Positions 1-32,948 of a stretch of 32,948 bases of DNA are shown piece by piece. The first letter of the stretch is position 1. Each line of letters begins with the position of its first letter. The notes below the pieces were generated by a model, which saw only the letters and a program-made list of their open reading frames with translations, was not told the DNA's origin and searched no databases. The stretch lies in assembly GCA_017556145.1 (NCBI GenBank), contig JAFZCU010000196.1, forward strand, positions 1-32,948. The letters are read 5' to 3'. A program made the position numbers and the translations under genes. The stretch is from Prevotella sp. (GTDB taxonomy: Bacteria; Bacteroidota; Bacteroidia; Bacteroidales; Bacteroidaceae).

Positions 1-1
1 G

Positions 2-1042
2 GAGCGTGTGCGACAGATAACAGGCGCACAGAGTGTCACGGCCCTCAATACGGGTATGGCGGCTATCCACTATGCCCTGACAGCGGTAAGCGGTGCAGGA
101 CTGAACATCGTGGCCTCGAAGCACTTGTTTGGCAACAGCGTCTCGCTGATTCGCGACACGTTGGGCAGTTTTGGTGTGGAACCGCGATTCGTAGACTTCA
201 CGAAACCCGAGGAAGTGGAGGCGCAGATTGACGACAAGACTGCTGCGCTGTTCTTCGAGATTATCACCAATCCGCAGCTGTTCGTGGCCGACATCAAGGC
301 GCTGTCGGAGATTGCCCACAAAAAGGGCGTGCCCCTGATAGCCGATACAACCATCGTGCCATTTTCTACCTTCCATGCGAATGAGTTTGGAGTGGATATC
401 GAGGTGGTTAGCAGCACGAAGTATATCTCTGGAGGAGGTACAGGTCTTGGTGGTTTGCTCATCGATTATGGTAAGTTCGATTGGTCGCAGCATCCGTCGC
501 CCGTCCTGCAAACCCGAACGAAAAGGGTAGGGAAAAAGTTGGCATTTACGGCTCGTGTAAAGACAGAACTGGTGACGAACCTCGGTTCGCTGATGACGCC
601 ACAGGCCGCTTATATGGAGACGTTGGGCCTTGATACGCTCGACATTCGCTTTCGTCGCCAGGCTGAGACCACTTTATGGCTCGCTAAGCAATGTCAGGCG
701 TTGCCGGAAATCAAGCGTGTGAATTATACTGGTTTGGAGGATAACCCCTTCTATGCGCTTTCAGAGGCACAATTTGGCCCATTACCTGGTGCCGTCTTCA
801 CCATCGACCTCGAATCGAAGGAAGCCGCCTGGGCATTCATCGACAAATTGCAGATTATCCGTCGCGCCACGAACCTCTTCGACCGCAAATCGCTGGCCAT
901 TCATCCCGCCTCCACCATCTTCGGCCTCTTCACCCCTGAACAGTGTGCCGAGATGTCCGTCCTAGATACGACCATCCGCCTCAGTATCGGCCTCGAAGCC
1001 GGCGAGGATCTGCTGGAGGATATCAAGCAGGCAGTAGAATAA
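2..1042 (+). CDS. Cys/Met-metabolism PLP enzyme (O-acetylhomoserine sulfhydrylase-like), 5' truncated by window
   Basis: The reading frame is open to the window edge (E-R-V-R-Q-I-T-G), so the true start lies outside and the GTG at 8 is only an internal codon. Counting from that GTG there are 344 residues. The PLP-binding aspartate is in IADTT (about 113) and the Schiff-base lysine in SSTKYISGGG (about 138). The C-terminal run ATNLFD...AIHPASTIFG is typical of the gamma-family enzymes that make or break C-S bonds with homocysteine, cystathionine or methionine. O-acetylhomoserine sulfhydrylase is the best guess; methionine gamma-lyase or cystathionine gamma-synthase are alternatives. It acts in the cytoplasm. 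It converges on the regulator downstream with a gap of only 12 nt. Confidence 0.85.
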   Translation, partial: ERVRQITGAQSVTALNTGMAAIHYALTAVSGAGLNIVASKHLFGNSVSLIRDTLGSFGVEPRFVDFTKPEEVEAQIDDKTAALFFEIITNPQLFVADIKALSEIAHKKGVPLIADTTIVPFSTFHANEFGVDIEVVSSTKYISGGGTGLGGLLIDYGKFDWSQHPSPVLQTRTKRVGKKLAFTARVKTELVTNLGSLMTPQAAYMETLGLDTLDIRFRRQAETTLWLAKQCQALPEIKRVNYTGLEDNPFYALSEAQFGPLPGAVFTIDLESKEAAWAFIDKLQIIRRATNLFDRKSLAIHPASTIFGLFTPEQCAEMSVLDTTIRLSIGLEAGEDLLEDIKQAVE

Positions 1043-1054
1043 ATCGCTCTTTAG

Positions 1055-2050
1055 TCAAATCTTGACTGCTGAGATGTCTACCAGTCCGTTGACGATAGCA
1101 TAGATGGTGAGGCCTGCCGGACTGTGAATCTGAAGCTTGCGGGCAATGTTGCGGCGATGGGTGATGACGGTATTGGTGGAGATGCAGAGGTGGTCGGCGA
1201 TTTCCTTGTTCGACATGCCCTGAACGAGAGATACGATGACATCCTTCTCGCGGTCGGAGAGGGCTTCGGAGTCTTGGCCGAGAGAGCCTTTAAACACCAT
1301 ATCTGATATATTCTTGGTGACGTCGCTTTGTTTCACCTTTTGCTCCAAACGGCGGATGGCAGGCACGAAGATATGATCCTCTACCTCAGCATGCTGGCGC
1401 AGCCATACCTCATTCTCGTAAATGTCATGAAGAGTGGCGGTCAACTGATTGTTATGCAAACCGTCCTGTGGCAGGTATTTGATAATCAGCAACTTCAGTT
1501 CGCGCAGTTTCTTGTCGGTTGCGCCATGATGTTTCGAGAAGGTCTCCACGTTGTAATCGTTTGTAGGACGTCCCTTCAATAGTGACTCCACATAGGGGAA
1601 CAGCGTCTTCTGCTCATATTTCATGTGCAGGCGTATCTCACGGGCATACTCATCGTAGAAGCGGAGAATAAGGCGTGCCAAGGAAAGGCTACGGGTAGGC
1701 GACGACACGTCGGGAATGTCGTTTTCGTTGAGCGACTCCGTCAGCTCCCTGCGGATATAGGGCAACTGGAAATCGAGGAAATAGGCATGACTCGCTTCGA
1801 GATAGTGGAGCAGGGTGGGAACGCTGATTTTTTCGTCGGTCTCAAACTCTCCATATCCATTCATCGCGAAATTCACCACAGCGAGGAATGTATAGGTATC
1901 TACATTATTATCCTCACAGGTCTCCTGTACGGTCTTATCGCCAAAACCCAAGCTGATGCCGAAACTACCTAACGACTGCAACAGGTCGTAATTATCGCGG
2001 ATGAGCGAGATCATCTTGTCGTCCGCCTCATACATCTTCTGATTCTTCAT
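1055..2050 (-). CDS. Hemerythrin-domain / LuxR-type HTH transcriptional regulator
   Basis: 331 residues. The N-terminal two thirds carry a hemerythrin-like HHE pattern: H in EASHAYF, H..E in RLHMKYEQKTLFPYVE, HH in SKHHGAT, and H..E..H in LRQHAEVEDHIF. These residues would hold a di-iron centre. The C-terminus (about 264-322) is a LuxR/NarL HTH beginning LSDREKDVIVSL, with the recognition helix around NTVITHRRNIARKL. Known hemerythrin domains bind O2 or NO or handle iron, so this is probably a DNA-binding sensor of oxygen, nitrosative stress or iron; the ligand is not visible in the sequence. It is divergent from the porin/imelysin/di-heme operon and is the obvious candidate regulator of it. 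A 34-bp palindromic repeat (1684-1717) is read in frame as IPDVSSPTRSLSL between two hemerythrin helices. Confidence 0.85.
   Translation of the reverse strand: MKNQKMYEADDKMISLIRDNYDLLQSLGSFGISLGFGDKTVQETCEDNNVDTYTFLAVVNFAMNGYGEFETDEKISVPTLLHYLEASHAYFLDFQLPYIRRELTESLNENDIPDVSSPTRSLSLARLILRFYDEYAREIRLHMKYEQKTLFPYVESLLKGRPTNDYNVETFSKHHGATDKKLRELKLLIIKYLPQDGLHNNQLTATLHDIYENEVWLRQHAEVEDHIFVPAIRRLEQKVKQSDVTKNISDMVFKGSLGQDSEALSDREKDVIVSLVQGMSNKEIADHLCISTNTVITHRRNIARKLQIHSPAGLTIYAIVNGLVDISAVKI
1684..1717. repeat. Palindromic repeat family A, copy 1 (inside hemerythrin-LuxR gene)
   Basis: 34 bp from AAAGGCTACGGGTAGGCG to GTCGGGAAT, containing the stem CGACG-aca-CGTCG. It matches copies at 6781-6814 and 11619-11652. 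In this gene it is translated on the minus strand. Confidence 0.8.
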
Positions 2051-2072
2051 ATCTACATCTGATTATCGGGTG

Positions 2073-2103
2073 CAAAGGTACATAATTTTTCGCAATTATA
2101 CAA
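2073..2103 (-). promoter_or_regulatory. Promoter of hemerythrin-LuxR gene
   Basis: On the minus strand, TTG (2103-2101), a 20-nt spacer and TACCTTTG (2080-2073) match the Bacteroidota -33/-7 consensus. It lies 23 nt upstream of the ATG at 2050. Confidence 0.7.
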
Positions 2104-2113
2104 TCCCCATTTG

Positions 2114-2153
2114 TAGGTATTGTGAGCCGGAATCATCGTTTTTAGGTATTGCG
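2114..2153. promoter_or_regulatory. Direct repeat, candidate operator between divergent promoters
   Basis: TAGGTATTGTG (2114-2124) and TAGGTATTGCG (2143-2153) are direct repeats spaced 29 bp. The second overlaps the -33 TTG (2149-2151) of the porin promoter. The position suits a binding site for the neighbouring LuxR-type regulator. This is inferred from placement only. Confidence 0.45.
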
Positions 2154-2179
2154 GATGCGTTGGAAACGTAGTACTTTTG
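2149..2179 (+). promoter_or_regulatory. Promoter of porin/imelysin/di-heme operon
   Basis: TTG (2149-2151), a 20-nt spacer and TACTTTTG (2172-2179) lie 20 nt before the ATG at 2200. The presence of this promoter rules out the more upstream in-frame TTG at 2149 as the translation start. Confidence 0.7.
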
Positions 2180-2199
2180 CAGCCAAAAACAGAAAAACG

Positions 2200-3492
2200 A
2201 TGAAAAAACTAATAGGTATTATGGCATTTGTCAGCATGGTGCTGACAGCGAATGCACAGGTCAATGCTGCCGACAGCGTGATGCAACACGTAAAAGGTAA
2301 TAGATTAAGCGTGGGTGGCTATGGAGAAGTAGCTTACTCACGCAACTTTTTTAGTGATCACGTGAGCCGTTACAGTCAGCCTGAAGAACATAAGGACGAT
2401 CCCAGTCACGGACGCTTCGACATTCCTCATGCCGTCATCTATTTAGGTTACGACTTCGGCAAGGGCTGGTCTCTGGGTACGGAGATTGAGTTTGAGCACG
2501 GTGGCGCCGGGCTTGCCTACGAGAAGGAAGACGAAGAAGGTGGCGAATGGGAACAGGAAACCGAGAAAGGTGGTGAGGTAGAACTGGAGCAGTTCTGGAT
2601 TCAGAAGACCTTTTCGCGGGCTGCCAATCTTCGCTTTGGTCATATCGTGGTGCCTGTTGGTTTGAACAATGCCCACCACGAACCACTGAATTTCTTCACT
2701 GTCTATCGTCCTGAGGGCGAGAACACCATCATGCCCAGCACTTGGCACCAGACGGGCATTTCGTTCTTTGGGCGTTACGGGAAGTTCCGCTATGAGGCCC
2801 AGTTGCTGGCGGGATTGAATGCTGACAACTTTACCAACACAAACTGGATTAAGAAAGGTGCAGCTAATCCCTTGGAATTCGAGGTGGCGAATAAATATGG
2901 TGTCGCACTTCGTTTGGATAACTATTCTGTTCCCGGTCTTCGTCTGGGTTTGAGCGGATACTATGGCGAGAGCATCGGCAACAGCTATCCCAAGAATGCC
3001 AACGGCGTGGATGCAGAGTATAAAGGCCAAGTGCTTATTGGTGCCTTCGACTTTACCTACGATGCTCACAACTGGATCATTCGTGGACAGGCCGATTATG
3101 GCTATCTGGGCGATGCGGAACAGCTGAAGTATGTTTATAACCGTACTAACAAGAAGTCGCCCTATCACCACTCTGCTTTTGTCAGCAAGAACGCTTACGC
3201 CGTGGGCATCGAGGCCGGTTATGATGTTTTCTCGCAGATAAGCAATCTGCGTAATGACGATCAGAAGTTCTACGTCTTCGGGCGCTATGAACAGTATAAC
3301 CCATACGCCAGCAAGACCAAGGGCACAGCCTACGATTATACCGAGGTGAAGCGCATGACCTTTGGCGTGAACTATTATCCCGTGCCCGAGATTGCCATCA
3401 AGGCCGAGTATTCCAACCGCTTGCTGAAGAGCCGGTACAACAATGAGCCTTCTGTCAGCATCGGAGTGACTTATGAGGGATTCTTTTTATAA
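2200..3492 (+). CDS. Outer-membrane porin-like beta-barrel protein
   Basis: 430 residues from the ATG at 2200. That start gives a clean Sec signal peptide (MKKLIGIMAFVSMVLTANA, cleavage near residues 19-23). The mature protein begins GNRLSVGGYGEVAYSR and continues with alternating amphipathic strands rich in Tyr, Gly and charged residues. It contains GHIVVPVGLNN and ends in an aromatic-rich strand with a terminal Phe-Leu (SIGVTYEGFFL), as expected for a phosphate-selective-porin-like barrel of Bacteroidota. An acidic stretch near residues 105-125 (EKEDEEGGEWEQETEKGGE) could be a metal-attracting loop. It is the first gene of an operon with imelysin and di-heme lipoproteins, suggesting an outer-membrane entry or exit route for metal or small ions. 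The substrate is unknown. Confidence 0.8.
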   Translation: MKKLIGIMAFVSMVLTANAQVNAADSVMQHVKGNRLSVGGYGEVAYSRNFFSDHVSRYSQPEEHKDDPSHGRFDIPHAVIYLGYDFGKGWSLGTEIEFEHGGAGLAYEKEDEEGGEWEQETEKGGEVELEQFWIQKTFSRAANLRFGHIVVPVGLNNAHHEPLNFFTVYRPEGENTIMPSTWHQTGISFFGRYGKFRYEAQLLAGLNADNFTNTNWIKKGAANPLEFEVANKYGVALRLDNYSVPGLRLGLSGYYGESIGNSYPKNANGVDAEYKGQVLIGAFDFTYDAHNWIIRGQADYGYLGDAEQLKYVYNRTNKKSPYHHSAFVSKNAYAVGIEAGYDVFSQISNLRNDDQKFYVFGRYEQYNPYASKTKGTAYDYTEVKRMTFGVNYYPVPEIAIKAEYSNRLLKSRYNNEPSVSIGVTYEGFFL

Positions 3493-3573
3493 TTAAGAGG
3501 TAAGAATTAAGAATTAAGAGGTATCGCCTTCGGCGAGTAAAAAGTAAGAATTAGGAATTAAAATAATAAGCAA
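3493..3573. repeat. Intergenic AATTAAGA repeat with small hairpin
   Basis: The spacer between porin and imelysin genes consists of degenerate copies of AAGAATTAAG, plus the hairpin TCGCC-TTC-GGCGA at 3524-3536. There is no T-tract after the hairpin, so it is probably not a strong terminator and the operon may read through. Confidence 0.6.
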
Positions 3574-4884
3574 ATGAAAACGAAATTTATTCTATCCATG
3601 GCGCTTGTGATGGGCGCAATGACATTTACATCATGTAGCAATGATGACGACAAGAACAACGAGGAAACAGCGTTCAGTGTGACTGAGACACAACCCCTTG
3701 TCGATGACGACAATTACAACCTGAACACCTCTGCTGCCAATTATTCGGTAAAGTCGTTTGGCGAGGGTGCTGTTGACGGTTGTGCCGATGTGGTCAGCCA
3801 GCTCGAGGCCGCAAATGCCATCATTGGTAGTGCCAAACTCTCTGAGGCTCAGGAAACTTATCTCCGTGAGGTGCTTAGGAATCTTGTCAACGAGGTCATC
3901 GTGCCTACCTATACTAAGTTGGCCGATAACACCGAGGCGCTTGAGAAGACGCTGCACGGCCTGACCACCAGCTCGATTACCCAGGCTCAGATCGATGAGG
4001 CTTGCCGTGACTTCAAAGCTGCCCGTATGTATTGGGAGCAGAGCGAGGCTTTCCTGGGTGGTGCCGCTTCTGATTTCGATGTCGATCCTACCATCGACTC
4101 ATGGCCTTTGAACCGCTCGCTGTTGCTGAGCTATTTCAATAATGGCATGAACGACGAGATGCTCGACGATGCAACCATCCTTGGTTTCCACGCCCTTGAG
4201 TTTATCCTCTTCCGCGATGGTCAGCCACGTAAGGTGGCCGAGCTGAAGGGCAATGACACCTATAAGAACTTCGAGAATGTCTCTGGTGAAAAGGAATTGG
4301 CTTATGCTCAGACCATCTGCACCCTGCTCAAGCAACGCACCTTCCAGTTGCAGTGTGCCTGGGATGGCGGCAAGGATGCCAGTCGTATGGCTGTGGTAAA
4401 GGCTGCCGGTCTCGACTATCAGACGGAGAAAGGGCTTTCTTTCGGTGACAACCTCATCAATGCCGGTATTAACGGTGCCAATAGCAGCTTCCCCACGCTG
4501 AAGGATGCCATTGCACAGGTTCTCTCTGACGATGAGGGCAGCTGTCTGGCCATCGCCAACGAGGTGGGCACTGCCAAGATCGCCAATCCTTTCTCTGCTG
4601 GCGATGTGTCGTATGTGGAGTCGCCTTACAGCTACAACTCCATTGCCGACTTCCGCGACAACATCCGTTCTATTCGTAATGTATGGCTCGGCTCTACCGA
4701 CAAGAAGGCCAACAAGTACAGTTTCCACACTTTCTTTGCCAGTGTGAAGCAGGATGCTATTAATAATAAGGTGGAGGGTGCCTACGTCAGCGCCATCGAG
4801 GGTATCAGCAACATGCCGTCGCCCTTCGTGAAGTACTGCTGCACCATTTGGAATATTGCATTCGAAGATGACGAAGATTACTAA
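3574..4884 (+). CDS. Imelysin (peptidase M75-like) lipoprotein
   Basis: 436 residues. The lipoprotein signal ends with the lipobox TFTSC (Cys21), followed by an acidic tether (SNDDDKNNEE). The imelysin signature GxHxxE is at 204-209 (GFHALEF). The family folds as two four-helix bundles in the periplasm and is usually linked to iron (EfeO, IrpA relatives). Despite the M75 name, protease activity is not general. The 3' end overlaps the di-heme gene by 17 nt, so the two are translationally coupled. Imelysin next to a di-heme oxidoreductase is a known pairing (ICMP-DHOR). Here a porin comes first, which makes a three-part envelope module for metal acquisition or redox handling likely. Confidence 0.9.
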   Translation: MKTKFILSMALVMGAMTFTSCSNDDDKNNEETAFSVTETQPLVDDDNYNLNTSAANYSVKSFGEGAVDGCADVVSQLEAANAIIGSAKLSEAQETYLREVLRNLVNEVIVPTYTKLADNTEALEKTLHGLTTSSITQAQIDEACRDFKAARMYWEQSEAFLGGAASDFDVDPTIDSWPLNRSLLLSYFNNGMNDEMLDDATILGFHALEFILFRDGQPRKVAELKGNDTYKNFENVSGEKELAYAQTICTLLKQRTFQLQCAWDGGKDASRMAVVKAAGLDYQTEKGLSFGDNLINAGINGANSSFPTLKDAIAQVLSDDEGSCLAIANEVGTAKIANPFSAGDVSYVESPYSYNSIADFRDNIRSIRNVWLGSTDKKANKYSFHTFFASVKQDAINNKVEGAYVSAIEGISNMPSPFVKYCCTIWNIAFEDDEDY

Positions 4885-6619
4885 ACTTTTACTGGCAGGG
4901 CTTATAGTGGCACCTGCCTTTACCGCTTGTTCGGACAGCGACGATGATACGACGGGGCTGGGCGAACTGGAGACTGAGGATCAGGCCTTCGGCAAGGCTA
5001 CGGGTAACTTCACGGCTGAGGAGTGGTTCCCTGGCGGAGAACTGGGTACTACCGAGAAGGCCAGCTATTCGGCTCCGACACCTGCAGTGGAACAGATAGC
5101 AGGGATGGAAAGCGACTTTATGACGGGCAATGACCTCTTCGAACACCTCTACACCTTCGAGCAGGCTCCCCGTCGTGGTCTTGGTCCAGCCTGGGTCCGC
5201 AACAGTTGTATTGCCTGCCATCCGAGTTACGGTCACGGCAAACGACAGACGGAGTATCGCGCCAACACCATCGGCAACGGCTATCTGCTGGTCATCTATC
5301 ACCCCAGCAACAATGCCTATATCTCTGAGGTGACTGGTATGCCGCAGACACAGGCGATGGCGCCCTTCAAGGCTCCAATCGACGAGACGCAGATACAGAT
5401 AGACTGGAAGACGGTGACTGAGATGGAGAGCGGACTCGCAATGACCTTCCCCGATGGCGAGAGTTACTCACTCATCTATCCTGAGGTGCGCATCCCGCAA
5501 TCGGCTTTCAACACCAATCCTAAGCCTACCGACTACGATGTACGCCTGGAGTCAACCATCGGTGTCTACGGTACGGCACTGCTCGATGCTATCGACGATG
5601 AAGAGATTGAGAAGCAGTGGGCTGCCGAGGGCAAATATGTGGAGCTGAATCCCGCTATGTGGGACAAGGAGGCGAATACCTTCAAGGCCAGTGCCTACTA
5701 TTCAGCACCTTACAACGATACGGGTACGCATCGCGGTTCGCACGGTCCGCTGAAGCGTTTCACCTACGCCATGACGCGTGGCTCATTGCAGGACGGTGCC
5801 GGTGCCAATGCCATCTGGAACATCACCAACGTCACCCGCAGCGACCGCCACTGGCTCTACACCACCACAGCGTGGGCCAAGGCTCAGAGCGAGGATCCCG
5901 AGGTAATCAGCTATATCAAACAGCACGGTTCATCGCCCACCAGCATTCTCTATCCTTATTATGCCGACGGTACCGACGAGGGCATTGCCAATCGTGTTTA
6001 TGAGGTACTGAACACCCCATCTGTCGCCTATAAGGAGACCTTCGAGAAGTATCTGCTGAACAGCGCGCCCTATAATGGGGTAGAGGAGATGAGCGACAAG
6101 CAGTACTACCAGTTTATGGTGTGGCACCGCGGCTTGGCTGTGCCTGCTGCGCGTAATCTGAACAATGCTGATGTGCAGCGTGGCAAGCAACTGTTCAGCG
6201 AAATAGGCTGTGCCCAGTGTCACCGTCCGTCATGGACCACGGGTTCTGATGATATGTGGGTGGATGCCAGCACGAAGGCTTATGCCAAGTCTATTGGTAA
6301 GAGTGCCAACAGCATGCTGCCGAAGTACGCTCACCAGACCATCTGGCCATACACCGACTTGGTTCAGCACCGCCTGTTCATGGCGAACGACATCCGTACC
6401 GGCTGGTGCCGCACCACACCGTTGTGGGGACGCGGCCTGAGTCGCCGCCTCACTGGTGCCGATGATCGTCTGCACGACTGTCGTGCCCGTACCGTCATCG
6501 AGGCCATCATGTGGCATGGGTACTCGAAGCAGTCGGATGGCTATCGTGCTACCGAGAAGTTCTACAATCTGCCGAAAGCCGATCGCGATGCCATCGTTAA
6601 GTTTATTGAGTCGATTTAA
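4868..6619 (+). CDS. Di-heme oxidoreductase / putative c-type di-heme peroxidase lipoprotein (DHOR)
   Basis: 583 residues from the ATG at 4868. That ATG lies within the imelysin 3' end and gives a standard lipoprotein signal with lipobox FTAC (Cys21). An in-frame TTG at 4856 is possible but less likely. Two haem c sites are visible: CIACH (114-118) and CAQCH (448-452). The spacing and length fit the di-haem oxidoreductase family (DUF1111, related to MauG and CcpA peroxidases). Such proteins sit on the periplasmic face and transfer electrons. With imelysin they may change metal redox state before uptake. Haem attachment would need a cytochrome c maturation system; only a broken CcsBA-like gene is seen immediately downstream (6691-7200). 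Confidence 0.88.
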   Translation: MTKITKLLLAGLIVAPAFTACSDSDDDTTGLGELETEDQAFGKATGNFTAEEWFPGGELGTTEKASYSAPTPAVEQIAGMESDFMTGNDLFEHLYTFEQAPRRGLGPAWVRNSCIACHPSYGHGKRQTEYRANTIGNGYLLVIYHPSNNAYISEVTGMPQTQAMAPFKAPIDETQIQIDWKTVTEMESGLAMTFPDGESYSLIYPEVRIPQSAFNTNPKPTDYDVRLESTIGVYGTALLDAIDDEEIEKQWAAEGKYVELNPAMWDKEANTFKASAYYSAPYNDTGTHRGSHGPLKRFTYAMTRGSLQDGAGANAIWNITNVTRSDRHWLYTTTAWAKAQSEDPEVISYIKQHGSSPTSILYPYYADGTDEGIANRVYEVLNTPSVAYKETFEKYLLNSAPYNGVEEMSDKQYYQFMVWHRGLAVPAARNLNNADVQRGKQLFSEIGCAQCHRPSWTTGSDDMWVDASTKAYAKSIGKSANSMLPKYAHQTIWPYTDLVQHRLFMANDIRTGWCRTTPLWGRGLSRRLTGADDRLHDCRARTVIEAIMWHGYSKQSDGYRATEKFYNLPKADRDAIVKFIESI

Positions 6620-6694
6620 GATCACGGGGACGGTTCTGCGTGATACCATTTTCTCTGAAAATTGGATCATCAGAACCGTCCCCGTGATCTTTTT
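6620..6694. repeat. Long perfect palindrome (REP-like), may act as terminator
   Basis: A perfect 19-bp inverted repeat, GATCACGGGGACGGTTCTG (6620-6638) with its reverse complement at 6671-6689. The centre is also partly self-complementary (ATTTTC...GAAAAT) and TTTTT follows. It starts one base after the di-heme stop codon. The GGGACGGTTCT core recurs at 31913-31923. It resembles REP/MITE hairpins mobilised by IS200-like (RAYT) transposases, and on the + strand it would also work as a terminator. Confidence 0.75.
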
Positions 6695-7200
6695 CCTTGC
6701 AGGGTCAACATCTTTGTCTGCAGCTCCCCTTGTCATCCCACAACGGCAGGCTGCGCATTTCTGCCAGTTGTTTGTCGCTGAAAGGCTACGGGTAGGCGAC
6801 GGTACGTCGGGAATAGGCTCATCGCTTTCCACCCTGTCGCGTCGAGCCCATCAGATGATACCGCCTGACGATAGTCTCAGTATTGAACAGATATTTGCAG
6901 GCTATATCCTGTTGGCCGATGGCTGGCAAACGATGCGTCTGTTTCCTCATCAGGAGAATGGAGCAGTTTCGTGGTATAGTGCCACCGACGAACTCCCTGC
7001 CTCCATCGATGCAGAGCATCAGAAATACATCCGTGAAGTGTTTCCCCGTCTTGTTGCAGAAGTGCAGGCCAGTAATTGGTCCACTGTTGATGCCTACATA
7101 GACCGCATGATACAGTACCAGTGCCAGTTCGGCAGCCAAAAACTCCCCCCTCGTCCGTCGTCCGCTGCCATTATCGGGATATTCATCCTGTTTTTGGCTT
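6691..7200 (+). pseudogene. CcsBA/ResB-like cytochrome c biogenesis fragment
   Basis: The plus frame reads PLVIPQRQAAHFCQLFV, then a family A repeat, then IFAGYILLADGWQ, LRLFP-like MRLFPHQ, WYSATDELP, YIREVFPRL and YIDRMIQYQCQFG, ending in one hydrophobic segment. These phrases resemble, from memory, the periplasmic loop of the CcsB (ResB) half of CcsBA haem-export proteins. Neither a start codon nor the rest of the roughly 700+ residue protein is present, so this is a fragment. A family A palindrome (6781-6814) is embedded in it. The assignment is tentative. It is nevertheless notable that it lies next to a c-type cytochrome gene. Confidence 0.45.
6781..6814. repeat. Palindromic repeat family A, copy 2
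   Basis: 34 bp differing from copy 1 only in the loop region (stem CGACG-gta-CGTCG). In the plus frame it reads ERLRVGDGTSG, in register with copy 3 (ERPRVGERSSG). Confidence 0.8.
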
Positions 7201-7223
7201 TGATAATCCTTGGGGTAAATAAA

Positions 7224-7511
7224 TCAATATTTACGCTTGGGATTCTTAGGGAACCAGCCTCTTTCAACTCGTTTCTTCTGTTCAAAGAGCTCGCCAATGC
7301 CCCAAAGAGCGGAAGCTCCGAACACGCCCACAACGGCAGAGATAAGGGTGTTCTCAATAAACAAAGCAGCCACGATGGCGGCTAAACCGATTACCAAATA
7401 TACGATCCAGGGGCGCGTACCCCAGTAGTACTCCGTCTTGATGACAATAGGATGCCAAATGCCTATGGTCAAGAAGGTACAAATAGCTATGATTATTCCT
7501 GTGAAATACAT
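7224..7511 (-). CDS. DUF4491 family small membrane protein
   Basis: 95 residues from the ATG at 7511. The sequence MYFTGIIIAICTFLTIGIWHPIVIK, then EYYWGTRPW, FIENTLISAVVGVFG, and SIGELFEQKKR-like IGELFEQKKRVERGWFPKNPKR is the recognisable DUF4491 pattern of Bacteroidota. There are three predicted membrane segments and a basic C-terminus. The function is not known. It starts 16 nt from a good minus-strand promoter, which favours this ATG over the upstream in-frame ATG at 7556 that would precede the promoter. It converges on the CcsBA-like fragment. Confidence 0.85.
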   Translation of the reverse strand: MYFTGIIIAICTFLTIGIWHPIVIKTEYYWGTRPWIVYLVIGLAAIVAALFIENTLISAVVGVFGASALWGIGELFEQKKRVERGWFPKNPKRKY

Positions 7512-7526
7512 CTTCCGATTTTTTTG

Positions 7527-7556
7527 CAAAGGTACGGATAAGTGAGCACAATACAA
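7527..7556 (-). promoter_or_regulatory. Promoter of DUF4491 gene
   Basis: On the minus strand, TTG (7556-7554), a 19-nt spacer and TACCTTTG (7534-7527). Confidence 0.65.
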
Positions 7557-7752
7557 AAGAAAATCTCGTTTTTCTTTTTATTGTCGAACGAAAGTACTAT
7601 CGACCGAAGGTCAAAGGTACGAATAATCTCCCATATTATGCGAATATCAGAGGTTCTTTTGGCATTTATTAGGAGATAATACCTACTTATGATTAATTGG
7701 TTTAGGATGCAGCTTGGATCATACCGCAAAGAAAATGCCCAACTTTTGAGTA

Positions 7753-7783
7753 TTGCACAGTCTATGGAATTGCCGTACCTTTG
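7753..7783 (+). promoter_or_regulatory. Promoter of methyltransferase 1
   Basis: TTG (7753-7755), a 20-nt spacer and TACCTTTG (7776-7783), 41 nt before the ATG at 7825. The rest of the 7557-7752 spacer shows no gene or clear structure. Confidence 0.7.
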
Positions 7784-7824
7784 CCGAGCGAAAACATCTT
7801 TGCAGTAAGTAAAAGAATCATGTT

Positions 7825-8436
7825 ATGGGACTATTGAAATCGCTTTTCACTAATTGCGCTCACCCGAAGGGACGGATGGGACGCGCTATGCTGAAGTTCA
7901 TGAACCTTTGTCATGCTCCGCTGACGAACTGGGGATTGAGCCTTGTTGATATTCAGGACGGTTGGACGATGCTTGACATCGGCTGTGGTGGTGGGGCGAC
8001 ACTGCAAAGGCTTCTCAAAAGGAGCCAAGGTGCCAAGGTCTATGGCATCGATATCTCTGAGGAGAGTGTGGCCAAAGCCATAAAGGTCAATGCCGACGTG
8101 ATAGACAAACAGGTATTTGTGCAACAGGGATCAGCGGCAGAATTACCCTATGAAGACGGAACGTTCGACCTTGTAACGGCTGTCGAGACTGTCTATTTTT
8201 GGCCGAACCTGCCCAGTTGTTTGCAGGAGGTTCGTAGGGTTTTGAAGTCAGGAGGTCATTTCGCCGTTATGGTAGAGGTGGTCGATACGGACTCTAAATG
8301 GACGAACGTGGTGGAAGGCATGACTGCTTATCCTCCTGAGCAGCTAAAGCAATTCCTCGATGATGCAGGCTTCACACAGACGGAAATCCATCGGAAGAAG
8401 CCATCTTATGCTACGGTTCTTGGTGTGAAACCATAG
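7825..8436 (+). CDS. Class I SAM-dependent methyltransferase (UbiE-like)
   Basis: 203 residues. Motif I is MLDIGCGGGATL (49-60), the acidic residue after beta-2 is in YGIDIS, and a motif II/post-II stretch reads EDGTFDLVTAVETVYFWP, followed by LQEVRRVLKSGG. The Rossmann methyltransferase core is complete. The substrate cannot be read from the sequence; candidates are small molecules such as quinones, tetrapyrrole intermediates or xenobiotics. It has its own promoter and is followed by a second, unrelated-looking methyltransferase with another promoter, so they are neighbours rather than one operon. It is cytoplasmic. Confidence 0.85.
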   Translation: MGLLKSLFTNCAHPKGRMGRAMLKFMNLCHAPLTNWGLSLVDIQDGWTMLDIGCGGGATLQRLLKRSQGAKVYGIDISEESVAKAIKVNADVIDKQVFVQQGSAAELPYEDGTFDLVTAVETVYFWPNLPSCLQEVRRVLKSGGHFAVMVEVVDTDSKWTNVVEGMTAYPPEQLKQFLDDAGFTQTEIHRKKPSYATVLGVKP

Positions 8437-8475
8437 CTGTTTTATGTTTGCAACCAAGTTGCGACTCACTTGTTC

Positions 8476-8483
8476 TACCTTTG
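8476..8483 (+). promoter_or_regulatory. -7 element of methyltransferase 2 promoter
   Basis: TACCTTTG at 8476-8483. A small palindrome GCAAC-CAA-GTTGC (8450-8462) covers the -33 region and could be an operator. No perfectly spaced TTG is seen. Confidence 0.5.
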
Positions 8484-8499
8484 CACCCAGAAAGATGCG

Positions 8500-8560
8500 A
8501 TTAAGCGAGTGAAGAGCCGAATGCGATTCGATCTATTCCGAGCGGAAGCAGCTTCGAAAG
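8500..8560 (+). repeat. Palindromic repeat family B-like hairpin in 5' leader
   Basis: The leader between the promoter and the ATG at 8588 contains AGCGAG, CGAAT-GCG-ATTCG (8518-8530) and CCGAGCGG. It shares the CGAAT...ATTCG core with the copy in the riboswitch loop (9748-9774) and the GCGAG-rich flanks with those in methyltransferase 2 and cobL. Confidence 0.5.
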
Positions 8561-8587
8561 AAGTTCAAATCAAACAAAAGAAGATAT

Positions 8588-9325
8588 ATGGCAGACAAGA
8601 TTAAGAAATCGTACAAGTTTAGCAAGAGTTTCTACGACGATGCGATTACGCAAGGTAAATGGTGGAGTAAACTTTACTTCAAGTTGCTCTGGGGAGGTGT
8701 AGATGACAACGAAATAGCCCGCAGGGTACTCAGTTGGATACCTGATGACTTCTCTGGTAAGTTGCTTGATGTACCTGTAGGCACTGCTGTATTTACAAAG
8801 GACAAGTATCGTCGTATGACGAAGGCTGCGACTAAGCGAGAACAGAGTCAAGCAGGCTTGGACTCTGTCGAGCGTGAGCAGGCTCGACCGGAGGTCAAAG
8901 CCGACATCACCTGTCTGGACTACAGCCGCGACATGCTGGAGCAGGCAGAAAGCCGATTCCGTGGAGCTGGCATTACTAATGTAAAGACGATGCAGGGCGA
9001 TGTAGGCGCACTTCCCTTTGAGGATGGTACGTTCGACAAGGTGCTGTGCATGAACGGCCTCCATGTGTTTCCTGACAAGACCAAGGCATACGTAGAAATC
9101 CTCCGCACGTTGAAGCCTGGCGGTGAACTTTTATCTTGTTTCTATATAGCTGGAGAACAGAAAGTGGCCGACTGGCTCGCCCGTACCGTTATGACCCGTA
9201 TGGGATGGTTCACGCCTCCCTTTGATACCGTCGAAACCCTCAAGCAGCGTCTGGAGCCTTACTACGAAATTGTTGACTTCCATGTCGAGGGCGCAATGGT
9301 CTATTTCAGGGCAAGGAAGAAGTGA
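8588..9325 (+). CDS. Class I SAM-dependent methyltransferase with in-frame repeat insertion
   Basis: 245 residues. Motif I is LLDVPVGTAVFT (59-70), the acidic post-I site is in DITCLDYSRDML (106-117), and motif II/III is FEDGTFDKVLCMNGLHVFP followed by LRTLKPGGELL. Residues about 79-103 (TKREQS, QAGLDS, VEREQA) interrupt the usual short link between motif I and the CLDYS strand. They are encoded by a GC-rich palindrome that resembles the insertion in CobL. The fold probably tolerates it as a surface loop. The substrate is unknown; the C-terminal region (LARTVMTRMGWFTPPF) suggests a small-molecule or lipid substrate. It is a stand-alone transcription unit. Confidence 0.85.
   Translation: MADKIKKSYKFSKSFYDDAITQGKWWSKLYFKLLWGGVDDNEIARRVLSWIPDDFSGKLLDVPVGTAVFTKDKYRRMTKAATKREQSQAGLDSVEREQARPEVKADITCLDYSRDMLEQAESRFRGAGITNVKTMQGDVGALPFEDGTFDKVLCMNGLHVFPDKTKAYVEILRTLKPGGELLSCFYIAGEQKVADWLARTVMTRMGWFTPPFDTVETLKQRLEPYYEIVDFHVEGAMVYFRARKK
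8836..8886. repeat. Palindromic repeat family B, copy in methyltransferase 2
   Basis: The stem is ACAGAGTC (8842-8849) with GACTCTGT (8861-8868), enclosing a nested CAAGC-AG-GCTTG, and is flanked by GCGAG and CGAGCG. The copy in cobL has stem GCAGAGC/GCTCTGC, so paired positions have changed together. Confidence 0.65.
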
Positions 9326-9338
9326 TATATTGGAGTGA

Positions 9339-9428
9339 CTATGCCTTGCTATTGTAATACTGTATCAGGCATGCAACACCAGCAAATGCAATCACGAACT
9401 CCAGGGCTACAATCAGGATATAATTCAT
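9339..9428 (-). CDS. Candidate 29-residue single-span membrane peptide
   Basis: From the ATG at 9428 the minus strand encodes MNYILIVALEFVIAFAGVAC plus nine more residues ending YYNSKA. This is one hydrophobic helix with a polar, slightly basic tail. A TAACTTTG -7 element sits 33-40 nt upstream (9469-9462) without a well-placed TTG. It is convergent with methyltransferase 2. No family was recognised. Small ORFs arise by chance, but the continuous hydrophobic helix and promoter argue for a real microprotein. Confidence 0.4.
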   Translation of the reverse strand: MNYILIVALEFVIAFAGVACLIQYYNSKA

Positions 9429-9560
9429 GTTCCAATATGTTTATAGTTATTACTCTGGCTGCAAAGTTAGTGTTTTTTCTGATGGCAACTTGTTCCTTGT
9501 TATTAGTTGTTGCGAACGTTACTATCGGAAAATCTAATGAACGATTTTGGGCCTGATTTT

Positions 9561-9590
9561 TTGTCATATCGAAGAAATTGTGTACCTTTG
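9561..9590 (+). promoter_or_regulatory. Promoter of cobalamin-riboswitch transcript
   Basis: TTG (9561-9563), a 19-nt spacer and TACCTTTG (9583-9590). Transcription would begin just before the riboswitch P1 stem. Confidence 0.7.
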
Positions 9591-9610
9591 CCGCGCAGTT
9601 CTGAATAAGA

Positions 9611-9860
9611 GTTGCCCGAAAAGGTGCATTTAACTGTGCTTAATTGGGAATGTGAGTGAGAATCTCCGACTGTCCCGCAGCAGTGAACTCCATTATGGCT
9701 CCTAAGCATAAACGCCATTAAGCTTCGCTTGATAGCGTTCACGCTCTGCAAAGCTCGAATACATTCGGCTTTGCTTTCGCTAAATCACGCCATTGGACTA
9801 TTGTCCGAGAAGGCGCTTGGGAGTGGAGGAAAGTCTGAAGACCAGCCTTTTTCGGTTAAA
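9611..9860 (+). promoter_or_regulatory. Cobalamin (B12) riboswitch
   Basis: Conserved pieces are in order: GGTGC (9623-9627), GGGAATGTGAGTGAGAATC (about 9646-9664), GACTGTCCCGCAGCAGT, then GGGAGTGGAGGAAAGTCTG and AAGACCAGCC near 9829-9847. P1 closes by CCGAAAAGG (9616-9624) pairing with CCTTTTTCGG (9846-9855). The region between the core halves is unusually long, about 115 nt, and contains a family B palindrome (9748-9774). The P1 3' strand can alternatively pair with downstream TTAAAAAG, a possible switch between two states. It should lower expression of the flavodoxin/LysR genes when B12 is abundant. Confidence 0.88.
9748..9774. repeat. Palindromic repeat family B-like hairpin inside riboswitch
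   Basis: GCAAAGC (9748-9754) pairs with GCTTTGC (9768-9774), with a nested CGAAT (9756-9760)/ATTCG (9763-9767). Flanking AGCTTCGCT and CTTTCGC resemble the flanks of the cobL copy. Confidence 0.6.
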
Positions 9861-9866
9861 AAGCCG

Positions 9867-9889
9867 CTGCACCACGATGTATGGTGCAG
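9867..9889 (+). promoter_or_regulatory. Perfect hairpin after riboswitch
   Basis: CTGCACCA (9867-9874), loop CGATGTA, TGGTGCAG (9882-9889). It lies just after the aptamer and is probably part of its expression platform. A weak T-run (TATTTTTG) follows 13 nt later. Confidence 0.6.
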
Positions 9890-9977
9890 TCTGGCGCATG
9901 TATATTTTTGTGGGTAGAAAAGACTCTCTCTTGTTGACTCATGGGTAGTCATACGTGTATTATTATATAAGTTTACA

Positions 9978-10008
9978 GGGGCAGCCTGTCGTGAGACAAA
10001 TCTGCTCC
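9978..10008 (+). promoter_or_regulatory. Leader hairpin upstream of flavodoxin-like gene
   Basis: GGGGCAG (9978-9984) pairs with CTGCTCC (10002-10008, one G-U), with inner GTC-gtga-GAC. It is 30 nt before the ATG at 10039 and may influence ribosome access. Confidence 0.4.
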
Positions 10009-10038
10009 TTCCTAATCGAATAAAAAAAGAAACAAAAT

Positions 10039-10440
10039 ATGAGACACGAATCAATCTTCGTGGTTTATGACAGCTGTCAGGCCACGGCAGAAGAAATAGC
10101 AGACAAGTTGGGGGCAGAGCCCGTCAGCGTACAAGTACTGAATCCTCGGATGATGGAAAGTGCACGAAATTTCGTGCTTTGCATCACCTTAGAGGGAGAT
10201 GGGCAAATACCCATTCCCTGGCTATACGTATGGCAGATGTTTTTGAAGAACAATAATCAAGGAAAGGGATTCGCTATGTTGGTCTTTAACGGTGAAAATA
10301 CTAAAGACAATTGGATCGTCGAAAACATCTGTAAGGATCTGAGAAAAAGCGGTGCCCACATGATTGGGGAAGTGTTTTACGCAGATTCAGACCCGTGGAG
10401 TAGGGATTGTTGGATAGCCGCCATTTCTCCTAATTTATAA
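10039..10440 (+). CDS. Flavodoxin-like protein under B12 riboswitch
   Basis: 133 residues. SIFVVYDSCQATAEEIADKLG (about 5-25) has the shape of a flavodoxin phosphate-binding start (strand, S/T-rich loop, helix with A..IA..L). FAMLVFNGEN and the later IGEVFYADSDPW fit the remaining strands. It is short for a flavodoxin (usually 140-170) and the fold call rests on pattern only. It is the first gene after the cobalamin riboswitch, and the LysR gene follows 8 nt later in the same transcript. A B12-controlled flavodoxin could supply electrons for cobalt reduction before adenosylation, or for a B12-independent replacement reaction. Both are inference. Confidence 0.6.
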   Translation: MRHESIFVVYDSCQATAEEIADKLGAEPVSVQVLNPRMMESARNFVLCITLEGDGQIPIPWLYVWQMFLKNNNQGKGFAMLVFNGENTKDNWIVENICKDLRKSGAHMIGEVFYADSDPWSRDCWIAAISPNL

Positions 10441-10448
10441 CATGATGT

Positions 10449-11354
10449 ATGGAAATCCGACAACTCAAATATTTCCTGAAGCTTGCTGAGACGTTGAACT
10501 TTTCGGAAGCCTCGCGTGAACTCTTTATCACTCAAAGCACGCTCTCGCAGCAGATCCTGAATCTGGAGCGTGAACTCGATCAGCAGCTCTTTATCCGTAA
10601 TAGCCACGAGGTAGTGCTGACAGAGGCAGGACACTTGCTCGTGCCTATGGCCCGTGAAAGCATCCATGCCGTTGACAACTGCCTCCAGCAGATGCAGGAA
10701 TTGAAGCATTTACTCACGGGAGAGCTGAATATCGGCGTGACCTACTCCTTCAGCAGCATCATGGCTGAGACAATGATAGACTTCCTGAAGAAATACCCCA
10801 AGGTGAAACTCAACGTCTGCTACTCATCGATGGCTGATCTCATCGACAAGTTGCAGCGTCATGAACTCGACTTCGTGCTGGCCTTCAAGCCCTCTGAGCG
10901 TAATGACCGTATTGAGAGTCAGGTGTTGTTCAACAACCGTCTGGCCGCTATCGTCAATGAGCATCATACGCTGGCCAAAGAGAAAAGTATCACTCTCGAG
11001 CAACTGGAACGATATTGTCTCGCCATGCCCGCCAAAGGTCTGCAGGCCCGTAATGCTTTCGACAAGGTGACAGACCATACCGACCATCACTATAAGATTA
11101 AGGTGGAAATCAATACCATCGGACTACTCTTTAAATTAGTGTCGCAGACCAAATACGTTACCGTTCTTTCAGAATCAACAGTCATCGACGAACCAGGCCT
11201 CCGTGCCATACCCATTGATGTGCCAGGAAACGATATGGAGGGCTGCATTCACACATTGAAGAACGGCTACATGAAGGCATCTGCCCGTGAGTTTATCCAC
11301 ATGCTCGGACAAAGCACAGCAATACTCAAAAACTCGACGCTGAAAGGAATGTGA
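10449..11354 (+). CDS. LysR family transcriptional regulator
   Basis: 301 residues. The winged HTH is at 1-60 (MEIRQLKYFLKLAETLNFSE, then ASRELFITQSTLSQQILNLE), followed by the effector-binding domain with GELNIGVTYSFSS at about 93-105. This is the standard LysR length. It is co-transcribed with the flavodoxin-like gene behind the cobalamin riboswitch, so its level should follow B12 status, an uncommon arrangement for a LysR gene. Downstream, with their own promoter, are the BtuF/BtuC-like genes, which are possible targets. The effector is unknown. Confidence 0.9.
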   Translation: MEIRQLKYFLKLAETLNFSEASRELFITQSTLSQQILNLERELDQQLFIRNSHEVVLTEAGHLLVPMARESIHAVDNCLQQMQELKHLLTGELNIGVTYSFSSIMAETMIDFLKKYPKVKLNVCYSSMADLIDKLQRHELDFVLAFKPSERNDRIESQVLFNNRLAAIVNEHHTLAKEKSITLEQLERYCLAMPAKGLQARNAFDKVTDHTDHHYKIKVEINTIGLLFKLVSQTKYVTVLSESTVIDEPGLRAIPIDVPGNDMEGCIHTLKNGYMKASAREFIHMLGQSTAILKNSTLKGM

Positions 11355-11399
11355 TTAGATTATACCTTAATTTACGCCAAATATAATTGATAAAGTTGC

Positions 11400-11429
11400 T
11401 TGTTATATCAAAGAAAAACTGTATCTTTG
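11400..11429 (+). promoter_or_regulatory. Promoter of BtuF-like gene
   Basis: TTG (11400-11402), a 19-nt spacer and TATCTTTG (11422-11429), only 8 nt before the ATG at 11438. The in-frame upstream start at 11387 would precede the promoter and is rejected. Confidence 0.7.
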
Positions 11430-11437
11430 CAGTCAAG

Positions 11438-12604
11438 ATGAAAAGAGTTGTTGTTTTAGGAATGTTATGCATGACACTGCTACTATTCAGCTCATGCAAT
11501 CAGAGAGGCAAAGCAGTATCAAGTGATAATGCAAGTGTAGATAGTCTTCTGTGTCCGAAGTATGCTACGGGTTATCAGGTAAAGAGTCAGGATGGCATGC
11601 GACTGGTAGACGTGGGCGAAAGGCCACGGGTAGGCGAACGTAGTTCGGGAATGGACTATCACTTTGCGTTGGTAACATCGGATGACGTAACGGTGCCGGA
11701 TGGCTATACGAAGATACACATTCCCATAAAGAGTACCATCTGCATGACGGCACTGCAACTCTCTAACTTTACGATTCTTGATGCGCACGATGTAGTGAAG
11801 GGCTTGACGGGTACGAAGAATCTTTTCAACAAGGACATCCTACAACGAGTGAAGGACGGACGTATCGTGAAGATCGGTACGGAGGGTAATTTCGACACGG
11901 AGATGGTGCTGGCAGCTAATCCTGATGTTATCTTCATTTCGCCCTTCAAGCGGGGCGGCTACGATGCCATCAAGGAGACGGGTATCACGCTGGTGCCGCA
12001 CTTAGGCTACAAGGAACTGGATCCGCTTGGTCAGGCCGAATGGATTAAGTTCGTGGGCATGTTTATCGGTAAGGAGAAGGAAGCCTGTGAGATATTCTCC
12101 GGTATCGAAGAACGTTATCTAAGCCTCAAATCTCAAACCTCAAATCTCAAACCAGAAGAGCGTCCCACGGTGACGAGTGGCGAGATGCACTACGGCAACT
12201 GGCATGCGGTAGGTGGCAAGAACTATCTGGCCCAAATTTTCCGCGATGCAGGGGCTGACTACGTGATTCACGACGAGGAGACGGCTGGCGAGGATCTGGA
12301 GTTTGAGAAGATGTACGAGTTAGCTGCCAATGCTGACTACTGGCGCATACTGAACAGTTTCCCAGGTGAGTTCTCGTATGAGGCACTGAAGGCCACAGAG
12401 CCTCGCAATGAACTGTTTAAGGCTTTCAAGGAGCGTAAGGTCATCTACTGTAACATGAAGCAGACGCCCTATTACGAAATCTCGCCTGTAGAGCCCGACG
12501 TGCTGCTGAAGGACTTTGTGGCTATCTTCCATCCGGAACTCGTGGAACCCGACTACAAACCGAGATACTATCAATTATTGACAACAACGGATTTAACTGA
12601 TTAA
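11438..12604 (+). CDS. Periplasmic substrate-binding lipoprotein of a B12/iron ABC importer (BtuF/FecB-like)
   Basis: 388 residues with lipobox LFSSC (Cys20). The TroA/FecB-type fold is marked by ALQLSNFTILDAHDVVKGL, KIGTEGNFDTEMVLAANPDVIFISPF and later GGKNYLAQIFRDAGADYVI. It binds a cobalamin, haem or siderophore-like ligand on the periplasmic side. B12 is favoured by the surrounding cobalamin genes but not proved. The gene has collected three repeats: a family A palindrome (11619-11652, ERPRVGERSSG), a 2 x 14-bp tandem repeat (12125-12152) and an intergenic palindrome that supplies its last residues (TTDLTD). The permease follows 63 nt downstream. Confidence 0.85.
   Translation: MKRVVVLGMLCMTLLLFSSCNQRGKAVSSDNASVDSLLCPKYATGYQVKSQDGMRLVDVGERPRVGERSSGMDYHFALVTSDDVTVPDGYTKIHIPIKSTICMTALQLSNFTILDAHDVVKGLTGTKNLFNKDILQRVKDGRIVKIGTEGNFDTEMVLAANPDVIFISPFKRGGYDAIKETGITLVPHLGYKELDPLGQAEWIKFVGMFIGKEKEACEIFSGIEERYLSLKSQTSNLKPEERPTVTSGEMHYGNWHAVGGKNYLAQIFRDAGADYVIHDEETAGEDLEFEKMYELAANADYWRILNSFPGEFSYEALKATEPRNELFKAFKERKVIYCNMKQTPYYEISPVEPDVLLKDFVAIFHPELVEPDYKPRYYQLLTTTDLTD
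11619..11652. repeat. Palindromic repeat family A, copy 3 (inside BtuF-like gene)
   Basis: 34 bp aligned without gaps to copies 1 and 2. The stem here is CGAAC-GTA-GTTCG instead of CGACG/CGTCG, so two base pairs changed on both sides together. Confidence 0.8.
12125..12152 (+). repeat. 14-bp tandem repeat inside BtuF-like gene
   Basis: Two exact copies of CTCAAATCTCAAAC in frame, encoding a low-complexity linker (LKSQTSNLKP). Confidence 0.8.
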
Positions 12605-12656
12605 ACGGATTTTGTTATGCATCCTTTTATCCGTGAAATCCGTGTAATCTGTTGTT
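12583..12656. repeat. Intergenic palindrome at btuF-like/btuC-like junction
   Basis: The arms AACAACGGATTTAACTGATT... (12583-12610) and ...ATCCGTGTAATCTGTTGTT (12629-12656) are imperfect inverted copies. The left arm includes the last codons and stop of the binding-protein gene. Confidence 0.65.
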
Positions 12657-12667
12657 AAAGAAAAAGC

Positions 12668-13696
12668 ATGAAGAAAGTATCATTTTTCCTCTTATTATTC
12701 ACTGCCATCGTTATCATGGCAATCGTCAACCTGCTCATCGGCTCCGTCAAGATTCCGGTGGCGGACATCTGTCGTATATTGGTGGGCGATGACAGTCATG
12801 AGATTTGGACGAACATCATCTGGAAATCGCGACTGCCTCAGGTCTTGACGGCTATTGTCGCTGGCGCTGGCCTCGCCGTTAGCGGTTTACAAATGCAGAC
12901 CGTTTTCCGCAATCCGTTGGCTGGTCCGTCAGTGCTTGGTATCAGCAATGGTTCTGCTCTTGGCGTAGCTTTTGTGGTTCTGCTTTCTGGCAAGATAGGT
13001 GGTGTGGCACTCAGCCGTTTGGGCTACTTTGGTGATGCAGCTATGTCTGTGGCGGCTATCGTAGGTGCCTTGGCGGTTATGCTGCTCATTCTCTGGGTGG
13101 CACAGAAGGTAAAAGGCAACGTCACCCTGTTGATTATCGGTGTGATGATTGGTTATCTGGCCAATGCTATTATTGGTGTGCTAAAATTCCTGGCACCCGA
13201 TGAGGATGTGAAGTCGTTTGTCGTATGGGGACTCGGCTCTTTCTCCCGTGTTTCTGGCGATGAAATGATACTCTTCGTGGTGTTGATGTGCGTCTTGCTT
13301 CCCCTGAGTTTCTTGCTCGTCAAGTCGATGAACCTGATGCTATTGGGAGATCGATATGCCGCCAACTTAGGTTTAGATATCCGTCGGGCTCGCATGATGG
13401 TGATTATCAGCTCTGGCATCTTGGTGGCGATTGTCACGGCCTATTGCGGCCCTATTATGTTTATCGGTTTGGCTGTTCCCCATTTGGCAAGAGCCATCTT
13501 CCGATCTTCCGACCACCGCATCTTGATGCCAGCCACAGCTCTTTGCGGTGCCCTGCTGGCACTTGTCTGCAACTTTATTGCCCGTATGCCAGGATTTGAG
13601 GGTGCTTTGCCAGTGAATTCAGTTACAGCCTTAGTCGGCGCTCCCGTCATTGCGGCCGTCCTGTTCCGTCGTCGCAAGGATGAAATAGGTGAATGA
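12668..13696 (+). CDS. FecCD/BtuC-type ABC transporter permease
   Basis: 342 residues, with about ten hydrophobic segments starting at residue 5. Signature phrases are RLPQVLTAIVAGAGLAVSGL, QTVFRNPLAGPSVLGISNG, and GPIMFIGLAVPHLAR with RMPGFEGALPVNSVTALVGAP near the C-terminus, the normal FecCD/BtuC pattern. Two copies form the inner-membrane channel for cobalamin, haem or siderophore import. It pairs with the binding protein upstream. Unusually, no ATPase gene (btuD) follows: a glycosidase begins 18 nt later. The ATPase must be encoded elsewhere or shared. Confidence 0.9.
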   Translation: MKKVSFFLLLFTAIVIMAIVNLLIGSVKIPVADICRILVGDDSHEIWTNIIWKSRLPQVLTAIVAGAGLAVSGLQMQTVFRNPLAGPSVLGISNGSALGVAFVVLLSGKIGGVALSRLGYFGDAAMSVAAIVGALAVMLLILWVAQKVKGNVTLLIIGVMIGYLANAIIGVLKFLAPDEDVKSFVVWGLGSFSRVSGDEMILFVVLMCVLLPLSFLLVKSMNLMLLGDRYAANLGLDIRRARMMVIISSGILVAIVTAYCGPIMFIGLAVPHLARAIFRSSDHRILMPATALCGALLALVCNFIARMPGFEGALPVNSVTALVGAPVIAAVLFRRRKDEIGE

Positions 13697-13714
13697 TCAT
13701 TTAATGAAATATCA

Positions 13715-15886
13715 ATGAAGTACTATCAACTATTCCTGACCGCAGCCCTTTTCCTGATGGGGAAGTCGGTCGTCAATGCACAGCCCTACGACTTTCAGAA
13801 TACGAAACTGAAGGACGACGAACGTGTAGAACTCTTCTTAAAGCACCTCACCCTCGACGAGAAGATGCAGTGGATGGCTCCTATGCTTGGCTCGCCCCGT
13901 CTGGGTATTCCCGTCACCAGCTGCTACGAGGGTCTTCATGGTCTTGCCCTTGGTGGTCCGTCTCGCAATAATGGCGTGAAGACCGTCGATGGCAAGGAAG
14001 TGCCTAATGACCTGCCGACGACCATCTTCCCGCAGGCATACGGTATGGGTTGTACGTGGGACCGTTCACTCATCCAGTATATCGGTCAGATTGAGGCCGA
14101 GGAGGTGCGTTGGTATGCTCAAGGCAATATCGCCCGCCGTAAAGGGCTTATCGTCTTTGCACCTAATGCCGACCTCGCCCGAGATCCGCGATGGGGACGT
14201 ACGGAGGAGAGTTATGGCGAGGACCCTTACCTTGTTGGGCAACTCACGGTAGCGATGGTAAAGGGTCTCCAGGGTGACAACGCACGCTATTGGAAGACCG
14301 CTGCACTGATGAAGCATTTCCTCGCCAATAGCAATGAGGATGGTCGTGATTCTACTAGTAGTAATTTCGACGAACGCCTGTTCCGTGAATACTATGCATA
14401 TCCTTTCTATAAAGGCATTACCGAGGGTGGAAGCCGCGCTTTTATGGCCTCGTATAATAGTTGGAACGGCATCCCGATGGCTGTTCATCCTTGTCTGAAT
14501 GAAATAACCCGCAACGAGTGGGGTAACAATGGTATCATCTGTACTGATGGTGGTGCTTATGCGTTTCTGGTGAATGCCCACCATTATTATCCCGACTTTC
14601 CTTCTGCCGCTGCAGGAGTCGTCAAAGCTGGTACTAGCCAGTTTCTCGACCGCTATCAGCCGTATCTGAAGGAGGCTTTAGAAAAGGGTCTGGTCACTGA
14701 AGCCGATATCGATAAGGTTATCAAGGGCAATATATTCGTGGCTCTGAAGTTGGGCCTGCTCGACGATAAGTGTCCTTATGCTGAAATTGGTAAGGACTCT
14801 ACCGCGATGCCGCCTTATGAGCGTGAGGAAGTAAAACAGTTCGTGCGAGAGGTGACAGCCAAAAGCATCGTACTGCTGAAGAACGACAACCAGACGTTGC
14901 CTATCAGTAATAAGGTGAAGAAGATTGCTGTCGTTGGTCCTTATGCTGACAAGATCATCTACGACTGGTATAGCGGCACGGCACCTTACGAGAACACCAT
15001 CCTGAAGGCCATGCAGGAGACTGGTCGTGAAAAGGGCATTGAGATTCTGTATGCACCGGATAATCAGTTCGGTCGCGCTGAAGATCTTGCCCGTCAGGCC
15101 GATATGGTACTTGTCTGTACGGGTAATCACCCCTACGGTACCGACCGCACGTGGAAGGTCTGCCCTGTGCCATCTGATGGTCGCGAGGCCAACGACCGCC
15201 ACTCGCTGCAGTTGCCCGATGAGGACGAGATCCGTCGCCTCTACAGCATCAATCCGAATACCGTGCTGGTGCTCGTCAGCAGCTTCCCATACACTATCAA
15301 TTGGAGCAACGCCAATCTGCCCGCCATCCTCCACGTTACCCATTGTTCGCAGGAACAGGGTCACGGCGTGGCCGATGTGCTATTTGGTAAGGTGAACCCC
15401 GCTGGTCGCACCAATCAGACGTGGGTAAAGAACATTCTCGACCTGCCCCACATGATGGACTACGACATCCGCCACGGCCGTACCTATATGTATTTCGAGG
15501 GCCAGCCGCTCTATCCTTTCGGCTATGGACTCAGCTACACCCGTTTTGAGTATGGCAATGCAAGAATCCTGAAACAGGATAAGAAGAAAGTCTATGTCTC
15601 TGTGCCTGTGAAGAATGTCGGTGGTCGTGATGGCGACGAGGTCGTACAGCTCTATGTCAGCTATCCTGAGTCGAAGGTGGGGCATCCGAAGCGCCAGCTC
15701 AAGGCCTTCGAGCGCGTGACGATTCCTGCTGGTGAGAACTGCGACGTTGTGCTGGCCGTCGATAAGGCCGACCTCACCTACTGGAGTCCAGAGGCCCATG
15801 CCTTCATCCCCGAATCAGGACGTATCCATTTTGAGATAGGTGCTTCCTCTGCCGACATCCGTACAGAAGCAGATTATAAGCTGTAA
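13715..15886 (+). CDS. Glycoside hydrolase family 3 (beta-glucosidase/xylosidase-like)
   Basis: 723 residues with a signal peptide ending VVNAQ (about 23). The GH3 N-terminal barrel contains ARDPRWGRTEESYGEDPYLVG and KHFLANSNEDGRDSTSS. The nucleophile Asp278 lies in IICTDGGAY. The alpha/beta sandwich (AKSIVLLKNDNQTLP, VAVVGPY-like IAVVGPYAD) and a C-terminal fibronectin III-like domain (PVKNVGGRDGDEVVQLYVS) complete the fold. It is exported to the periplasm to release glucose or xylose from plant oligosaccharides. Substrate choice between glucoside, xyloside and arabinoside is not decided by these motifs. No SusC/SusD pair is adjacent, so it is an orphan gene rather than part of a visible polysaccharide locus. 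Confidence 0.92.
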   Translation: MKYYQLFLTAALFLMGKSVVNAQPYDFQNTKLKDDERVELFLKHLTLDEKMQWMAPMLGSPRLGIPVTSCYEGLHGLALGGPSRNNGVKTVDGKEVPNDLPTTIFPQAYGMGCTWDRSLIQYIGQIEAEEVRWYAQGNIARRKGLIVFAPNADLARDPRWGRTEESYGEDPYLVGQLTVAMVKGLQGDNARYWKTAALMKHFLANSNEDGRDSTSSNFDERLFREYYAYPFYKGITEGGSRAFMASYNSWNGIPMAVHPCLNEITRNEWGNNGIICTDGGAYAFLVNAHHYYPDFPSAAAGVVKAGTSQFLDRYQPYLKEALEKGLVTEADIDKVIKGNIFVALKLGLLDDKCPYAEIGKDSTAMPPYEREEVKQFVREVTAKSIVLLKNDNQTLPISNKVKKIAVVGPYADKIIYDWYSGTAPYENTILKAMQETGREKGIEILYAPDNQFGRAEDLARQADMVLVCTGNHPYGTDRTWKVCPVPSDGREANDRHSLQLPDEDEIRRLYSINPNTVLVLVSSFPYTINWSNANLPAILHVTHCSQEQGHGVADVLFGKVNPAGRTNQTWVKNILDLPHMMDYDIRHGRTYMYFEGQPLYPFGYGLSYTRFEYGNARILKQDKKKVYVSVPVKNVGGRDGDEVVQLYVSYPESKVGHPKRQLKAFERVTIPAGENCDVVLAVDKADLTYWSPEAHAFIPESGRIHFEIGASSADIRTEADYKL

Positions 15887-15917
15887 ATGGTTCCCTCATG
15901 TGTAGTGTTTGTATGGC

Positions 15918-16625
15918 TTAGAGAATTTTCATGATGTCTCGCAGGCGATCCACAATGAAGGTGGGCTTCTGTGGGATGTCTTTATCGTCGATGGCCCAGC
16001 GGTTGAACAGCATGGCATCAAGGCCGGCGTTGAGGGCACCGAGGATGTCGCTCTGCAGATTATCACCAATCATCAGGGTTGTTTCGCGACTGGCTCCAGA
16101 CACTTTGAGGGCATACTCGAAGTAGAGCGGCGAAGGTTTGTTCACGCCGGCGTCCTCGCTCAGGATGATGGTATCGAAGTAGTCGCGCAGGCCACAGGCA
16201 TCAAGCTTCTTATATTGCACCTCATGGAAGCCATTGCTGCACATGTGTATCCGATAACCTCTTTGGCGCAGGTAGTCCATCAGTTCGTGGGCACCGTCGA
16301 TAACGCCAGGTTTCGAGGCGCAGAAGTCAAGGAACTTATCGCTGATCTCCAGACAGAGTTCTTTGGTCACCTCCAGCCCCTTGCCCAAGCTCAACGGGCG
16401 ACGGAAACGCTCTACGATCAGGTAGTCGCGCGTGATTTCTCCTTTGGCGTATTGCGTCCAGAGGTCGATGTTTGTCGTCCAATAGGCATCGTAGAATGTC
16501 TGCGGCTCAGCGAAATAGCGTCCGAGGTGGAAGGCCTCAAAAGTCTCACTTAGAGCAATCACCGCGTTGCCGTGGGTGTCGTACAGCGTATCGTCGAAGT
16601 CGATGAAAAGGTCCTTGTAGCGCAT
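15918..16625 (-). CDS. yjjG: HAD hydrolase, YjjG-type pyrimidine nucleotidase
   Basis: 235 residues. The HAD motif I DFDDT is at 9-13 (nucleophile Asp9, Asp11). Other features are motif II in IHMCSNGF, the Lys in VNKPSPLYFEYAL, and motif IV MIGDNLQSDILGALNAGLDAM. Length and motifs match the YjjG/YfnB family of house-cleaning 5'-nucleotidases acting on non-canonical pyrimidine nucleotides; a general phosphatase is the alternative. It lies 14 nt downstream of cobK-cbiD on the same strand, so it probably shares that transcript. It converges on the GH3 gene. Confidence 0.82.
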   Translation of the reverse strand: MRYKDLFIDFDDTLYDTHGNAVIALSETFEAFHLGRYFAEPQTFYDAYWTTNIDLWTQYAKGEITRDYLIVERFRRPLSLGKGLEVTKELCLEISDKFLDFCASKPGVIDGAHELMDYLRQRGYRIHMCSNGFHEVQYKKLDACGLRDYFDTIILSEDAGVNKPSPLYFEYALKVSGASRETTLMIGDNLQSDILGALNAGLDAMLFNRWAIDDKDIPQKPTFIVDRLRDIMKIL

Positions 16626-16639
16626 GTCAATTCGTATAA

Positions 16640-18385
16640 TTAGTGAAATTCGTAGTTAAAAATTCTCCCGTTGTCATCAATCAGCAGGATGGTGAGAGAA
16701 CCCTTAGGCATGAGAGGATTGCAATGTTCGGCACAGTGTCGGATGACCGTACTGGCAAAGGCTTCACGTTTGCCCCCAGGCAGACGGTCCCAGAGTTCGC
16801 GAGCCAGGGTGATGTCGCTGATGTCGATGTCGCAGTCTGATTCTCTGAGCATCAGTCGGATGAAATCCTTGTCCATTGTGGTCTTGCGGCTATGGGTGTC
16901 GAGATGGCCAGCAGCCAGTTTGACGGCCTTGCCCAGCATCACGCCGAGGGTGACTTCCTTGAAATCGAGCTCGTTGGCTATTTTGAGTGTTTCACCGATA
17001 TAGTTGCCGTATTCCACAAAGGCCTGCTGGGGCAGAGTGGGATAGAGGGCCTTCACGAAACGCTCACTCTTTCCACCGCTGTTGATGACGACTCGCTCTG
17101 AGCCTGAGGCCTTGGCCACCGTCATACATTTGCGGATGCTGTCGATGAAAGCCTCTTCACTAAATGGCTTCACGATGCCGGAGACGCCGATGATCGAGAT
17201 ACCGCCCTCGATACCCAGACGGGGGTTAAAGGTCCTGCGGGCTATCTCTGCACCTTGGGGAACAGAAATCACAATGGATAATGGACAATGGATAATGGAT
17301 AATTGTTTCAGGTTCTGGCGGATCATCTCTCGTGGGGCTTTGTTGATGGCTGCTTGTCCTGGTGGATAGTCGAAGCCAGGCAGTGTAAACCTTCCGACGC
17401 CCTCTCCGCCAAGAATCTCAAAGGTCTCGGATGGCTTAACGCTCGCGCGGATCTCGATCCCATTCGTCACATCCGGATCATCGCCCGCCTCCTTGATGCA
17501 ATACGCATAGCCCTCGCCATAGCCCACAGGCACTTGAATCGTCTCGCCATCAGGCAACAGGACGTCTACTTTCTTTGGCATCTCCTCTTTCAGCAGTCGT
17601 ATCGTCGCCGCTACAGCTGCCGCCGTCGCACAGGTGCCTGTCGTTAGTCCGCTATGCAGGGGATAGAACTCAGGCAGCAGCTTCTCCACCGCTCGCTTCA
17701 AACCATACGGGCCATTGACTTTCGTGAAAAACACAGGTGTCTTAGGTCGCTTCAAAGCAATGATCCTCATACCTCGGGCTTGGGCTGCCTCCACTTTCTC
17801 TGGGAATCCGCCTGAGATACCACTCTCCTTCAGCAGGATAGCATCAGCCTCAACGGGAATATCCTTCGGATCCTCGTAATAGCAAAGCTGTTCTTCCCTT
17901 GCCCCTTGCTTAAGAGCTAATGCGATCGACGATTCCCTATTCAGGATGCGATAATAGACCTTGGTGCCCTCTGCCTCTATTGGCTTTAGTTTGGCGATGC
18001 TCTGCACACCTGTCGTCGCTAATAGACTATGAATATCATGAGGTATCTGACTATAGTCGTCAATCCAAATGATATCTGGATCGTGAGGCGGATAGATACG
18101 CTCAAACCGGATGGTAGGGATGTTCAGCGCTTCAGAGACCTGGGCAATCGTCTTGTGTAGCTGCGTAGCGAAGGGATGAGCCGCATCCACCATCAGGCGG
18201 ATATCGTGCTCACGACAGAATGTCAGCATCGACTCTTCATCCATCGCCCCATCCAAACGTGAGCCGTGATGCAAGGTGATGTCCTGCTCACCTGTCTTAG
18301 TGCTGTAGTAATAGGCATTGCCCGCCTCCTCCAGCACCTCCACGGCCTTGCGCCCTTCCGTCGTTCCTCCGAATACCAGTATCAT
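16640..18385 (-). CDS. CobK-CbiD fusion: precorrin-6A reductase + cobalt-precorrin-5B C1-methyltransferase
   Basis: 581 residues from the ATG at 18385, which has GGAG directly upstream and a promoter behind it; the open frame extends further but into the terminator. Residues 1-235 are CobK/CbiJ (MILVFGGTTEGRKAVEVLEE, VDAAHPFA, KESGISGGF). Residues about 244-581 are CbiD (HSGLTTGTCATAAA, PGFDYPPGQAAINKAP, GGISIIGVSGIVKPFSEEA). Both work in corrin-ring synthesis: C1 methylation with ring contraction, then reduction of the precorrin-6A macrocycle. Residues about 360-373 (LSIIHCPLSIV) are encoded by an intergenic-type ATGGATAATGG repeat and are not expected in CbiD. The other cobalamin genes in view lie 11 kb away, beyond the mobile DNA. 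Confidence 0.9.
   Translation of the reverse strand: MILVFGGTTEGRKAVEVLEEAGNAYYYSTKTGEQDITLHHGSRLDGAMDEESMLTFCREHDIRLMVDAAHPFATQLHKTIAQVSEALNIPTIRFERIYPPHDPDIIWIDDYSQIPHDIHSLLATTGVQSIAKLKPIEAEGTKVYYRILNRESSIALALKQGAREEQLCYYEDPKDIPVEADAILLKESGISGGFPEKVEAAQARGMRIIALKRPKTPVFFTKVNGPYGLKRAVEKLLPEFYPLHSGLTTGTCATAAAVAATIRLLKEEMPKKVDVLLPDGETIQVPVGYGEGYAYCIKEAGDDPDVTNGIEIRASVKPSETFEILGGEGVGRFTLPGFDYPPGQAAINKAPREMIRQNLKQLSIIHCPLSIVISVPQGAEIARRTFNPRLGIEGGISIIGVSGIVKPFSEEAFIDSIRKCMTVAKASGSERVVINSGGKSERFVKALYPTLPQQAFVEYGNYIGETLKIANELDFKEVTLGVMLGKAVKLAAGHLDTHSRKTTMDKDFIRLMLRESDCDIDISDITLARELWDRLPGGKREAFASTVIRHCAEHCNPLMPKGSLTILLIDDNGRIFNYEFH
17271..17305. repeat. ATGGATAATGGACA simple repeat inside cbiD
   Basis: Tandem degenerate units of ATGGATA/ATGGACA, translated on the minus strand without breaking the frame. 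The same repeat type is in umuC (24663-24698). Confidence 0.8.
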
Positions 18386-18399
18386 CTCCTTTTTGACGG

Positions 18400-18407
18400 C
18401 AAAGATA
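18400..18407 (-). promoter_or_regulatory. -7 element of cobK-cbiD promoter
   Basis: TATCTTTG on the minus strand, 15 nt upstream of the ATG at 18385. It overlaps the T-tract of the terminator of the former upstream gene. Confidence 0.6.
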
Positions 18408-18439
18408 AATAAAAAAGCCGAAAGCACAAAACTTTCGGC
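18405..18439 (-). terminator. Rho-independent terminator of the MATE gene remnant
   Basis: The stem GCCGAAAG/CTTTCGGC (18417-18424 with 18432-18439) has a 7-nt loop, followed on the minus strand by TTTTTTATTTAT. Confidence 0.8.
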
Positions 18440-18471
18440 AGGTTTTGTTAGTTTACGAAGCCTTTTGTGCG

Positions 18472-18582
18472 CTACTTGCCTGACCGCCAGCGTCGCACGA
18501 GGATGACACCACGGATGTTCTCGTCGAGGGCGAAGTCCACCCACATGCCGACGAGACCGAAGCGACGGCCCCCAGCATCATG
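18472..18582 (-). pseudogene. C-terminal stub of a MATE multidrug efflux protein
   Basis: The minus strand reads GRRFGLVGMWVDFALDENIR then GVILVRRWRSGK and stop. This is the usual end of MATE-family Na+/H+ drug antiporters (GLVG-W-A-ALDE-RG-I--RW-SGKW). Only about 36 codons remain, cut at the left end of the IS21 element. Its terminator is intact just downstream. The rest of the gene is not on the other side of the IS. Confidence 0.65.
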
Positions 18583-18704
18583 ATGTAGATAATAACTGAA
18601 AAGGATACCACTATAATAATCGAAAAGGTTACCACGTAGACCAGAGTTTTACGTTATATATAAGGTGACTCATATGAGCACTGTAAGGTATAATTAGTTA
18701 AAAC

Positions 18705-20309
18705 ATGGTAGACATGGACAAGAAAGAACAAATCCTCCATTACCATCGCATTGATGGTTTGAGTCAGCGGGAGATAGCCCGTAGAGTTGGTGTTTGCAGG
18801 AAAACGGTCAAGCGCTACATCACAAAGTATGAGGCACAAGTACAGTCTGATCCGGAAGACGGAGCAAACATGTGCCTGGCAAGTAAGCCGAAGTATCCTT
18901 CACGCAAGGTAGAATGCACACGCATGACGGATGCCGTGCGTGCAGAGATTGACTACTGGCTGGAAGAGAATGCCAAGCGACGCCTGACAGGTATGCGCAA
19001 GCAGTGCCTTAAGCGTCAGGACATCCATCTTGCGCTGATAGAAAAGGGTTTCTCCATCAGCTATTCCAGCGTCTGCAAGTACATCCAGAAACGCAAGGAG
19101 GAGAAGACGAAGAAGCCCAAGGATGTGTTCATCAAGCAGTACTACGAGCCTGGTCAGGAGTGCGAGTTTGACTGGGGCGAGGTCAAGCTGCGTATAGGCG
19201 GAAAGCCCGTGACGTTTACGATGGCTGTGTTCGCCCTATGTCACAGTGAGGGCCGCTGGGCATACCTCTTCCGTCATCAGGACAATCTGGCCTTCATGGA
19301 GTCGCACCGTAACTTCTTCCACGACGTGCATGGCGTGCCTCATACGATGGTGTATGACAATATGAAGGTAGCCGTCATTCTGAAGCCGGACGGGAAGAAG
19401 CCTACGGAGACGCTTCTGCGCATGTGTGCCTTCTATGGCTTCGGATACCGCTTCTGTAATGCCCGTGCAGGCTGGGAGAAGGGACATGTGGAGCGTAGTG
19501 TGGACTTTGTGCGCGGACGAGCCTTCACACGCCGCGTGGACTTTAACTCCATCGAGGATGCGCAGCAGTGGCTGAGCCACATCTGTGACATGCTCAACAG
19601 GGAGAGCGGCAGCATTGCTACGGGAGGCAAGCAAGAGGCCCTGCGCAGGGATCTCGACTGTATGCTGCGCTTCCCGGGCGACTTTGGATGCTTCGACCTG
19701 CTGCAGTGCACAGTGGACAAGCAGTCCACCATATCCGTCAAGAACAGCCATTACTCAGTACCTGACCATTTCGTCGGGCAGACTGTCATCGTGCAGCTCT
19801 ACAGCGAGAAGATACGCGTCTATGACTCCGCACACAAGAAGATGGCCGAGCACGAGCGCAGCTACTCCAGGGGATCATGGACGTTTGACATCAACCATTA
19901 CATCAACACCCTGATGAAGAAGCCCGGCGCGCTCAAGGGCTCTGTGGCACTGAGGCAGATGCCCGAGAAGATGCGCGAGCTCTTCCGCGTGCACTTTGCT
20001 GACAAGGATAACGGCAAGGATTTCCTGCATCTGCTCAAGTATTGCAGGGAGAACAAGTACGACTATAAGGACATCCTCGATGCCGTCAGGAAGATACGCA
20101 TGCGTGGTGCCCGCCATATCACGTTTGACCAGATCAAGGTGGTACTGGAAACGCACAAGGACGGTCCGCTGGAGTTTGAGGAAAGCCAGAAGACGGATGC
20201 CTTCATTGAGATAGAGCTCGGCAGCGAGGACGTGCTGACGCAGCTGGACGGCATCATGCAGGGCACGGCTGGTGGCTACAAGAATAATGAAAGGAGGAAA
20301 AAGCCATGA
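18705..20309 (+). CDS. istA: IS21 transposase IstA
   Basis: 534 residues. The N-terminal HTH (GLSQREIARRVGVCRKTVKR, about 20-39) is followed by a DDE catalytic domain with first Asp in EFDWGEVKLRI and second in MVYDNMKVAV, and the RAGWEKGHVERSV segment around the Glu. It carries out cleavage and strand transfer at the element ends. A second ATG at 18714 is an alternative start. The stop overlaps the istB start by 4 nt (ATGA), the usual coupling. Confidence 0.95.
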   Translation: MVDMDKKEQILHYHRIDGLSQREIARRVGVCRKTVKRYITKYEAQVQSDPEDGANMCLASKPKYPSRKVECTRMTDAVRAEIDYWLEENAKRRLTGMRKQCLKRQDIHLALIEKGFSISYSSVCKYIQKRKEEKTKKPKDVFIKQYYEPGQECEFDWGEVKLRIGGKPVTFTMAVFALCHSEGRWAYLFRHQDNLAFMESHRNFFHDVHGVPHTMVYDNMKVAVILKPDGKKPTETLLRMCAFYGFGYRFCNARAGWEKGHVERSVDFVRGRAFTRRVDFNSIEDAQQWLSHICDMLNRESGSIATGGKQEALRRDLDCMLRFPGDFGCFDLLQCTVDKQSTISVKNSHYSVPDHFVGQTVIVQLYSEKIRVYDSAHKKMAEHERSYSRGSWTFDINHYINTLMKKPGALKGSVALRQMPEKMRELFRVHFADKDNGKDFLHLLKYCRENKYDYKDILDAVRKIRMRGARHITFDQIKVVLETHKDGPLEFEESQKTDAFIEIELGSEDVLTQLDGIMQGTAGGYKNNERRKKP

Positions 20310-21058
20310 GTGAGAAGGATATCATTGACCAGTATGCCAAGGAACTGAAGCTGGCATCAGTGAGGGAGAACGTATCACTCTTTGCCGAGGATGCCATCAG
20401 GGAACAGTGGGGATATCTCGCTTTTCTCAGGCGACTGTTGGAGGAGGAAGTGACCAGGCGGCGCGAGAAGAGTAAGATAACCCGTATTCACAGGGCAGAC
20501 TTCCCGCAGATGAAATACTTAGAGGAGCTCCATAGGGAGGAGCTCCCCCTTGAAGGCCAGATGCTGTTGCCCGAGGTGGAAAACCTTGAGTTTATAAAGG
20601 AAGGACGCAGCATCGTTATGTACGGCAATCCTGGGACAGGCAAGACACACATCTCCATCGGGCTGGGCATCAAGGCGTGTCTTGAAGGATACTCGGTTTT
20701 CTTTACTTCCGTACCACACCTGCTGACAATGATCAGGGAGGCAAAGACGGAAAAGTCCCTGAGAAACCTGGAGATTAAGTTTGAACGCTATGACCTGGTA
20801 ATATGCGACGAGCTCGGATATGTCGGATTCGACAAGGAAGGTGCAGAAATGCTTTTCAACCATCTCTCGCTCAGAACAGGAAAAAAGTCAACGATTATTA
20901 CAACCAATCTCCCGTTTACCAGATGGGAGGAGGTACTTAAGGATAAGGTATTATGCTCGGCTCTCGTCGACAGACTCTGTCATAAATCGTATCTAGTCAA
21001 CATGACCGGTACGTCATATCGTATTAAAGAAACAAAAAAATATATCAGCAATAAGTAA
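20306..21058 (+). CDS. istB: IS21 helper ATPase IstB
   Basis: 250 residues, the normal IstB length. Walker A is GNPGTGKTH, Walker B is LVICDELGYVGFD, and sensor-like TIITTNLPF follows: a DnaC-like AAA+ ATPase. It assembles on target DNA and stimulates IstA. Translationally coupled to istA. Confidence 0.95.
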   Translation: MSEKDIIDQYAKELKLASVRENVSLFAEDAIREQWGYLAFLRRLLEEEVTRRREKSKITRIHRADFPQMKYLEELHREELPLEGQMLLPEVENLEFIKEGRSIVMYGNPGTGKTHISIGLGIKACLEGYSVFFTSVPHLLTMIREAKTEKSLRNLEIKFERYDLVICDELGYVGFDKEGAEMLFNHLSLRTGKKSTIITTNLPFTRWEEVLKDKVLCSALVDRLCHKSYLVNMTGTSYRIKETKKYISNK

Positions 21059-21076
21059 TGTATAACAAACTTTTTG

Positions 21077-21084
21077 TACCTTTG
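21077..21084 (+). promoter_or_regulatory. Outward -7 element at IS21 right end
   Basis: TACCTTTG points out of the element toward the AT-rich gene at 21200. No well-spaced TTG is evident. Confidence 0.4.
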
Positions 21085-21199
21085 CAGCACTCAGTCGAAG
21101 TGGTATACTTTTGAATTATTTTTTGGTATACTTTTGCGTTATCATTTACAATCATTATGGAATAAATCCAAAATATAATAAATATATAAAATAATTAAT

Positions 21200-22153
21200 A
21201 TGATAAAAGAGGAAGATTTAACAATATATTGTTCGTATCATGATCCAAAATTAGTTTTGGAATATAATTTAGATTATGTACCTAATTATGTTAAATTATT
21301 TAATACGAGCGACTTATTTGTAAAAGGTGATAATATTAATTATTTGAATAAATATTTATGTGAGGTATGTACAATATATTATGTTTGGAAAAATAATTTA
21401 TATTCAAAATATATTGGTTTTTGCCATTATAGAAGATTTTTTGTTAATTTAACAGATTATGTATTTGATAATCTTCAAAGTAATAATTATTTATGTTTAT
21501 GTTGTTTAAATTATTCAAGAAAATCAATGAAAAAAGTAGTTTATGATTGGTATAAGTTGAATACATTATATGAATATTTAAAACAGTTAAATATATTTGA
21601 TGATTATAAGTTATATAAAATATTTTATGATTCAAACACTCGTGTAGATATAGCGTGGAAAATATCTTTTATTTTACCTTGGGATAAATTTATAAAAGTC
21701 TGCAATATATATTTTGGTTTTTTAGATTATCTTTTAGGTGACTACACAATTATTAAAAAATATGAAGATGCTAATAGATATTATGCATGGGCGTCTGAAT
21801 TTTGGATAGGTCTTATAACTGCATTAGTTAATGATTTTAATTATATAGATGATATTTCTTTTTATTATATAATTACACCATTATATGTTCATTCAAATAA
21901 TATTGATGATATTATATTATGGTGCAAGAAAAACAATAGAACACATGCTCAATTTTATATTTCTACAAATTTAAATGATGACGATAAACAAAAAATAAAA
22001 GATAAAATAGGTGATTGTAATAAAATTATTTTTATTAATAAAAAATCAGAATTGCCAACAGAATATATTAAGTTAAATACTAATGAATATATTAAATGTT
22101 TATCATCAGTAGATTTTTATAAAGGAAATTATACAATTGAAAAAATAAAATAA
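21200..22153 (+). CDS. AT-rich DUF4422-like capsule/exopolysaccharide protein
   Basis: 317 residues. TIYCSYHDPKLVLEY near the start, NINYLNKYLCEVCTIYYVWKN and KYIGFCHYRRFF (about 74-85) match the DUF4422 layout (N--LN-Y--E-T--YW-WKN, YIG--HYRR-F) found in glycosyltransferase-like proteins of capsule clusters. Base composition is extremely AT-rich (long runs of AAT, TAT, TTA codons) and unlike all neighbours, so the gene was acquired from an AT-rich source. A glf gene and a glycosyltransferase fragment lie nearby, remnants of the same kind of cluster. It sits directly behind the IS21 element, which may provide its promoter. Confidence 0.7.
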   Translation: MIKEEDLTIYCSYHDPKLVLEYNLDYVPNYVKLFNTSDLFVKGDNINYLNKYLCEVCTIYYVWKNNLYSKYIGFCHYRRFFVNLTDYVFDNLQSNNYLCLCCLNYSRKSMKKVVYDWYKLNTLYEYLKQLNIFDDYKLYKIFYDSNTRVDIAWKISFILPWDKFIKVCNIYFGFLDYLLGDYTIIKKYEDANRYYAWASEFWIGLITALVNDFNYIDDISFYYIITPLYVHSNNIDDIILWCKKNNRTHAQFYISTNLNDDDKQKIKDKIGDCNKIIFINKKSELPTEYIKLNTNEYIKCLSSVDFYKGNYTIEKIK

Positions 22154-22192
22154 ATAATTATGAAAAAACCTTAAAAATTAAATTATTAAATT

Positions 22193-22608
22193 ATTACTGT
22201 CCGCTAAAACTTCTTCGTTTCGCGTACACGCATATACATGCGAGCGAGGTCGAAAATTTAGGGCTGATTTCCTTTGAGAAGTCAGCCCTTTTGATTTACT
22301 TTGCAGTCGCCAAACTAATAAACATCGTAAATCATGGGCAAAGGTACAAATTTTATCGGACAGCCGCTACTAACTCAGCTGTTAAAATCACTCGACAGGG
22401 ACAAAATTCTCCGTATGAGCCGCAAAATGGGGGCAGAACGGTACGTAAAGACATTCGACGGCTGGGAGCACCTGGTATGCAGCCACCAGAACTGGAACTG
22501 GTTTTCAGATAGAGGGGGCTTGGAATCGCGCTTAACCCCTTCCGACCGCATATAATCGGCGATCGGAAGGGGGATTATCTGCCATTCAGAGATTTAGCGG
22601 ACAGCAAT
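22193..22608. mobile_element. Deleted IS4-type element (MITE-like) with terminal inverted repeats
   Basis: The ends ATTACTGTCCGCTAAA (22193-22208) and TTTAGCGGACAGCAAT (22593-22608) are inverted repeats with one mismatch. Inside is a transposase N-terminus (22334-22490), a hairpin AGGGCTGA...TCAGCCCT (22260-22289) with trailing T's, and a perfect 10-bp hairpin CCCCTTCCGA...TCGGAAGGGG (22536-22572). At about 416 bp it has lost most of the transposase and would move only in trans. Confidence 0.7.
22334..22555 (+). pseudogene. IS4-family transposase N-terminal fragment (DUF4372-like)
   Basis: 73 residues. GKGTNFIGQPLLTQLLKSLD then AERYVKTFDGWEHLV is the DUF4372-type N-terminus that precedes IS4 DDE domains. 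After HLV the sequence no longer resembles the family and stops, so the catalytic domain was deleted. Confidence 0.6.
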
Positions 22609-22669
22609 ATTATTAAATATTAGGTAATACTTTGTATTGCCTTTATTTTTTCTTATTATTTTTTGAATA

Positions 22670-23086
22670 TTATTTAGATTTTACAAGCTGGCCTGTGTTC
22701 ATGAGCACCTTCACCAGCAGGCTGTTCAGTTTCGACGCCGTATTGAAGTCATAGCTCTTTCCCGTCTCAGAAGTATAGGTCGTATTAGCCGTAGCCAGTT
22801 CAGAAATTCCCCTCAAGATAGTGTCAGAGCTGCATGTGCGAAGAGTGGGATGAAGCGAAAGATGGGGTATCAGATGGCTCGTCACGTCCTCCACGCAGTC
22901 GCCCCCACAGAAATAGACGCTTGACAATGAACCCACAATCTCGCTGTACTGATAGCCGTATGACGTACACCGAAGACCCAGAACTTTGTCGATAACAGGA
23001 CCCGCAAAACGGGAAAAAAGCTCTCTTACGTGAAATATTCCTCCAAAAGGAGTGATTTTCTCAGATTTTATTTGTACTTTTGCCAT
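22670..23086 (-). pseudogene. IS1380 transposase, N-terminal 138 residues
   Basis: Begins MAKVQIKSEKITPFGGIFHV then RELFSRFAGPVIDKVLGLRC, continues with VYFCGGDCVEDVTSHL and ends at TASKLNSLLVKVLMNTGQLV then KSK and stop. Full IS1380 transposases have over 400 residues, so the catalytic core is missing. Confidence 0.8.
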
Positions 23087-23222
23087 GTCATTGATGATTT
23101 TGCTTGTCATTAAAACGTAGCACTAAGGTAAGTGAAAAATCTGACATGACAAAATCCTGAGCAACTTTTTGTTGCTCAGGTACTTATAAAGAAAGATAAA
23201 CTAAAGTGCTGCGGCGTTTAGG
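23061..23222. repeat. 162-bp direct repeat, copy 1 (IS1380 end)
   Basis: Matches 26762-26923 in the same orientation with about two mismatches by eye (AGATA/AGTTA, GCGGCG/GCGGAG). Recombination between them would remove or amplify 3.7 kb containing glf, umuDC and rhuM pieces. Confidence 0.85.
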
Positions 23223-23227
23223 GAGAG

Positions 23228-24352
23228 ATGAAGAAACTGGACTATATGATTGTCGGTTCGGGCCTTTTCGGTGCCACATTTGCCTACCGTGCCCGGCAAA
23301 TGGGCAAGCGGTGTAGGGTCATCGAGAAACGGTCGCATACAGGTGGCAATGTGTATTGTGAGAACATAGAGGGTATTCGTGTCCACAAATATGGCGCGCA
23401 CATCTTTCATTCGTCCAACAAAGAAGTCTGGGATTTCGTGAACAGTTTCGTACCATTCAATAGATACACGAACTCGCCTGTTGCAAATTACAGGGGAAAA
23501 CTGTACAGCCTGCCCTTCAACATGAATACATTCAATCAGTTGTGGGGCGTGCTCACTCCAGAGCAGGCGAGGGCAAGGATTGAGGAGCAGAGGGCCGATG
23601 CCGTTGCCCGGCTTAACGGACGTGAACCGCAGAATCTGGAAGAGCAGGCGCTGACACTGGTGGGGAGGGATATCTTCGAGAAACTGATCAGGGAGTACAC
23701 GGAGAAACAGTGGGGGCGCAAGTGCTCGGAACTGCCCTCATTCATCATCAGGCGGCTGCCTGTCCGTTTCACGTTCGACAACAACTATTTCAATGACAGT
23801 TTTCAGGGAATACCCATTGGCGGGTATAACAGGCTCATAGAAGGTCTGCTGGATGGAGTGGAACTTATCACAGGGGTGGATTTCCTGAAATCCGATTATA
23901 GGGATTGGACGAGGTATGCCGACAGACTTGTCTATACAGGTGCTCTTGATGAGTTCTACGGTTACCGGTACGGCAGGCTGGACTGGCGGACAGTACTGTT
24001 TAAGACGAGGGTTGAGGACACTCCGAACTATCAGGGGAATGCGGTGGTCAACTATACAAGCCATGACCGTCCCTATACCCGCATCATCGAACACAAGCAC
24101 TTTGAGATGTTCGGGCAGGAGGTGTATGACTGCCCAAGGACGGTCGTCAGTGAGGAGTTTTCAACGGAATACAAGGAAGGAATGGAGCCTTACTACCCGG
24201 TCAATGACGAACGGAACAATGGACTTGCGGACAGATATCGTAGTCTTGCGGCAAAGGAGGAGAATGTTGTTTTCGGCGGCCGCCTGGCCGAGTATAAGTA
24301 TTATGACATGGCCCCAATTATAGAAAAGGTTATGGCCATGAAGATATTATAA
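23228..24352 (+). CDS. glf: UDP-galactopyranose mutase
   Basis: 374 residues, the normal length. The FAD-binding GxGxxG is in MIVGSGLFGATFA (7-19). Other signatures are KYGAHIFHSSNKEVWDFVN, FNMNTFNQLWG, REYTEKQWG, RLPVRFTFDNNYFNDSFQGI, PIGGYNRL and the C-terminal GRLAEYKYYDM. It interconverts UDP-galactopyranose and UDP-galactofuranose in the cytoplasm for galactofuranose-containing surface polysaccharide. The first five bases upstream adjoin the IS1380 end, so the native promoter has been replaced. The stop overlaps the next ATG (TAATG), showing it was coupled to the glycosyltransferase that is now truncated. Confidence 0.93.
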   Translation: MKKLDYMIVGSGLFGATFAYRARQMGKRCRVIEKRSHTGGNVYCENIEGIRVHKYGAHIFHSSNKEVWDFVNSFVPFNRYTNSPVANYRGKLYSLPFNMNTFNQLWGVLTPEQARARIEEQRADAVARLNGREPQNLEEQALTLVGRDIFEKLIREYTEKQWGRKCSELPSFIIRRLPVRFTFDNNYFNDSFQGIPIGGYNRLIEGLLDGVELITGVDFLKSDYRDWTRYADRLVYTGALDEFYGYRYGRLDWRTVLFKTRVEDTPNYQGNAVVNYTSHDRPYTRIIEHKHFEMFGQEVYDCPRTVVSEEFSTEYKEGMEPYYPVNDERNNGLADRYRSLAAKEENVVFGGRLAEYKYYDMAPIIEKVMAMKIL

Positions 24353-24666
24353 TGATTGTAGCAAGTGCAATGGAAAAGCTGATTACGATAATCATACCGA
24401 CCTACAACATGGAGCGCTATCTGGCTAAATGCCTGGATACGCTTGTGATTTCAGATGAGAATATGGGGCTGCTGGAAGTACTGGTGGTCAATGACGGCAG
24501 TAAGGATGCATCGGGCCGTATCGCCCATTGGTATGAAGGAAAGTATCCTGCCACATTCCGTGTTATTGACAAGGAGAACGGCAATTACATGCCGATGCTG
24601 ACAGGCATACGGGTAGCCTTCCAGATGAATGCCGACAGGTCTTCGCCCCATTTCTTAAGCGATTGA
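24352..24666 (+). pseudogene. Family 2 glycosyltransferase, N-terminal fragment
   Basis: The GT-A start MEKLITIIIPTYNMERYLAK (from the ATG at 24370; the coupled ATG at 24352 is an alternative), LEVLVVNDGSKDASG and VIDKENGNY are clear GT2 signatures. The homology ends at about 24588. The remaining codons to the stop at 24666 are antisense umuC. The DxD-containing and acceptor regions are gone, so it is inactive. It was presumably part of a galactofuranose-containing polysaccharide cluster with glf. Confidence 0.85.
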
Positions 24667-25025
24667 CCATTGATCATTGACCATTGACCATTATCCATCC
24701 CCGACAGGTCACAGAATCCTTCGTCGATGCTGTAGCGATAGAATGTCGGTGCTGCTTTGCGGACGAGTGACATCACGTGGTCAGTAATATCGCCGTAGAG
24801 TTCATAGTTTGATGAAAAGACCGTTATCTCATTATTTGGGAAACGCTCTTTCAACTGATAATAGGGTAAGCCCGCCTTGATGCCCAGGGCCTTGGCCTCG
24901 TTGCTACGAGCCACGACGCAGCCATCATTATTCGACAGCACAACAACCGGCTTTCCGTTCAGGTCTGGACGGAAGACACGTTCGCATGAAACGTAGCAGT
25001 TATCGCAGTCGATGATGGCGTACAT
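24585..25025 (-). pseudogene. umuC: Y-family DNA polymerase V subunit UmuC, N-terminal fragment
   Basis: [40 protein letters not shown], then [16 protein letters not shown] and [12 protein letters not shown] are the UmuC palm/finger start with catalytic acidic residues (DCDNC, SIDE). The frame ends at SIGM followed by a stop, exactly where the usual SIGIAPTKTLAK should continue. The thumb and little finger are missing (about 130 of 420 residues remain). An ATGGATAATGGTCA simple repeat adds [13 protein letters not shown] after CDLSG. Confidence 0.85.
24663..24698. repeat. ATGGATAATGGTCA simple repeat inside umuC
   Basis: On the minus strand, degenerate tandem ATGGTCA/ATGGATA units in frame, the same type as at 17271-17305. 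Confidence 0.8.
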
Positions 25026-25026
25026 A

Positions 25027-25485
25027 TCAGTATTTTCTTGTGTCGCGATGAATGGAAGTCACTTTGCCTTGCAGGATGAACTGGTCGTTGGCATCGATGA
25101 TGATGGGCTTATACTTAGGGTTCGCTGGCATCTGAAGCAGATAGCCTTTGTCGCGAGTGGAGAGGTCGATCTGCTTCACCGTCAGCCCTCCGTTGACGAA
25201 GGCCACCACGATGTTACCGTTCGTGATCTCTTCCGAACGGTCAACCAGACAGATATCTTCGTCAAAGATGCCAAGTTCTATCATCGATTCACCCTTGACA
25301 CGGACAAAGTAGGAGGCCTCGGGGTGGTGCACGAATTTCTCGTTCATATCCAGGCTCTCATGCTCGTAGTCACTGGCTGGCGACGGAAATCCTGCCGCCA
25401 ATCCTTCAAAATAAGGCAACTTCAGCCGTTTTGCATCCTCCAGAGAGATATACTCGGCTCCATCAATCAGTTTGTTATCTTCCAT
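25027..25485 (-). CDS. umuD: UmuD/LexA-like S24 peptidase
   Basis: 152 residues. The self-cleavage site is Ala-Gly in [13 protein letters not shown] (31-32). The catalytic Ser67 is in VKGESMIE and Lys104 in GLTVKQID, the standard Ser-Lys dyad. In the SOS response RecA filaments trigger autocleavage and UmuD' joins UmuC in translesion polymerase V. It ends 1 nt before umuC, the normal umuDC order, but umuC is truncated here, so this UmuD has no local partner. No clear LexA box was recognised upstream. Confidence 0.9.
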
Positions 25486-25507
25486 ACCTTTTTATATTAT
25501 TATGCCG

Positions 25508-25515
25508 CAAAAATA
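25508..25515 (-). promoter_or_regulatory. -7 element of umuD promoter
   Basis: TATTTTTG on the minus strand, 22 nt before the ATG at 25485. Confidence 0.5.
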
Positions 25516-25565
25516 CGTAATATATTTCAGACCACCAAACAAAATAGGAAGAAAAGGGGAGATTG

Positions 25566-25986
25566 CTACAAACGCCGTAAATTGGTTAATTGGTTAAATT
25601 TGGTTTTCCCAACAGGCTTCTTCACATGCGGCATACTTGCCTTCAATTTGAACTTGTGCATTTTTTGCACAGGTTGCGCCTTATTGGGGCACAGTAACTC
25701 CTGATTGTTAATCGTAGTACCACGTTTGCTCTTAACGCGATAACCAACATTTCCCTTCAATCGCACCATGCCGAGTGGTATGTGCAAATTTTGCACACAC
25801 CTCTTCTCTTTCCAACTCACCTTCATTAAAAACATTATTAATGTGGCGTGTTATTACGGTTCTATCTTTCTGAAACAGTTCTGCCATCTGAGACTGGGTT
25901 AGCCACACTGTCTCGTTCTCCAAACGGACATCAATCTGAGTCTGTCCGTCCTCCGTCTGATATATGACAATCTTGTTCTCTTCCAT
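25566..25986 (-). pseudogene. RhuM family protein, broken
   Basis: The N-terminus MEENKIVIYQTEDGQTQIDV then ENETVWLTQSQMAELFQKDR and NEGELEREEVCAKFAHTT is RhuM-like (a Fic/toxin-associated and phage-associated family). After HGAIEGK the frame runs into CWLSR and stops, while the next frame resumes with VGYRVKSKRGT, also RhuM. A deletion thus removed the middle and shifted the frame. The rest (to 25566) is unrelated. It has a TATCTTTG promoter element (26020-26013). Confidence 0.7.
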
Positions 25987-26012
25987 TTTGCTTGTCAAAT
26001 TAAAACATCCTG

Positions 26013-26020
26013 CAAAGATA
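26013..26020 (-). promoter_or_regulatory. -7 element upstream of rhuM remnant
   Basis: TATCTTTG on the minus strand, 26 nt from the ATG at 25986. In 26021-26188 I see no gene or structure. Confidence 0.5.
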
Positions 26021-26211
26021 CAACTTTTTTCTTATACATCCTAAAATCCGCAACTAATAGTCATGGTGACTAATTTTTGCAGTCCGTTACTCCATTTGAT
26101 AATTCTTTTGTCGTTATAGACGTGATTATGTTTGTTTCTTCCCCACCTTCCCCTTACCCCATCAAGCATTGTAGGGGCTTTATGCTGTCCTTAACCCGCA
26201 AAGTCGGATAC

Positions 26212-26787
26212 TTAGTCGTCGGTGATTGCAAAAGGGTCTTGATATGATGTATTGTCCGTATAGATGTTCAGTTCATAGTGTCTCGCCGTTCTTATCCACT
26301 TGGCTGGTACGCTGATGAACTTTGAACACGAAGGCCTTGATACGACTGTTCTTCTTCAGTCCGAAGGCTTTTGTGTCAAGCCTGCCCATGAGGAACTTGT
26401 AGAAGTTTCGTATGAGTGCCGTCAGCAGCAGGAACACGGTGTTCTCTGCCATGAACGACTTTGGTAGCCTGTTCCATCCGAATCCGTTATTTATATCGTC
26501 GAAGATGCGTTCCTTGCCGCCCCTGAGGTTGTAGAACTCCACGATTTCCCTCGTGGTGGACATATAGTCGTTGGTCAGGATGCAGCGGTATGTGTATTCT
26601 CCCTCCCACAGGTCCAGGTCACCTTCCCCCCGACGCTCCCTCTGTATGACGAGTCGTTACGCCTTGCCTTCCCACTTCTCCATGATGATGGAATTCAGCT
26701 CATATTCGATGCCGTTGATCTGCTCGCGCTGCCATCCACGCAGTGCCAGCAGACTGTCGTATCAGATTTTATTTGTACTTTTGCCAT
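26212..26787 (-). pseudogene. IS1380 transposase, internally deleted and frameshifted
   Basis: The ATG at 26787 gives MAKVQIKS, then joins directly to the C-terminal region. Another frame reads DSLLALRGWQREQINGIEYE, an in-frame stop after WEGKA, TYRCILTNDYMSTTREIVEF, ERIFDDINNGFGWNRLP, then a shift to FISVPAKWIRTA and YTDNTSYQDPFAITDD. There are at least one deletion, one stop and one frameshift. Confidence 0.8.
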
Positions 26788-26923
26788 GTCATTGATGATT
26801 TTGCTTGTCATTAAAACGTAGCACTAAGGTAAGTGAAAAATCTGACATGACAAAATCCTGAGCAACTTTTTGTTGCTCAGGTACTTATAAAGAAAGTTAA
26901 ACTAAAGTGCTGCGGAGTTTAGG
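26762..26923. repeat. 162-bp direct repeat, copy 2 (IS1380 end)
   Basis: Counterpart of 23061-23222, including the hairpin at 26857-26881. Confidence 0.85.
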
Positions 26924-26943
26924 ATATATAGGCTACAAAAAAA

Positions 26944-27238
26944 GGCGTGCACCTGAGGCACCTGGCTCACCTGAATAAAAATACGGCGTCCGTATATTTA
27001 TTCAAAAGAACCCTTCCTGCGGGTGCTCCAACCCCCAAAAAGGCTCCCAAAATCGACATTTTCGATAATTAAAGAGACCTCTCATTCAACAGGAGGCTCC
27101 GGACAAAAATTTAGAGCCTCCAATTTTTCGTCCGGAGCCTCTAAATTTTCATAGGGAGCCTCTAATTTTTCAAAGAAAGGCTCCCTTTAACTGAAAATGC
27201 ATAAATATTAGGTGCGTGAGGTGCCTCAGGTGTGCGCC
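26944..27238. repeat. Compound palindromic element without coding capacity
   Basis: Outer arms GGCGTGCACCTGAGGCACCT... (26944-26972) and ...AGGTGCCTCAGGTGTGCGCC (27210-27238) match at 24 of 29 positions. Next inward is a 31-bp hairpin GAATAAAAATACGG-cgt-CCGTATATTTATTC (26973-27003). Inside, GAGGCTCCGGAC (27093-27104) pairs with GTCCGGAGCCTC (27130-27141), and six GGCTCC/GGAGCC motifs recur, separated by A/T tracts. No ORF. It could be a MITE, a replication or recombination site, or a structured RNA. Confidence 0.7.
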
Positions 27239-27264
27239 TGTTTAAGTAGGACTATAGTAGAGCT

Positions 27265-27996
27265 TCAGTACCGGATCAGGCTGCTGTTCTTGACGGGATG
27301 GTAGAATGTCTTCGGCCTGTGTTCCTCGATGTATTTGCGCTCATAGACCTCGGCAGGCTTCGACGAGATGTCGAAGTGAAAGTCCAGGTTCTCGAACTGC
27401 CGGATGTAGTAGCCGCGGTTGTAGGCCATCGTGGGCAGCAGGATTTCGTAGTAGAAGCTGTCGTTCTCCTGCATGAACGCCTCTAAGTCCGTCAGGTACC
27501 GTTGGCTCACGCTGAATATGTGGCACCAGAAGGCGTAGAGACGCTTGAAGCAGTCGTTGCGAAAGCCATAGATGTTGAAATGGCGGCGAAAATCGCCGAA
27601 GCTGTCGGTGGCGATATGGATGTAGTCACACGCCAGGCCGTTCACCTTGCGGACGAAGTTGCGCCATTCGCCGCACAGCACGAGGTCGCCCTCCATCACG
27701 AGGTAGTGGCTGTAGGGATGCACCTTCGAAAATGGTATCAGCACCTTCAGCGGATTGGGCAACCGACGGTCGCCGCCGAAGAAGAAGCCCGGCAGCTCGC
27801 TCGAGTTGAACACATAGAAGTCCAGATCGGGATAGTCCGCCGGATCCAAGGGCTGCGTGCCACAGTCGTAGAGGACGTAGAAGTCCATCGCCTCCGTGAT
27901 CTCCCCTTTCAGGAAACGGAGATAGCGGAGCATCGGCTCGTCCATCCTATGGGTCACCAGGACGGTGCAGTTCTTATGCTGTTGCTGAATCATCAA
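27265..27996 (-). CDS. Glycosyltransferase-like protein in GG-leader peptide operon
   Basis: 243 residues. I do not recognise the family by name. The opening TVLVTHRMDEPMLRYLRFLK, YVLYDCG (41-46) and especially HYLVMEGDLVLCGEW (about 97-111) look like a GT-A nucleotide-sugar fold with an acidic metal-binding site in place of DxD. A predominantly aromatic/charged C-terminus ends HPVKNSSLIRY. There is no signal peptide or membrane span. The start overlaps the GT8 stop by 23 nt, so they are co-translated and probably act on the same product. It is the last gene of the peptide operon. A capsule-related glycosyltransferase is the alternative. Confidence 0.6.
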   Translation of the reverse strand: MMIQQQHKNCTVLVTHRMDEPMLRYLRFLKGEITEAMDFYVLYDCGTQPLDPADYPDLDFYVFNSSELPGFFFGGDRRLPNPLKVLIPFSKVHPYSHYLVMEGDLVLCGEWRNFVRKVNGLACDYIHIATDSFGDFRRHFNIYGFRNDCFKRLYAFWCHIFSVSQRYLTDLEAFMQENDSFYYEILLPTMAYNRGYYIRQFENLDFHFDISSKPAEVYERKYIEEHRPKTFYHPVKNSSLIRY

Positions 27997-28939
27997 AGTT
28001 TATATTTGAATAATCCTTTAGTATTTCTGATACGGCTTCTGCCTCAGTCTTCTTTAACTTAACATACGGAAGCAACGGTATGTGCTTCCAGGGTGAGAGA
28101 GCCTTGTAGCGCAGATAGTCGTCATTGCGCGACGAGGTACACTGCTCGTGCCAGGGTCGCCCGCTGGGCCAACCGGCCATGTAGTGGATGATGACGGGAC
28201 TCTGGATGGACTCCTCTATCTCCTCGTCGGTAAAGTAACCGCCCAGCCGTACCAGTTCGCGCTCCTTCTCGGGGGGGAGGCAGTGCGAACGGTAGTTATA
28301 TTTCGGCGGCAACCACCTGATGAGCTGCTCGGGGATGGCGTTGTTCAGCAGATTCTGGTCGGGAAAGGTGAGGTCAATCTCCTTTCCGAGCGTCGTGACA
28401 ATCATCTCGTGGCAGTGCTCCCGCCGCCAGGTGGCGAGGTCGTAGAGCAGCACGCCTGAGTTAAAGTATTTCCTGTTACCGTTGATGAGCGATATCTTCC
28501 CCTTCAAGATATCCATCGAGATCCAGAGACTGACGACGGCTCCGAGTGCCGCCCCGCGCATGTCGAGGCTGCCGAGCGGAGCCACTGAGCCTGTCACCAT
28601 CGTATCGGCATCGATGAAGAGCAGCCGCTCCACGTAGTCGGGCATGATCATGTCGACAAACGCCTTGGCGTTGGGTGCCATGCTTCCCCTCCAGCCCTTC
28701 AGCTTCGGGAAGCTGCGCTTCACCTCGTCGGTCACGGCCTTGGCATCGATGAAAGTGATGCGCCGGCCATAGCGGGTCGCGATGTCAGAGATACGCTGTC
28801 TGTTCTCCGGAAAGATGCCGTAGTCGAGGAAGAACACCTCCTCAGGCTCGTAGTCGGGGTTGTTCTCGAAGAACCCTATCAGCGAGATGCCCGCCTCACG
28901 GACGAAATAGTCATTGATTGAAAAGCAGATGTAGAGCAT
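27974..28939 (-). CDS. Family 8 glycosyltransferase
   Basis: 321 residues. YICFSINDYFVREAGISLIG opens the GT8 fold, the metal-binding DxD is DAD (110-112, LLFIDADTMV), NSGVLLYDL follows at about 167-175, and HYMAGWPSGRPW is the family's third motif (H--G---KPW type). It should transfer a hexose from a UDP-sugar, in the cytoplasm. The 75-nt spacer to the second GG-leader peptide contains no terminator, so it is expressed with the peptides. This suggests it glycosylates the peptide; LPS or capsule decoration is the alternative. Confidence 0.85.
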   Translation of the reverse strand: MLYICFSINDYFVREAGISLIGFFENNPDYEPEEVFFLDYGIFPENRQRISDIATRYGRRITFIDAKAVTDEVKRSFPKLKGWRGSMAPNAKAFVDMIMPDYVERLLFIDADTMVTGSVAPLGSLDMRGAALGAVVSLWISMDILKGKISLINGNRKYFNSGVLLYDLATWRREHCHEMIVTTLGKEIDLTFPDQNLLNNAIPEQLIRWLPPKYNYRSHCLPPEKERELVRLGGYFTDEEIEESIQSPVIIHYMAGWPSGRPWHEQCTSSRNDDYLRYKALSPWKHIPLLPYVKLKKTEAEAVSEILKDYSNINFDDSATA

Positions 28940-29014
28940 CAGTAACTAATCAGGTTACATCTCGTGTCCATAGGTCTGTACCCATGACTACCTAATTAAC
29001 CGTTTCCAAAAATC

Positions 29015-29224
29015 TCAGTGCAGCCCGAATGAATCAGATGGTCCATATGCACCTACACCAATACCTCCTCCGGGTCGTCCTCCGGCTACACCGTCGAGTT
29101 CGTCATCGTCCATTGGAATTGCGCCGGCCTCCACCAGTTCATCCTGGAGAACCTTTGCCTCTTTCAAAATCTCTGAGAGCTTTTGTTTCTTCTGCTCAAT
29201 ATGTTCGTTTGTTAATGTTGCCAT
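29015..29224 (-). CDS. GG-leader precursor peptide 1 (putative RiPP, Gly-rich core)
   Basis: 69 residues from the ATG at 29224 (an upstream ATG at 29257 would lack leader similarity). Residues 1-49 form a charged helical leader (IEQKKQKLSEILKEAK) ending MDDDELDGVAGG, the double-glycine cleavage type. The predicted core after GG is RPGGGIGVGAYGPSDSFGLH. It contains two Ser and one Tyr as possible O-glycosylation sites and no Cys. The leader is about 70% identical to that of peptide 2 while the core is unrelated except for the initial Arg. This resembles Bacteroidota natural-product precursors with a GG motif (TIGR04149-like). No peptidase-transporter is adjacent. Confidence 0.75.
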   Translation of the reverse strand: MATLTNEHIEQKKQKLSEILKEAKVLQDELVEAGAIPMDDDELDGVAGGRPGGGIGVGAYGPSDSFGLH

Positions 29225-29276
29225 AATCTTAATAGTTATATTTTTGTAAATACCCAAATACCTGTCCCCTCTATTT

Positions 29277-29459
29277 TCAACCGTATAAATTAGAATCTAA
29301 AGGATCGCGCCTGCCTCCTGCCACTTGGTCGAGTTCGTCATCGTCCATGGGAACAGCGCCGGCCTCCATGAGTTCATCGTAGATGGCCTTTGCCTCTTTC
29401 ATTTTCTCTTCGAGCAGTTGTTTCTTCTGCTCAATCTGTTGGTCTGTCAGTGTTGTCAT
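29277..29459 (-). CDS. GG-leader precursor peptide 2 (putative RiPP)
   Basis: 60 residues from the ATG at 29459. The leader (1-49) has TLTDQQIEQKKQLLEEKMKE, then DELMEAGAVPMDDDELDQVAGG split across the same positions as peptide 1. The predicted core is RRDPLDSNLYG. It is the first gene of the operon, directly behind a well-formed promoter. One Ser, one Asn and one Tyr are available for modification. The paralogous leader with a different core argues for a precursor family recognised by shared enzymes. Confidence 0.75.
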   Translation of the reverse strand: MTTLTDQQIEQKKQLLEEKMKEAKAIYDELMEAGAVPMDDDELDQVAGGRRDPLDSNLYG

Positions 29460-29485
29460 AATCTTATAGTTTTTGAGATTCGGTG

Positions 29486-29516
29486 CAAAGATAAGAATAA
29501 TTCCCGAACTATCCAA
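29486..29516 (-). promoter_or_regulatory. Promoter of GG-leader peptide operon
   Basis: On the minus strand, TTG (29516-29514), a 20-nt spacer and TATCTTTG (29493-29486), 26 nt before the ATG at 29459. The operon is therefore independent of the cobalamin genes upstream. Confidence 0.75.
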
Positions 29517-29586
29517 ATAATCCGGCAATTTTTTCAACGCATGGTAGCTATGTTATCTTGTAACAGACGGCGGAAGGGCCATGTTG

Positions 29587-31359
29587 TCAGTTCCCTTGGC
29601 GGAAGAGATGGGTGAAGTGTTTCGAATAGAGCTCAGACAGACCTTGGCGGTTGTCGATGGCCTCGCCGACGACAAGCATCGTGGTGAGGGTGAGGTGGTT
29701 GTCGTGGACAATCCTGGCGAGGTCCTTGAGTACGCCGCGATAGATGCGCTGGTCTGGCCACGTGAGATGATAGCAGGCGGCAACGGGCGTATCCTCAGGA
29801 TATTCCTGAAGGAGTTCGCGCTGGACATCATCGACGATGGAGGCGCTGAGGAAGATGCACATCGTGCTCTGGCTACGGGCCAGCAGATGCAGTTGCTCTT
29901 TCTCTGGCATGGGGGTGCGGCCCTCGCCACGGGTCAGGATGATGGTCTGGCAACGCTCAGGAATCGTGAACTGACTCTGCAACTCGGCAGCAGCGGCTAG
30001 GAACGACGAGATGCCTGGGGTGATGTGATAGTCCATATCGTTGGCATCGAAGAAGGCCATCTGCTCCTGGATGGCTCCGAAGATACAGGGGTCTCCCGTA
30101 TGTAGACGAACGATAAAGTGACCCTTATCGTAATGCTCCTTCATCAGCGCACATTGTTCTTCGAGGTTCATGTCAGCAGAGGAGCGTACGACGGCTCCAG
30201 GTTTATGGCACTCTGTCAAGGCCTTAGGCACCAACGAGCCTGCATAGAGAATCAGGTCAGCCCGCTCCAGCATCTTTCGACCACGGACTGAAATCAAATC
30301 GGGATCGCCAGGACCTGCACCCACAATCTCGATATGGCCTTTCGCCTCGCGCAGGTATTTGTAGTCAATGGCAAGGGCTGCCGTCCAGTTTTTGCCTTTC
30401 ACTTTGGGAATGATAAGTTTGCCATGATTTGAGCCAAGGATAGCTGCTGCCTCACAGACAGAGGGCGTGCCCACGTGTTTCTGAACGGTTGTACTTGGAT
30501 TGCGAACATCCACAGCCGCCAACTCTTCAGCCGTAAAGAATACCACTTCTTCTCCATAGTCATCCTCAAGCACTTCTATAAAGGGCTCGTCCGCTTTGAC
30601 GTCGATGGTGCAATAACGATGATAACATGGCAATACACCCCTCTCTGAGAATGCCTCGTCTATTTGGTCATAGATATTCTCATAGTCATCGGGATGATGT
30701 GCCAGACCGAAGCCAACGGTTCCCACCATCGGCACAAACTGCAAGCAAAGTATTCCTTCTGGTTCATATCGGATAAACGGCGAGACAATGATGAGGAGTT
30801 CGAATTTCTTGGGATCAGCCTCGCTGATGTCGTTGATGACAGTTACATGATTCGGCAGTGTCTTTTCCAGATAATCCGTTCCCTCGTCACGGACCTCCAT
30901 CAATAAGGCAGTAGGTTTCTTGTTTACGAAAGTAAAGATGCATTCGTTGAGGTCTTCTTCCGTTGCCAAGGGCCAGTCAAAACGTTGTTCAAACGTGTCG
31001 AGCGCCCAAAGACCGGCATTGTCGCTCTGGGTGGTGATGACCTCGCGAGCACCAATCAGCGAAGCCACATCGCGAGCTAGGTCGTTGGCACCTCCGATAT
31101 GGCCTGAGAGTACGGAGATGGCATTCAACCCCATGCTGTCGACACAGACCACAGCAGGGTCTTCATGTTTGTCTTTGATATAGGGTGCTATGGTTCGGAC
31201 ACAGATCCCCATCGCTCCGATAAAAACGAAGGCATCGAATTTGTCCCAATGCTTACCAATCTCGGTACGAGTGATGGTCTTGGCACCAAGTTCGCGCTGA
31301 AGGGTGTTGGCAATGTCCTTGCCTGCCTCGCTGATTTGTATGATAGCTATCTTCTGCAT
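29587..31359 (-). CDS. CbiG-CobM fusion: cobalt-precorrin-5A hydrolase + precorrin-4 C11-methyltransferase
   Basis: 590 residues from the ATG at 31359, which overlaps the cobL stop by 13 nt. Residues 1-340 are CbiG: FIGAMGICVRTIAPY, LSGHIGGANDLA and the C-terminal domain with TVGFGLA and NHGKLIIPK. Residues 342-590 are CobM/CbiF: HIEIVGAGPGDPDLISVRG at the SAM site, HTGDPCIFGAIQEQM, YHITPGISSFLAAAAEL and TIILTRGEGRTPMPEKE. It methylates C11 and opens the lactone with loss of acetaldehyde, adjacent steps of the anaerobic pathway. It is the last gene of the cobH-cobL-cbiG/cobM block. No strong terminator is seen in the 29538-29586 gap. Confidence 0.92.
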   Translation of the reverse strand: MQKIAIIQISEAGKDIANTLQRELGAKTITRTEIGKHWDKFDAFVFIGAMGICVRTIAPYIKDKHEDPAVVCVDSMGLNAISVLSGHIGGANDLARDVASLIGAREVITTQSDNAGLWALDTFEQRFDWPLATEEDLNECIFTFVNKKPTALLMEVRDEGTDYLEKTLPNHVTVINDISEADPKKFELLIIVSPFIRYEPEGILCLQFVPMVGTVGFGLAHHPDDYENIYDQIDEAFSERGVLPCYHRYCTIDVKADEPFIEVLEDDYGEEVVFFTAEELAAVDVRNPSTTVQKHVGTPSVCEAAAILGSNHGKLIIPKVKGKNWTAALAIDYKYLREAKGHIEIVGAGPGDPDLISVRGRKMLERADLILYAGSLVPKALTECHKPGAVVRSSADMNLEEQCALMKEHYDKGHFIVRLHTGDPCIFGAIQEQMAFFDANDMDYHITPGISSFLAAAAELQSQFTIPERCQTIILTRGEGRTPMPEKEQLHLLARSQSTMCIFLSASIVDDVQRELLQEYPEDTPVAACYHLTWPDQRIYRGVLKDLARIVHDNHLTLTTMLVVGEAIDNRQGLSELYSKHFTHLFRQGN

Positions 31360-32660
31360 TTCAATATAGTTATTGGGTGATTTTCGTTCAATTGGATATG
31401 AAGTGGAGGTAACTGTTGCAAACCGAGTGACTTGCAAGCCTCATCCCATAGCTTCTTGCTATCAACGGTAACCTTTGGCGCAACAACGCTATTGAAGACG
31501 ATGATTCCGTCGTCAGTTAGCACAGTTAGGACTTTTTTCATGATCTCTTTCAGTTCTCCGCCGTGTCCACCGATGAAGACGGCATCGGGACGAGGTAATG
31601 CAGTAATATCCGTTTCGAGGAAGTCGCCGATATGCACGTTGATGCCTGGGGCTCCGAATTTGCGGGCATTCTCATGGATGATGGTCTCACACTCAGGACG
31701 GATCTCAAAGGCCTCAATATGCAAATGAGGGAACTGCAGACGAGCCTCGATGCTGACGCTGCCCGTACAGAAACCAATATCCCAAAGCACATGTCTTTTC
31801 GGTAGGTCAAGTGCCTGAAGTGTTAGCAGACGGATGGGCATCTTCGTAATCATCTTCTCACGACCATCGAGGAGGGTGAACTCGCTATCGGGAATGCCAA
31901 AAGTACACAAAAGGGACGGTTCTTGCGTCCCGTTGGTAGCAAGCGAGCAGAGCTCGAGCGCTTTTTGTGTACTTTCAAGTATTACGCAGTTGGGCATTGA
32001 GAACGCTATTCGTGTAGCCTCTTCGAGTGTCAACTTTGTGACCTTTTCTTTTTCCGGATTGCCAAGATGTTCGCCAACGTACATTGTATAATTGTTATAG
32101 CCATAGTCCAGCATCCGTTGGGCGATGGTGGCTGGCGTGTGCTCTTTGTCTGTCAACACGCCTATCTTCCCAGGGCGTTCTATGAGGGCTTTGTCGAACT
32201 CTGGCCAGGGACGCCCAGTAAGCGATACAATCCTCATATCGTGATAGGGTATCACCAAACGATGGGCCAGCATCTGTAAGGAATTGAAAGTTGGATAAAC
32301 TACGATTTCTGCTTCAGGCATTTGAGCTTCGCTCGAATTCAGTCGCGACTCGGCAGAGCTGGAACAAGCTCCGCTCTGCTCTCGCTGCTCCTTCATTTTA
32401 CGCTTGATAGTATTGGCAAAACCAAAGAAGAGAGGGTCACCAGAAGCGAAAACCACCACTTCATCATGATACTGTTCGAAGACGGCATCGATGGGGACGG
32501 TGATATCTATCCACTCTGCGTTGGCAGGTAGTAACGGCGTCACAATCTCGTGGTGACGTTTGCCGCCAGAAAAAACCTTACCGTTTTTGATGATTTCTAA
32601 CACTTCTGGCGGAAACCAAGGCTTTGGATTATCTGTGATACCTATGACAATAAACTTCAT
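31347..32660 (-). CDS. cobL: CobL (CbiE-CbiT fusion): precorrin-6Y C5,15-methyltransferase (decarboxylating), with two in-frame repeat insertions
   Basis: 437 residues. The CbiE half is at 1 to about 260 (SGGKRHHEIV, FASGDPLFFGFANTI, YPTFNSLQMLAHRL, SLTGRPWPEFDK). The CbiT half is from about 275 (MITKMPIRLLTL, LWDIGFCTGSVSIEARLQFP as SAM motif I, FIGGHGGELKEIM). It methylates C5 and C15 and decarboxylates the acetate side chain. Residues 90-114 (EQREQSGACSSSAES...) and about 231-252 (TQKALELCSLATNGTQEPSL) interrupt the expected sequence in the CbiE half, and both are encoded by palindromes. The start overlaps the cobH stop (ATGA), so the genes are translationally coupled. Confidence 0.92.
   Translation of the reverse strand: MKFIVIGITDNPKPWFPPEVLEIIKNGKVFSGGKRHHEIVTPLLPANAEWIDITVPIDAVFEQYHDEVVVFASGDPLFFGFANTIKRKMKEQREQSGACSSSAESRLNSSEAQMPEAEIVVYPTFNSLQMLAHRLVIPYHDMRIVSLTGRPWPEFDKALIERPGKIGVLTDKEHTPATIAQRMLDYGYNNYTMYVGEHLGNPEKEKVTKLTLEEATRIAFSMPNCVILESTQKALELCSLATNGTQEPSLLCTFGIPDSEFTLLDGREKMITKMPIRLLTLQALDLPKRHVLWDIGFCTGSVSIEARLQFPHLHIEAFEIRPECETIIHENARKFGAPGINVHIGDFLETDITALPRPDAVFIGGHGGELKEIMKKVLTVLTDDGIIVFNSVVAPKVTVDSKKLWDEACKSLGLQQLPPLHIQLNENHPITILKCRR
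31900..31975. repeat. Inverted-repeat-bounded insertion inside cobL
   Basis: AAAGTACACAAAA (31900-31912) and TTTTGTGTACTTT (31963-31975) are perfect 13-bp inverted repeats. Inside is the hairpin GGGACG-gttcttg-CGTCCC (31913-31931) and AGCGAGCAGAGCTCGAGCG. Its GGGACGGTTCT is shared with the palindrome at 6620. Confidence 0.8.
32330..32405. repeat. Palindromic repeat family B, copy in cobL
   Basis: The stem GCAGAGC (32353-32359)/GCTCTGC (32373-32379) with nested GGA/TCC lies inside a 75-nt in-frame insertion flanked by CAT (ATG codons) on both sides. It encodes EQREQSGACSSSAESRLNSS, sharing REQS-A with the insertion in methyltransferase 2. Confidence 0.75.
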
Positions 32661-32948
32661 AAATCGCGGCCAGGTTTCAGTTGTTCTGCATCGTCGAAGG
32701 TGAGAATGGCATTGCAGAGCGTAGCGGCAAGATTCGAACCGCCTTTTCTGCCCTCAACGATAATCTTTGGAATGTCGCGGAAAGGCTTTACCATGTGCTT
32801 CGACTCTCGGACATGAACGAAGCCTACAGGCGCTGCAATAATACCTGCCGGATGAGCCTTGCCTTTACGGATCAGGTCGCAGAGTTCCATGAGGGCCGTT
32901 GGTGCATTGCCAAAGGCAAAGAGCGCATCTGGATGTTCCTCAACAGCC
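32657..32948 (-). CDS. cobH: Precorrin-8X methylmutase, 5' truncated by window
   Basis: The C-terminal 96 residues are visible. FAFGNAPTALMELCDLI and PAGIIAAPVGFVHVRESK are the conserved NAPTAL and GxPVGFV motifs of CobH/CbiC. It moves the C11 methyl group to C12, giving hydrogenobyrinic or cobyrinic acid. The frame is open to the window edge. The stop overlaps the cobL ATG by 4 nt. The ATG at 32890 is internal. Confidence 0.92.
   Translation of the reverse strand, partial: AVEEHPDALFAFGNAPTALMELCDLIRKGKAHPAGIIAAPVGFVHVRESKHMVKPFRDIPKIIVEGRKGGSNLAATLCNAILTFDDAEQLKPGRDL

Follow-up and report, generated by a model that had tools for sequence, protein, structure and literature searches.

A Prevotella operon combining two GG-leader peptides with a GT8 glycosyltransferase: a putative source of glycosylated ribosomal peptides

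An operon on the minus strand, spanning 29459 to 27265 of the window (the whole 32,948-nucleotide stretch of Prevotella sp. DNA that was analysed), encodes two GG-leader peptides (P1 and P2), a GT8 glycosyltransferase and an overlapping protein, GtX (Table 1); its products are quite likely two glycosylated peptides of ribosomal origin. The glycosylated-peptide reading was well supported by genome context, the product itself being putative; its observed basis is gene content, recurrent gene linkage, the C39 determinants of the leaders, the presence of an exporter and the conserved core of the GT8.

Table 1. Features of the operon and its upstream region (positions in the window).
Feature	Position	Strand	Description
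P1, precursor peptide	29277-29459	-	60 aa; leader 29313-29459 (49 aa), core RRDPLDSNLYG (11 aa)
P2, precursor peptide	29015-29224	-	69 aa; leader 29078-29224 (49 aa), core RPGGGIGVGAYGPSDSFGLH (20 aa)
GT8 glycosyltransferase	27974-28939	-	321 aa; class C of the leader-linked clade
GT8 motifs			DAD 110-112, PDQ 193-195, H252, RPW 261-263
GtX, putative GT-A-type glycosyltransferase	27265-27996	-	about 243 aa; distant kin of DUF3405-like proteins
Promoter-like site	29486..29517	-	TTTG-N20-TATCTTTG; upstream of P1; strict pattern match

Operon structure and the leader family

The gene arrangement of the original prediction was recovered, including the identity of the two leaders at 35 of 49 residues (118 of 147 bases); that of P1 ends in DDDELDQVAGG and that of P2 in DDDELDGVAGG. 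Since pS exceeded pN between them (0.33 vs 0.16), and between P1 and two other leader copies of the same genome (0.50 vs 0.15 and 0.59 vs 0.17), both ORFs look translated and conserved, and they are not chance ORFs, because the leader is present three more times in this genome (L073; 83% complete, 5% contamination) at E<=4e-10. GtX was called from a TTG, giving 243 aa, and the next codon, an ATG at 27993, is its probable start, which leaves an overlap of 20 nt with the GT8 gene. The promoter-like site, presumably of the Bacteroidales-type consensus, spans the stretch from 58 to 27 bp upstream of the P1 start codon, its -7 element being at -34 relative to the ATG; the strict pattern occurred seven times on both strands of the 33 kb window, and a survey of 13 other leader starts found the strict two-part motif at one and the -7 element at five. 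For P2, the 60 bp upstream were inspected by reading.

Mean pairwise identity was 56% for leaders vs 17% for cores (43 sequences with leaders of at least 44 aa), as expected of the hypervariable cores that had been anticipated; the Arg-initiated start noted for both window cores holds for them but is not typical of the family. All 49 leaders compared, P1 and P2 included, carried the C39 determinants (GG; one of AVILMFWYC at -4; one of VILMFW at -7 and -12), a test that accepts Ala at -4 and in which the GG-finding pattern partly fixes -7. In the excerpts of the LahT co-crystal study, -4, -7 and -12 are the bound leader positions (PMC6363468). No family in Pfam or NCBIfam matched the leaders above its cut-off, nor did any NCBIfam model match P1-P5; the Nif11 model was touched by P3 alone among these, at 12 bits vs a cut-off of 32.3. 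Elsewhere in the order, the leader was found in none of 383 other genomes drawn (E<=1e-5).

Linkage of GT8 enzymes to precursor genes

The GT8 matched PF01501 with E=7e-26 (91.8 bits vs a gathering threshold of 24.3), and D110, D112, Q195, H252 and RPW 261-263 were invariant in four relatives and aligned with LgtC (1g9r/1ss9), in which we take the first four to be positions with catalytic roles. A profile of the enzyme and its relatives also matched structure 5gvv, which we take to be GlyE, a GT8 enzyme acting on a protein-linked glycan. The window enzyme sits on a long branch (0.84) and has 321 aa vs at least 335 aa in complete leader-linked relatives, which could reflect relaxed constraint.

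A leader-blind scan with GT8 sequences alone returned ten loci in seven MAGs. All ten had GG-leader genes, the best leader match of each lying between E=1.2e-24 and E=6.0e-11, together with one to six GT8 genes; by chance, the 6 kb around a random position would be expected to contain about 4e-4 leader copies, or 0.024 in the leader-richest genome. Among 299 genomes of the genus, other GT8s this close (E<=1e-40) occurred in genome G291 alone, as three genes directly downstream of a leader, so that the recurrent linkage proposed for leader and GT8 was borne out. In 13 genomes picked for having either a leader or a GT8, 29 of the 33 GT8 matches were leader-linked, a descriptive count, and the remaining four lay by eye in surface-polysaccharide-type loci; leaders thus stand repeatedly beside a GT8 clade, and these enzymes are not confined to capsule or LPS loci; the opposite result on either point would have spoken against the original prediction. 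No GT8 was found in viral contigs.

The four unlinked enzymes are a point in favour of an alternative in which the acceptor of GT8 and GtX is something else, such as a surface glycan or lipid, while the peptides leave the cell unmodified, as bacteriocins or pheromones, and have only regulation in common with the enzymes. Consistent with it, a distant relative of GtX sits among polysaccharide-type glycosyltransferase genes, Glf, a GT2 fragment and a DUF4422 protein are likewise encoded in the window, and 25 of the 49 leaders compared had no GT8 nearby. However, GT8 and precursor genes are interleaved in the ten GT8-scan loci, where reading by eye brought up no flippase, polymerase or O-antigen exporter. 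The tree (27 linked and three unlinked sequences) also set the leader-linked GT8s apart from three capsule-type ones, with moderate support (87/69) and long branches; left out of it were L063:1663-2484 (called short), the first GT8 of L067, a broken L072 copy and G302:C2 (below the Pfam cut-off). Together with the core composition described below, this makes action on another acceptor unlikely.

The related loci also hold GT2, methyltransferase, UDP-glucuronate decarboxylase-like and Glf genes, and a single one, L068, combines a precursor, a precursor-like ORF, GT8s, a GT2, Glf and an NHLP exporter. Because of these further modification genes, the proposal of modification by glycosylation alone holds only in part for the wider set.

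Composition of the cores

By locus, cores beside GT8s contained 32.0% Pro+Ser+Thr vs 20.4% in same-family cores elsewhere (24 vs 25 cores, 12 vs 15 loci; locus permutation p=0.0015) and fewer hydrophobic residues (p=0.0053), with p=0.055 for Pro alone; nine residue classes were tested in a first run and five in a second, the p values are uncorrected, and loci of the same genome are not independent. This difference argues against peptides left unmodified beside enzymes with another acceptor. The window's own cores are not rich in these residues (18 and 20%), that of P1 having one Ser and zero Thr. Cys was absent from the P1 and P2 cores and present in 2 of 23 GT8-linked cores in the first run, or 3 of 24 with the L069:5505 peptide restored. 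This peptide, a pattern miss in the first run, was added back in the second, from which the contig-edge L047:1-292 was dropped. Excluded as cores were L064:5701-5838 (start in another frame), L048:8116-8244, L058 and L059 (contig ends), and the GG-less leader-like ORFs L065:1235, L068:3062, L071:5517 and one inside the L069 methyltransferase; L046 and L066, like L050 and L072, are the same places, each entered once.

In three loci, leader-like ORFs that lack both GG and core directly precede GT8s, and another such ORF forms a fusion with a methyltransferase, so that the leader may itself have a part in regulation or docking. The glycosyltransferases might mark peptide or leader only while it is intracellular, to protect the producer or to control export, leaving the final product without sugar; given that core composition differs beside GT8s, this is highly improbable.

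Export and other modification genes of the genome

As originally described, inspection of the ORF list by eye showed no radical SAM, LanM, YcaO or peptidase-transporter gene next to the operon, but the genome does carry two such genes elsewhere. The single C39 peptidase-family match of the genome lies outside the window, inside an NHLP-type exporter on contig C51. The NHLP ABC1 model TIGR03796 scored 885.7, above its cut-off of 853.3, while TIGR03797 (701.8; cut-off 709.4) and TIGR03794 (114.1; cut-off 156.2) matched below theirs; an NHLP-type export system (ABC1 with C39 domain, ABC2 and HlyD) is present, its ABC2 and HlyD components at scores below the model cut-offs. NHLP ABC1 was enriched in leader genomes (5/7 vs 18/292, p=3e-5), although one genome with four leaders (G254) had none over the cut-off.

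The second gene, on contig C154, is a radical SAM/SPASM gene divergent beside the leader copy P5. The cores could be chiefly modified in trans by such an enzyme, with glycosylation minor: one leader type could serve several enzymes, this SPASM-type maturase adjoins a leader copy, and radical SAM is the most frequent RiPP enzyme in the excerpted parts of a Bacteroidales survey (PMC10352776). However, P5 has Cys (CQQQC), unlike P1 and P2, and no SPASM maturase was seen by eye among the precursor genes in the ten GT8 loci, with the caveat of one radical SAM ORF at the contig edge in L063. We regard modification chiefly in trans as very unlikely.

Elsewhere in the window, Glf and the truncated GT2 at 23228-24666 resemble the Glf (61%) and GT2 (54% over 72 aa) of L068. 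As parts of the cluster they were set aside, lying on the other strand and beyond apparent IS remnants.

The GtX protein

Relatives of GtX 62-63% identical to it were found in L063 and L070, each adjoining a GG precursor, so that the linkage predicted for the 243-residue family was seen, in these two loci only. GtX and the two relatives had no Pfam match above cut-off (the L070 relative a chance-level one only), the GtX profile gave chance-level matches only in the PDB, and there was no detectable relationship to GT8. In a phylum search the profile retrieved a protein of G412 (E=3.9e-6) whose own match to DUF3405 (E=1.2e-4, 21.5 bits) falls short of the cut-off of 25, and which has E102/D104 and the C-terminal YHP-K motif in common with GtX. 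GtX is a putative GT-A-type glycosyltransferase, distantly DUF3405-like. It was found in one of 299 genomes of the genus, its own, and in 5 of 395 of the phylum at E<=0.01, own genome included and one convincing, and was absent from plasmids and viral contigs.

Both other GtX loci contain a UDP-glucuronate decarboxylase-like gene (L063 by scan, L070 by eye). The idea of GtX as a xylosyltransferase fed by it was weakened because the L063 protein has no relative (E<=1e-20) in the genome of the window, which is 83% complete.

Comparison with known systems

SunS/GccA-type glycosyltransferases are GT2-like, and no NCBIfam model of this type matched GT8 or GtX (E up to 10, weak matches mostly filtered). 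In the excerpts available, glycocins (sublancin, glycocin F, thermoglycocin) are ribosomal peptides with O- and/or S-linked sugars (PMC12457901, PMC9576775, PMC12455637), which likewise have a leader, a dedicated glycosyltransferase and a C39 exporter. Those of the cited excerpts carry Cys, mostly in disulfides, whereas the P1 and P2 cores have none; GT8 enzymes, up to six per locus, and occurrence in Bacteroidota are further differences. On the features examined, namely Cys and a SunS-type match, the operon would not belong to the glycocins.

With NHLP/Nif11 precursors that have NHLM exporters (prochlorosins and related peptides), the system has in common a GG-ended leader, many cores per leader type and an ABC1/ABC2/HlyD exporter, but none of P1-P5 reached the family cut-off and no LanM gene was noticed by eye in the loci. 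Cacaoidin and NAI-112 are glycosylated lanthipeptides with sugar on Tyr or Trp (PMC7616364, PMC12455637, in excerpt), the sugar being added to a lanthipeptide, whereas the window has no visible lanthionine enzyme. Drosocin and other insect proline-rich peptides are short, with an O-linked sugar on Thr (PMC10449632, in excerpt); several L063, L064 and L072 cores resemble these animal peptides in composition only, while the window's own cores do not. In the excerpted text of the Bacteroidales survey, GG precursors occur with PCAT exporters, glycosyltransferases are accessory in two of nine clusters, some strains have regions with radical SAM, LanC and a peptide S-glycosyltransferase, and a GT8-based cluster is not described (PMC10352776).

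Proposed pathway and implications

In the pathway that we favour, the 49-residue leader, common to dispersed precursor genes of the genome, would dock the class-C GT8, which would O-glycosylate Ser/Thr (or Tyr) in the core, short and free of Cys, with a sugar taken from a nucleotide sugar. That the core is the acceptor, as originally envisaged, and which residue and sugar take part are inferred. GtX, as a glycosyltransferase acting second, may add a further or different sugar, and the NHLP-type C39 exporter of C51, working in trans, would read positions -12, -7 and -4, cut after GG and export the glycopeptide. A guess from the kind of system is that the peptides probably serve in competition (as antibacterials) or as signals.

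More tentatively, it is possible that these loci represent a new RiPP class of Prevotella-like gut bacteria. Sets of paralogous GT8s (A, B and C), bound to the leader and assisted by GtX, GT2, methyltransferase and sugar-nucleotide enzymes, would then assemble defined oligosaccharides on short peptides, most of them Cys-free and many rich in Pro, Ser and Thr, and the products would be bacterial counterparts of glycosylated proline-rich antimicrobial peptides; the core-less leader-like peptides might then be docking or regulatory partners of the GT8s. GT8s among solved structures are LPS and other glycan-building enzymes, and no tie of GT8 to RiPPs was found in the excerpts of RiPP and glycocin literature consulted.

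Because genes for GG-peptides and glycosyltransferases occur in one operon, and relatives of the enzymes likewise stand beside peptide genes, Prevotella and other gut bacteria with these loci probably make sugar-decorated peptides of an undescribed kind. If so, GT8 glycosylation would be the primary modification of this RiPP family and the enzymes would be leader-programmable peptide glycosyltransferases; the leader profile would offer a handle by which rumen and gut Bacteroidota could be mined for glycopeptides, and the question would arise whether a leader can steer step-wise glycan assembly on short, variable peptides.

Operon and leader family

The operon claimed in the original prediction was present on the minus strand of the window, with a promoter-like site followed by two short open reading frames (P1 and P2), the gene of the GT8 glycosyltransferase (321 aa) and the overlapping gene of GtX (243 aa). 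The consensus behind the promoter motif is one that we take as given. Also as claimed, the two leaders of 49 residues are identical at 35 positions, and the cores differ and are both Cys-free. The leader DNAs differ at 29 of 147 bases, with a pS (0.33) higher than pN (0.16), as is expected for translated leaders.

Five leader copies (E<=4e-10) were detected in the own genome (3.46 Mb in 242 contigs, 83% complete, 5% contamination), two in the window, two on contig C154 and one on C106. Leaders were found in 7/299 genus genomes (30 copies among the matches listed, at most eight per genome), and in 1/384 genomes drawn from the order, namely the own genome. No NCBIfam model was above its cut-off for the five own-genome precursors, nor any Pfam model for P1 and P2. 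The mean pairwise identity among 43 precursors with full-length leaders was 17% for cores vs 56% for leaders, supporting the predicted core hypervariability. The neighbours of the copies outside the window were varied (see table); the radical SAM gene at L008 is cut off by the contig end. Cysteine proteases of type C11 or C10 were repeated neighbours of leader copies lacking a GT8.

By eye, genes resembling those of cobalamin biosynthesis adjoin leader genes in the window and in genome G291, and an IS21-like istA/istB pair with transposase remnants lies between such genes and the window operon. The mutase and truncated GT2 of the window resemble those of locus L068, and are perhaps a displaced piece of a larger cluster.

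Features of the window and of the numbered loci
Feature	Position	Strand	Description
Operon	window 29517-27265	minus	
P1	within 29517-27265	minus	60 aa; core RRDPLDSNLYG
P2	within 29517-27265	minus	69 aa; core RPGGGIGVGAYGPSDSFGLH
Promoter-like motif	starts 58 bp before P1 start		TTTG-N20-TATCTTTG
Cobalamin-type genes	window 16640-18544, 29587-32660; L049:1959-5053 (G291)		
IS21-like pair, remnants	window 18705-21058, 22670-23110, 26273-26811		named by eye
Glf, GT2	window 23228-24666	plus	UDP-galactopyranose mutase, then truncated GT2
Fusion	L074:2612-4591		natural; GT2-like part + class-C GT8
Fifth own-genome copy, radical SAM gene	L008:10409-10687, 10745-11887		Cys-containing core; divergent from radical SAM/SPASM maturase-like gene
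C11 protease	L009:9597-11117		clostripain-like, beside leader copy; below NCBIfam cut-off
C11 proteases	L054:4074-5738, L055:10458-12041		clostripain-like, beside leader copies
C10 cysteine protease	L051:7390-9855		adjoins five tandem precursors
NHLP exporter	L057		beside leader copy; 851.4 (cut-off 853.3)
NHLP exporter	L061		beside leader copy; 880.4
Methyltransf_24 protein	L069:1116-2159		leader-like C-terminus without GG or core
Free leader-like ORFs	L065:1235-1396, L068:3062-3217, L071:5517-5771		no GG, no core; immediately before GT8
SpoIIE-type phosphatases, HATPase protein	L063:4976-7021, L073:345-2264, L068:9199-9630		leader/exporter loci

Linkage of leader and GT8 genes

Close relatives of the window GT8 (E<=1e-40) were restricted to 2/299 genus genomes, the own genome and G291; the latter carries three GT8 genes directly downstream of a leader gene and, at a second locus, a leader with a GT8 that has an internal deletion. 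The GT8 alignment, which is blind to leaders, was used to scan the species-genome collection; a place was detectable only if it matched two short peptide patterns. This yielded 10 loci in seven MAGs, four of them titled water-buffalo rumen; two of the loci were those already found in G291. Leader genes were present in all 10 (best E per locus, 1.2e-24 to 6.0e-11), each with one to six GT8s, confirming the predicted recurrent linkage.

A control that located every PF01501 match in 13 genomes gave 29/33 as leader-linked, a figure that is descriptive only because these genomes were picked for leader or GT8, the test being the blind scan. The four unlinked matches (G254:C94, G300:C69, G264:C12 and G302:C2, the last scoring below Pfam's cut-off) lie in apparent surface-polysaccharide loci, as judged by eye. 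The L074 fusion, counted among the linked cases, adjoins a short GG precursor with a leader E of only 0.0012; alongside, an exporter-type operon begins, and there is a HATPase-like gene resembling those that open NHLP exporter operons.

One run of genes at L068 comprises one GG precursor, one leader-like ORF, three GT8s, a GT2, a UDP-galactopyranose mutase and NHLP ABC1, ABC2 and HlyD genes (877.6, 695 and 107.7 bits; cut-offs 853.3, 709.4 and 156.2, respectively). The best solved relatives of a gene at L063 are UDP-glucuronate decarboxylases (E 5.6e-104), and L070 carries one that by eye looks similar. The GG-less leader-like sequences may serve in trans as partners for docking or regulation. 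At leader and exporter loci there are also SpoIIE-type phosphatases and a HATPase protein, whose neighbours look STAS-like by eye; this hints at a common regulatory switch.

GT8 and the putative glycosyltransferase GtX

The window GT8 scored 91.8 bits against PF01501, and its residues 25-269 aligned with LgtC (1ss9/1g9r, E 1e-13 to 5e-13); a profile of GT8 and its relatives also matched 5gvv, which we take to be GlyE, a pneumococcal GT8. Four GT8 relatives share DAD, PDQ, H252 and RPW unchanged. In a tree of 27 leader-linked and three unlinked sequences, the linked GT8s fell on one side with support that is not strong (87/69), the unlinked rows being long branches. The linked sequences formed three paralogous groups, of which class C (87/78) includes the window GT8 and has a member in every locus represented. 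The window GT8 is itself a long branch, and shorter than its complete linked relatives.

The predicted association of the 243-residue family with GG precursors was seen again at L063 and L070 (62-63% identity to GtX), the only two of the ten GT8 loci with GtX relatives. GG precursors flank GtX on both sides at L070, while the order at L063 is GG precursor, SpoIIE-type phosphatase gene, GtX, GG precursor. GtX had no Pfam match and only chance-level matches in PDB. A profile search matched a phylum-mate protein (E=3.9e-6), encoded between rhamnosyltransferase-like and Glycos_transf_1 genes, that matches DUF3405 at 1.2e-4, under Pfam's cut-off, and has an E-x-D and a YHP-K motif in common with GtX. 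With moderate confidence, we take GtX for a GT-A-type glycosyltransferase.

Cores, processing and export

Composition was compared by locus mean between 24 GT8-linked (12 loci) and 25 unlinked cores (15 loci); a first run had used 23 and 26, after which L069:5505 was restored and the contig-edge L047:1-292 removed. P+S+T amounted to 32.0% in linked vs 20.4% in unlinked cores (p=0.0015; linked without the window, 33.2%, p=0.0006), and hydrophobics to 20.6% vs 28.7% (p=0.0053), with S+T at p=0.019 and P alone at p=0.055. These p values are uncorrected for the number of residue classes compared, and loci sharing a genome are not independent. Ser or Thr was present in 23/23 linked and 22/26 unlinked cores of the first run. 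The window cores, with 18 and 20% P+S+T, are at the low end, which counts against a P/S/T-rich type for this operon.

Each of the 49 leaders examined has GG at its end, the residue at -4 being hydrophobic or Ala and those at -7 and -12 large and hydrophobic; these positions are described as binding the C39 peptidase groove in the LahT co-crystal (PMC6363468). The single C39 family match in the own genome, on contig C51, is an NHLP ABC1 above cut-off, adjoined by ABC2-like and HlyD-like genes. The ABC1 cut-off was passed by 23/299 genus genomes, including 5/7 leader genomes (Fisher p=3e-5); at >=700 bits, 6/7 leader genomes were positive (Fisher p=1.6e-6). G254, with four leaders, had no ABC1 over cut-off, and 18 genus genomes carried the exporter with the leader absent.

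Relation to known systems

Glycocins are described as O- or S-glycosylated peptides that have a PCAT and a dedicated glycosyltransferase, the examples containing Cys (PMC12457901, PMC9576775, PMC12455637, PMC7616364). A survey of Bacteroidales RiPPs describes GG precursors with PCATs, glycosyltransferases as accessory genes in 2/9 clusters, and regions with radical SAM, LanC and S-glycosyltransferase (PMC10352776). GT8-linked GG precursors were not described in the titles and abstract openings of the literature matches listed. A 2021 survey, known from reference lists, reportedly covers glycocin clusters beyond Firmicutes, and the loci found here may overlap with earlier literature. The window system works like a glycocin pathway, yet we do not class it as a glycocin. 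Its best reading is probably a leader-directed, GT8-based family of glycosylated RiPPs, whose status as a separate class depends on the chemistry.
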